Shown piece by piece: positions 1-64,000 of a stretch of 64,000 nucleotides of DNA. Origin of the DNA: Panopea generosa (lineage: Eukaryota; Mollusca; Bivalvia; Adapedonta; Hiatellidae); assembly GCA_029582155.1 (NCBI GenBank), contig CM055900.1, positions 39,804,334 to 39,868,333 of the forward strand. The letters run 5' to 3'. The position numbers were made by a program, and so were the translations under genes. The first letter of the stretch is position 1. The number at the start of each line of letters is the position of its first letter. The notes below the pieces were generated by a model. That model was not told the DNA's origin, ran no database searches, and saw only the letters and a program-made list of their open reading frames with translations.

Positions 1-24
1 TTGCGGCAAATGAAGTACCAGTTG
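1..24 (+). CDS. possible end of an upstream exon of the Crypton-derived gene
   Basis: The first 24 bases are followed directly by GTAGGT, an acceptable splice donor, so they could be the 3' end of an exon whose beginning lies outside the window. The reading phase cannot be fixed because the upstream part is missing. The only support is the donor and its position upstream of clear exons of the same strand, so this is a weak call. Confidence 0.2.
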
Positions 25-275
25 GTAGGTATCCATAATTTTTTATATCACATGTTATATTTTGTTAACTGTTCATTGTTTACATGATTGAAACCACTAT
101 TCTGATTGGATCTTCATCCAACTTACACATTCAGTAGTAACATATATCTTAAGTTCTATAAAACCAAATTCTTGAACTAATCCAATCTGATGATTTATGT
201 TGAAATTGTAACACCTGATCATCAAAAATATATAAAAATAAAGTTGATTGAGGTAGATATTTTCTCTTCACTGAG

Positions 276-306
276 AAGGGAATGAAAAGTGTTCAACTTC
301 GCAGTG
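276..306 (+). CDS. possible small upstream exon of the Crypton-derived gene
   Basis: A pyrimidine-rich stretch ending in CACTGAG precedes position 276, and a strong donor GTAAGT begins at 307. The 31 bases between contain an in-frame ATG at 282 and leave one base (G) over. The next exon at 356 starts with the two bases needed to complete that codon as GAA (Glu). Phase and splice signals agree, but the exon is very short and has no recognisable domain, so it may be a microexon, a first coding exon, or not real. Confidence 0.35.
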
Positions 307-355
307 GTAAGTTATATATTATATTTATTTTGAGATATACTCTATATATTCATAG

Positions 356-529
356 AAGAAGGCACACAGCAACATCAGAAAGAAAACAGTGACAAGAACA
401 AGAACAGCATTAGTGATAATGGCGTTCAGAAATCAACACTTTGCCAGCATGATCATATCCTGACTGTGACTCCGTTAGATGTAGAAGACAGTTTGGGTAT
501 AGAAGAGCAAGACATTTGTTGTGAAGAAA
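356..529 (+). CDS. exon of Crypton-derived (ZMYM/QRICH1/KIAA1958-like) protein, N-terminal low-complexity part
   Basis: An open stretch bounded by an acceptor (CATAG before 356) and a consensus donor (GTAAGT at 530). It is 174 nt long: two bases completing a codon, 57 codons, then one base that joins the next exon to make AAC (Asn). The peptide is polar and probably disordered, rich in Gln, Lys, Asn and Ser at first, then acidic (VEDSLGIEEQDICCEE). It carries no catalytic domain. In this family a long variable N-terminal region normally precedes the recombinase-like core, which fits. The assignment rests on phase continuity with the exons at 2047, 3696 and 24163. Confidence 0.6.
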
Positions 530-779
530 GTAAGTAATGTGAAAGACATCTACCAGAAATTTTAAAAGTTACTGATGTTTGTGATAATAACAGAAAATTG
601 ATCAAGCTGAAATATACAAGAGTCGTCATGACAAACAGACAGTCATGCCATTAATATAGATATATAACTTCTATTTGATATCAGTTCTGTGACTTTATTT
701 TAATGTTGTTGTTATCCCCCGCCCCTGCACGTAGTGGAGCAGGAGATATAGAAATGGGCTCCATCCAACCGTATGTATG

Positions 780-1165
780 CATCCCCTGCTGTCCGCACCG
801 TATCTCCTTCAGTTGTGATTGGAATTTTAAATAACCTGGCACAAATGATCACTAGGACAAGACGATGTGTCATACGAATGACTTGGATCTGTTTGTCAAA
901 GGTCAGGTGTTTGGAAATCCAATGTATACACTGTGTTTCCTCTTGTCCTGACTGTATCTTTTATAGTTGTGATTGGAATTTTAAATAACTTGGCACAAAT
1001 GTTCTCTAGGATAAGACAATGGGTCATGGGAATGACTTCGGTCAGTTCATCAAAGGACAAGGTCACAGCTCCATCTGTCCATTCACTGCTGTCAGGACCT
1101 AATCTTCTTTAGTTGTGATTGGAATTTTAAATAACTTGACACAAACATTCACTAGGTTAATACAA
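780..1165 (+). repeat. three degenerate copies of a ~130-170-bp dispersed repeat
   Basis: The segment AGTTGTGATTGGAATTTTAA followed by ATAAC.TG.CACAAA recurs near 813, 968 and 1111. Each copy is preceded by a CTGTC...TATCT/TAATCT stretch and followed by TTCTCTAGG-type sequence. An adjacent motif at 730-760 (GTGGAGCAGGAGATATAG) is echoed at 4685-4705 (GTGGAAGGGGATATAG), so this is a dispersed family. It lies in an intron of the Crypton-derived gene. Confidence 0.6.
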
Positions 1166-2046
1166 AAGCTGAAATAGTTTAGGATGATTTTTCTAAATTT
1201 GATAATATTTAAATACTACCCCAACTCCAAATTAGACCAAAATATTTTTTTCATTTTATTGATGCAATAATAAAAGAGTATATGTAAAGTTTTACTACAA
1301 ACTTTCATTATTACCTCCCTTGTGTCATATTATCAGCAGTCACCATTACTTGTACAGGTGTACTTTCCTGTTATTTCTCGACAATAAAAGCAAGTACATG
1401 GATCACTTTGCCACACATATATTTTTGCTCTACTCAATTGCTCAAACAGGCAATTTTATGTCACAGGGCCTTAAAGGCCCTGCATATGCTTTCACCTTAT
1501 TTCATTTACTCAATGCGTCTAAAGGTTAACAAGATGGCGGGGGAAATGACCACATTAGTGGCAACTTCTTGTTTTTAAATTCATTTGGTATTGCACATGC
1601 TTGTTATGAATTCTAAATGTACATAATACTACGTTCTGGCATACTACAGCAGCACCATGGTGCATTTTTTAGGGCCATGTTTCATACTTGTTACATGCTA
1701 TCTGTTTTTTTTTCTAAATTTTAGTGACTGAACAATGTAGGGGAGAACAAGATCATTACTGAGTTTATGGATGGTTTTGTAAGGTGTATCTACTCGCAAG
1801 GTGTACCCACTCGTACGGAAAGGTGTAAATCTATAGATGTCTTTCTTCTAAAATAGATGCTTGCCTTGTTTCTTATAAGTTGATACATAAGCAGAGTAAG
1901 TGATGTATTTGAATGAGTCATTTCTCCCTTATTGCAACCAGATCAAAAAAAACATAATCGTAAACTGAATAATATTTAAAAAAATATTTTAATGTAATTT
2001 CATTTCATCTACCTGATCATTATTGATGAATGGTTTTATGTTGCAG
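1166..2046. other. intron sequence, no gene seen
   Basis: AT-rich intron DNA between the degenerate repeat and the exon at 2047. There are short A/T runs and a pair of related words near 1789 and 1800 (AAGGTGTA..TACTCG), but no exon-like open frame with splice signals and no recognisable element. Confidence 0.5.
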
Positions 2047-2138
2047 ACAAGGAAATGTACCAGATATCCTGCGAGGAGGAATTGGACTGTGAATCACCAG
2101 AGATTCCACCTAGTACAATTGTGAAGGCTGCAGATAAG
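2047..2138 (+). CDS. second clear exon of the Crypton-derived gene, acidic linker
   Basis: The acceptor TTGCAG ends at 2046 and the donor GT follows AAG at 2138. The 92 nt hold two completing bases plus 30 codons, so the exon ends in phase 0, exactly as the next exon at 3696 requires. The peptide is acidic, with CEEELDCESPEIPP near its middle, and looks like a linker. A SINE remnant lies just downstream in the intron. The call rests on splice sites and phase rather than on homology. Confidence 0.6.
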
Positions 2139-2159
2139 GTTCCTCCATTAGTCAGTGTA

Positions 2160-2400
2160 TATATTGTATTTGTTTGAATATTTAGCATCATTTTTATGCC
2201 ATTGACGGCTAACAGACAATCACTTAATCTAACCACTCTTTCCTGGGATCCTGGAAGGTTGATCAGTACTCGGAACACACTTATCTCCGCAAGTAACTGA
2301 TCATTTTCCCTCTTGAATCAGAGGCCAGAGACAAATGACAATGAGACTGTATATCAATTATCATGGAGACTGACCAGGAGGAATTCGACCTAAGTTGATA
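2160..2400 (-). mobile_element. SINE family A, partial copy
   Basis: On the minus strand this carries the body shared with the fuller copy at 29050-29334: GAGACTG near the head side, then TGATTCAAG/TGATTCAAGA, a GGAGAT..GTGTTC..GAGTACTG stretch, GTTAGATTAAGTGATTG, and a tail of GATGCTAAATATTCAAAC. The tRNA-like head is degraded or missing at the 2400 side. It sits in the intron just after the exon at 2047. Confidence 0.65.
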
Positions 2401-3695
2401 GTCAAGACACACTTCCACCATGTGCAACAATGGTGGAAATTAAAAACCTTTTTACATACAACCAGTTACTGTTGTCAGCTTGGCCATAAATTACAAGGCA
2501 GAAAAAAGAAAGTTGTGCTGGTCCACACATTAACCAATCCAAATATGGCTTGCAAAATTTAATAAATTTTGTGCCAGTTATAACAATAAAAGAACAAAAA
2601 TGTTGTTAGACAATACTGTTTTTTTTTTAATTTTGATAACAATAAACATGTGTGCCAGCTATTGACCAATGAGAAATTGGTGCTGTGTCATAAGGCAATT
2701 TTGCAAGATCGTGGCAAGATATAACACTCTTAAAATGAGTAGTGGTAGCAAGAAAACTGTCAGCTGACTATGGGATGGTAAACTGAAATGTTTTAGGAAT
2801 AAGTTTTGGTGCTTCAATGTTTTCGCATGCATTTTCTTATTGTAATGCTTTACCAAAATTATTCAACTAGAGATCCTGTGATTTAAACTGCCCTTGGGTT
2901 TGTGGTCTAAATATGATCTTACTGTTACTATATTGTGTAGATTGCCTTGAGAACCAGACTGTATTACCACTGGAACTTTGTCACTTTTTATGTTATTTCC
3001 AGGAATAGTGTTTTTTTTCCGCCTAATTATAGGTCTGTTGTGCTCTATATAAGAATCTTGCTTGGATTTGAGGTTCAAATAGAAAATTCCATCCCATTTG
3101 ATAATTGTTTTGGCAGAAATGAGGCTCTGCCAAGTTCCAGTAAAAACGAGTTATCCCAAGGGACAGAATTTTCAATCTGAACCTCAGACCATTGTAAGAT
3201 TCTTATATTTTCTCCTTGAAATAGGGATATCCTATTCACTAGGAGTGTAAGTTGGTATTATTATCTTTTTACTCATTGTCTTGCATGGGTAAAAAGATTT
3301 CATTAAAGCACATGGTGATGTAATTATTCTGACGTAACATTTAGCTGTAACATTTACTGTTTTCTATGACAAATGTATGATTTAGTATTTTTTTATGAGT
3401 GGGAAAAATGAATTCGGAACAAATATAGACTATATTTGGAAACTTCAAGAATTGTATGTGTTTAGCAGTTATAACTTTTGGACACATGATAACATTGATA
3501 CGCCATTCAGTAACATGATACTGCTGCGGGAATAACCAGTCCTAGAGATATGCTCTAATTGCTGCGCTCAAAATGAGTAAACTAATGGTTCCATTGTAAT
3601 GACTAATCAGGAAGGAAACCCATTGGGACAATGACAAACCATGTTAGTTTCTTGATTAATGACTCCACCCAACTGTTTCTTTATGTGTTAAACAG
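2401..3695. other. intron sequence, no gene seen
   Basis: Intron DNA between the SINE remnant and the exon at 3696. Several open frames of 65-77 codons occur on both strands, but they have no splice context, no conserved motif and ordinary AT-rich composition. A T run lies at about 2620-2630. Confidence 0.5.
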
Positions 3696-3819
3696 AAGCA
3701 TTCAAAGAAGAGACCAGCAGAAAATATAGCTGAGCAACCAAAATGTAAAAGAAGGAAGCAGGAGTTTCTGTCTGAAAATGCCAAAAGGCAGATGAACTGG
3801 GCTGTCTCTGTATTTACAG
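3696..3819 (+). CDS. exon with basic nuclear-signal-like segment and start of the recombinase-like core
   Basis: The acceptor AACAG ends at 3695 and the donor GTACTA starts at 3820. The 124 nt begin in phase 0 and leave one base. The first half encodes two clusters of Lys/Arg (KHSKKRP, then KCKRRKQEF), which resembles a bipartite nuclear localisation signal. The second half ends NAKRQMNWAVSVFT, which matches the helix that opens the core domain in ZMYM2-4, QRICH1 and KIAA1958 proteins (general pattern: Thr/Asn, a few residues, WAV.xF..WL). The spare G joins AA at 24163 to give Glu, so the helix reads on as VFTEWLKENG across a 20.3-kb intron. The exact continuation of a family motif across the junction is the best evidence for this model. 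Confidence 0.78.
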
Positions 3820-3934
3820 GTACTACTGGACTTGAAAATAGAGTGTAAACGGTTTGCAAGTACACTAATATGTCATGGTTCAGACATTAAAATAATGAAC
3901 CATGGTAAGGTTTGATTGTGCTGTTTGTTATTAT

Positions 3935-4730
3935 GCTCCCCAAAGGACAAGCACATAGCTGCCACTTTATCAGTCCATCTGTCTATCCAAAATTGTTTCT
4001 AGAACATAACACCAATACTGCTAATGGGAATCCAACAAAATGCAGAGAGAAAGAATCATAACTTTATCTTGTATAATGACATATTTATCTCCCCTTTTGT
4101 ACTTATTTTTGGATCTGAAGCATAAAAATATTATCTTCAAAAATGTTAAAGGGAGTTCAACAATACTTGGAACATGTATAGAGGGATATTGTTTGGAACT
4201 GCAAAGGGAAAGAACCATAATTCTTTCTTGAATAATGACCTTTTGAACTTTATTTTTGGTTATTTTTGTTTGTCTTGAGCATTATTTTTTAAAAGTATAC
4301 AATGGAATGGAAGTCATTGCAACTTGGAACATGGATATAGGGCATTGTATGGAAGCGCAGAGCAAATGAACCATAACTCTATCTTGAATAATGACATAAT
4401 TATTTCCCCTTTTTTCTTTATTTTCGGGTATATTTGCTTCTCTGAAGCATATTCATAAGTATGTAGGAGAATCCAACAAGATTTAGAACAAGGATAGATG
4501 GAAGTTTACCATAACTCTTATTTTAAATAAAAACAAAATTTTCTCAGCTTTTGTATCTTAATTGTATTAATTTTTTGCCTATCCAAAGTTAATTTTTGAC
4601 GGTATGAAAGGAAGATTATCTACTGTATCAAGCACTTTTTGGAGGAGCAATCATCAATACTTCTATTTTTATCCCCAGGTGCATAGTGGAAGGGGATATA
4701 GTAATTGTCTCTGTCCATTCATCTAATATG
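3935..4730 (+). repeat. degenerate tandem repeat, ~155-165-bp period, about four copies
   Basis: The motif CATAACT.T.TCTTG.ATAATGAC recurs near 4045, 4211, 4368 and, more decayed, 4508. Each is preceded by a GGAACATGTATAGAGGG-like stretch and followed by TTTTTGG..TTTG.TTG/CTGAAGCAT. The last part includes a GTGGAAGGGGATATAG word shared with the repeat at 730-760. This is an old dispersed element with internal tandem structure, inside the large intron. Confidence 0.6.
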
Positions 4731-4890
4731 GACATAATACCTGAAATAATAATTATTCAGTGACAATAATCTCAACTGTAAAACAACATGTAATATATAC
4801 AAGGATAGTAAATATTATAGGTGAATAAGGGTAGCAATAGGCATGATAGTAATTAAATGGAGACTTTATTTTTAACCAACATATTAAATG

Positions 4891-5295
4891 TTTAACAACA
4901 ATTATTTAAGTGTCAAAACTTTACTATTTGATTCAAGACCCTAAAAGATTTTGTTTTAATTTTCATTGAATGTGATTTTTATGACACACCAGAAGTTGTG
5001 TTGTGCATCAATTTTCTTATAAATAAAATAGAAATTGCTTCCAATGGAATTTTGAATCTATGTTTCACACAGCCACGTAATAACAAACATCAACATATTA
5101 AATATTTAAGTGTCAAAACTTTACTATTTGATTCAAGACCTTAAAAGATTTTGTTTTAATTTTCATTGAATGTGATTTTTATGACACACCAGAAGTTGTG
5201 TTGTGCATCAATTTTCTTATAAATAAAATAGAAATTGCTTCCAATGGAATTTTGAATCTATGTTTCACACAGCCACGTAATAACAAACATGACAA
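4891..5295 (+). repeat. ~200-bp direct duplication next to the satellite
   Basis: A block beginning near TTTAAGTGTCAAAACTTTAC at 4906 is repeated at 5106 with about one mismatch over ~180 bp, ending in CACGTAATAACAAACAT near 5090 and 5290. The offset is 200 bp. The second copy runs straight into the first satellite monomers at about 5335. Confidence 0.85.
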
Positions 5296-5334
5296 AATCT
5301 GGTCTGCCGGTTTGTTTAGAGAAAACAAAATGAT

Positions 5335-8300
5335 TTATCCAGAAACGGACCCTAGCATCATCAAACATTCAATATTGATGGTTTATCATCATTGTCACAT
5401 AATGAAACAGAACCTAGCATCATCAAACATTCAGTATTGATGGTTTATCATCATTGTAACATAATGAAACAGAACCAAGCATCATCAAACATTCAATATT
5501 GATGGTTTATCCTCATTGTCAAATAATGAAACAGAACCTAGCATCATCAAACATTCAATATTGATTGTTTATCCACATTGTCACATAATGAAACAGAACC
5601 TAGCATCATCAAACATTCAATAGTGATGGTTCATCCACATTGTCACATAATGCATCAAACATTCAATATTGATGGTTTAACCTCATTGTCACATAATGAA
5701 ACAGAACCTAACATCATCAAACATTCAATATTGATGGTTTATCCACATTGTCACATAATGAAACAGAACCTAGCATCATCAAACATTCAATATTGATGGT
5801 TTATCCACATTGTCACATAATGAAACAGAACCTAGCATCATCAAACATTCAATATTGATGGTTTATCCACATTGTCATATGATGGAACAGAAATTAGCAT
5901 CATCAAACATTCAATATTGATGGTTTATCCTCATTGTCACATAATGCATCAAACATTCAATATTGATGGTTTATCCTCATTGTCACATAATGAAACAGAT
6001 CCTAGTATCATCAAACATTCAATATTGACGGTTTATCCTCATTGTCACATAATGACACAGAACTTAGCATCATCAAACATTCAATATTGATGGTTTATCA
6101 TCATTGTCACATAATGAAACAGAACCTAGCATTATCAAACATTCAATATTGATGGTTTATCCTCATTGTCACATAATGACACAGAACTTAGCATCATCAA
6201 ACATTCAATATTGATGGTTTATCCTCATTGTCACATAATGCATCAAACATTCAATATTGATGGTTTAACCTCATTGTCACATAATGAAACAGAACCTAGC
6301 ATCATCAAACATTCAATATTGATGGTTTATCCTCATTGTTACATAATGAAACAGAACCTAGCATCATCAAACATTCAATATAGATGGTTTATCCACATTG
6401 TCACATAATGAAACAGAACCTAGCATCATCAATAATTCAGTATTGGTGCTTTATCATCATTGTCAAATAATGAAACAGAACCTAGCATCATCAAACATTT
6501 AATATTGATTGTTTATCCTTATTGTCACATAATGAAACAGAACCTAGCATCATCAATAATTCAGTATTGGTGCTTTATCCTCATTGTCACATAATGAAAC
6601 AGAACCTAGCATCATCAAATATTCAATATTGATGGTTTATCCTCATTGTCACATAATGACCCAGAACTTAGCGTCATCAAACATTCAATATCGATGGTTT
6701 ATCGTCATTGTCACATAATGCATCAAACATTCATTATTGATGGTTTATCCTCATTGTCACATAATGACACAGAACTTAGCATCATCAAACATTCAATATT
6801 GATGGTTATTCCTCATTGTCACATAATGACACAGAACCTAGCATCATCAAACATTCAATATTGATGGTTTGTCCACATTATCACATAATGAAACAGAACG
6901 TAGCATCATCAAACATTCAATATTGATGGTTTATCCACATTGTCACATAATGAAACAGAACCTAGCATCATCAAACATTCAATATTGATGGTTAATCCAC
7001 ATTGTCATATAATGAAACAGAAATTAGCATCATCAAACATTCAATATTGATGGTTTATCCTGATTGTCACATAATGCATCAAACAATCAATATTGATGGT
7101 TTATCCTCATTGTCACATAATGAAACAGAACTTAGCACCATCAAACATTCAATATTGATGGTTTATCCTCATTGTCACATAATGCATCAAACAATCAATA
7201 TTGATGGTTTATCCTCATTGTCACATAATGAAACAGAACCTAGCATCATCAAACATTCAATATTGATGGTTTAACCTCATTGTCACATAATGAAACAGAA
7301 CCTAGCACCATCAAACATTCAATATTGATGGTTTATCATCGTTGTCACATAATGAAACAGAACTTAGCATCATCAAACATTCAGTATTGATGGTTTAACC
7401 TCATTGTCACATAATGAAACAGAACTTAGCATCATCAAACATTCAATATTGATGGTTTATCATCATTGTCACATAATGAAACAGAACCTAGCATCATCAA
7501 ACATTCAATATTGATGATTTATCCTTATTGTCACATAATGACACAGAACATAGCATCATCAAACATTCAATATTGATGGTTTATCATCATTGTCTCATAA
7601 TGAAACAGAACCTTGCATCATCAAACATTCAATATTGATGGTTTAACCTCATTGTCACATAATGAAACAGAACCTAGCATCATCAAACATTCAATATTGA
7701 TGGTTTATCCTCATTGTCACATAATGACACAGAACTTAGCATCATAAAACATTCAATATTGATGGTTTATCCTCATTGTCACATAATGCATCAAACATTC
7801 ATTATTGATGGTTTATCCTCATTGTCACATAATGACACAGAACTTAGCATCATCAAACATTCAATATTGATGGTTTATCCTCATTGTCACATAATGCATC
7901 AAACAATCAATATTGATGGTTTATTCTCATTGTCACATAATGAAACAGAACCTAGCATCATCAAACATTCAATATTGATGGTTTATCCTCATTGTCACAT
8001 AATGCATCAAACATTCATTATTGATGGTTTATCCTCATTGTCACATAATGACACAGAACTTAGCATCATCAAACATTCAATATTGATGGTTTATCCTCAT
8101 TGTCAAATAATGAAACAGAACCTAGCATCATCAAACATTCAATATTGATGGTTTATCCACATTGTCACATAATGAAACAGAACCTAGCATCATCAATAAT
8201 TCAGTATTGGTGCTTTATCCTCATTGTCACATAATGAAACAGAACCTAGCATCATCAAATATTCAATATTGATGGTTTATCCTCATTGTCACGTAATGAC

Positions 8301-11300
8301 ACAGAACTTAGCATCATCAAACATTCAATATTGATGGTTTATCCTCATTGTCACACAATGCATCAAGCATTCAATATTGATGGTTTATCCTCATTGTCAC
8401 ATAATGACACAGAACCTAGCATCATCAAACATTTAATATTGATGGTTTATCCACATTGTCACATAATGAAACAGAACCTAGCATCATCAAACATTCAATA
8501 TTGATGGTTTATCCACATTGTCACATAATGAAACAGAACCTAGCATCATCAAACATTCAATATTGATGGTTTATCCACATTGTCACATAATGAAACAGCA
8601 CCTAGCATCATCAAACATTCAATATTGATGGTTTATCCACATTGTCACATAATGAAACAGAACCTAGCATCATCAAACATTCAATATTGATGGTTTATCC
8701 TCATTGTCATATAATGCATCAAACAATCAATATTGATGGTTTATCCTCATTGTCACATAATGAAACAGAACCTAGCATCATCAAACATTCAATATTGATG
8801 GTTTATCCTCATTGTCACATAATGACACAGAACTTAGCATCATCAAACATTCAATATTGATGGTTTATCCTCATCATTGTCACTTAACGAAACAGAATCT
8901 AGCATCATCACATATTCAATATCGATGGTTTATAATCATTGTCACATAATGACACAGAACCTAACATCATCAAACTTTCAGTATTGATGATTTATCCTCA
9001 TTGTCACATAATGAAACAGAACATAGCATCATCAAACATTCAATATTGATGGTTTATCATCATTGTCACATAATGAAACAAAACCTAGCATCATCAAACA
9101 TTCAATATTGATGGTTTAACCTCATTGTCACATAATGAAACAGAACCTAGCATCATCAAACATTCAATATTGATGGTTTATCCTCATTGTTACATAATGA
9201 CACAGAACTTAGCATCATAAAACATTCAATATTGATGGTTTATCCTCATTGTCACATAATGCATCAAACATTCATTATTGATGGTTTATCCTCATTGTCA
9301 CATAATGACACAGAACTTAGCATCATCAAACATTCAATATTGATGGTTTATCCTCATTGTCAAATAATGAAACAGAACCTAGCATCATCAAACATTCAAT
9401 ATTGATGGTTTATCCACATTGTCACATAATGAAACAGAACCTAGCATCATCAATAATTCAGTATTGGTGCTTTATCCTCATTGTCACATAATGAAACAGA
9501 ACCTAGCATCATCAAATATTCAATATTGATGGTTTATCCTCATTGTCACGTAATGACACAGAACTTAGCATCATCAAACATTCAATATTGATGGTTTATC
9601 CTCATTGTCACACAATGCATCAAGCATTCAATATTGATGGTTTATCCTCATTGTCACATAATGACACAGAACCTAGCATCATCAAACATTTAATATTGAT
9701 GGTTTATCCACATTGTCACATAATGAAACAGAACCTAGCATCATCAAACATTCAATATTGATGGTTTATCCACATTGTCACATAATGAAACAGAACCTAG
9801 CATCATCAAACATTCAATATTGATGGTTTATCCACATTGTCACATAATGAAACAGCACCTAGCATCATCAAACATTCAATAATGATGGTTTATCCACATT
9901 GTCACATAATGAAACAGAACCTAGCATCATCAAACATTCAATATTGATGGTTTATCCATATTGTCATATAATGAAACAGAAATTAGCATCATCAAACATT
10001 CAATATTGATGGTTTATCCTCATTGTCACATAATGCATCAAACAATCAATATTGATGGTTTATCCTCATTGTCACATAATGAAACAGAACTTAGCATCAT
10101 CAAACATTCAATATTGATGGTTTAACCTCATTGTCACATAATGAAACAGAACCTAGCACCATCAAACATTCAATATTGATGGTTTATCATCGTTGTCACA
10201 TAATGAAACAGAACTTAGCATCATCAAACATTCAATATTGATGGTTTATCATCATTGTCACGTAATGAAACAGAAACTAGCATCATCAAACATTCAATAT
10301 TGATGATTTATCCTCATTGTCACATAATGACACAGAACATAGCATCATCAAACATTCAATATTGATGGTTTATCATCATTGTCACATAATGAAACAGAAC
10401 CTAGCATCATCAAACATTCAATACTAATGGTTTATCCTCATTGTCACATAATGACACAGAACTTAGCATCATCAAACATTCAATATTGATGGTTTATCAT
10501 CATTGTCACGTAATGAAACAGAAACTAGCGTCATCAAACATTCAATATTGATGATTTATCCTCATTGTCACATAATGACACAGAACATAGCATCATCAAA
10601 CATTCAATATTGATGGTTTATCATCATTGTCACATAATGAAACAGAACCTAGCATCATCAAACATTCAATACTAATGGTTTATCCTCATTGTCACATAAT
10701 GAAACAGAACCTAGCATCATCAAACATTAAATATTGATGGTTTATCCACATTGTCACATAATGAAACAGAACCTAGCATCATCAAACATTCAATATTGAT
10801 GGTTTATCCACATTGTCACATAATGAAACAGAACCTAGCATCATCAAACATCCAATATTGATGGTTTATCCACATTGTCACATAATGCATCAAACATTCA
10901 ATATTGATGGTTTATCCTCATTGTCACATAATGCATCAAACATTCAATATTGATGGTTTATCCACATTGTCACATAATGAAACAGAAATTAGCATCATCA
11001 AACATTCAATATTGATGGTTTATCCTCATTGTCACATAATGAAACTGAATCTAGCATCATCAAACATTCAATATTGATCATTTATCCTCATTGTCACATA
11101 ATGAAACAGAACCTAGCATCATCAATAATTCAGTATTGGTGGTTTATCCTCATTGTCACATAATGAAACAGAACCTAGCATCATCAAATAATCAATAATG
11201 ATGGTTTATCATCATTGTCACATAATGAAACAGAACCTAGCATCATCAAACATTCAATATTGATGGGTTTTTTTAACACATTGTCACAGAATGAAACAGA

Positions 11301-14300
11301 AATTAGAATCATCAAACATTCAATATGGATGGTTTGTACTAATTGTCACATAATGAAACAGAACCTAGCATCATCAAACATTCAATATTGATGGTTTATC
11401 TGCATTGTCACATAATGCATCAAACATTCAATATTGATGGTTTATCCTCATTGTCACATAATGCATCAAACATTCAATATTGATGGTTTATCCACATTTT
11501 CACATAATGAAACAGAAATTAGCATCATCAAACATTCAGTATTGATGGTTTATCCTCATTGTCACATAATGAAACAGAACCTAGCATCATCAAACATTCA
11601 ATATTGATCATTTATCCTCATTGTCACATAATGAAACAGAACCTAGCATCATCAATAATTCAGTATTGGTGGTTTATCCTCATTGTCACATAATGAAACA
11701 GAACCTAGCATCATCAAACATTCAATAATGATGGTTTATCCACATTGTCACATAATGAAACAGAACCTAGCATCATCAATAATTCAGTATTGGTGCTTTA
11801 TCATCATTGTCAAATAATGAAACAGAACCTAGCATCATCAAACATTCAATATTGATTGTTTATCCTTATTTTCACATAATGAAACAGAACCTAGCATCAT
11901 CAATAATTCAGTATTGGTGCTTTATCCTCATTGTCACATAATGAAACAGAACCTAGCATCATCAAATATTCAATATTGATGGTTTATCCTCATTGTCACA
12001 TAATGACCCAGAACTTAGCATCATCAAACATTCAATATCGATGGTTTATTGTCATTGTCACATAATGCATCAAACATTCATTATTGATGGTTTATCCTCA
12101 TTGTCACATAATGACACAGAACTTCGCATCATCAAACATTCAATATTGATGGTTTATCCTCATTGTCACATAATGACACAGAACCTAGCATCATCAAACA
12201 TTCAATATTGATGGTTTATCCACATTATCACATAATGAAACAGAACCTAGCATCATCAAACATTCAATATTGATGGTTTATCCACATTGTCACATAATGA
12301 AACAGAACCTAGCATCATCAAACATTCAATATTGATGGTTAATCCACATTGTCATATAATGAAACAGAAATTAGCATCATCAAACATTCAATATTGATGG
12401 TTTATCCTCATTGTCACATAATGCATCAAACAATCAATATTGATGGTTTATCCTCATTGTCACATAATGAAACAGAACTTAGCACCATCAAACATTCAAT
12501 ATTGATGGTTTATCCTCATTGTCACATAATGCATCAAACAATCAATATTGATGGTTTATCCTCATTGTCACATAATGAAACAGAACCTAGCATCGTCAAA
12601 CATTCAATATTGATGGTTTAACCTCATTGTCACATAATGAAACAGAACCTAGCACCATCAAACATTCAATATTGATGGTTTATCATCGTTGTCACATAAT
12701 GAAACAGAACTTAGCATCATCAAACATTCAGTATTGATGGTTTAACCTCATTGTCACATAATGAAACAGAACTTAGCATCATCAAACATTCAATATTGAT
12801 GGTTTATCATCATTGTCACATAATGAAACAGAACCTAGCATCATCAAACATTCAATATTGATGATTTATCCTGATTGTCACATAATGACACAAAACATAG
12901 CATCATCAAACATTCAATATTGATGGTTTATCATCATTGTCACATAATGAAACAGAACCTAGCATCATCAAACATTCAATATTGATGGTTTAACCTCATT
13001 GTCACATAATGAAACAGAACCTAGCATCATCAAACATTCAATATTGATGGTTTATCCTCATTGTCACATAATGACACAGAACTTAGCATCATAAAACATT
13101 CAATATTGATGGTTTATCCTCATTGTCACATAATGCATCAAACATTCATTATTGATGGTTTATCCTCATTGTCACATAATGACACAGAACTTAGCATCAT
13201 CAAACATTCATTATTGATGGTTTATCCTCATTGTCACATAATGCATCAAACAATCAATATTGATGGTTTATCCTCATTGTCACATAATGAAACAGAACCT
13301 AGCATCATCAAACATTCAATATTGATGGTTTATCCTCATTGTCACATAATGACACAGAACTTAGCATCATCAAACATTCAATATTGATGGTTTATCCTCA
13401 TCATTGTCACTTAACGAAACAGAATCTAGCATCATCACAAATTCAATATCGATGGTTTATAATCATTGTCACATAATGACACAGAACCTAACATCATCAA
13501 ACTTTCAGTATTGATGATTTATCCTCATTGTCACATAATGAAACAGAACATAGCATCATCAAACATTCAATATTGATGGTTTATCATCATTGTCACATAA
13601 TGAAACAGAACCTAGCATCATCAAACATTCAATATTGATGGTTTAACCTCATTGTCACATAATGAAACAGAACCTAGCATCATCAAACATTCAATATTGA
13701 TGGTTTATCCTCATTGTTACATAATGACACAGAACTTAGCATCATAAAACATTCAATATTGATGGTTTATCCTCATTGTCACATAATGCATCAATCAATC
13801 AATATTGATGGTTTATCCTCATTGTCACATAATGAAACAGAACTTAGCACCATCAAACATTCAATATTGATGGTTTATCCTCATTGTCACATAATGCATC
13901 AAACAATCAATATTGATGGTTTATCCTCATTGTCACATAATGAAACAGAACCTAGCATCATCAAACATTCAATATTGATGGTTTAACCTCATTGTCACAT
14001 AATGAAACAGAACCTAGCACCATCAAACATTCAATATTGATGGTTTATCATCGTTGTCACATAATGAAACAGAACTTAGCATCATCAAACATCCAGTATT
14101 GATGGTTTAACCTCATTGTCACATAATGAAACAGAACTTAGCATCATCAAACATTCAATATTGATGGTTTATCATCATTGTCACATAATGAAACAGAACC
14201 TAGCATCATCAAACATTCAATATTGATGATTTATCCTTATTGTCACATAATGACACAGAACATAGCATCATCAAACATTCAATATTGATGGTTTATCATC

Positions 14301-17300
14301 ATTGTCACATAATGAAACAGAACCTAGCATCATCAAACATTCAATATTGATGGTTTAACCTCATTGTCACATAATGAAACAGAACCTAGCATCATCAAAC
14401 ATTCAATATTGATGGTTTATCCTCATTGTCACATAATGACACAGAACTTAGCATCATCAAACATTCAATATTGATGGTTTATCCTCATTGTCACATAATG
14501 CATCAAACATTCATTATTGATGTTTTATCCTCATTGTCACATAATGACACAGAACTTAGCATCATCAAACATTCAATATTGATGGTTTATCCTCATTGTC
14601 ACATAATGCATCAAACAATCAATATTGATGGTTTATCCTCATTGTCACATAATGAAACAGAACCTAGCATCATCAAACATTCAATATTGATGGTTTAACC
14701 TCATTGTCACATAATGAAACAGAACATAGCACCATCAAACATTCAATATTGATGGTTTATCATCGTTGTCACATAATGAAACAGAACTTAGCATCATCAA
14801 ACATTCAGTATTGATGGTTTAACCTCATTGTCACATAATGAAACAGAACTTAGCATCATCAAACATTCAATATTGATGGTTTATCATCATTGTCACATAA
14901 TGAAACAGAACTTAGCATCATCAAACATTCAATATTGATGGTTTATCCTCATCATTGTCACTTAATGAAACAGAATCTAGCATCATCACATATTCAATAT
15001 CGATGGTTTATAATCATTGTCACATAATGACACAGAACCTAACATCATCAAACTTTCAGTATTGATGATTTATCCTCATTGTCACATAATGAAACAGAAC
15101 ATAGCATCATCAAACATTCAATATTGATGGTTTATCATCATTGTCACATAATGAAACAGAACCTAGCATCATCAAACATTCAATATTGATGGTTTAACCT
15201 CATTGTCACATAATGAAACAGAACCTAGCATCATCAAACATTCAATATTGATGGTTTATCCTCATTGTTACATAATGACACAGAACTTAGCATCATAAAA
15301 CATTCAATATTGATGGTTTATCCTCATTGTCACATAATGCATCAAACATTCATTATTGATGGTTTATCCTCATTGTCACATAATGACACAGAACTTAGCA
15401 TCATCAAACATTCAATATTGATGGTTTATCCTCATTGTCACATAATGAAACAGAACCTAGCATCATCAAACATTCAATATTGATGGTTTATCCACATTGT
15501 CACATAATGAAACAGAACCTAGCATCATCAATAATTCAGTATTGGTGCTTTATCCTCATTGTCACATAATGAAACAGAACCTAGCATCATCAAATATTCA
15601 ATATTGATGGTTGATTCTCATTGTCACGTTATGACACAGAACTTAGCATCATCAAACATTCAATATCGATGGTTTATCCTCATTGTCACACAATGCATCA
15701 AGCATTCAATATTGATGGTTTATCCTCATTGTCACATAATGACACAGAACCTAGCATCATCAAACATTTAATATTGATGGTTTATCCACATTGTCACATA
15801 ATGAAACAGAACCTAGCATCATCAAACATTCAATATTGATGGTTTATCCACATTGTCACATAATGAAACAGAACCTAGCATCATCAAACATTCAATATTG
15901 ATGGTTTATCCACATTGTCACATAATGAAACAGCACCTAGCATCATCAAACATTCAATATTGATGGTTTATCCACATTGTCACATAATGAAACAGAACCT
16001 AGCATCATCAAACATTCAATATTGATGGTTTATCCATATTGTCATATAATGAAACAGAAATTAGCATCATCAAACATTCAATATTGATGGTTTATCCTCA
16101 TTGTCACATAATGCATCTAACAATCAATATTGATGGTTTATCCTCATTGTCACATAATGAAACAGAACTTAGCATCATCAAACATTCAATATTGATGGTT
16201 TAACCTCATTGTCACATAATGAAACAGAACCTAGCACCATCAAACATTCAATATTGATGGTTTATCATCGTTGTCACATAATGAAACAGAACTTAGCATC
16301 ATCAAACATTCAATATTGATGGTTTAACTTTATTGTCACATAATGACACAGAACTTAGCATCATCAAACATTCAATATTGATGGTTTATCATCATTGTCA
16401 CATAATGAAACAGAAACTAGCATCATCAAACATTCAATATTGATGATTTATCCTCATTGTCACATAATGACACAGAACATAGCATCATCAAACATTCAAT
16501 ATTGATGGTTTATCATCATTGTCACATAATGAAACAGAACCTAACATCATCAAACATTCAATACTAATGGTTTATCCTCATTGTCACATAATGACACAGA
16601 ACTTAGCATCATAAAACATTCAATATTGATGGTTTATCCTCATTGTCACATAATGCATCAAACATTCATTATTGATGGTTTATCCTCATTGTCACATAAT
16701 GACACAGTACTTAGCATCATCAAACATTCAATATTGATTGTTTATCCTCATTGTCACATAATGAAACAGAACCTAGCATCATCAAACATTAAATATTGAT
16801 GGTTTATCCACATTGTCACATAATGAAACAGAACCTAGCATCATCAAACATTCAATATTGATGGTTTATCCACATTGTCACATAATGAAACAGCACCTAG
16901 CATCATCAAACATCCAATATTGATGGTTTATCCACATTGTCACATAATGCATCAAACATTCAATATTGATGGTTTATCCTCATTGTCACATAATGCATCA
17001 AACATTCAATATTGATGGTTTATCCACATTGTCACATAATGAAACAGAAATTAGCATCATCAAACATTCAATATTGATGGTTTATCCTCATTGTCACATA
17101 ATGAAACTGAACCTAGCATCATCAAACATTCAATATTGATCATTTATCCTCATTGTCACATAATGAAACAGAACCTAGCATCATCAATAATTCAGTATTG
17201 GTGGTTTATCTTCATTGTCACATAATGAAACAGAACCTAGCATCATCAAATAATCAATAATGATGGTTTATCATCATTGTCACATAATGAAACAGAACCT

Positions 17301-20300
17301 AGCATCATCAAACATTCAATATTGATAGGTTTTTTTACACATTGTCACAGAATGAAACAGAAATTAGAATCATCAAACATTCAATATGGATGGTTTGTAC
17401 TAATTGTCACATAATGAAACAGAACCTAGCATCATCAAACATTCAATATTGATGGTTTATCTACATTGTCACATAATGCATCAAACATTCAATATTGATG
17501 GTTTATCCTCATTGTCACATAATGCATCAAACATTCAATATTGATGGTTTATCCACATTTTCACATAATGAAACAGAAATTAGCATCATCAAACATTCAG
17601 TATTGATGGTTTATCCTCATTGTCACATAATGAAACAGAACCTAGCATCATCAAACATTCAATATTGATCATTTATCCTCATTGTCACATAATGAAACAG
17701 AACCTAGCATCATCAATAATTCAGTATTGGTGGTTTTTCCTCATTGTCACATAATGAAACAGAACCTAGCATCATCAAACATTCAATAATGATGGTTTAT
17801 CCACATTGTCACATAATGAAACAGAACCTAGCATCATCAATAATTCAGTATTGGTGCTTAATCATCATTGTCAAATAATGTAACAGAACCTAGCATCATC
17901 AAACATTCAATATTGATTGTTTATCCTTATTGTCACATAATGAAACAGAACCTAGCATCATCAATAATTCAGTATTGGTGCTTTATCCTCATTGTCACAT
18001 AATGAAACAGAACCTAGCATCATCAAATATTAAATATTGATGGTTTATCCTCATTGTCACATAATGACCCAGAACTTAGCATCATCAAACATTCAATATC
18101 GATGGTTTATCGTCATTGTCACATAATGCATCAAACATTCATTATTGATGGTTTATCCTCATTGTCACATAATGACACAGAACTTAGCATCATCAAACAC
18201 TCAATATTGATGGTTTATCCTCATTGTCACATAATGACACAGAACCTAGCATCATCAAACATTCAATATTGATGGTTTATCCACATTATCACATAATGAA
18301 ACAGAACCTAGCATCATCAAACATTCAATATTGATGGTTTATCCACATTGTCACATAATGAAACAGAACCTAGCATCATCAAACATTCAATATTGATGGT
18401 TAATCCACATTGTCATATAATGAAACAGAAATTAGCATCATCAAACATTCAATATTGATGGTTTATCCTCATTGTCACATAATGCATCAAACAATCAATA
18501 TTGATGGTTTATCCTCATTGTCACATAATGAAACAGAACTTAGCACCATCAAACATTCAATATTGATGGTTTATCCTCATTGTCACATAATGAAACAGAA
18601 CCTAGCACCATCAAACATTCAATATTGATGGTTTATTCTCATTGTCACATAATGCATCAAACATTCAATATTGATGGTTAATCCACATTGTCATATAATG
18701 AAACAGAAATTAGCATCATCAAACATTCAATATTGATGGTTTATCCTCATTGTCACATAATGCATCAAACAATCAATATTGATGGTTTATCCATATTGTC
18801 ATATAATGAAACAGAAATTAGCACCATCAAACATTCAATATTGATGGTTTATCCTCATTGTCACATAATGCATCAAACAAGCAATATTGATGGTTTATCC
18901 TCATTGTCACATAATGAAACAGAACCTAGCATCATCAAACATTCAATATTGATGGTTTAACCTCATTGTCACATAATGAAACAGAACCTAGCACCATCAA
19001 ACATTCAATATTGATGGTTTATCATCGTTGTCACATAATGAAACAGAACTTAGCATCATCAAACATTCAGTATTGATGGTTTAACCTCATTGTCACATAA
19101 TGAAACAGAACTTAGCATCATCAAACATTCAATATTGATGGTTTATCATCATTGTCACATAATGAAACAGAACCTAGCATCATCAAACATTCAATATTGA
19201 TGATTTATCCTTATTGTCACATAATGACACAGAACATAGCATCATCAAACATTCAATATTGATGGTTTATCATCATTGTCACATAATGAAACAGAACCTA
19301 GCATCATCAAACATTCAATATTGATGGTTTAACCTCATTGTCACATAATGAAACAGAACCTAGCATCATCAAACATTCAATATTGATGGTTTATCCTCAT
19401 TGTCACATAATGACACAGAACTTAGCATCATAAAACATTCAATATTGATGGTTTATCCTCATTGTCACATAATGCATCAAACATTCATTATTGATGGTTT
19501 ATCCTCATTGTCACATAATGACACATAACTTAGCATCATCAAACATTCAATATTGATGGTTTATCCTCATTGTCACATAATGCATCAAACAATCAATATT
19601 GATGGTTTATCCTCATTGTCACATAATGAAACAGAACCTAGCATCATCAAACATTCAATATTGATGGTTTATCCTCATTGTCACATAATGACACAGAACT
19701 TAGCATCATCAAACATTCAATATTGATGGTTTATCCTCATCATTGTCACTTAACGAAACAGAACTTAGCATCATCACATATTCAATATCGATGGTTTATA
19801 ATCATTGTCACATAATGACACAGAACCTAACATCATCAAACTTTCAGTATTGATGATTTATCCTCATTGTCACATAATGAAACAGAACATAGCATCATCA
19901 AACATTCAATATTGATGGTTTATCATCATTGTCACATAATGAAACAGAACCTAGCATCATCAAACATTCAATATTGATGGTTTAACCTCATTGTCACATA
20001 ATGAAACAGAACCTAGCATCATCAAACATTCAATATTGATGGTTTATCCTCATTGTTACATAATGACACAGAACTTAGCATCATAAAACATTCAATATTG
20101 ATGGTTTATCCTCATTGTTACATAATGACACAGAACTTAGCATCATAAAACATTCAATATTGATGGTTTATCCTCATTGTCACATAATGCATCAAACATT
20201 CATTATTGATGGTTTATCCTCATTGTCACATAATGACACAGAACTTAGCATCATCAAACATTCAATATTGATGGTTTATCCTCATTGTCACATAATGAAA

Positions 20301-23300
20301 CAGAACCTAGCATCATCAAACATTCAATATTGATGGTTTATCCACATTGTCACATAATGAAACAGAACCTAGCATCATCAATAATTCAGTATTGGTTCTT
20401 TATCCTCATTGTCACATAATGAAACAGAACCTAGCATCATCAAATATTCAATATTGATGGTTTATCCTCATTGTCACGTAATGACACAGAACTTAGCATC
20501 ATCAAACATTCAATATCGATGGTTTATCCTCATTGTCACACAATGCATCAAGCATTCAATATTGATGGTTTATCCTTATTGTCACATAATGACACAGAAC
20601 CTAGCATCATCAAACATTTAATATTGATGGTTTATCCACATTGTCACATAATGAAACAGAACCTAGCATCATCAAACATTCAATATTGATGGTTTATCCA
20701 CATTGTCACATAATGAAACAGAACCTAGCATCATCAAACATTCAATATTGATGGTTTATCCACATTGTCACATAATGAAACAGCACCTAGCATCATCAAA
20801 CATTCAATATTGATGGTTTATCCACATTGTCACATAATGAAACAGAACCTAGCATCATCAAACATTCAATATTGATGGTTTATCCATATTGTCATATAAT
20901 GAAACAGAAATTAGCATCATCAAACATTCAATATTGATGGTTTATCCTCATTGTCACATAATGCATCAAACAATCAATATTGATGGTTTATCCTCATTGT
21001 CACATAATGAAACAGAACTTAGCATCCTCAAACATTCAATATTGATGGTTTAACCTCATTGTCACATAATGAAACAGAACCTAGCACCATCAAACATTCA
21101 ATATTGATGGTTTATCATCGTTGTCACATAATGAAACAGAACTTAGCATCATCAAACATTCAATATTGATGGTTTAACTTTATTGTCACATAATGACACA
21201 GAACTTAGCATCATCAAACATTCAATATTGATGGTTTATCATCATTGTCACATAATGAAACAGAAACTAGCATCATCAAACATTCAATATTGATGATTTA
21301 TCCTCATTGTCACATAATGACACAGAATATAGCATCATCAAACATTCAGTATTGATGGTTTATCATCATTGTCACATAATGAAACAGAACCTAGCATCAT
21401 CAAACATTCAATATTGATGGTTTATCCTCATTGTCACATAATGACACAGAACTTAGCATCATAAAACATTCAATATTGATGGTTTATCCTCATTGTCACA
21501 TAATGCATCAAACATTCATTATTGATGGTTTATCCTCATTGTCACATAATGACACAGAACTTAGCATCATCAAACATTCAATATTGATGGTTTATCCTCA
21601 TTGTCACATAATGAAACAGAACCTAGCATCATCAAACATTCAATATTGATGGTTTATCCACATTGTCACATAATGAAACAGAACCTAGCATCATCAAACA
21701 TTCAATATTGATGGTTTATCCACATTGTCACATAATGAAACAGAACCTAGCATCATCAAACATCCAATATTGATGGTTTATCCACATTGTCACATAATGC
21801 ATCAAACATTCAATATTGATGGTTTATCCTCATTGTCACATAATGTATCAAACATTCAATATTGATGGTTTATCCACATTGTCACATAATGAAACAGAAA
21901 TTAGCATCATCAAACATTCAATATTGATGGTTTATCCTCATTGTCACATAATGAAACTGAACCTAGCATCATCAAACATTCAATATTGATCATTTATCCT
22001 CATTGTCACATAATGAAACAGAACCTAGCATCATCAATAATTCAGTATTGGTGGTTTATCCTCATTGTCACATAATGAAACAGAACCTAGCATCATCAAA
22101 TAATCAATAATGATGGTTTATCATCATTGTCACATAATGAAACAGAACCTAGCATCATCAAACATTCAATATTGATGGGGTTTTTTACACATTGTCACAG
22201 AATGAAACAGAAATTAGAATCATCAAACATTCAATATGGATGGTTTGTACTAATTGTCACATAATGAAACAGAGCCTAGCATCATCAAACATTCAATATT
22301 GATGGTTTATCTACATTGTCACATAATGCATCAAACATTCAATATTGATGGTTTATCCTCATTGTAACATAATGCATCAAACATTCAATATTGATGGTTT
22401 ATCCACATTGTCACATAATGAAACAGAAATTAGCATCATCAAACATTCAGTATTGATGGTTTATCCTCATTGTCACATAATGAAACAGAACCTAGCATCA
22501 TCAAACATTCAATATTGATCATTTATCCTCATTGTCACATAATGAAACAGAACCTAGCATCATCAATTATTCAGTATTGGTGGTTTATCCTCATTGTCAC
22601 ATAATGAAACAGAACCTAGCATCATCAAACATTCAATAATGATGGTTTTTCCACATTGTCACATAATGAAACATAAATTAGAATCATCAAACATTCAATA
22701 TGGATGGTTTGTACTAATTGTCACATAATGAAACAGAACCTAGCATCATCAAACATTCAATATTGATGGTTTATCCACATTTTCACATAATGAAACAGAA
22801 CCTAGCATCATCAAACATTCAAAATTGATGGTTTATCCTCCGTGTCACATAATTAAACAGAACCTAGCATCATCGAACATTCAAAATTGATGGTTTATCC
22901 TCATTGTCACATAATGAAACAGAACCTAGCATCGTCAAATATTCAATATTGATGGTTTATCCTCATTGTCACATAATGAAACAGAAACTAGCATCGTCTT
23001 ATATTCAATATTGATGATTTATCATCATTGTCACATAATGAAACAGAACCTAGCATCATCAAATATTCAATATTGATAGTTTATCATCATTGTCACATAA
23101 TGAAACAGAACCTAGCATCATCAAACATTCAAAATTGATGGTTTATCCTCCGTGTCACATAATTAAACAGAACCTAGCATCATCGAACATTCAAAATTGA
23201 TGGTTTATCCTCATTGTCACATAATGAAACAGAACCTAGCATCGTCAAATATTCAATATTGATGGTTTATCCTCATTGTCACATAATGAAACAGAACCTA

Positions 23301-23786
23301 GCATCGTCTAATATTCAACATTGATGATTTATCATCATTGTCACATAATGAAACAGAACCTAGCATCATCAAATATTCAATATTGATAGTTTATCATCAT
23401 TGTCACATAATGAAACAGAACCTAGAATCATCATATATTCAATATTGATGGTTTATCTTCATTGTCACATAATGAAACAGAACCTAGCATCATCAAATAT
23501 TCAATATTGATGGTTTATCATCATTGTCACATAATGAAACAGAACCTAGCATCATCAAATATTCAATATTGATAGTTTATCTTCATTATTCACATTATGA
23601 AACAGAACTTAGCATCATGAAATATTCAATATTGATGGTTTATCATCATTGTCACATAACGAAACTGAATCTAGCATCATCAAATATTCAATATTGACGA
23701 TTTATAATCATTGTCACATAATGACACAGAACCTAGCATCATCATATATTCATTATTGATGGTTTATCATCATTGTCAAATAATGT
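5335..23786 (+). repeat. 18.4-kb intronic satellite, 62-bp and 46-bp monomers in higher-order blocks
   Basis: The monomer is 62 bp and contains ATTCAATATTGATGGTTTAT, then a TCATTGTCACATAATG word, AAACAGAACCTAG and CATCATCAAAC. A second 46-bp form lacks the 16 bases between CATAATG and CATCAAAC. At an average near 60 bp there are about 300 monomers. Distinctive variants recur at fixed offsets: 6646/11993 and 7002/12349 (5347 bp), 11993/18054 (6061 bp), 15265/20115 and 16581/21431 (4850 bp), and a nested 8286/9543 pair (1257 bp). A T-rich variant near 11265, 17327 and 22178 marks each block. Older, more divergent monomers lie at both ends. There is no unique sequence between monomers. Confidence 0.97.
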
Positions 23787-24162
23787 ACTTCCAAAATTTT
23801 GTAACAAATACAGTTGCCCAGTCAACTAATAAGTTATTTCTGCCAGATGAAGGAAAATATATTGAAGTATTAAGAGTATGTATTGCCTAACTTCAAACCT
23901 GGTGCTGGCAATTTTGATTGACTGTTATTTTTTTTGAAAGAATGTTCATTTTCACTCCTGAATTAACGTAAGCCCTGAAATGTCATCAAAATAGTCATTT
24001 AAAACTACTGTCTTTGAAGTGGCCAGATAACTGTGTTCTTTAAAGAAAAATGCGTTTACAAGGATATAGGTATAGCACCAAAGTCTCTTTGAATTTTCAA
24101 GACATTTTTTCTCAGCTATATGATGTTAAATATATTAATTAGTTTTTATTCACATTTTACAG
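23787..24162. other. intron end between satellite and terminal exon
   Basis: Unique AT-rich sequence. It ends with a T-rich tract and the acceptor ACATTTTACAG at 24152-24162, directly before the terminal exon of the Crypton-derived gene. Confidence 0.6.
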
Positions 24163-24983
24163 AATGGCTAAAGGAGAATGGAGAAAATGATTTTCAGTTT
24201 GAATACAAAGATGCAGCTTGGATGAATAAGAAATTGGCAAAATTTTATATTCAGGCTAAAACGCTGGATGGCTCCCCATACTCGTGTGAAAGTTTACAAA
24301 CATTCCGCAGAACTTTATCCCTATATCTGATTGGCTATCCTGGAAGTCAAAGTGTTAATATCAGTATCAACCTAGATCCTGCATTCCATTCTTCAAACCT
24401 GGTTCTTTCTGCCGTCACCCAGCTGCGCCGTGACAGCTCGACTCATACAAGTAAACTGGTAATGCCCATCTGTGAAGAGGATTTAGAGAAATTGTATAGC
24501 AGTAATACCCTTTCAGACCAAAACCCTGTCTCACTGTCCTGGAAAGTATGGTTTGATGTGACATATCATCTGTGTAAAGGAAAACTACCGCGGGGATTCT
24601 GGGGTTTACTGTCTTGGCACAGTTTAGCCTTACAGAGTAATGCAAATGGTGTGTATTACAGTTTTGTTGACAGTAGTTGTGTACCAGATGGGGAAGAACC
24701 TGGCAAGATGTATGCAACTCCATGTGAACCAGACAGATGCCCAGTGCGTACAACATCCCTGTATCTCTCGAAACTCAACCAAAACTGTGATGCTCTGTTT
24801 CAGTATCCTAGGAAATCTTGGTTAACGACAAAGGACAGATGGTTCTTGCCAATACCAATTGGACGTGAGAAGATGAACACCATGATGGTAATGATATCTA
24901 CCCATGCAAGATTGTCAAGGATGTACAACAATGCCAGTGTTATGATGACGGCAAAGTTCAAGGAATTGGTGCGAAAGAAATAG
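24163..24983 (+). CDS. terminal exon: inactive Crypton-type tyrosine recombinase domain (DUF3504-like)
   Basis: This exon holds most of the core domain, 273 codons ending in TAG at 24981-24983. The family arose from tyrosine recombinases of Crypton DNA transposons and acts in animals as nuclear and chromatin proteins (established for ZMYM2-4 and QRICH1). Visible family features, in order, are the rest of the first helix (EWLKENG), the ELN-like helix plus DGSPYSCESL, a LRRD segment, the LCKGKLPRGFWGLLSW region where the first catalytic Arg is expected, a RCPVRTTSLYLSKLN segment, then RWFLPIPIG and LSRMYNNASVMMT. In active relatives the last motif reads NHS.R.T and is followed by a Gly-His segment and the Tyr nucleophile. 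Here His is Ala (24933-24935), Arg is Met (24942-24944), and the protein stops about a dozen residues later. It is therefore probably catalytically dead. A further 3' exon replacing this stop cannot be excluded. The exon should start at 24163; the open frame that extends upstream to 24120 runs into the intron. Confidence 0.8.
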
Positions 24984-26760
24984 AAAGTTTCGTACTGGCT
25001 GTGTAAGGATGAATTAGTTCAGTAACTTAATTCATGCAACAAATATGGTTTGTTAGGAAGCCATTGAAATGTTCATTTATACTCCTGCTAATGAAGTTTG
25101 AGAGGGATTATGTAGGAGTCACTGTATCCGTTGGTTTGTCTGTTCACAATTTGTGGACTTGTGGATCAGACTACTGTCGCAGTTTTCAGGGAATTGACAT
25201 GGCCAACCAGGGTTGGAAAATCATAGAAAAATTAAATCAGTTTCTTAAATCTTGCTCGTCCTGATCAACTGTTCACTCGTCATGGCGAGCTGATGAGGGG
25301 AATTTTCCAGCCTTTCCAACACCAAGTGCAATGTTCTGTGACACTGACTTGATTCCATGCAGAGTTGTTGCCCTTGCACTTGATAAAATTTGGAGTATTC
25401 TTGTGGAGTAAATTTTGTTCACAGTTTTCAAGTTTATTACTTGAAACTTTGCATACTTGATCAACATCAAGTGAAGATTTGTGTGACGTTAATTTTTCAT
25501 GACTTTGACTTAATTCCATGCATGTTATTGTCATTGTATTTAGTATAATAGCTGTATTGACCACATTGCAATTCTTGTGAAGCGCATTACTTCCACAATT
25601 TTAACTTGTAACTTTGTATACTTTTAAGTGTCAATATACGTGATTTTTTTTTTAATACGCCGTTACCTAAAATCAACTAAATGCCCACCTTCAGCTGCAA
25701 GTTCACTCACTGTCAAGGTTGTGTTGCGCGGGGATTAATCTCCTCCTGCCATCTATAGATTATCATGTAGAATATTCAACTTAGAAAAAAAAGTATGGTT
25801 ATACATCATCATAAATTGTTGCACAAATTACATAAACGTGGGTTTATATATTCCATTTAATGTCATGCTTCAAAGGGAACTTCTGTTATACGATTCTGTG
25901 TTCAAAGTCTGCCAATCTTTTGTACATGTTAACTGCTTATGAATGTACAATAACTATTTTTATTATTTTTTGTAATTTAATTTTCATTTAACCTTTTTAT
26001 TTATATGAACATACTATAACTGATCCAAAATATGTTAATTTTTACACCCCCTCCCCCAAGCACAACTTCCATAATTATCAATATGTGTCTATTTAAACTT
26101 ACTCGCCCTCTCTTTTGGCCTTTCCTTCTAACAAACATTTTATAGCATTTTCAAAATGATTAATTATGAGGGTGAGGAATATATGATTTTACCATATATT
26201 TTTTGGTCGACATTGTTTTGCGTTTATTGTAGATAATTGTGTAGCTGTTAGTTACTTTTGAATTTTTTATTAATTTTGCAAAAAAAATTGCCTTACGTAG
26301 TCTGTCATTATAACAGAACCATAACATTCCAGGAATAATTGAAGTAAAATAATATGTTTCAGTAGATTTGTTTTTTAGTTTGTTCAATATGTGTTTTCTG
26401 TCACAAAATAAAGTGGTATAACACTGTTATTAATTTGCTTTGACATTTCATTTAAAGTGCTATATGCTAATGTCTGCCTATAAAGACTTTGAGGAAACAC
26501 ATTATGTCAGTAGCCAGCCTTGATCCTCTATTAGATACACGACTTATCCAATATAAAAGATCACTGTGGAAGTTTGGGTGAGAAAAAAACAATAAAAAAA
26601 ATGCAGTCACTATAGAACACAACAGATGTAGTGGTCACAAAAGTCTCTGGTGCTGATGAGCTAAGAAATGCAAACTTATGCCAATGTCATACAAATACAT
26701 GTAAATCACAATCTGACTAAAAAGTTTTTATCAAGAATTTTTGAAATATATGATATTCAT
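24984..26760 (+). other. 3' flank of the Crypton-derived gene
   Basis: After the stop at 24983 the sequence is non-coding. It holds a dispersed repeat (25060-25640) and AT-rich DNA with AATAAA words at 26407-26412 and 26591-26596 that could end the transcript. No gene is seen. Confidence 0.45.
25060..25640 (+). repeat. dispersed repeat family F with internal ~120-bp modules
   Basis: Shares with 57160-57545 the opening AATGAAGTTTG.GAG, the word ATTCCATGCAGAGTT.TTGC followed by CCTTGCAC, then ATTCTTGTGGAGTAAA, and GACATCAAGTG/AACATCAAGTG with AGAT.TGTGT. The CCATGCA..GTTATTG and ATTCTTGTG modules occur twice within each copy, so the element has internal tandem structure. No open frame or terminal repeat was recognised. 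Confidence 0.7.
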
Positions 26761-28086
26761 CCTATACCATGAAAACAAAAAAAAAATACTCCAGAACTAT
26801 CATTTGTGTAAATGTTGTATTGACATTTTGTGATAATGATACACCATAAAGTATCTTTCTTGAATTGTCTACACATTTGTTTGATAAATTATATATGTAT
26901 ACATTGTATTCTAGAATATTATGTAGCAATAAACTAAGGTAACTTTTTAACACAAACTTGTTTGGGGCATTGTTTTTTTTTCTACGGCTCGTAATTTTAT
27001 ACAACTTTTTCAACCGTTTTATTTTTTCATTTATCAATATAATTATACCACCATGGTGTAGATAAATATTCTTTATTTGTCAGCATGAAGCTACATGTAT
27101 AGAAGATCTTACACTGTAGTAAACTATTGTCATTTCTGTCTTTCTGCAACAATTTTTAAGAAGATAGTTTTTTTTAAAAAAAATAAGCTTGTTTTCACCA
27201 TTTATATACTATTTTAGCAATGATTACATTGTCAAAACATTTATTTACTTATATAGTTCGAAATGATAATTTAGAGATTAGAAACACATAAAAAACTCAT
27301 TATAACTGTAATAGACCTGCAGCGTAATTACTTTGTAATCCAAACTAATTGCAAAAATTCATAATTCATTTAAGGAGCAGTCATTGATACAATAATCTAT
27401 TTGATCTAGACATTGTTTTACAATATAAAGAATAAGTAAATGGTAGTTCAATTCTTTATAGATGTTCTTGTGATTTTGGCTATGTAATATCTGTATTATA
27501 TTTAAAATTTCAAGATTTCCACACTTTTACAGTTCATCTTTGTTATTGTTTATTGTTGTTTTAAAGACAATTAGTTGTATGTTTTGACATATTTTTTACT
27601 TATAGCATGTCCCAATACTTTCTTTTACAAGTGTAGTTAATTAAACTGGCAATTTAAGTTTTTACAAATTGATACCTGATTGTTGAATACAGCTGTGAAT
27701 TACAACTTTTAAAGTGAACATACAAAATTAAAGATTTCCTTAAAGAACTATGGTAAGCATTTTCAAGTCCTAGATTTGTAAAATATTGAAAGTGATTTGT
27801 TGAAAATGTGTACTTGAGTTTTTATTTGTAAGTCAAATTTAAAAAAAGAAAAAGAAGTAAAAACTTTTATTTTCGGTTATTTCTCTGTTGTTCAATTTTC
27901 ATGCATATTTCTACTGCTTAAATTTCATAGAAAATTATCTTGTGAGATATTTAAATGTTTAAAATTTCGAAAATAATTTTATGCATTTATGTAAAGAATC
28001 GGGTTTGAAAAGTGTAGAAAATCAGATTTGAAAAGAATATTTTTATGCCACAAAGAATGGAGAAGGATCATAAGTGCAGCATTGTT
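26760..28086. other. AT-rich intergenic DNA
   Basis: No exon, repeat family or RNA gene was recognised. Open frames such as the 91-codon one on the minus strand at 26762-27037 are AT-rich and lack support. Confidence 0.5.
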
Positions 28087-28278
28087 ATGGCCCCTTTTTG
28101 ACTTAATTACATGAAGTGGGTGCATCCATGTCTTATGGCCCCTTTTTGACTTAATTACATATAGTGGTTGCATCCATGTCTTATGGCCCCTTTTTGACTT
28201 AATTATATATAGTGGGTGCATCCATGTCTTATGGCCCCTTTTTGACTTAATTACATATAGTGGAGGCATCTTTGTCCT
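28087..28278 (+). repeat. 48-bp minisatellite, four copies
   Basis: ATGGCCCCTTTTTGACTTAA starts copies at 28087, 28135, 28183 and 28231, an exact 48-bp step. Each is followed by TTA.AT..AGTGG.TGCATCCATGTCTT. The last copy is more divergent. Because 48 is a multiple of three, it generates a repetitive minus-strand open frame (27979-28269) with a 16-residue repeat; I regard that frame as non-coding. Confidence 0.95.
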
Positions 28279-28814
28279 ATGGATACATGACTTGTTTAAG
28301 TTTTTATTTCTTTAATTCAATCACCAAGATAATGTGATATGTGAGTTTTTCATTCTCATGGTTTCACAGTTATGTACGATTTTAACCAATCATTGAACTG
28401 CAAAATTATTTAGTCTTTCAGCAAAATTAATTTTCTTTCAAGTTAAAAAGCATGTTTTTTCCAGTTATTTTGTGAAGTTAGGAAAAATTAAGGCTACTTC
28501 TTATTGGAAATAGTGGAATATGCAGGTCCTCAACCCCACCCTTTCCGATCGAAAAAGAGAATGATACAGGCTTGTTTTAATGAAACCATGTTTGTGAAAG
28601 TTATTGTGTAATACAAGAATAGTACTGTAACTTCTTACTGTTATGTTGAGTTTTATGATCTCAATATTGTTATTAGATGTATGTAAATAATTATTTCTCA
28701 GTTTTTGTCTAGAACTTGCTGAAACAAGAATTACTTTATTTTGTTACAATTAAAAAAGAATAAAAAAAAGATTGCTATTTTTTTTTTTATACTTATTCTT
28801 TTTACTTTGATTGG

Positions 28815-28995
28815 GAAACATTTTCTTTCAACTCCGACGAATCTTGCTCCATGTCTCCCTTGGTAGAACTATATGTAGAACATGTACTAAGCATATGAGG
28901 GTAAAGTGTCTTACACACAACATTTGACAGAGATCGGGGATCAAACCCGCAACCCTCTGATCCTGGGTTTGATGCCATGCTACTATACTGCAAGC
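28815..28995 (-). mobile_element. SINE family C copy
   Basis: Same layout as the copies at 38250-38410 and 42005-42130. On the minus strand it shows a tRNA-like B-box region (CGGGTTTGATCCCCGATCTC), then AGACACTTTA and a CATATGCTTAGTACATG word, then a GTAGAAC...tail ending in TCCCAATC. The A-box side near 28990 is decayed. Confidence 0.65.
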
Positions 28996-29049
28996 TAAAC
29001 AAATATTTTCTTTTCCTTTTGTATAAACACTTCTCTATTGTGAAACATT

Positions 29050-29334
29050 GATGGATTGATTGAATATTTAGTGTCATTTTTATGCCATCGAGGGCTAACA
29101 GACGATTAGTTAACCTAACCACTGTTTCCTGGGATTAACCAGTACTCGAGCACACCCCATCTCCGCAATTAACTGATAACTTTCCCACTTGAATCAGTGG
29201 TGAGAGACGAATGATAATGAGACACAATGTCGTATATCAGTCATCACGGAGACTGTTGCCGAGTGCGGGATTCAAACTCACGACCCCTGGATTGATAGTC
29301 AGACGCGTAACCGACTGAGCTAATCAAGCCCGGC
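29050..29334 (-). mobile_element. SINE family A, full-length copy with tRNA-like head
   Basis: Read on the minus strand, 29334 to about 29258 is a 77-nt tRNA-like head. It starts GCCGGGCTTGATTAGCTCAG (A box TAGCTCAGTCGG), carries GAGTTTGAATCCCG as B box, and ends GCACTCGGC, which pairs with the start. The body follows with CTCATTATCATTCGTCTCTC and a GATTCAAGTGGGAAAGTTAT segment, then GGGGTGTGCTCGAGTACTGG, and the tail ends GACACTAAATATTCAATCAA. The architecture is a Pol III-transcribed SINE. It resembles SINEs widespread in molluscs, but the named superfamily could not be verified here. Confidence 0.85.
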
Positions 29335-29459
29335 TATATTGGGAAACAAGTTCCTAACAAGTTATACATATTTTACTCAATATCTTTTTGGGTAGAAACA
29401 TTAATAAGCCTATGCAGATAAAGTGTCTTGCTCGAGGATCTATGGATCTTGGAAAAATA

Positions 29460-30474
29460 CAAGGTATGTCCCAAAAGTAATGGGACACATTTAGAAATAT
29501 GTCTTTTAGTGTTTCAATCCGAACAAAACTTGGCATGAATAATTTTCCAAATTTAAACTATAAGCATGAAAAATGTCGATATCGTACATCAACATTTAAC
29601 ATTAATTTTGACAAAGCAAAATTTATATGTTACAAAGTAGGGGGGAGTTTGACGTTATTAATGTCACGTCAAGTTAACATTCAAATGAAAGTGATTCCTT
29701 TTTTCGAAGTGTAAACCGCTGTGTAAAACACAATTCTTGTGGTACTGCACCCACTTCTGGTACATGTCAGGATACTCTGGTTACTCATAGATCCTAACCA
29801 CAGAATGTACACTCAGTGACATGGCCCAGAAGTACTGAAAGCATTTTTCACGAACATCTGACTTGACTCCCAGGAAAACCAGACACAAGATTTTGGTCTT
29901 CCAAATCACTGATGGTAAGTTACTTTCGTCTCATCATTGGAAACCCATTTGTACCACCAATAGATAAGACTCAAGGATAGGCTTTCTGTTGACAAGTTGT
30001 GTGAAATAAACTTCAGGGTATCCTGTGGGGTCATATTACACCCAACCCAAAAATTTACCAGACTCCAAATTTCCATTTTAGGTGTGACGTTGTCCAATTT
30101 TTTCACTATTCAAATTCGCACTTATTTCAAAAGTGCGTACAACATTCATATATCTATATATAACGTCAAATTTTTAAATGACATTCGCACATGATCTGAA
30201 ATTACGTCCACTGTTATTTCATAACATTTGGCACCATATTGAGGAAATTTGCTTTCCAATGCAATGTTATTTTTTTTAATGGCATCTAAATCCCCCGTAC
30301 TTCTAAACTCGCGTTACTATGGTGACTATTGCATAAACTTAATGATGACTGAAAGTAGATTTGATGTTTTATGACAATTGAAGATGTGTCGATATATCCA
30401 TTGATACAACTGGCATGCATGCAACGCCTTAATACAAAAATGACCGGGTCCTATTACTTTTGGGACATACCTCG
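29460..30474 (-). mobile_element. 1015-bp non-autonomous mariner-type element with relic transposase
   Basis: The ends are inverted repeats: CAAGGTATGTCCCAAAAGTA at 29460 and, reading inward from the other end, CGAGGTATGTCCCAAAAGTA at 30474. TA dinucleotides flank both sides (29458-29459 and 30475-30476), the target duplication of Tc1/mariner elements. On the minus strand a 66-codon frame (30106-29906) encodes a helix-turn-helix-like N-terminus with WSLVNFWVGCNMTPQDTL and SLIYWWYKWVSNDETKV, resembling mariner transposase N-termini. The catalytic DD(D/E) core is absent; sequence near the far end looks like a C-terminal remnant (MYQKW...NCVLHSGLHFEK). It looks like an internal deletion derivative moved in trans. 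A second copy is at 58516-59541. Confidence 0.85.
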
Positions 30475-30599
30475 TACTTCACAAATTTGGCTTGCATTTT
30501 TTCTTCATTTATCTATTGATACACTATTGATGGTCATAAAAAGGTTTTATGTCTACTTTACAGATGTTTAGTATGTTTGTGGTTTGTGTTTATTGTCAT

Positions 30600-30815
30600 G
30601 ATAAGACTTAATCACTGCAGGTATAAAGTTTTAACATCATTTTGATAACTGGTGAAGGAAAAACTTCAGAATAAATCTGAGTAGAACCACCGTTCTTCTG
30701 CAAATTAGTTGCATACTTTATCGCATAGAATCTATGGATTCCCACAGCTAGGCATTAAACCATAACCTCAGTGATGAGAAGTGATCTTGAGACATTGCCT
30801 CTCGAAAACCACTCC
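30600..30815 (-). mobile_element. SINE-like family D, degraded copy
   Basis: Shares GAGTAGAACCACC.TTCT.C, a GCAA.TTA.TTG stretch and GTGATCTTGAGA with the better copies at 35620-35850 and 42250-42455. The B-box region is badly decayed here (CATTAAACCATAACC). Confidence 0.5.
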
Positions 30816-33365
30816 AGAGAAGAATGGATTTGAATACTAATACCCTTAATATGCCCATCAAATTCATTCTTCATTACACTTGTTTAAATTAATGATACCT
30901 GCTTCTGATCTTGTAGATTCATGGCTTCTACTGGGACAGGAAGTAGGATATATCAACTGCTGTATAAACTCTCCTATGCATAGGGGTAATATTTCTTGGA
31001 TTGGGGGAACATGATATAGAATGACCACCTCCCCACTCTTTTATATTTGGCTGTTAAAGGCAGTATATAAAGGAAAAACGCTAGAAATCTCTAAAAAAAA
31101 AAAAAAAAAAATACAAATCATCTAATTTAATAAATCCCTGAAGCGCATGATTGATATGGTAATATAACATACATACCGCTAGGCAACGTTCACTTTGTCA
31201 TTTTGATTCTATTTTAGATAAACCAGAACCATTGTGATGGATCAAATCACAATGCAAATTAAATCTAGTGACTCATTTGCTATGTCGCAATTTTAAGCAG
31301 GAAACCTATTTTAGTCTATCCTTATCACAACATAGGCTCAGTGAATAAATATGGGCATGATATGTTGGGAAAAAAATATGTTTTACAAAATTTTTAGAAA
31401 TCTTGATGCACCTTCTTTTACAGACCAAAAGGCCCATTCATTTATATTCATTCATTCTTTTTATAGACTGAAATACTTGGCAGCTACCCCAGGTTCAAGA
31501 TTTACTGTAGCTGTGGGTAAATTACCTAGACATTTATTTGGCTGTTCTTGAAATTGACCTGCAGTTCTCAGCCTATCAAACAATACAAACAAATATTTTG
31601 CTATAGTAATTATCATTAGCACTTTCTTAGAGCAAAAACAAACAAACCAACTAAACAGTAAACTCAATATAAACTGGTTTAATCATATAATCTTGACATG
31701 TACATACAATCTTGAATGTCACACTCATATTGGACTCGGTTTCCTATACTTATACATATTACACAATTACATATATATGTATATATAAAATATTGTTATT
31801 TACATGTTCATAAAAAGTTGTACAATAAGGTAATTATTTAAAATAAAATGTACACGATATTAACAAAATTAAATGGCTTATCACAACAGTATAATAATTT
31901 GTATAGCAATAGGTCATTCTTTAACAATGTTACAGGTACATACAAACCACACTCTAATGAGATGCTAGTGTTGAAAGTTTACTATTTATCAGGTACAATA
32001 AGGACACAATCATAATGCATACATACTCTGTAAGCCTAAAGTAACAGTGAATATTGCCGACCTGTGAATTGATAAAATGTTGATTAAAACAAAGCAATCA
32101 CCTACTGGTGTAAAACTTCTGACTCTTGACATTACAAAAACTAGAATGACATCAAAATGAAGTGTGGGGTGGGGTGTGTGCATTTTTTGTTTTTGTATTT
32201 TTAATAATATATTTTATATAGCTTCTTAAAAAATATTATCCCCACTAGTTAAGGAGCTATTTACAACTATACATTCAACAACAACAACAAAAAATACTCT
32301 TGTTAATTTTTAAAGAAGTATTTTTTATAAATGTACAATTAATATACATATCTTAAGATGATTAAAAAGCTATCTAAGCATAATTATAAACTTTGTTGCA
32401 TGGTCAGCTCAAGAGTTCATGCTGAACTCAACAACAAATGGACGCATTATAACAATATAAATGCCTGTAACTTTCTACCTCAATCTGCAATAATACTTTC
32501 AATTTCGAGGCCAAGTCAAGTGCTTGCACTTTAATGCATATTTATTTTATGAATCCTAGAAATTGAGTTTTGAGAATAAATTTGAATTGAGTATGAAAAA
32601 AAGTTTTATAACCTGTTCTCTCTTTTTCTGCGATAGATAATATTCCCGCTCAGTGCAAATATGTGTTTGAAATTTATATGGTGACAACATTTTTTTTTAA
32701 TGATAACTAAAATCCTAATGCAAAAACAAACAATTATCTTTCACCCAAAGTATTTATTTATAACCACCAAATCATGACCAGCATGATATCAAACACTACC
32801 TGACACAAAGTCAAAGAGTGAATATGTATAAAGTGTTTAAAACATCCTAAATATTAAATGATAATACATGGTACTTACACTTAATAAATGAGAAAAACCA
32901 TTTCCATATATACAGTTGTCAAGTAAAACAGTGTACTTTATACATACATGTAATTAAATACCACAACAGTTCAGAACTGTATTCAGCTTGAAGAAAACAG
33001 CAATTATAAAGGCTAATACTAGGCAACTGAACAAACAAACAAATGAAAATCTGACGACTTCTGGGAAATTGCATAATTTCCCATTCAATCCTGTTATTAA
33101 ACTTATTAAACACAAGCATATAACTCTTAAAAGTGTTTTCTGAATTAGAAAATGTTTGCAACAAACTTGTGTTTGTAAATGTTGCCATATACATTCAACA
33201 TTAAACAATACTGAACACATCAAAGTCCTTTAAAACAAGTTGGTCTCATGATAGTGCAATCCCCAAACAAAAGCATCTATTTATCTCCAAGCTCCCATTA
33301 AACTCTAACACCCAGAACAATATTGTATTCCTTGACATCCATTGGAATAATTTATAGAGACTGGA
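30816..33365. other. AT-rich intergenic DNA and possible 3' UTR of the ankyrin gene
   Basis: No exon was recognised on either strand. An A run of about 20 lies at 31094-31112. TTTATT words (AATAAA on the minus strand), for example near 32750 and 32540, could serve as poly(A) signals for the minus-strand ankyrin/SOCS-box gene if its 3' UTR is long. Open frames of 66-91 codons here lack supporting features. Confidence 0.4.
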
Positions 33366-33367
33366 AG

Positions 33368-33853
33368 CTTGTCTTATTCACGAATTTTAGCTTGTTTTAT
33401 ACACAAATTGTAGCTTATCTTATACAAGAATTGTAGCTTGTCTTATACAAGAATTGTAGCTTGTTGCCTGATACAAGAACTGTAGCTTGTTGCCTGATAC
33501 AAGAATAGTAGCTTATTGCCTGATACAAGAATTGTAGCTTGTCTTATACAATAATTGTAACTTGTCTTGTACAAGAATTGTAGCTTATTGCCTGATACAA
33601 GAATTGTAGCTTGTCTTACACAAAAATTGTAGCTTATTGCCTGATACAAAAATTGAAGCTTGTCTTACACAAAAATTGTAGCTTGTCTTACACAAGAATT
33701 GTAGCTTATTGCCTGATACAAGAATAGTAGCTTATTGCCTGATACAAGAATAGTAGCTTATTGCCTGATACAAGAATTGTAGCTTGTCTTATACAAGAAT
33801 TGTAACTTGTCTTGTACAAGAATTGTAGCTTATTGCCTGATACAAGAATTGTA
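33368..33853 (+). repeat. minisatellite with interleaved 23-bp and 26-bp units
   Basis: About 20 units of ACAAGAATTGTAGCTT followed either by GTCTTAT (23 bp) or by ATTGCCTGAT/GTTGCCTGAT (26 bp). Point variants (ACAAGAATAGTAGC, ACAAAAATTGTAGC) recur in groups. It generates a repetitive minus-strand frame at 33443-33649 that is not considered a gene. It lies about 0.8 kb beyond the stop of the ankyrin gene, so it may be in its 3' UTR or flank. Confidence 0.93.
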
Positions 33854-34619
33854 TTTGGTATGTTTTAAAACATATTCATCCTTATGGCAATAAGAGTATA
33901 ATCTAAGCGTGTGTAATAATTTTTTTTTTAAATACTAAAAATTTGTAGAACTTTGTTGTACTGTGTTGAAAAGAAAATAAGTGTCAATTTAATACAAAAT
34001 TTAAGATACAAGTACCTGTTGTAAAAAATCTTCTACTTTACCTGAAAAACAATGCAAAATGTTCAGAATTCATGTTTAATCATTGCAGTCATACAATGTC
34101 TTGTCAGAAAGAATGTATAAATATTTTCAAACACAGGCATACTTGGAGGGTGTTTGAAATGAAAAAATACACCACATTGACAAACTTGCAATTTTAGTCA
34201 AACTGTATCTTATACAGGTAAAATTGATTGTTCCACTAGGCTTTTTAAAAAAGAAAAATTTGTTAGAAATCTCTGCATGTTTTTTGTTTGCTCAGGAGTA
34301 TAACACCTATACCATGGTTAATGTACACGAGACAAATTTATATAATACAAATATCACCTGCACTATTCCCATGTTCAGGCTAGAAAATCCATCGACTGCA
34401 TGATTGTTCTAATCATATTCATAACATAATGTCACAAAGATGTCGCAATAAGATAAAAGTGAAACGGCAATAAATAAAAAACTTCTGTTTTCTATAGGTC
34501 AAGTCATTTTGTTGGGTAACAGTTTCCCATACTTAAAACAGTATGGGCTCAGCAATGTTGGTCAGTAATTGTGATACTTTGTATTTGTTCATTTCTAAGG
34601 ATAACTTTGATGCAAGTTT
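33854..34619. other. 3' flank or 3' UTR of the ankyrin/SOCS-box gene
   Basis: AT-rich, no open frame of note. On the minus strand the stop codon of the gene overlaps AATAAA (CAATAAAAAC), but a signal that close would leave almost no UTR, so the real one is probably further on. Confidence 0.4.
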
Positions 34620-35520
34620 TTATTGACAGTAATCACAGCATTTATTTGCCCCTTCCTCTCCTTCTTGATGATGATGTTGGTGGTTTGTGGGCGGGGTCTC
34701 AATCTCATCATCATCAATGCTCGAGTCGGACTCTGAGGAACTTGAGAACTCAATTGGTGGACAATACTTCCTGTTGCAGATGGCTGGGCAGTCTACTGGA
34801 CATTTTCCAGTCAATTCCAGACGACCTCTCATGTAGAACTCATCCTTCACATGAGAGGTATATGAAATGTATTCTCTCAAATTGTCAGCAAGGTTTAATT
34901 TTTTTAATTTATGGGGTGGGTATTTCCCCATCAATCGAAAGATACGACCTCTGCATAACTGGCGCAGTGTCCTGACTTTATCCGTTTCTCTTTCAAGCCA
35001 ATTGATTATATCTGGGCGATGATAAATTGAGACGGGCCAGTCGTTTCGTTTCACCCAATCCTCTTGCAAGAAATGCGGGTTTACCGCTGCCATGAATTTC
35101 ATAAGACGCACCAACTTTTCATCAACTGCCATATGGAAGTAGGTTGGTCCACGTTTTTTTACAAGTGAACACCCTTGATGTATTAGCGTCATTGCACATT
35201 CTTCACTGTGTAAATTCATAGCCTGAGACAGCGGTGTCTCCTTCCATTTGTAACGTTTGTCCATCTTGTACCCATACTCAATCAGCAGTTTGGCCATGGC
35301 AGGGTTATGATGCTCTATGGCAACTGTCATGGCAGTTATGCCGTTATTGCTCTTTGCATGAATCTTAATCTCATTTTGCAATAAGTACTCTACAATCTCA
35401 TATCTTTTGTATGCGACACCAAAGTGTACAGCATTGAATCCTTCCTCTGTACGAGCCTGTATCTTACATAGAGCATTCACAAGTAATTCTACAATATCTT
35501 TATTGTCCATCTGTACAGCT
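34620..35520 (-). CDS. terminal exon of ankyrin-repeat/SOCS-box (ASB-like) protein
   Basis: This 901-nt exon runs from the acceptor TTATTTCAG (ending at 35521 on the minus strand) to TAA at 34622-34620 and encodes residues 253-552. Five ankyrin-type helices come first (TPLIKAVQMDNKDIVELL, then GFNAVHFGVAYKRYEIVEYLL, GITAMTVAIEHHNPAMAKLL, ETPLSQAMNLHSEECAMTLI, and a decayed last one). A SOCS box at about 436-472 follows, with BC-box residues Leu438, Cys442 and Ile446 in LRQLCRGRI, and ends in LREYISY. In known ASB proteins this box binds Elongin B/C and Cullin-5, making the ankyrin part a substrate receptor for ubiquitination. The Cullin-5 box, typically LP.P, reads LNLA here. After the SOCS box comes an unusual ~80-residue tail with a Cys cluster (CPVDCPAICNRKYCPP), a Ser/acidic run, His/Gln residues and a final CCDYC. 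Confidence 0.85.
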
Positions 35521-35619
35521 CTGAAATAACAAAGAAACATTGTTTATATAATGTTTGTAATCATTTCTCAATAACAAGAAAACAAAAGAGTCACTTCATT
35601 ATTTTGCCATCAACTTTAA

Positions 35620-35850
35620 GGAAGTTTAACGCCATATTCAACACATTTCAGGTTACGTATTGCATATCCAGTTATTATTGCTGGAGAAAGACATCAGAAT
35701 GGATCTGAGTAGAACCACCATCCTCCTGCAAGTAACTGGAAAATTTTCTCACATAAAGTTTTTGGAGTGAGTGGCATTTGAACCTATGACCTTGTGGTTA
35801 GAGGTAAGTGATCTTGAGAAGACTCCTTGGATCATTTGGCCATGGAGGAC
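35620..35850 (-). mobile_element. SINE-like family D copy in intron of the ASB-like gene
   Basis: On the plus strand it reads TTCAACACATTTCAGGTTA, then CATATCCAGTTATTATTGCTGG, GAGTAGAACCACCATCC.CC and ACATAAAGTTTTTGGAG. It ends with ATTTGAACCTATGACC, which on the minus strand is a B-box-like GGTCATAGGTTCAAATGCC. Near-identical parts recur at 42250-42455. It is probably a tRNA-derived SINE with its head toward 35850. Confidence 0.7.
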
Positions 35851-36096
35851 TCTCATTTTTCCATCATTTAAATTTTTTAGAGATATGTTTTAATTTCTAA
35901 TCAGAGAATGATGATGATTGTTCCTAGTGCATACACTGTCTATCTTGGTATCTCGTCAGTTTTGCGACTAAATGCAATAATACATAATGTATGTATGTAA
36001 CCTACTGCATTATAATTGTCATCATTGCAAGCCACACAGGGCAACACTAGTCTTTATTAAAGAAACTGGAAGTAATTTTTTTTATTTAAATGTATT

Positions 36097-37142
36097 TGTT
36101 CTACATCGATTGTTAAACAAGTTCTTACAACTTCGACAAATCATGTTTTCTTGGGTAGAACCAGTACTAAACATGTGGATAAAGTGTCTTAGTCAGGGAC
36201 ACTACACATGACCGAGGTCGAGGATTGAACACAAAATCCTGGGCAGAAGCAGTACTAAACATGTGGATAAAGTGTCTTACTCAGGGACACTACACATGAC
36301 AGAGGTTGAGGATTGAACACATAATTTTGGGTATAACCAGTACTAAACATGTGGATAAAGTGTCTTAGTCAGGGACACTACACATGACCGAGGTCGAGGA
36401 TTGAACACATAATTTTGGGTATAACCGGTACTAAACATGTGGATAAAGTGTCTTAGTCAGGGACACTACACATGACCGAGGTCAAGGATTGAACACATAA
36501 TTTTGGGTATAACCAGTACTAAACATGTGGATAAAGTGTCTTAGTCAGGGACACTACATATGACCGAGGTCGAGGATTGAACACAAAATCCTGGGCAGAA
36601 GCATTACTAAACATGTAGATAAAGTGTCTTACTCAGGGACACTACACATGACAGAGGTCGAGGATTGAACACATAATTTTGGGTATAACCAGTACTAAAC
36701 ATGTGGATAAAGTGTCTTAGTCAGGGACACTACACATGACCGAGGTCGAGGATTGAACACATAATTTTAGGTATAACCAGTACTAAACATGTGGATAAAG
36801 TGTCTTAGTCAGGGACACTACACATGACCGAGTCGAGGATTGAACACATAATTTTGGGTATAACCAGTACTAAACATGTGGATAAAGTGTCTTAGTCAGG
36901 GACACTACACATGACCGAGGTTGAGGATTGAACACAAAATCCTGAGCAGAAGCAGTACTAAACATGTAGATAAAGTGTCTTAGTCAGGGACACTACACAT
37001 GACCAAGGTCGAGGATTGAACACATAATTTTGGGTATAACCAGTACTAAACATGTGGATAAAGTGTCTTACTCAGGAACACTACACATGACCGAGGTCAA
37101 GGATTGAACACGTAATCCTGGGTCTGATGCAATACCAACACA
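36097..37142 (-). repeat. SINE family C copy with an internal 87-bp segment expanded to about eleven copies
   Basis: The outer parts match one SINE: the tail side at 36097-36155 (GATTGTTAAACAAGTTC then TTGGGTAGAACC) and the head side at 37100-37142 (AATCCTGGGTCTGATGC). Between them the segment AGTACTAAACATGTGGATAA, AGTGTCTTAGTCAGGGACAC, TACACATGACCGAGGTCGAG, GATTGAACACATAATTTTGG, GTATAACC is repeated about eleven times at 86-90-bp steps. Two subtypes alternate irregularly (ATAATTTTGGGTATAACC and AAAATCCTGGGCAGAAGC). It lies in the last intron of the ASB-like gene. Confidence 0.9.
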
Positions 37143-37915
37143 TTTTATTTGTATGTTTACAATGTAAAGTTTTTAATTACCCTTGCACTTTTGGGAGCTC
37201 TTCTGTATGTTTTATCATTTGCTCTTACAATTAAAAGACTCGGCAAGTTTCTATTATATTTAGGTAAATTATTTTTGTCTCTTACTCTTATTTTTTTGTC
37301 AAGTTTGAACAGAATTGTTTTATTTAAAATAGTTTTACATATATTAGATTTTTTCACTGCCATTAATGCTGTAACTCAATTCAAGTTGGTTATTTATCAA
37401 TCAAAGGAAATAATTTGATAAATTAATGACTCCTTTATTATTACATCTGAATAGCTTGTAAACATTTCAATTGAACATTTTTCATACACAAGATGAGTTT
37501 CAAAATGAATATAAATACCGGTATTGAATAATATTGGGTCTATATATATGAAAATGTATTTAATTTAGGGCAGTTGGCACCTGATTGTAAAAGATATGAT
37601 GGCCTGCTAACAGTGTTTATTGAGAGGGTTTTCCAAGTTGAATGGTCTAGCATTCTCTCTCTAGATCATTTACCTCCAATCACGGGGGTTATGGATTGAC
37701 CAAAGTCCATTCAAAACTTTGTTACTTGCAAAAGGACAGAGGTTCAACATCAGATTTAGTCTGGGGTCTTCTTCAACCAATAAAACTTAGAAACTAAGTA
37801 TAATCTTTATGAGTTGAAAATGGCATTAAACACTACTTAAATAAAAATATATATCAAACAAATTTTTTCTTTAGTTTATTACGAATATTATGTGTATACT
37901 CGTACAACAACATAC
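37143..37915. other. intron DNA of the ASB-like gene with a family D remnant
   Basis: AT-rich intron sequence. From about 37650 to 37845 it resembles family D in the plus orientation (GATCATTTACCTCCAATCAC, then TTGCAAAAGGACAGAGG, ending AAAATGGCATTAAACAC). An 89-codon hydrophobic plus-strand frame at 37149-37418 is AT-rich and unsupported. Confidence 0.45.
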
Positions 37916-38140
37916 TTGATTAATGGAGTTTCAGCCTTCATATCAAAACCCATTCTTCGCATATTCACATCTGCCTTGGCTTCTATCAACAGTTGAACGC
38001 ATCTGGCATTATTGCTCAATATGGCACGGTACAGTGGACTAGTTCCTGTCTCCCTATCGGTGAAGTTTACGTCGCATTCTGTACCGCGAGTGTTCATTAG
38101 CAAGTCAGCTATTTCTGGGTTCCCATTCAGAGCTGCTATC
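37916..38140 (-). CDS. ankyrin-repeat exon of the ASB-like gene
   Basis: A 225-nt exon bounded on the minus strand by the acceptor TTTTTCCAG (before 38140) and the donor GTATGT (after 37916). It begins with one base that completes Trp178 and ends with two bases that join the next exon to make Lys253. The peptide completes one ankyrin repeat (PIW then IAALNGNPEIADLLM), encodes another (GTSPLYRAILSNNARCVQLL, then IEAKADVN) and starts the next (AETPLI, continued by KAVQMDNKDIVELL at 35520). That ankyrin helices read continuously across both junctions strongly supports the model. Confidence 0.85.
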
Positions 38141-38249
38141 CTGGAAAAACATAATGTACGTGAAAATTAAGATAGCAATGACTGACCAAGCATTACTGTA
38201 TACCCCCACTTTAATCACTTAGGTGTGATACATTTGAACTTATTTATTT

Positions 38250-38410
38250 TACCTCGGTTGTGAAATGCTAAGTCTTCCAGGGATTACCAGAAATAAGCAT
38301 ATGTGGATAAAGTGTCTTGCTCAAGGACACCACACATAGCTGTGGTGGAGGATCAACCCGTGACCCTCTGATCCTGGGTAAGATTCCCTACCACTGGACC
38401 ATCTGCATTT
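38250..38410 (-). mobile_element. SINE family C copy with tRNA-like head
   Basis: Read on the minus strand from 38410: GGTCCAGTGGTAGGGAATCT (A-box-like), GGATCAGAGGGTCACGGGTT then GATCCTCC (B-box-like), followed by GTGTCCTTGAGCAAGACACT, TTATCCACATATGCTT and the body end. This is the clearest unexpanded copy of the unit amplified at 36.1-37.1 kb. It lies in the intron between the exons at 37916 and 39187. Confidence 0.8.
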
Positions 38411-39186
38411 GGCAAAAGGGGTGTACATGTATTCATTTCAGCCCAAAAAATTAAAATTTGAATTTTAAATTATGTGTGTGTAAAATGCCTTAAAGCATAC
38501 TGCCAGTAATGGGGCACATGGGGAATATTACTTATATCGGTTTAGTAATTAACAAGTTCAGATTGATAATTTCTTCTAGATATGTAGCAACCACTTTTTA
38601 ACATTGAAGGTAACTATAATAAAAAAGATCTATAAAGATACCACTTTAAAAACAGTAAAACTAAAAAATAAGTTATGAAACAAAAGGTAATAAATCTCTT
38701 TTATCAATTGGGTAGAGCGAAAATATATGATCTTGTTTTGACAACTTATATATGCTAAAAACAACTAAGACGCATAATAGTTTGTATATTTATGGGCCAG
38801 TAAAACTTTTTTAAATATCTACTGACAATCTCCCATGACTGAGGTGTCTTGGAAGCTGTCTTGTGTGGACCATAAAATGGTCTGGGGTCAGAACCCTATA
38901 CCCAGGATCAGAATTCTCAAGCACTTCATTCCTATCTGCTCAATTCATGTTTTTACCCAAGAAAGCAAAAATTTGTTAATGGTTAATGGAAAAGAGATGG
39001 TAGTTTTCACACAGATGTATATACATGTATATATATATATTCATGTATAAGTCATTTACCAGTGACCTATGGTAGATAAAAAATATGTAAAAAGCAATAA
39101 TATTAGATATAAAAGTGTATAAAATGAGTAATTGGAACTTAAACATTAAAGGTTCAAGATAACTTGGACTGGCAATCATGACTTAC
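38411..39186. other. intron DNA, no gene seen
   Basis: AT-rich intron of the ASB-like gene, with a short (AT)n/(TATACATG) stretch near 39017-39045. Nothing else was recognised. Confidence 0.45.
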
Positions 39187-39660
39187 CATATTGGTCTTCG
39201 TCCCATCTTATCCTCTTGATTTACATCCAGGTATTTTGCCTTCTTCATGGTTAACAAAAGCTTGACAATATCTGTGCGACCTGTTTCACAAGCTACAATA
39301 AGGGCTGTGGGGGCCAGGGAGTTGTTCATGTCCCGGGTGTTCATGCCCATGTTTCTGCTACGCATGGAACTCTTCACTACTGTCAGTTTTCCCAATCTTA
39401 TTGATTCAAAAAATAATTTATGACTATGATCATTTTCGCCCTTTATGACTATATTTGGTTGTTGTGACAATGGCTTTCTCCTGGCATCTCTCGCTTCCCT
39501 GGCCGATGTTTTCCCATTCTGCACAACTGTTGTACCAGTCTCTGCTCCCTGGTTGCTGGTCCCAGGTTCATGGTTGCTGGTACCATTATTAGCACCTTCT
39601 GGTAGACTGGACTTTCGGCCAGCATCGTCACCATTTGGTAGACTTGAAGTCTGAGGAACA
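39187..39660 (-). CDS. exon with disordered linker and first ankyrin repeats of the ASB-like gene
   Basis: The minus-strand acceptor GTATACTTTTCAG ends at 39661 and the donor GTAAGT follows 39187. The 474 nt begin with one base completing a codon and end with two. The N-terminal half (about residues 21-95) is rich in Gly, Asn, Ser, Thr and Glu and is probably disordered. Two ankyrin-like repeats follow (SHKLFFESIRLGKLTVVKSS and PTALIVACETGRTDIVKLLL), then the start of a third (GRRPIW). An open frame extends upstream to an ATG at 39710 and would give a hydrophobic, signal-peptide-like start, but those codons are the pyrimidine-rich intron end before a good acceptor. I therefore prefer the acceptor at 39660. 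Confidence 0.78.
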
Positions 39661-39744
39661 CTGAAAAGTATACAAATAAACAATAACAAGGATGTTATAG
39701 AATATTGCAATCACGGGCAATTTGTATCAAATTTGAATTGATGC

Positions 39745-40064
39745 TATTTAATTGTTGTTGTATGGTGTTTAGCGTCGCTTTCAAATATTTTTCAGTGATA
39801 TCGCGACGGTGTCTACTTGAGATAGTATTCTAAGCACTGTCACACTGGAGTATCATGCCGCAGACACATGGTATGATTCCCCACCCAATCACATTATACT
39901 GACACTGGGCCGACCAGACCTAGAACTCTCCTCTAAATGGTGAGCGTCAAGCGAGGAAGCTTCTAGTACCATTTTTAAAGTCTTTGGTATGACCTGGCCG
40001 GGGATTGAACCCACGACCTTCCGCATGCGAGGCGGATGCTCTACCACTAGACCACACCATGGTC
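39745..40064 (-). mobile_element. SINE family B, full-length copy
   Basis: On the minus strand the head reads GTGTGGTCTAGTGGTAGAGC (A box), CGCATGCGGAAGGTCGTGGG and TTCAATCCCCGGCC (B box). The body has ACCAAAGACTTTAAAAATGG, TTCCTCGCTTGACGCTCACC, a TCGGCCCAGTGTCAGTATAA segment, then CACCGTCGCGATATCACTGA. The tail ends CGACGCTAAACACCATACAA and CAACAA. Two more good copies are at 51665-51948 and 54005-54315. It lies in the 13-kb first intron of the ASB-like gene. Confidence 0.88.
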
Positions 40065-40539
40065 ATTGATGCTATTTAAGCTCCTGGAATTGTTATATTT
40101 TGTACAAGGCAAAGATAAAAATAAGCAAGGTACCCATTGATAAAAAGTTGTGTGAAATGTGAATTAAAGGACAAATTTCATTTTTTTTGTAGGTTAAACA
40201 GCTCCAGATCATGTACTCTCTAAGGGAGACATTGTTTTTTATTTCATCTATCTTTCCATTAGCTAAAAATTGCTGGGAAGGACAAGTGTGAGTTTTAGTT
40301 GTGCATATCTTTTTTTTGTTTTTGTTCAATAACTTTTGACAGAGTTACAGCCCTATTGCTTTTTCGGAATTAAAAATCTTGTCCAGATAACTTCTCTGCC
40401 ACATGTAATAAATTTGACCAAAACTTGCTGGGAAGGAGCAATGTGAGGTATAGTTGCACATGTCCGGTTTGCCTTCAAGTTTGATGAAAGGTAGATGTGC
40501 TAAGATGTTTTAAATCATAACCATTGAGTAAGAAGTGCC

Positions 40540-41345
40540 TGCTTATGACAGATGACTGCTTAAGACAGTCTCTACTTATGATAGATGACTGCTTAAGACA
40601 GTCTCTACTTATGATAAATGTCTGCTTAAAACAGTCTCTACTTATGATAGATGTCTGCTTAAGACAGTCTCTACTTATGATAGTTGGCTGCTAAAGATAG
40701 TCTCTACTTTGATAGATGACTGCTTAAGACAGTCTCTACTTCTGATAGTTGGCTGCTTAAGATTGTCTCTACTTATGATAGATGTCTGCTTAAAACAGTC
40801 TGATAGATGGTGCCTTGGACAGTCTACATATGATAGATGCCTACTTTTGACAACCTATTTATGATAGATGAATGCTTAAGACAGTTACTACTTATGATAG
40901 ATGTCTGCTTATGACAGCCTCTACTTATGAAAGATCTTGCCTTGGACATTCTCTATTTATGATAGATACCTGCTTAAGACAGTCTTTACTAATGATAGAT
41001 GTCTGCTTATAACATTCTCTACTTATGGTAGATCCTGCATTGGACAGTCTTACTTATGATAGATGCCTACTTTAGACAGCCTATTTATGATAGATGCATG
41101 CTTAAGACAGTCACTACTTATGATAGATGCTGCCTTGAACAGTCACACTTATGATAGATGCTACCTTGAACAGTCTCTACTTATGGTAGATGTTGCCATG
41201 GACAGTCTCTACTTATGATAGATGCTGCCTTGGACAGTCTCTACTTATGATAGATGCCTGCTTCAGACAGTCTTTACTTATGATAGATGCCTACTTTAGA
41301 CAGTCTCTACTTATGATAGATGCTCGTTTAATGCAGGTGATTGCT
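40540..41345 (+). repeat. 33-bp degenerate minisatellite, about 24 copies
   Basis: The early units read GATGACTGCTTAAGACAGTC then TCTACTTATGATA, a 33-bp step. Later units vary in length (about 28-34 bp) with changes such as TGCCTTGGACAGTC or CTACTTTAGACAG. The word GCTTAAGACAG also occurs in dispersed family E (48.9 and 53.9 kb), so the array may descend from it. It lies in the first intron of the ASB-like gene. Confidence 0.9.
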
Positions 41346-42004
41346 AACAAAGCTTTGAGACAGTCCCCCCATACTTGAAGGGCCAAAAGGTGGCAAATGT
41401 ATATAAAATAAGAATGCACTTGGTACCTTTTGCCATATGGGCACAAATATTGATTATATTTATATAACTTAGCATGACTGCTTAAAGCTGATAGTATAAA
41501 AGTCAAGCCTTAGCAATAAATAAAATACAAACCAATTAAATGATCATTAAATAACAGTTTATCAGCTACATAATGTTAGAAAGAGTCAACTAAGTTCGGA
41601 CTACTTTATATGGTTTTCGTTATCTGTAACGTCTGAAGAGCTTGGATGATTTGTTTCTCTCTACAACCGTATTGCCTGACTTTGACTTTGATACAACACT
41701 TGTAATGATATCAGCTTAGTTCTTGAGATAATTTATAACAAATAATGTACCCCAGAGTTTAATGATTAAATTTAGGCCCCTGTTTTTATTCTGTAGTGGA
41801 AATACCTACAGATATTGTATACTCGGATCAGCTACAAGTTTTCAGTTAGTTTAGTTTATTAGTTTAAACAATATTTATTTGTTATCAACATATAACATAA
41901 TCATATATTCAATATACAGTGATAGGTTACAACAGAATTGAGAAGAAAGCTATTTCTAGCTTGTACAAAGTCTCTCTTCTGAAGTTTAGAATTTATTTAT
42001 TATA
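41346..42004. other. intron DNA, no gene seen
   Basis: AT-rich; no exon with splice context or repeat family was recognised. Confidence 0.4.
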
Positions 42005-42130
42005 CTTTGATTGTGAAACAATTCTTAACACTTGTCAAATCGTTCTGAAAATCTCCTTGGGTATAACCATAACCAGGGGGGAGGGGGGGGGGGGGGGGGG
42101 GGGGGGTTTGAATCCACAACCCTTTTGTAA
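42005..42130 (-). mobile_element. SINE family C fragment interrupted by a poly-G run
   Basis: The left part matches the family C tail (GATTGTGAAACAATTCTTAA, then CCTTGGGTATAACC). The right part is a B-box-like end (GGGTTTGAATCCACAACCC). Where the SINE middle should be there is a run of G at 42076-42106 with a single A, so the element seems to have lost its centre and gained a homopolymer. Confidence 0.6.
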
Positions 42131-42249
42131 CCCTCGAGTATCCATATTTTTGTTTAAATCTTCATTAGTTATTATATAACCTATTATGTCATGGAAATTT
42201 CTAGAACTGGCTGATTAGATCAATACTGGTACTGTCAGAGTAATATTTT

Positions 42250-42455
42250 TTTGTTTTTTGAATGAGGTCTAATGCCATTTTCAACACATTTCAGTTTATA
42301 TATGGCATATCCGGTTTTACTGGTGGAGGAAGACCTCAGACCGAGTAGAACCACCTTCCTTCCGCAAGGAACTGGAAACTTTCTCACATAAAGTTTTTGG
42401 AGCGAGCGGGACTCGAACCTATGACCTTAGCGGTGATCTTGAGATGGTCCGAGTA
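42250..42455 (-). mobile_element. SINE-like family D copy
   Basis: Contains TTCAACACATTTCAGTTTAT, GGCATATCCGGTTTTACTGG, GAGTAGAACCACCTTCCTTC, ACATAAAGTTTTTGGAGCGA and CGGGACTCGAACCTATGACC. The last is a good B box on the minus strand (GGTTCGAGTCCCG). This is the best-preserved copy of the family in the window. Confidence 0.75.
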
Positions 42456-43840
42456 ATAGTCCGAGTAATAGGACTTCATCAGTATTGGCTGCTATGCCAC
42501 AGGTGAGTGATTTATGGATATTTTCACATGGGAAGGGTAGATAATATTATTTCTTAAAAGAATTATTATGTAGTTAACTATCACTCATGTATATCTGCTT
42601 CATGCAAGATACATTGAATTTAATTAAGATGACTACTGGAAAGTGGTTTAAGTCATTTTTTTTTACCAAAAAAAAATTTCACTTCTTTAAGTTGGTTAGT
42701 TTTGGGTGGTTTTCTTGCTTTATTTTTTTTATCAAACTGTAGAATGGTGACCTATCTTTTTTTATGTAATGTTATCTTGTTCAATAAGTTTTGAGCTTTC
42801 ATTATGGAAAAATCTTAAGAAAATATATAACAAAGTTTTATTTGATAAGGTAAAAAACTGATGCTTTTTTCTGGAAATTATTTTCTTAAAAATTTAGTTG
42901 ATCTTTATTTATTTAAATAAAGTTCATTCATTTTTATAGTGTTTGCGTTTATTGTGTAATGATTAACGGTATGTCATTTTACCAAATTGGAAAAATAGTC
43001 ATTGTCCAAAACATGAACAACTGGTATCTTGCCATTTTTATTGCTGAAATTGTTTTAGTATGACGCCTAATTCTTGTAAGATAATATGAAAAAAGCTATC
43101 TCTGGGAAAAACAGCTGTAAGAATTGCCTTTAAGTCAAATACACTGCACCAGTAGCCACGCTTACAGATATATATTATAATTTATTTAAAAAAACTTTGT
43201 TAATGTTGGTCATACTGTTTTTTAAGACTGTGAAATTGATCATTTAACCCAGTTAAGCAATTCACTACAAATTCTTACATTTAATGTTTTGGTCTAGAAG
43301 ATTGGATTTTCACATCAAAATTATTGATTTGGCAGTCTTGCGTGGATTAAGTTACATATGAAATACATTTACCTAATCATATTTATAAGAAGCCATCAAG
43401 TTAATTTGAGTTGAGCAAACTGAAACTGACCTTAAGTCAACAAAAATTTCATTTCATTTTATTTGCATTTCAGGCAAATATTGATATCAGTACGTGATCA
43501 TATTTACCCATCCTTCCATTGTTTACAGGTGCTTCGCAGATCAATAGTCATTGTTTTTATATTATAAGCTTTCACAGTAGCCAGTACTTAAATAAAACGA
43601 AACATAAATGATTCACCAGTTAAAATTCTAAAAAATGTTATTTAATTTTCATCAGAAATTGAATTAAATTTTAATCAGAAATTAATTTCAGGAAAATAAT
43701 ATGTACCATAGAACATGTTTTTCTCACAACAGCTAATAGTCTTTAGCTGAAGAGCATGTCTGCGACAAAAACAAGAATGATCAGCTGAAAAGATCGACAC
43801 AGTTCAAAGATTTATGTTTTAGTCAAATCATTCAACCAAA
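42456..43840. other. intron DNA, no gene seen
   Basis: AT-rich with several homopolymer T and A runs (about 42655-42675 and 42720-42735). No exon or repeat family was recognised. Confidence 0.4.
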
Positions 43841-43844
43841 CAAG

Positions 43845-46800
43845 CTTAATGCTCCTGTCAGGTCATTAAATCAAAGTATCAGGCTCCTGTCAAGTCATTA
43901 AACCAAAGCATAAGGCTCCTGTCAGGTCATTAAATCAAAGTATCAGGCTCCTGTCAGGTCATTAAATCAAAGTATCAGGCTCCTGTCAAGTCATTAAACC
44001 AAAGCATAAGGCTCCTGTCAAGTCATTAAACCAAAGCATAAGGCTACTCTCAAGTCATTAAACCAAAGCATAAGGCTCCTGTCAAGTCATTAAACCAAAG
44101 CATAAGGCTCCTGTCAAGTCATTAAACCAAAGCATAAGGCTCCTGTCAAGCCATTAAACCAAAGCATATATCCCCTGTCTAGTCATTAAACCAAAGCATC
44201 CCGGCCCTGCAACAGTTTCTATGATGATTGATATACGACATTGCATCTCATTATTATTCATGTCTCACCGCTGATTCAAGTTGGAAAGTTATACATTACT
44301 TTCGTAGATGGGGTGTGCTCGAGTATTGGTTAACCTTCCAGGATCCCAGGAAAAAGTGGTTAGGTTAACTGATCGTCTGTTAGCCCTTGATGGCATAGAA
44401 GTGATGCTAAATGTTCAATCAATCAATAAGCTGAAGCATAAGGCTCCTGTCAAGTCATTAAACCAAAGCAAATATCCCCTGTCAAGTCATTTAACGTAAG
44501 CATTACGCTTCTGTCAAGTCATTAAACTAAAACATATATCCTCTGTCAAGTCATTAAACCAAAGCATAAGGCTACTGTCAAGTCATTAAACCAAAGCATA
44601 AGGCTCATGTCAAGTCATTAAACCAAAGCATAAGGCTCCTGTCAAGCCATTAAACCAAAGCATATATCCCCTGTCTAGTCATTAAACCAAAGCATCCCGG
44701 CCCTGCAACAGTCTCTATGATGATTGATATACGACATTGCATCTCATTATCATTCATGTCTCACCGCTGATTCAAGTTGGAAAGTTATACGTTACTTTCG
44801 TAGATGGGGTGTGCTCGAGTATTGGTTAACCTTCCAGGATCCCAGGAAAAAGTGGTTGGGTTAACTGATCGTCTGTTAGCCCTTGATGGCATAGAAGTGA
44901 TGCTAAATGTTCAATCAATCAATAAGCTGAAGCATAAGGCTCCTGTCAAGTCATTAAACCAAAGCAAATATCCCCTGTCAAGTCATTTAACATAAGCATT
45001 ACGCTTCTGTCAAGTCATTAAACTTAAACATATATCCTCTGTCAAGTCATTAAACCAAAGCATAAGGCTACTGTCAAGTCATTAAACCAAAGCATAAGGC
45101 TCCTGTCAAGTCATTAAACCAAACCATAAGGCTCCTGTCAAGCCATTAAACCAAAGCATATATCCCCTGTCTAGTCATTAAACCAAAGCATCCCGGCCCT
45201 GCAACAGTCTCTATGATGATTGATATACGACATTGCATCTCATTATCATTCATGTCTCACCGCTGATTCAAGTTGGAAAGTTATACGTTACTTTCGTAGA
45301 TGGGGTGTGCTCGAGTATTGGTTAACCTTCCAGGATCCCAGGATAGTGGTTAGGTTAACTGATCGTCTGTTAGCCCTTGATGGCATAGAAGTGATGCTAA
45401 ATGTTCAATCAATCATAAACTGAAGCATAAGTCTCCTGTCAAGTCATTAAACCAAAGCAAATATCCCCTGTCAAGTCATTTAACTTAAGCATTAAGCTCC
45501 TGTCAAGTCATTAAACTTAAACATATATCCTCTGTCAAGTCATAAACCAAAGCATAAGGCTACTGTCAAGGCATTAAACCAAAGCATATATCCCTTTCAA
45601 GTCATTAAGTCAAAGCATAAGGCTCCTGTTGTCAAGTCATTAAACCAAAGCATAAAACCACTATGACATCATTAAACCAAAGTATAAGGCACCTGTCAAT
45701 ATACCAAAGCATATGTCTCCTGTCAAGTCATTAAACCAAAGCATAAAGCTATTGTCAAGCTATTAAATCAAAGCATAGGTCTCCTGTCGAGTCATTAAAC
45801 CAAAGTATAAGTTCCCTGTCAAGTCATTAAACCAAAGCATAAGGCTCCTGCCAAGTCATTAAAGCAAAGCATAAGGCTCTTGTCAAGTCATAAAACCAAA
45901 ATATAAAGCTCTTGTCAAGCTATTAAACCAAAGCATAAGGCTCTTGTCAAGTCATTAAACCAAAGCATAAGGCTCTTGTCAAGTCATTAAACCAAAGCAT
46001 AAGGCTCCTGCCAAGTCATTAAACCAAAGCATAAGGCTCTAGTCAAGTCATTAAACCAAAGCATGAGGCTCCTTTCAAGTCATTAAACCAAAGCATAAAG
46101 CTCTTGTCAAGCTATTAAATCAAAGCATAAGTCCCCTGTTAAGTCATTTAACCAAAGCATAAGGCTCCTGTCAAGCCATTTAATTAAAGCATAGGTCCCC
46201 TGTCAAGTCATTTAACCAAAGCATAAGGCCCTTATCATTTAACCAAAGCATAAGGTTCCTGTCAAGTCATTACACCAAAGTATATGTCCCCTGTCAACTC
46301 ATTACACCAAAGCATATGTCCACTGTCAAGTCATAAAACCAAAGCATATGGCTCCTGTCAAGTCATTAAACTAAAGCATAATGCCCCTGTCATGTCACTA
46401 CACAAAAGCATAATGCCCCTGTCATGTCACTACACAAAGCATAATGCCCCTGTCATGTCACAACACAAAGCATAATGCCCCTGTCATGTCACTACTCAAA
46501 AGCATAATGCCTCTGTCATGTCACTACATAAAGCATAATGCTCCTGTCATGTCACTACATAAAGCATAATGCCCCTGTCATGTCACTACACAAAGCATAA
46601 TGCCCCTCTCATGTCACTACACAAAGCATAATGCCCCTGTCATGTCACTGCACAAAGCATAATGCCCCTGTCATGTCACTGCACAAAAGTATAATGCCCC
46701 TGTCATGTCACTACACAAAGCATAATGCCTCTGTCATGTCACTACACAAAAGCATAATGCCCCTGTCAAGTCACTACACAAAAGCATAATGCCCCTGTCA

Positions 46801-47030
46801 TGTCATTACACAAAAGCATAATGCCCCTGTCATGTCACTACACAAAAGCATATTGCCCCTGTCATGTCACTACACAAAAGCATAATGTCCCTGTCATGTC
46901 ACTACACAAAGCATAATGCCTCTGTCATGTCACTACACAAAAGCATAATGCCCCTGTCAAGTCACTACACAAAAGCATAATGCCCTTGCCATGTCACTAC
47001 ATAAAAGCATAAGGATCCTGGTAAGTCATT
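43845..47030 (+). repeat. 31-32-bp minisatellite array with captured SINE segments
   Basis: The left and middle part repeats CATAAGGCTCCTGTCAAGTC then ATTAAACCAAAG (32 bp) with many variants. From about 46370 a 31-bp relative takes over (CATAATGCCCCTGTCATGTC then ACTACACAAAG). Three ~210-bp headless segments of SINE family A are embedded near 44215, 44711 and 45208. About 90-100 short units are present in all. The array lies in the first intron of the ASB-like gene. Confidence 0.95.
44215..45420 (+). repeat. ~496-bp higher-order unit, three copies, minisatellite plus SINE family A
   Basis: A block consisting of a headless family A segment (TATGATGATTGATATACGAC through TGCTAAATGTTCAATCAATC) and about nine 32-bp units recurs three times: the shared word GATGGGGTGTGCTCGAGTAT starts near 44307, 44803 and 45299. 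The copies are almost identical. The third has a small deletion in the AGGAAAAAGTGG word (AGGATAGTGG). Repeated plus-strand frames of 63-67 codons here (for example 44308-44499) are SINE/minisatellite by-products. Confidence 0.93.
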
Positions 47031-47229
47031 AATAACAAGCAAAATGCTGGTTTGATATCAATTAACACAAGCATTATGGCTCTCATCAATTCACTTAATT
47101 TATTTCCGTTTACCGTATTCCCCGTGTAAAACACTCCCCACTTTTTAAAGTGTTACCAGTAAAATGAAACATAATAGTCATGTATACTTGTTTGTAACAC
47201 TCTTAAACATTTTAAGGACCCAAATAAAA

Positions 47230-47320
47230 CTATTTGGTATAATGCAGGTAGGGATCATACCCATAACCTCTTGTATGAGAAATGGCCACTCTACCACTAG
47301 CATAACACTGCAGTGATTGA
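47230..47320 (-). mobile_element. tRNA-like SINE head fragment
   Basis: On the minus strand it reads GCTAGTGGTAGAGTGGCC with a B-box-like GGTTATGGGTATGATCCC, resembling the family B head. The body is lost. Confidence 0.45.
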
Positions 47321-47569
47321 GGGAAATAATGGAGTAGGAATTGGAATGGCCATCCTATATCTTGAATCACATACTTGTCCACAAGGATTATCTATTCCTT
47401 CAATGTTATAATAGATAAACGACAAAAATGTAATCTTTAGATTTAGGGTAAGTGGTTTGGATTAGCATGTAATATGTCATGTTTTGTAAAGGTCTGTTGT
47501 TGTGGCTTTTTATCTTATTGTGTTTATAGTCACTTTTAACTTTCATATATACCAAGATCTTCTGGAGAC

Positions 47570-47800
47570 AGAACAATAAATGCTGTCACACTTCAGTATC
47601 ATACCAGCCCTAGAACTATCATGCCACTGACTCCTCTTAGTGTCATTATACTAACATAGTGTCGGGCAGCCCCAGAACCATCAATATTTAAAATTATTTA
47701 GGTTATTTTCAGTCTTAGGTAAGACCAGCCTCTGGATCGAACCCATTACCTTTCATATACGATGATGACACTAAATCAACGCAGCAGTCTTAATGAAAAT
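47570..47800 (-). mobile_element. SINE family B, degraded copy
   Basis: Carries TGTCACACTTCAGTATCATA, ATTATACTAACA.AGTGTCGG, and GGATCGAACCCATTACCTTTC in the order expected for family B on the minus strand, with several deletions. Confidence 0.5.
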
Positions 47801-48415
47801 AGAAAAAGTATTAAAACACATGAAGAAATCAGTGATAGAACCTTTTAAATTACATCTAGTTTGTGTGTCTAAATTTGGTCATAGCCAACTAAACTACTAA
47901 AAATGTAAAAAAGAAAAATGGCCAAAATGACCAACCTCATTATTGTAAGTCTAAAGGTATCCATCCATTCATAATATTTTAGGAGATAATATGGGTAAAC
48001 TATTATTTCATTTCAATAGAGAAACCTATCCTTCTTACAGATTTAGCAATTGTAATATTTCCATTACATTAAACTCAATTATTAATCCAATCAATGGTAT
48101 ACTGACCCCTGACCACATTTAACTTTTACATTATAACATTTCCCAATTATAGTGACCAACAAAAAATCAATGTTCTAATAAATACAATTATAAACACTTG
48201 CAAGTGTGATATCAACTTGGCAGGGGCAATCTTTAAAACCATTATCGAATATTGCAACTCCTTTAGATATATTTACAATGGGTGGTGTGAAATGAAGCAT
48301 GGGTAGCTTTGTATTGAAAAATTCACTTGATCAATAATGTAATTAGTGTACATGAAATGGAAAGGTGGTTTGTATAATTTATCATATTTCTCTTCCATGT
48401 CCTTGGACACGAGTG
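47801..48415. other. intron DNA, no gene seen
   Basis: AT-rich first-intron sequence of the ASB-like gene; nothing recognised. Confidence 0.4.
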
Positions 48416-48660
48416 ACCTAAACCACTGCTGTTAATCAATACTGGTTTTTACCTTCACCACTGGGGTCACAGTTTCAGGTCACGGTTTCAAGTCAAGCTG
48501 GGTTTAAAAACTTTATGTGAGAAAGTTTACGAGTTATTTGTTGAAGGACTGTAGTTTTACTCAGTTATATTCTGAGGTTTTACTACGCCAATAAAAAACT
48601 GAATATGCCATTATGTAATAGTGTCATGTGCTGAAAATGGCAATAAACTTCATTAAAAAA
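48415..48660 (+). mobile_element. SINE-like family D, degraded copy
   Basis: In the plus orientation it shows GGGGTCACAGTTTCAGGTC, AAAACTTTATGTGAGAAAGT, a TACTCAGTTATATTCTGAGG stretch, TGAATATGCCATTATGTAAT and GCTGAAAATGGCAATAAAC, mirroring the copies at 35620 and 42250. Confidence 0.6.
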
Positions 48661-48824
48661 TGAATTATTCTTACAATTACTGCATGAATATAATAATTTA
48701 TGTACATTATGGTAACTTCAAGTTGGTTCTTTATAATGCAGAAATATGTATGGGGAAAAAAAGTAGCAACATTGCCAAACTTTAAAGTTAAACTCTGTAA
48801 CTATTTAAGATTAACAGTACACTC

Positions 48825-49000
48825 AAACCTGTGTAAGTGACCACCTCTATTAAACAGCCACTTGTCTTAAGCAGCCACATTTGCTATGTCCCATTTTTAT
48901 ATTTTCAGTACAAATTAACCTGTATTAAGCAACAACCTGTCTGAAAAGGCCACTTTTTCTCCTTCCCTTGACTGGCTGCTTAAGACAGGTTTGACTATAT
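48825..49000 (-). repeat. dispersed repeat family E
   Basis: About 170 bp starting CACTCAAACCTGTGTAAGTG, with ACCTCTATTAAACAGCCACT, TGTCTTAAGCAGCCACATTT, GCTATGTCCCATTTTTATA, and ending GGCTGCTTAAGACAGGTTTG. A copy in the opposite orientation is at 53795-53975. No tRNA-like head or terminal repeat was seen, apart from the shared CTTAAGACAGG / CCTGTCTTAAG words inside. Confidence 0.75.
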
Positions 49001-51664
49001 GTGTAAAGATTTATTTATAAAATTACAGTCTTCAACCAATTAAATACCTAGATAAACTTTTAAACTCAATTTATGGAGGGAAGTAAAATATTAATAAACA
49101 TGTCAGATGTGCAAATAGTAAAAATCTATCTGGCATATCTGCACCACATTTCAAGAAAGACTTTTCATCAAACTGATTTTTGGTATATTAATTATATAGA
49201 AATAAGTGTAAGTTACATTTCTACCTCAATATTGGGTAATACAAACATGAAAACTTGGTTATTGTAGAAAGAGAAACTGACATTATTGGAGCAAGTGTCA
49301 CTTTAAAGAACATATGAACCAGCACACATTGCGTCTTTATCTTACAGTCACAAAAGTAAAGTAAATTCATGGTTTTGAATGATTACATTCATACCATGGT
49401 GTTGAATTGTTTATAAATGGAGTAAAACCCCATTCTATCTCGGAGATCACAATGTCTGACTGCTATTATTTATGGAGAAGGCCTCTATATGTACAGGAAT
49501 ATGCACGTTCATTACACACATTATTGCAATAAGCAATTCAAGTATTATCTATATAAAGTCATACATTGTTATAATTTCAGGTCTTTTTGGGTTCATTCTG
49601 TGTCACTGTGGTTCGAAAATAGATTACACAATTCCCATCAGCATCAGACTCGATAAAACTGAGTCTGCTATTTGTAATTTCTTGGTTTCATTCTGTGCAT
49701 CCAATGAATTCTTTTGTAAAAGAGTATTAATTCATAACTATTGAGACTTCCCCATCCAAAATAACTTGTTTTGTCATGTACGACAAGATAAATTAGTCGA
49801 TGTTTAACCTGCTCATGTGCCGCTCATTTGACTTATCCATAGTGAGTGAAATCATTGAGTGAGTAACAGTCTCACCAGAACCTGTTCTAAAATAATTTCC
49901 CTTTGTTCGAGTCTTATTTACTTAACTGGTTCCATCAAATAAATTACATGTGATACAGCATATAGTTCTATTATTATTATTATTTGTCTATTTAAAGGAC
50001 TGATAAAGTCCGAACAACACAACCATTTCCAAATTAAAATATTACAAAATAATGTGCTACACCCAATAGGTATATAATTGAGATAGTGAGATTCCTAGCC
50101 AAAGTTCTAATTAGCATCCTTATCTCAACCTTATATCCAGGAACGATTGCTATGATACAGTGCATATTTCATGTTTTAAAAAACACCTTTCATGAGCAAA
50201 CACAACGGATACTTCTTAGTTTAAGTTTATCTGTATATAGCTAGTACTTGGTATTAGAGACTGATTTTGCTGACTGCCTCAGAAAGAATTGACTGTATAA
50301 AATAAAGTTTTTAAATACTACAAAGATAAAAATTACATCCGCACAAAAGGGAGTGCCCTATATAAGTTATTATAAGTTATATAAGTATATATAGCATATT
50401 TTTTTGTTATACATTTTCAATAATTGTATCTATTCATTGTCTCTTTTAGTAATCTGTCATTCATCTTGGCATATTGTGACGGTGTCCACATGAGACAGTA
50501 TGAATTTATAAAACATTTTCTCTTCAATAAATGCTTTACTTTTAAAGGGAGTCTAATTATCAGGTAAAAAACATTTTAAATGTCTTAAAAGAAAAAAGTT
50601 AATTTAAAAATAGGTAAATCATTAATGAATACCGGTAAAATCCTCCAAAATGTGACAAAATCGATATTTAAATTGGAGTTGTAAATTTGAAAAATCTAAA
50701 AATAGACGGCACTTAGATATTGCTATGTAACATTCATATTCTCATTTGGATTCTTTCTAAGGTGAAACAATTTTTACTACGTGTAAACCTGTGTAACGGT
50801 TAAATTGAAACTAAATGAAATCATGTAACTCATTCAATACATCACAAAATTTGGCAATTTTAAGTGGGAAATCTATTTTAATTTATATAACACAGGAGCC
50901 TAGTCCAAGTTGGTAAAACCCTTTTCAATATATCATTTTGGCATGTCTAAATAGATATTCCCTTGGCAATACAGGGTCAGTGAGTATATAAAGGCATGAT
51001 AAATTTGAAAAAAAATTTTATTAGCCAATTTTAGCATTTTGAAAAATGCTAATATACTTCCTTTAAATATCTCACCTGTAACATAAACACTCATACATTG
51101 ATAAATAATATTTCAAATATAAAAAAAAAAAAAAAAAAAAGACTGCAAGATTTTAAATTAACATTCACAAAAACTTGCACCGACTTGACCAATTTCCTTT
51201 GACATCTACACCTAACGATAATTGAGCAATTAAAAAGTTGGCATTGTATTGTACAAATGTCAATCAAATTACATCTAGGCCATGTTTGATCTGATATATG
51301 CAAACTTTTATATAACATACAATGAGTCTTAGCTGGTGCTTGAGGGACTTGAAAAGTTTACAAATACCTTATAAGAATACATTATCGGCTCAACAATTGT
51401 AAGTTAATTTATAAACTGCTTATATGCAGGTCTTACAAAACTTCTTAAGGCGGTGAAGTAAAGTAGAAAATTGGCTTAATGACTTTGCTGAAGTGAATAA
51501 AAACAAAAATATTGACTGAATGCATTAAAGGTAGAAAAATAATGATTAAATAGAAATTCCGTGACAGGTCACTTGTTACATAACCTTAATCAATTGTACA
51601 AAAACATCAGATATTAATGATGTGGCATTTAGGTTGTTATACATGTTTTACTTTTATACAAGTA
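49001..51664. other. intron DNA of the ASB-like gene, no gene seen
   Basis: AT-rich. It holds a (TAT)n stretch near 49970-49985, a fragment of SINE family B near 50460-50510 (ATTGTGACGGTGTCCACATG) and a 20-base A run at 51120-51140. Open frames (for example 49472-49744 + and 51091-51318 -) have no support. Confidence 0.4.
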
Positions 51665-51948
51665 ACTTTTGTTGTATGGGGTTTAATGTCACTTTCAACA
51701 CTTTTTCAGTCATGTCACTATAGTGTCTACTTGAGACAGTATTTTAAGCACTGCCACACTGGAGTATCATGCCAAAGACACATGATATGATATCCCACCC
51801 AGCCACATTATACTGACACCAGGGGGACCAGACCTATCCTATAACTATCCTATAAACATCAGTGCCAAGTATGACCAAGCCGGGAATCAAACCGAACACC
51901 TTCCGCAGCAAGGAGGGTGCTGAACCACTAGACCACCACTGTGGTTAA
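51665..51948 (-). mobile_element. SINE family B copy
   Basis: Nearly full-length, on the minus strand: GGTGGTCTAGTGGTTCAGCA as A box, a CGGTTTGATTCCCGGCTTGG B box, then the body with CAGTATAATGTGGCTGGGTG, a TTAAAATACTGTCTCAAGTA segment and the tail ACATTAAACCCCATACAACA. The middle has lost about 30 bp compared with 54005-54315. Confidence 0.82.
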
Positions 51949-52354
51949 TACAAGTCACAGACTGTTAATTGTGTAAAGTGATTTTTTTTTTAACCTTTGA
52001 AAGTTGAAATTGGAAAAAAAACGCAAAACCCAATAATGTTAAGTAACTTGCCCAGAAGTTTGCCCCAACATAATTTAACTTGAAGTGAGTTTAAAATCTA
52101 CAGAGACTTTTTGTCAATTGAGAAAACAAAACATATTCTCTAAAACTTGTGGATTGGCGCAGCACATGTACTTACTTTGTATTTCTTTTATAGAAGTTTC
52201 AAAAATAACTTTAAAACAACTTGTATTATGATATTTTTTTGCCACCAACTTTTCGAGTTAAAAATCAATAATCCCCAACTTTCCCTGGCCCTTAGTTTGT
52301 TCTAATTTATTTTAGCTTGATTGCGATGAAAGCTCAAAGCTTATATGAACCGCT

Positions 52355-52495
52355 CTCGAGTCCGCTTCCTGGGTAGAACCAGTACTGAGTGTTGTTTTAT
52401 GAGGGGCATCAGGTTGAGCTGGGGATCGAACACGCAACCTCTGGCGTGAGCGGCCAACACTCTATCCATTAGACTACCGCCCCTGACCCTTGAAA
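52355..52495 (-). mobile_element. tRNA-derived SINE with a different (Arg/Val-like) head
   Basis: Minus-strand head: GGGGCGGTAGTCTAATGGAT then AGAGTGTTGGCC (A box), GGTTGCGTGTTCGATCCCCA (B box). It is followed by a short body ending CAGTACTGGTTCTACCCAGG, the same end word found in family C. The head is therefore a different tRNA type joined to a related tail. Confidence 0.75.
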
Positions 52496-52679
52496 ACCCT
52501 CATTAGGTAGACACACAAACTGAGAATTATTTATGTTTAAAAGTTAAAGTCCAGTAACATTGATAAGATGCCTATTATTGCTTAACATGCTCAAAGAATA
52601 AAATCAGATTTGTGAACTGGATATTTACATATTCTTCAAGTATTGAAAGAGGAGATTGTTATAAATAAGAAATGATGTT

Positions 52680-52695
52680 CATATATATATATATG
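52680..52695. repeat. (AT)n microsatellite beside the first-exon donor
   Basis: About eight AT units end six bases before the GTAAGT donor of the first coding exon (as read on the plus strand), so the repeat is at the very start of the intron. Confidence 0.85.
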
Positions 52696-52702
52696 TACTT
52701 AC

Positions 52703-52761
52703 ATTCTGTCTTTTAAGTGATGATATCCATTAGTTGTAGCTTTTTTAACAGTTTTGGGCAT
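52703..52761 (-). CDS. first coding exon of the ASB-like gene
   Basis: On the minus strand an ATG at 52761-52759 begins MPKTVKKATTNGYHHLKDR and runs to a strong donor GTAAGT after 52703. It leaves two bases (AT) that join T at 39660 to give Ile, exactly the phase the next exon needs. An in-frame TGA lies two codons upstream (TGA AAA ATG), so translation must start here if the exon is used. Position -3 is A, which suits initiation. The short basic peptide has no domain. The resulting intron is 13.0 kb. Phase, stop and donor agree, but the link was made by reasoning, not by transcript data, and another first exon is possible. Confidence 0.6.
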
Positions 52762-53794
52762 TTTTCACAATGTACTAGCTGCCACAACAGAACTACACTT
52801 TCCACATATTGAACCCACAATGCACTAAATTCAGTCTGATATATACATTACACCATATCACTGTTACATTGCCTCTTTATAAAATATGCTGTAAATCATT
52901 CATATCCATGAAAAATACATAGAATTACATTCACTCATTGGATTAATAAATTGTATATTTCTATCCATATCTGTACATATACCAATTTTTAATCAATTAT
53001 TAGACGTATGAACAATAATCTCGGCCACTATCCTTTACAACTCTATTAATTTAAATACTTTCTATACTATGTTTCAACGGAGCGAATATCTTCTTATTCT
53101 CATGATAGAACACACTAAGAATACACCAAAATGATAACAGGTCCGCTCGTAATGCTATACTTAAGTGATTATACAAACAGGGTATTAGAAAGGAGTGTCG
53201 ATATTTTTCAATACCTCCACTGAATGTTTTCATTCCAAATATCATTATACTATCTCCAATTTTATTTACCAGTAAAATGATTTAAATCGTTAAATCTATG
53301 TGCGAAGAGACATTTAAGACCTTTCGAGAAGTATTATAAAAGCAAGAATTTATAAGAGCTAATTTTAAAGATTGATCTTTGAAAGACTGAAATGAAATGA
53401 TTATGTTATAGGAAAATGAAAGGCAGTTAAAACGAAAAAAGAGAATTTAATGTTGGATTAACAGTATGATTAATTATTGTATAGACTGTACACCTGGCAA
53501 TGATAAATTATCTCGTAAATTTTCTTTCATTTAGATTATTTCATTCCCTTACAAAATGATAACAACTGTATAATCATCAGATTATTCAGGAAGAATGACA
53601 GAATTATAAAGATGTGACAATAACTATTGAAATGTTTAAGTCACCAGCTGTGACTCCCATTGTTAACGACCAAGAGAGTCAGGAAGAATGTTATTTAGAA
53701 ATATGGACTTACTCTTATAGACAGTAAAATTGATTTGATTCTTTTACATGCTCAAATCAATTAAAATCAAGTGTGAACTATCATAACTTTTGAG
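52762..53794. other. upstream region of the ASB-like gene
   Basis: The 5' UTR and promoter of the minus-strand gene should lie here. The sequence is AT-rich, with no CpG island-like stretch, no convincing TATA box and no repeat family. Confidence 0.35.
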
Positions 53795-53980
53795 TCATAC
53801 AGTCAAACTGTCTGAAGCAGCCAGTCAGTGGAAGGAGCAAAAGTGGCCTTTTAAGACAGGTTGTTGCTTAAAACAGGTGAATTTGCACTGAAAGCATAAA
53901 AATGGGATATAGCAAATGTGGCTGCTTAAGACAAGTGGTTGCTTAATGGAGGTGACCACTTACACAGGTTTGACTTTAAT
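53795..53980 (+). repeat. dispersed repeat family E
   Basis: Reads TCATACAGTCAAACTGTCTG, AAGCAGCCAGTCAGTGGAAG, then GGCCTTTTAAGACAGGTTGT and TGGCTGCTTAAGACAAGTGG, ending GGTGACCACTTACACAGGTT. It is the reverse-orientation partner of 48825-49000 and abuts a SINE. Confidence 0.75.
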
Positions 53981-54004
53981 AAATCACAGCTTGTTAGAAA
54001 ATGC

Positions 54005-54315
54005 AAGACCGCTGCGTGGTCTAGTGGTAGAACGTCCACCTTGCATGCGGAAGGTCATTTAATCCCCAGCCGGGTCACACCAAAGACTTTAAAAATGGTA
54101 CCAGAAGCTTCCTCGCTTGATGCTAAGCATTTAGAGGAGAGTTCTAGGTCTGGCTGGCCCAGCGTCAGTATAATGTGACTGGGTGGGGTATCTTACCATG
54201 TGTCTGCGGCATGTAATCCAGTGTGACAGCGCTTAGAATACTGTCTCAAGTGGACACCGTCGCAATATGACTGAAAAATTGTTGAAAGTGACGCTTAACA
54301 CCATACAACAACAAC
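54005..54315 (+). mobile_element. SINE family B, full-length copy
   Basis: Head GCTGCGTGGTCTAGTGGTAG (A box) with CATGCGGAAGGTCATTTAAT then CCCCAGCC (B box). The body runs ACCAAAGACTTTAAAAATGG, AGCTTCCTCGCTTGATGCTA, GTCTGGCTGGCCCAGCGTCA, GTGACTGGGTGGGGTATCTT, CACCGTCGCAATATGACTGA, and the tail is GACGCTTAACACCATACAAC then AACAAC. This is the cleanest copy of the family for consensus building. Confidence 0.9.
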
Positions 54316-54429
54316 TAGAAAATGCAAGGAAAATAGAAAAAGGTTTATCAGCATATGACAATGGCAAATCAATCTTCAGTTTTACAGATAATTCCATTCA
54401 TTTTTTTTCTCCCTAGTGTTATCATTTTT

Positions 54430-54695
54430 CTTCTGAGCTGGGCCCGGTTGACTATAAGTCAATGAGTCTGAATCCCCACTCAGCCCAAGTCTCCATGACG
54501 ATTGATATACAAAATTCCATCTCATTATCATTCGTCTCTCACTGCTGATTCAAATAGTTATATTATGTGCAGAGATGGGTTTTCTCCAGTACTGGTTAAC
54601 CTAACAAGGATCTCAGGAAGAGTGGTTAGGTTAACTAACCCTCGATGACATAAGAATGATGCTAAATAATCAAACAAATAAACCATTTTATCAAA
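54430..54695 (+). mobile_element. SINE family A copy
   Basis: A degenerate tRNA-like head (GAGCTGGGCCCGGTTGACTA, then GAGTCTGAATCCCCACTCAG as B box) is followed by the family body CCATGACGATTGATATACAA, ATCTCATTATCATTCGTCTC, a TACTGGTTAACCTAACAAGG segment and the tail GATGCTAAATAATCAAACAA. Confidence 0.8.
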
Positions 54696-55394
54696 TTTTG
54701 AAAGCATTTTGACTATTTATTGTCATGGAAAGACAAAAATATTTCTTTTTCAAACAACTTTTAGCTTGGAATAAGTAAAGAGTATTTTTTTTTTTTCAAA
54801 TCAAATTAGACATAGACCTGATCGCATGCCTTTTGTAAACATGATATTAAAAGATTAGTGATTTTAGGTATTTTTACCTCCCCTTGGGATAATAAAGGCT
54901 TAATATGGCTCGATTTTAGATCATTTTGAATCAGTTGTCTAGTCCAGTATGTGTATAGGATTATGGTCTTGGATTCACTAATCCATCAGTTATCTTACAT
55001 ACTTAATGTCAATAATTCGATAGGTAAAACTGAAATCATATTCCATGGGGACTGTACATAAGGCCTGCAATTTACTGTAGTGAGGTAACTTGGCAATGAT
55101 AATCAGAAGTAAATACCATGCATTGTGTACTGCACAGGATCGTTTCACTAATGTTCAACTTTTAGAGCAAAATTTGAAGTTAAGAATTTTTTTTCAAGAA
55201 ATTCATTTAGTGTATCACTTACTTATTTTACACCTTTTTTTAAGCCTTAGAAACAGCATTCTTCCTAAAATTTCTGTGCAAATGAAACGGTTCTTAAGAT
55301 GTCACAATTTGTGCATGTGAAATTTTTAAGACTTATGATGGTTGGTCAAATGGGCCCCTGGTCTATACAATTTGGCAGGATAACATATTTTTCT

Positions 55395-55400
<6 letters not shown>

Positions 55401-55427
<27 letters not shown>
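55401..55427. repeat. (AT)n microsatellite
   Basis: About thirteen uninterrupted TA units. Confidence 0.95.
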
Positions 55428-55428
<1 letters not shown>

Positions 55429-56919
55429 CACAATCACATTTTTTTAATAAAAAATCAACAGAAGTAAAAAAAATTAAACATTTTTATCTGCTACCATAAA
55501 CATAGAGCTTAATGTTTTCAAAATGATCAACCAAAAGAATATACCCTATACAGTTCATGCAGAGTGTTTTGGAATAAAAAAAATCTTTCCACCCAACTGC
55601 CGTCCCACCAGACCACCAATACCCATTGTTACACTAGTAGTTACTGAATAAAAAAAAAAAAATTAAAATAATCTATTTCACCAATTGAGATGCTTGTTCA
55701 GGATATAATATTACATAAAATTGAAATAAAGAGAAAAAAACAGAGTTTCTCTTCAGATGTGTTTCCAATCACCACAATACTTGCCTGTTAGCTCTGTGAA
55801 TGCTCGTCATTTTTTGTTTATGGTAGATACAAATTGACACTTCTTCTTTATTCCTGTTTAATGCTGACAATTAATGTAAAGTAAATATCGTGGCACTTTT
55901 TTCTCTCCTCTTCATATTTCCGATTGTTCATGCAGCCCTACTACTTCTTCTTTAATTGATATCAGTTTAGTTTCCTGACTGGAATTCATTATCATTCTCT
56001 TTATCACTGTAACTTAATGAGTCAATATGAGTAGTATAACAGTATGTATTGTTGAGATGTTGTTGCAAATGTTTACTAAATTATTCCAAATTTTGTTGAT
56101 TTAGATAGTCTCCTATGTTCCGTCCTTGTAAATAATGAACAAATTATTGCAGATTTTTTTTCTAGATTTCTCCCCAAAGTTTCCACTTGAGTGAGAAGTA
56201 TAGAAGTGAAATGATACGGAAAACTTTACTTTTGTTTTTTTTTCTTATTCTTACAAGTGACAGAAAACTCTTCAATGTTACTGATCTTTGTTGTGCTTAA
56301 TGTTGCGTTAAACTGCGTAACAGTTATTCTTTTCTTTTACAAGTATCATTGAATTTGGAATAATTCAATATAACCCTGTCTTAACTAACTTCACAGGTAA
56401 CTAATCTGCCGGTAAGGGTCCTAGTGTTTGAGGTTTCTAATCAACACATTATGTACAGTTCCAATTTCACTAACCTACAACAAAGAAATAAATCTTATTC
56501 CAAAAATATATAATTTTACACCATATTGGTATAAATAGTCCATTAATACATGTACATGCATTGCTACTTGTATAATTTTAGAGACAATAATAACCTTTTG
56601 TTTCCTTTATCTGGGTATGCATGCTGGTGTTATTGCGCACAGTTTTCAAAACAACTCATTAAAAAGTTGTGTGTTCTCACTCCATGTCCGGGCCTCTGTA
56701 CTGGTAGATAGTTAATGGTGTCAAATTGGAACTTCAGGTTCATACCATTGTTACATGTATCTAGAACATTATTACGTTTACCCGAACACATTATTGTAGA
56801 ATGCAGATTAACAGATAATGTTAGTTAATTTTTTTTTATTTTAAGTTTGGCATTGTTTGGCTATGGCTCAATATGTCGGGCTGCTGTCAACCACATATGG
56901 CCAACCCCCAACAAAAACA

Positions 56920-57012
56920 ATCCACTTCATGGGGCAAATAATTCACACAAATCGTAATCCGCTTCATGGGGCAAATAATTCACACAAATCATTATCCCCT
57001 TCACAGGGCAAA
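56920..57012 (+). repeat. ~38-bp short tandem repeat, about 2.5 copies
   Basis: TCATGGGGCAAATAATTCAC followed by ACAAATC..TAATCC is repeated, with a third, truncated and diverged unit (TTCACAGGGCAAATAA). Confidence 0.8.
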
Positions 57013-57159
57013 TAAATCACAATATTTACATTTAACAAAAGGAGAAATTCTAAAAAATAACTTAACTTCCATTTTAAAATCATGATGATTATGAACTGCT
57101 TTAATTGTTTCTGGTAATTTATTTCATTGGACAATAGCATTATAGAAAAAAAGCAGATG

Positions 57160-57545
57160 TAGTTGGATTGTACCCTCTCAAATGAAGTTTGGGAGAGGTA
57201 TATAAGAGTCAGTGTATCTGTTAGTCAGATGGACTGTCAGCAACTTGGGAAAACTGATATAATTCCATGCAGAGTTATTGCCCTTGCACCTAGTAAACTT
57301 ACTGCATTTACCATACTGCAATTCTTGTGGAGTAAACTACTTCCATAGTTTTCAGGAGGTTGACTTGATACATTGCATACATTTTTGACATCAAGTGTAG
57401 ATGTGTGTAATAAAATATGTGATGCTGACTCGGTTCTATGCACAGTTATTGTCCCCTGCACTTGGTAAAATTGCTGTTTCAGGTAATTTGGTAATACATA
57501 GTATTTATTATCAACATCAAATGTAGATGAGTGTGAGGTGACTTT
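57160..57545 (+). repeat. dispersed repeat family F
   Basis: Second copy of the element at 25060-25640, sharing AATGAAGTTTGGGAGAGG, AATTCCATGCAGAGTTATTG, ATTCTTGTGGAGTAAACTAC and GACATCAAGTGTAGATGTGT. Both copies have two internal modules. Confidence 0.7.
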
Positions 57546-57690
57546 TGTAATTCTGATTTTAGTTAAATGGCAAATTTTCTCATAAAAAGTTTCTGGACCG
57601 AGTCGAGCTCGAAAACTTATAACATCAGATGTTCGAGGTAAATGATCTTGAAATGGCTCCTAAGACCCCTCAGCCATAATATATGTAAAG
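57546..57690 (-). mobile_element. SINE-like family D, partial copy
   Basis: Contains TTTTCTCATAAAAAGTTTCT, GGACCGAGTCGAGCTCGAAA and TAAATGATCTTGAAATGGCT, matching the head half of the copy at 42250-42455. The other half is missing or replaced by family F. Confidence 0.55.
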
Positions 57691-58515
57691 GATCTCCTAA
57701 ACATTGCATGCATATTTATATAAATTAGAGTCAAAATCAAAAGGAAACTTTAATCAGAGTTTTAGACTCTTCTTCTGGAGTTGGGTCTCATTGGCTACAA
57801 CGGAGGTACTTCCATCCATCCCAAATATTGGATAATATCATTACCCTGTCCTACTGACCTACTTGAGTGTTAAGAATCATTCGTCCATACAGAAACAAAG
57901 GCAGAATAAACCTCTTAGAGAAAATGTTATTGACAGGTCTTACCCATAATGCCTTTCACTAATGTATTGAAATACAATAAAACCTTTCAAAATCATTCAA
58001 AGTTACGGGATTTTATTTTGTTCTTTTGTTACACAAGATATCATTTTATATGAAGATTAGTTTATTAAAACTATCATAACTGTGTGAAAACGACCTATCA
58101 GATACAATCATTTCCTTTCAAACATTATTACATGTACCAATAAAGGTTTTATTAACTAACCTTCAGTCAAGAATAAAGGAGTACTCATGTACTGTCAGCA
58201 TAGGGAGATCACATAAATGAAGTAACAAAAGTCATTGGATGTTTTCTGTCATGAATCTATATAAAATCATGCGACTCTCCCCAGAAAAAACGGCCAAAGC
58301 ACGTTTATGTAATGACAGGCAAACATTAAAAAACAAGCTATATAACTTAACAACTTAAAATAAATATCCAGCTGGTACATGATAGGGAGTCTAGGTTTCC
58401 TTTCGACTGATTTCATCAGGGGCCCATCATAAAACTTAGATTTTTATATTACCAATGAAAACACATACAGTCATATCATGAGCACAATTTCATGTGTATT
58501 TAAATACAAATAATA
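57691..58515. other. intergenic DNA, no gene seen
   Basis: No exon or repeat was recognised. Confidence 0.4.
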
Positions 58516-59541
58516 CGAGGTATCCCAAAAGTAATAGGACCATCCTGTCATTTTTGAATTTAGGGCATTACATGCAAAGCAATGGTATCAATGGATATAG
58601 GGACACATCTTCTATTGTCATAAAACATCAAATCAACTTTCAGCCATCATTAAGTTCATAAAAAAGTTGCCATAGTAACATGAGTTTGAAAGTGTGGGGG
58701 ACTTTGAAATTAGATGCCATTTAAAGAAACAACATTGCCTTTGAAAGTAGACAACTTCCTCAATATCGTGCCAAATGTTATAATATAGCAGTGGACGTAA
58801 TTTCAGGTCATGTGTGAATGTCGTTTGAAAATTCGACGTTATCGATAAACACCTGAATATTGTGCACACTTCCGAAGTAACAACTGCAAATTTGAACAGC
58901 AAAAAAATTGGACGACGTCACGCCTAGAGAGGAAATTTGGAGTGTTGTAAAATTTTGTGTTGGGTATAATATGACCCGCAGGATACTCTGAAGTTTATTT
59001 CACACAACTCTTTAACAGAAGGCATATCCTGGAGTCTTATCTATTGGTTGTACAAACAGGTTTCCAATGGTGAGACAAAAGTAGCTGACCATAGCCATCT
59101 GGACGACCTAAATCATGTGTGGTTTTCCTGGGATTCAAGTCAGATCTTCATGAAAAGCGCTTTCAGTACCTCCAGGCCATGTGCCTGAGTGTACATTTTG
59201 TGGTTAGGATCTATGAGTCATCATAGTATCGTAACATGTACCAGAAGTGTGTGAGTACCACAAAAAATGTGCTTTGCACAGCTGTTCATACTTCGAAAAT
59301 AGAATGACTTTCATTTGAATGTCAACTTGACATCGCACAAACAATGCCAAACACCCCTATACTTTGTTACATATACATTTTGACTTGTCAAAATTAATGT
59401 TCAAAGGTGGTGTACGATATTAAAATTTTGCATGCTTATAGTTTAAATATGGAAAATTCAATCAATACCAAGCTTTGTTTCGATTGAAACACTTAAAGAC
59501 ATATTTCTAAATGTGTCGTATTACTTTTGGGACATACCTTG
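58516..59541 (+). mobile_element. 1026-bp non-autonomous mariner-type element, second copy
   Basis: Terminal inverted repeats CGAGGTATCCCAAAAGTAAT (58516) and, reading inward from 59541, CAAGGTATGTCCCAAAAGTA, with TA on both sides (58514-58515 and 59542-59543). It has the same interior as 29460-30474 but opposite orientation. The plus strand carries the helix-turn-helix-like relic around 58900-59090 (sense words such as ATTGGACGACGTCACGCC, then TTGGGTATAATATGACC). Frame-breaking changes are present. The left repeat has a two-base loss (GGTATCCC for GGTATGTCCC). Confidence 0.85.
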
Positions 59542-59789
59542 TATTCTCTAAAGCATACTAAAGTTCTTTTGAATATGTAACTGGAACCTAAAGAATTTTG
59601 TTTTCTTTTTTTCCTGCAAATTCACATCTTGCATTCAGAAGTTTGTGAATAAGCCCCTGAAATCTTTAAAAAGTTCTTAACAATATGAGACAATGTTTAC
59701 ATTCAGCAATGGCAACTGTCTTGGACATAAAAAACAGATATCAGACAAAAAATGTCATTAATGAAGAGTAATTTCTTATTTCTCATGTC

Positions 59790-62700
59790 TGTACTGTTGT
59801 TCTTACTTTACACTGAACTGCCATCTAAACAATGTGTTAACCAGACATACATGTGGCAACTGTCTGTAATGTTGTTCTTACTTTACACTGAACTGCCATC
59901 TAAACAATGTGTTAACCAGACATACACGTGGCAACTGTCTGTACTGTTGTTCTTACTTTGCACTGAACCGACATCTAAACAATGTGTTAACCAGACATAC
60001 ACGTGGCAACTGTCTGTACTGTTGTTCTTACTTTACACTGAACTGCCATCTAAACAATGTATTAACCTGACATACACGTGGCAACTGTCTGTAATGTTGT
60101 TCTTACTTTACACTGAACTGACATCTAAACAATGTGTTAACCAGACATACACGTGGCAACTGTCTGTAATGTTGTTCTTACTTTACACTGAACTGCCATA
60201 TAAACAATGTGTTAACCAGACATACACGTGTCAACTGTCTGTAATGTTGTTCTTACTTTACACTGAACTGCCAAAAAAACAATGTGTTAACCAGACATAA
60301 ACGTGGCAACTGTCTGTAATGTTGTTCTTACTTTGCACTGAACTGCCATATAAACAATGTGTTAACCAGACATACATGTGGCAACTGTCTTTAATGTTGT
60401 TCTTACTTTACACTAAACTGCCATCTAAACAATGTGTTAACCAGACATACACGTGGCAACTGTCTGTAATGTTGTTCTAACTTTGCACTGAACTGCCATC
60501 TAAACAATGTGTTAACCAGACATACACGTGGCAACTGTCTGTAATGTTGTTCTTACTTTACACTGATCTGCCATCTAAACAATGTGTTAACCAGACATAT
60601 ACGTGGCAACTGTCTGTAATGTTGTTCTTACTTTACACTGAACTGCCATATAAACAATGTGTTTACCAGACATACAAGTGGCAACTGTCTGTAATGTTGT
60701 TCTTACTTTGCACTGAACTGCCATTTAAACAATGTGTTAACCAGACATACAAGTGGCAACTGTCTGTAATGTTGTTCTTACTTTGCACTGAACTGCCATT
60801 TAAACAATGTGTTAACCAGACATTCACGTGGCAACTGTCTGTAGAGTTGTTCTTACTTTACACTGAACTGCCATCTAAACAATGTGTTAACCAGACATAC
60901 AAGTGGCAACTGTCTGTAATATTGTTCTTACTTTGCACTGAACTGCCATTTAAACAATGTGTTAACCTGACATTCACCTGGCAACTGTCTGTAATGTTGT
61001 TCTTACTTTGCACTGAACTGCCATCTAAACAATGTGTTAACCAGACATTCACCTGGCAACTGTCTGTAATGTTGTTCTTACTTTGCACTGAACTGCCATC
61101 TAAACAATGTGTTAACCAGACATACAAGTGGCAACTGTCTGTAATGTTGTTCTTACTTTGCACTGAACTGCCATCTAAACAATGTGTTACCAACATACAT
61201 GTGGCAACTGTCTGTAATGTTGTTCTTACTTTACACTGAACTGCCATCTTAACAATGTGTTAACCAGACATACACGTGGCAACTGTCTGTAATGTTGTTC
61301 TTTCTTTGCACTGAACTGCCATCTAAACAATGTGTTTACCAGAAATACACGTGCCAACTGTCTGTAATGTTTTTCTTACTTTGCACTGAACTGCTATCTA
61401 AACAATGTGTTTACCAGACATACATGTGGCAATTGTCTGTAATGTTGTTCTTACTTTACACTGATCTGCCATCTAAACAATGTGTTAACCTGACATATGC
61501 GTGGCAACTGTCTGTAATGTTGTTCTTACTTTACACTGAACTGCCATATAAACAATGTATTAACCAGACATACACTTGGCAACTGTCTGTAATGTTGTTC
61601 TTACTTTACACTGAACTGCCATATAAACAATGTGTTAACCAGACATTCACCTGGCAACTGTCTGTAATGTTGTTCTTACTTTGCACTGAACTGCCATCTA
61701 AACAATGTGTTAACCAGACATACAAGTGGCAACTGTCTGTAATGTTGTTCTTACTTTGCACTGAACTGCCATCTAAACAATGTGTTTACCAGACATACAT
61801 GTGGCAATTGTCTGTAATGTTGTTCTTACTTTACACTGATCTGCCATCTAAACAATGTGTTAACCAGACATACAAGTGGCAACTGTCTGTAATATTGTTC
61901 TAACTTTGCACTGAACTGCCATATAATCAATGTGTTAACCAGACATTCACCTGGCAACTGTCTGTAATGTTGTTCTTACTTTGCACTGAACTGCCATCTA
62001 AACAATGTGTTAACCAGACATACAAGTGGCAACTGTCTGTAATGTTGTTCTTACTTTGCACTGAACTGCCATCTAAACAATGTGTTACCAACATACATGT
62101 GGCAACTGTCTGTAATGTTGTTCTTACTTTACACTGAACTGCCATCTTAACAATGTGTTAACCAGACATACACGTGGCAACTGTCTGTAATGTTGTTCTT
62201 TCTTTGCACTGAACTGCCATCTAAACAATGTGTTTACCAGAAATACACGTGCCAACTGTCTGTAATGTTTTTCTTACTTTGCACTGAACTGCTATCTAAA
62301 CAATGTGTTTACCAGACATACATGTGGCAATTGTCTGTAATGTTGTTCTTACTTTACACTGATCTGCCATCTTAACAATGTGTTAACCTGACATATGCGT
62401 GGCAACTGTCTGTAATGTTGTTCTTACTTTACACTGAACTGCCATATAAACAATGTATTAACCAGACATACACTTGGCAACTGTCTGTAATGTTGTTCTT
62501 ACTTTACACTGAACTGCCATCTAAACAATGTATTAACCAGACATACACTTGGCAACTGTCTGTAATGTTGTTCTTACTTTACACTGAACTGCCATTTAAA
62601 CAATGTATTAACCAGACATACACTTGGCAACTGTCTGTAATGTTGTTCTTACTTTACACTGAACTGCCTTCTAAACAATGTGTTAACCAGACATACATGT

Positions 62701-64000
62701 GGCAACTGTCTGTAATGTTGTTCTTACTTTACACTGAACTGCCATATAAACAATGTGTTAACCAGACATACACATGGCAACTGTCTGTAATGTTGTTCTT
62801 ACTTTACACTGAACTGCCATATAAACAATGTGTTAACCAGACATACACGTGGCAACTGTCTGTAATGTTGTTCTAACTTTACACTGAACTGTCATATAAA
62901 CAATGTATTAACCAGACATACACGTGGCAACTGTCTGTAATGTTGTTCTTTCTTTGCACTGAACTGCCATCTAAACAATGTGTTTACCAGACATACACGT
63001 GCCAACTGTCTGTAATGTTGTTCTTACTTTACACTGAACTGCCATATAAACAATGTATTAACCAGACATACACGTGGCAACTGTCTGTAATGTTGTTCTT
63101 TCTTTGCACTGAACTGCCATCTAAACAATGTGTTTACCAGACATACACGTGCCAACTGTCTGTAATGTTTTTCTTACTTTGCACTGAACTGCTATCTAAA
63201 CAATGTGTTTACCAGACATACATGTGGCAACTGTCTGTAATGTTGGTCTTACTTTACACTGATCTGCCATCTAAACAATGTGTTAACCTGACATATGCGT
63301 GGCAACTGTCTGTAATGTTGTTCTTACTTTACACTGAACTGCCATATAAACAATGTATTAACCAGACATACACTTGGCAACTGTCTGTAATGTTGTTCTT
63401 ACTTTACACTGAACTGCCATATAAACAATGTATTAACCAGACATACACTTGGCAACTGTCTGTAATGTTGTTCTTACTTTACACTGAACTGCCATATAAA
63501 CAATGTATTAACCAGACATACACTTGGCAACTGTCTGTAATGTTGTTCTTACTTTACACTGAACTGCCATATAAACAATGTGTTTACCAGACATACAAGT
63601 GGCAACTGTCTGTAATGTTGTTCTTACTTTGCACTGAACTGCCTTCTAAACAATGTGTTAACCAGACATACATGTGGCAACTGTCTGTAATGTTGTTCTT
63701 ACTTTAAACTGAACTGCCATATAAACAATGTGTTAACCAGACATACACATGGCAACTGTCTGTAATGTTGTTCTTACTTTACACTGAACTGCCTTCTAAA
63801 CAAAATGTTAACCAGACATACACGTGGCAACTGTCTGTAATGTTGTTCTTACTTTACACTGAACTGCCTTCTAAACAATGTGTTAACCAGACATACATGT
63901 GGCAACTGTCTGTAATGTTGTTCTTACTTTACACTGAACTGCCATATAAACAATGTGTTAACCAGACATACAAGTGGCAACTGTCTGTAATGTTGTTCTA
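59790..64000 (+). repeat. 75-bp satellite array, runs off the window
   Basis: About 56 copies of a 75-bp unit: TGTAATGTTGTTCTTACTTT, ACACTGAACTGCCATCTAAA, CAATGTGTTAACCAGACATA, CACGTGGCAACTGTC. Variants are mostly single substitutions at a few sites (TCTAAA/TATAAA/TTTAAA, TTTAC/TTTGC, CACG/CATG/CAAG/CACT). A segment with the rare GTGTTACCAACATACATG variant recurs at an 898-bp offset (61185 and 62083), which is twelve units minus two bases. Because 75 is a multiple of three, long open frames appear on both strands. They are broken by stops in several copies and show no sign of protein constraint. Confidence 0.97.

Follow-up and report, generated by a model that had tools for sequence, protein, structure and literature searches.

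Tandem repeats within introns have been described in several animals. In Drosophila, introns of kl-3 and kl-5 contain satellite DNA that is reported to be transcribed, probably together with the exons as a single RNA (PMC6508621); those introns, on a Y chromosome that is itself mostly repeats and with a spermatocyte programme, span megabases of simple short repeats, whereas the locus described here is a predicted intron with 18.4 kb of a 62-bp unit. A preprint on human CACNA1C (PMC13131567) reports TRACT, a kilobase-scale array (3 to 30+ kb) of a short diverged unit of 30 bp within an intron of a functional gene, with growth proposed to occur through perfect-repeat tracts. Pacific oyster Cg_HINE Helentrons are reported to place satellite-like repeats in non-coding parts of genes (PMC7492417), but their gene-linked examples have about 1.5 to 9 monomers, compared to about 310 at this locus, where no element ends were found. 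In Tribolium, TCAST satellite-related repeats are described as over-represented within introns (P = 0.005, all families together), but they are scattered genome-wide, singly or in short arrays, unlike the array here (PMC5844308). Against these systems, the array in Panopea generosa is real and long, but long intronic repeat blocks are already known from other animals, and the array leaves unchanged what is thought possible. As a gap-free higher-order satellite in a predicted intron, it offers a case for asking how far genic arrays can grow before they harm splicing. Were it expressed, it would also be a tractable, small-scale parallel to fly Y genes, whose satellite introns run to megabases.

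The window, a 64,000-bp stretch of contig CM055900.1, contains five predicted plus-strand coding segments that join into one open frame across four junctions. The first (1 to 24) is a coding segment truncated by the window edge, of which the 3' part remains, reading AANEVPV plus one base, with a GT donor and a frame consistent with the next segment. Three predicted coding exons with AG/GT borders follow: 356 to 529, with a GTAAGT donor and open in the frame fixed by both junctions; 2047 to 2138, open but with a weak donor (AAG/GTTCCT); and exon 3, at 3696 to 3819, which is also open and ends in phase 1 with NWAVSVFT plus one base of a Glu codon. Random stretches of the window of these three lengths (174, 92, and 124 bp) are open in a set frame in 2.2%, 14%, and 6.9% of cases, respectively; because exon borders were chosen to keep the frame, these rates serve as support rather than as a test.

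The predicted terminal coding exon (24163 to 24983, plus strand, 273 amino acids including the split Glu) opens with the remaining two bases of GAA, and its 3' splice site is pyrimidine-rich and matches the phase of the upstream exon. Protein across the 3819/24163 junction reads NWAVSVFTEWLKENG, with the exon boundary at VFT/EWLKENG. The predicted intron between them, from 3820 to 24162 on the plus strand, is 20,343 bp long, has both GT-AG ends and compatible phases, and according to the tandem-repeat call consists of array over 90.7% of its length. The original prediction of a 20.3-kb intron, about 90% satellite, with a phase-1 junction dividing a Glu codon between two exons, agrees with the joined frame.

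Homology to known domains is confined to the end of the predicted protein. DUF3504 is described as derived from a Crypton recombinase (Kojima and Jurka 2011, PMC3212892), and the terminal exon alone matches this Pfam family at residues 181 to 245 with a score of 29.7, equal to the gathering cutoff of 29.7. The score falls to 29.5, just under the cutoff, when part of exon 3 is added and to 25.5 when all five segments are joined. A Crypton-derived domain, as originally proposed, is weakly supported by one match at the cutoff on the terminal exon, and the gene probably encodes a transposon-derived protein. The match spans profile positions 92 to 160 of 162, the C-terminal part only. A C-terminal DUF3504 match is likewise reported for WOC, ZMYM2/3/4, QRICH1, KCTD1, and KIAA1958, and two conserved intron positions are reported as common to WOC, ZMYM2/3/4, and QRICH1 (PMC3212892). 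NCBIfam returned no match. Pattern matches to the terminal exon in viral and prokaryotic contigs (4 in viral_contigs and 12 in genome_contigs) yielded no confirmed relatives, a search that is silent on animals.

The more specific proposal, that the intron splits one helix of a recombinase-like core, is not shown. The exon junction lies outside the DUF3504 match, in a part of the protein that the Pfam model may omit, and the 111 residues around it matched no Pfam family at E values up to 10. A PDB search with the same stretch returned only four chains, at E values of 0.081 or worse; PDB searches were weak overall (best E values of 0.025, 0.081, and 0.029), and QRICH1 (9hjt_H) appeared in one search alone, with an E value of 1.2. 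A single-sequence fold had a mean pLDDT of 36.6, too low to support a fold search or a helix call.

Because the junction stretch has no Pfam match or useful PDB match, homology does not establish that both exons are parts of one gene, and because the intron carries three AATAAA motifs upstream of the array, transcripts could end early. Upstream transcripts might then end at these poly(A) signals, with the terminal exon starting separately between the array and 24163, an arrangement that we consider unlikely. Consistent with it, the intron before the array contains AATAAA at 4526, 5022, and 5222 along with four ATTAAA motifs, the frame of exon 3 when read on ends in VFTGTTGLENRV shortly after VFT at a stop codon (3846 to 3848), and two in-frame ATGs (24120 and 24123) lie ahead of the terminal exon, with the frame open from there. 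However, position 24163 has the pyrimidine-rich, phase-matched 3' splice site, and three AATAAA motifs in 1.5 kb are close to the number, two, that their density elsewhere in the window (23.9 per 18.4 kb) would predict.

The array occupies 18,444 bp, from 5342 to 23785 on the plus strand, and consists of 62-bp monomers and a 46-bp deletion variant. Tandem Repeats Finder called a period of 62 with 306 copies, and an anchor scan placed 310 monomers head-to-tail over kilobases, in line with the 18.4-kb satellite of about 300 copies first noticed. Monomer spacing is 62 bp in 251 of 309 cases, 46 bp in 50, and 63 to 66 bp in 8. GC skew in the interior is about −0.25 to −0.28. Directly 5' of the array, at 4903 to 5290 on the plus strand, lies a tandem duplication with a period of 200, 1.9 copies, and 99% matches. 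Rfam returned no match at the gathering threshold anywhere in the window, and a 17-base monomer core, searched on one strand, was not found in the published text searched. A coding role for the array was considered and rejected, as stop codons are commoner than expected (1,209 versus 963); the longest listed stop-to-stop frame, 156 amino acids, lies where 62- and 46-bp units alternate.

Neighboring monomers of the same length are 92.6% identical (n = 204), yet much larger blocks are more alike than this. A diagonal scan and alignment defined three plus-strand super-units: 6310 to 11656 (5,347 bp, 90 monomers), 11657 to 17717 (6,061 bp, 102 monomers), and 17718 to 22567 (4,850 bp, 82 monomers). 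Identity is 97.8% between the first and second (5,330 aligned bases), 98.9% between the second and third (4,788 bases), and 97.3% between the first and third (4,788 bases). Higher identity between super-units than between neighboring monomers is, at the level of sequence, the pattern of block duplication, and the higher-order organization anticipated for this array holds. Only two pairs of neighboring monomers in the array are identical, so growth here looks like block duplication, unlike that proposed for TRACT (PMC13131567).

This higher order is irregular, with three copies only, unequal in length and differing by block insertions or deletions. None of 21 monomer lags compared stood out (91.4 to 93.3%), giving no sign of a super-unit of fixed length. 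Gaps between super-units are in part whole monomers, such as 418 bp (6 × 62 + 46), 758 bp (10 × 62 + 3 × 46), and 186 bp (3 × 62), as well as 62, 46, and 108 bp, but others (329, 326, 16, and 1 bp) are not. The 3' edge is 6.3% from the consensus, with a best partner block at 82%, compared to 4.4 to 4.6% in the interior. At 3.3%, divergence at the 5' edge does not exceed that of the interior, and the best partners of two interior blocks reach only 94%, so a homogenized middle is apparent at one end only.

Three near-identical super-units could in principle be mis-joined, making the length of the array, or the array itself, an assembly artefact. Such an artefact seems hardly credible, as the window contains no N, the 309 monomer sequences include 132 distinct ones, no exact repeat in the array exceeds 662 bp, and the longest near-identical block has differences at 1.4% of its 2,766 positions. 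Accurate reads of 10 to 20 kb would be expected to resolve such repeats.

The array is likely a neutral satellite, or very long minisatellite, that was amplified locally within the intron, has a higher-order structure of three copies, and is spliced out with its intron. The DUF3504 gene may have had an ordinary intron in which a 62-bp unit expanded by slippage and unequal exchange, with the 46-bp unit arising from a 16-bp deletion in the 62-bp unit. Blocks of 82 to 102 monomers would then have been duplicated in tandem, followed by gain and loss of blocks. RNA polymerase II would read through the array and splicing would join 3819 to 24163, removing the array with the intron and leaving the protein unaffected. 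The repeat sequence would need no function, and its likeliest effect would be to lengthen transcription and perhaps to reduce output.

A mobile element such as a Helentron could also have brought in the array as an internal repeat that then expanded; oyster Helentron-type elements are reported to bring satellite-like arrays into non-coding parts of genes (PMC7492417). This origin appears quite unlikely from the surrounding sequence. Between the intron flanks there is only a single direct match of 34 bp at 79% (E value of 5e-4), with other matches short and at E values of 0.87 or worse; the best exact match at the array edges is 6 bp, with no convincing target duplication; and neither flanks nor monomer recur elsewhere in the window, where no match to the monomer was better than an E value of 0.25. 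An element origin is compatible with neutral local amplification, and both can hold.

A different possibility is that the array has a role of its own, either delaying transcription of the gene, as proposed for giant Y-linked genes in flies, or producing an RNA of about 300 repeats that gathers proteins or feeds small RNAs. Strand asymmetry of the array would yield a uniform C/A-rich sense RNA, and a sense consensus dimer folds somewhat better than shuffled versions (z of −2.1, with 9 of 200 as good), compared to a z of 0.4 for the antisense dimer. However, eight real 310-nucleotide pieces gave z values of 0 to −1.4 in sense and 0 to −2.2 in antisense, with the sense value lower in four of eight, and the strand difference suggested by the dimer was not upheld. 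Covariation was absent among 110 distinct monomers. We consider a role of this kind very unlikely.

Motif counts in the sense array show no AATAAA (16.5 expected) and no GTRAGT donor (3.0 expected). But the antisense array also lacks donors (8.2 expected), the sense array does contain five ATTAAA motifs, and motifs are missing because one 62-bp unit is repeated. A sense AATAAA is reachable by only one single change of the consensus, carried by none of 251 monomers; at the other six G positions, between 2 and 21 copies carry G-to-A, and this is not enough to infer selection. The apparent shortage of poly(A) signals and donors was set aside as a candidate signal, since the null is unfit for a repeated 62-bp unit and the comparison at the level of mutations has one informative site. 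Selection on RNA structure was also rejected, with pairing in the consensus hairpins, over 110 distinct monomers, at 94.4% compared to 94.6% after column shuffling (484 of 500 shuffles at or above). No sign of selection on the repeat RNA was found in hairpin pairing, covariation, or motif depletion within the array. It is highly improbable that the transcribed satellite sets the output of a DUF3504 regulator gene, via transcription delay or early polyadenylation, with array length serving as an adjustable dial on whether the protein retains its C-terminal domain.

The view that satellites this long are usually heterochromatic, part of the original prediction, does not make this array exceptional, since intronic satellites and kilobase-scale intronic repeats have been published (PMC6508621, PMC13131567, PMC5844308) and the window, about 45% of which is tandem repeat, has other large arrays. 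One of these, an 88-bp array at 36151 to 37123, lies between splice-like exon borders, placed by eye, of a minus-strand gene predicted to encode an ankyrin/SOCS-box protein.

Tandem Repeats Finder identified one array of period 62 at positions 5342 to 23785, and an anchor scan resolved it into 310 monomers. The original prediction of an 18.4-kb satellite within one predicted intron was borne out: the array is 18,444 bp long and makes up 90.7% of the last intron (3820 to 24162) of the predicted DUF3504 gene, in a window that contains no N bases. Monomer spacing was 62 bp in 251 of 309 cases, 46 bp in 50, and 63 to 66 bp in 8, with the 46-bp unit equivalent to the 62-bp unit minus 16 bp. Among 309 monomers, 132 distinct sequences were present, and the 251 monomers (110 distinct) used to build the 62-bp consensus had a mean divergence of 4.5%. 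When the rest of the window was scanned for the monomer, the best match was 16 bp at an E value of 0.25. A separate tandem duplication (4903 to 5290; period 200, 1.9 copies, 99% matches) lies directly 5′ of the large array.

Five segments (1 to 24, 356 to 529, 2047 to 2138, 3696 to 3819, and 24163 to 24983) joined into one open frame of 410 amino acids, with predicted introns of 331, 1517, 1557, and 20,343 bp, all four bounded by GT-AG. The third donor (AAG/GTTCCT) is weak, and the fourth is CAG/GTACTA. Random nearby stretches of the window were open in a set frame at frequencies of 0.022 (174 bp), 0.14 (92 bp), and 0.069 (124 bp), values that serve as support rather than a test because segment borders were picked to keep the frame. 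The junction across the array was as previously described: the fourth segment within the window, termed exon 3, closes with VFT and a single G, to which the terminal exon adds AA to complete Glu, followed by WLKENG. The sequence TTTACAG closes both the exon end (3810 to 3819) and the 3′ splice site (24153 to 24162), probably due to chance plus splice-site consensus, and the frame ahead of the terminal exon reads HFT where exon 3 reads VFT.

The original interpretation was partly supported: the array, its higher-order structure, and the junction held, the Crypton link sits at the DUF3504 cutoff, and the split helix is a proposal. The terminal exon scored 29.7 bits against Pfam DUF3504, exactly the gathering cutoff, with residues 181 to 245 of the exon matching positions 92 to 160 of the 162-position profile; the score was 29.5 with part of exon 3 joined and 25.5 with all segments. 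The 111 residues around the junction matched no Pfam family at E values up to 10 and gave four PDB matches, all at 0.081 or worse. The protein from exon 3 plus the terminal exon had 13 PDB matches, the best being chemotaxis proteins (E values of 0.025 and up), and QRICH1 chain 9hjt_H aligned at an E value of 1.2, in the C-terminal part only. NWAVxVFxxWL resembles the N-terminal portion of DUF3504 proteins from animals, and MYNNASVMMTA, toward the C terminus, looks like a degenerate catalytic motif. A fold model had a mean pLDDT of 36.6, and its short N-terminal helix at residues 2 to 8 is not evidence. That the intron splits a helix at the junction is plausible, and helices are in any event often interrupted by introns. 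Kojima and Jurka (PMC3212892) trace DUF3504 to the Crypton recombinase and describe two conserved intron positions in WOC/ZMYM/QRICH1.

The predicted higher-order structure was correct, with the caution that it consists of only three copies of unequal length. The longest near-identical blocks were spaced 4850 to 6339 bp apart, and cutting the array along lags of 5347, 6061, and 4850 defined super-units 1 (6310 to 11656; 90 monomers), 2 (11657 to 17717; 102 monomers), and 3 (17718 to 22567; 82 monomers). In global alignments, super-units 1 and 2 were 97.8% identical (5330 aligned bases, 7 gaps), 2 and 3 were 98.9% identical (4788 bases, 4 gaps), and 1 and 3 were 97.3% identical (4788 bases, 8 gaps), with 31 to 35 exact monomer types common to each pair. 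Adjacent equal-length monomers were 92.6% identical (n = 204), and only two pairs of identical neighbors occurred in the whole array. None of 21 lags tested revealed a preferred monomer number per super-unit (all 91.4 to 93.3% identity), since super-units drift out of register. Alignment gaps between super-units included whole-monomer lengths (418, 758, 186, 62, 46, and 108 bp) and others (329, 326, 16, and 1 bp), the 16-bp gap representing a 62/46 switch.

Such an array probably grew by exchange and block duplication. When 300-bp blocks were sampled at 31 points along the array, the poorest partner (82%) was that of the final block, at 23342; partners of the two blocks at the 5′ end reached 94 to 95%, and those of interior blocks 7742 and 18542 likewise only 94%. 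Divergence from the consensus was 6.3% at the 3′ end, 4.4 to 4.6% in the interior, and 3.3% at the 5′ end. This edge pattern supports amplification by exchange and block duplication at one end only.

Transcription across the array can fairly be inferred from the predicted gene structure. There is also room for truncated or separate transcripts that bypass it, as AATAAA occurs before the array (4526, 5022, and 5222), the frame continued past exon 3 meets a stop at 3846 to 3848, and in-frame ATGs precede the terminal exon (24120 and 24123). The sense array contains no AATAAA, GTRAGT, or match to a strong-acceptor pattern, which would favor read-through, although most hexamers are absent anyway from a repeated 62-bp unit. 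In antisense, GTRAGT occurred 0 times versus 8.2 expected and AATAAA 5 times versus 14.1 expected. The lone single change of the consensus creating a sense AATAAA was found in 0 of 251 monomers, G-to-A changes at the other six consensus G positions were found in 2 to 21, and sense ATTAAA occurred 5 times; we draw no conclusion about selection from the sense AATAAA counts. A sense consensus dimer folded better than shuffles (z = −2.1) and an antisense dimer did not (z = 0.4). Eight real 310-nt pieces had z values of 0 to −1.4 in sense and 0 to −2.2 in antisense, with sense lower in four of eight, and thus strands did not differ consistently in folding. Pairing across the 110 distinct monomers was not above column shuffles. 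The likeliest reading is a neutral intronic satellite, spliced out with the predicted intron.

Arrays of this kind are known. In flies, introns of kl-3 and kl-5 contain megabases of satellite, and transcription of this DNA has been reported, probably as part of the same RNA as the exons (PMC6508621). A human CACNA1C intronic repeat (30-bp unit, 3 to 30+ kb) has long alleles that are linked to reduced expression of the gene in fibroblasts but not in tested brain regions (PMC13131567, preprint), and longer alleles of an ABCA7 intronic repeat favor a cryptic splice site, according to a review (PMC8239992). In Tribolium, introns contain more satellite repeats than expected (PMC5844308), and oyster Helentrons carry satellite-like arrays into genes (PMC7492417).

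Nine Tandem Repeats Finder arrays, smaller ones excluded, together span 28,782 bp, or 45% of the window; once the large array, the longest, is set aside, the others account for 23% of the remaining sequence. A predicted ankyrin-repeat gene lies on the minus strand (34620 to 39710), with three open frames whose ankyrin matches are above the Pfam cutoffs at 34620 to 35543 and 37888 to 38166 and just below at 39183 to 39710; the last open frame of the gene, 34620 to 35543, also encodes a SOCS box. An 88-bp array (36151 to 37123) falls inside a predicted ~2.4-kb intron between the frames at 34620 to 35543 and 37888 to 38166, its borders judged splice-like by eye, which gives the window two predicted introns that hold an array. 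Elsewhere, a 32-bp array (43842 to 47032) has a nested 496-bp period at 44092 to 45682 (96% matches), and four copies of a 48-bp repeat (28085 to 28282) lie within a 110-amino-acid open frame on the minus strand. A 4.2-kb array of 75-bp units (59786 to 63999; 93% matches) reaches the window end, and frames of up to 276 amino acids are open through it.
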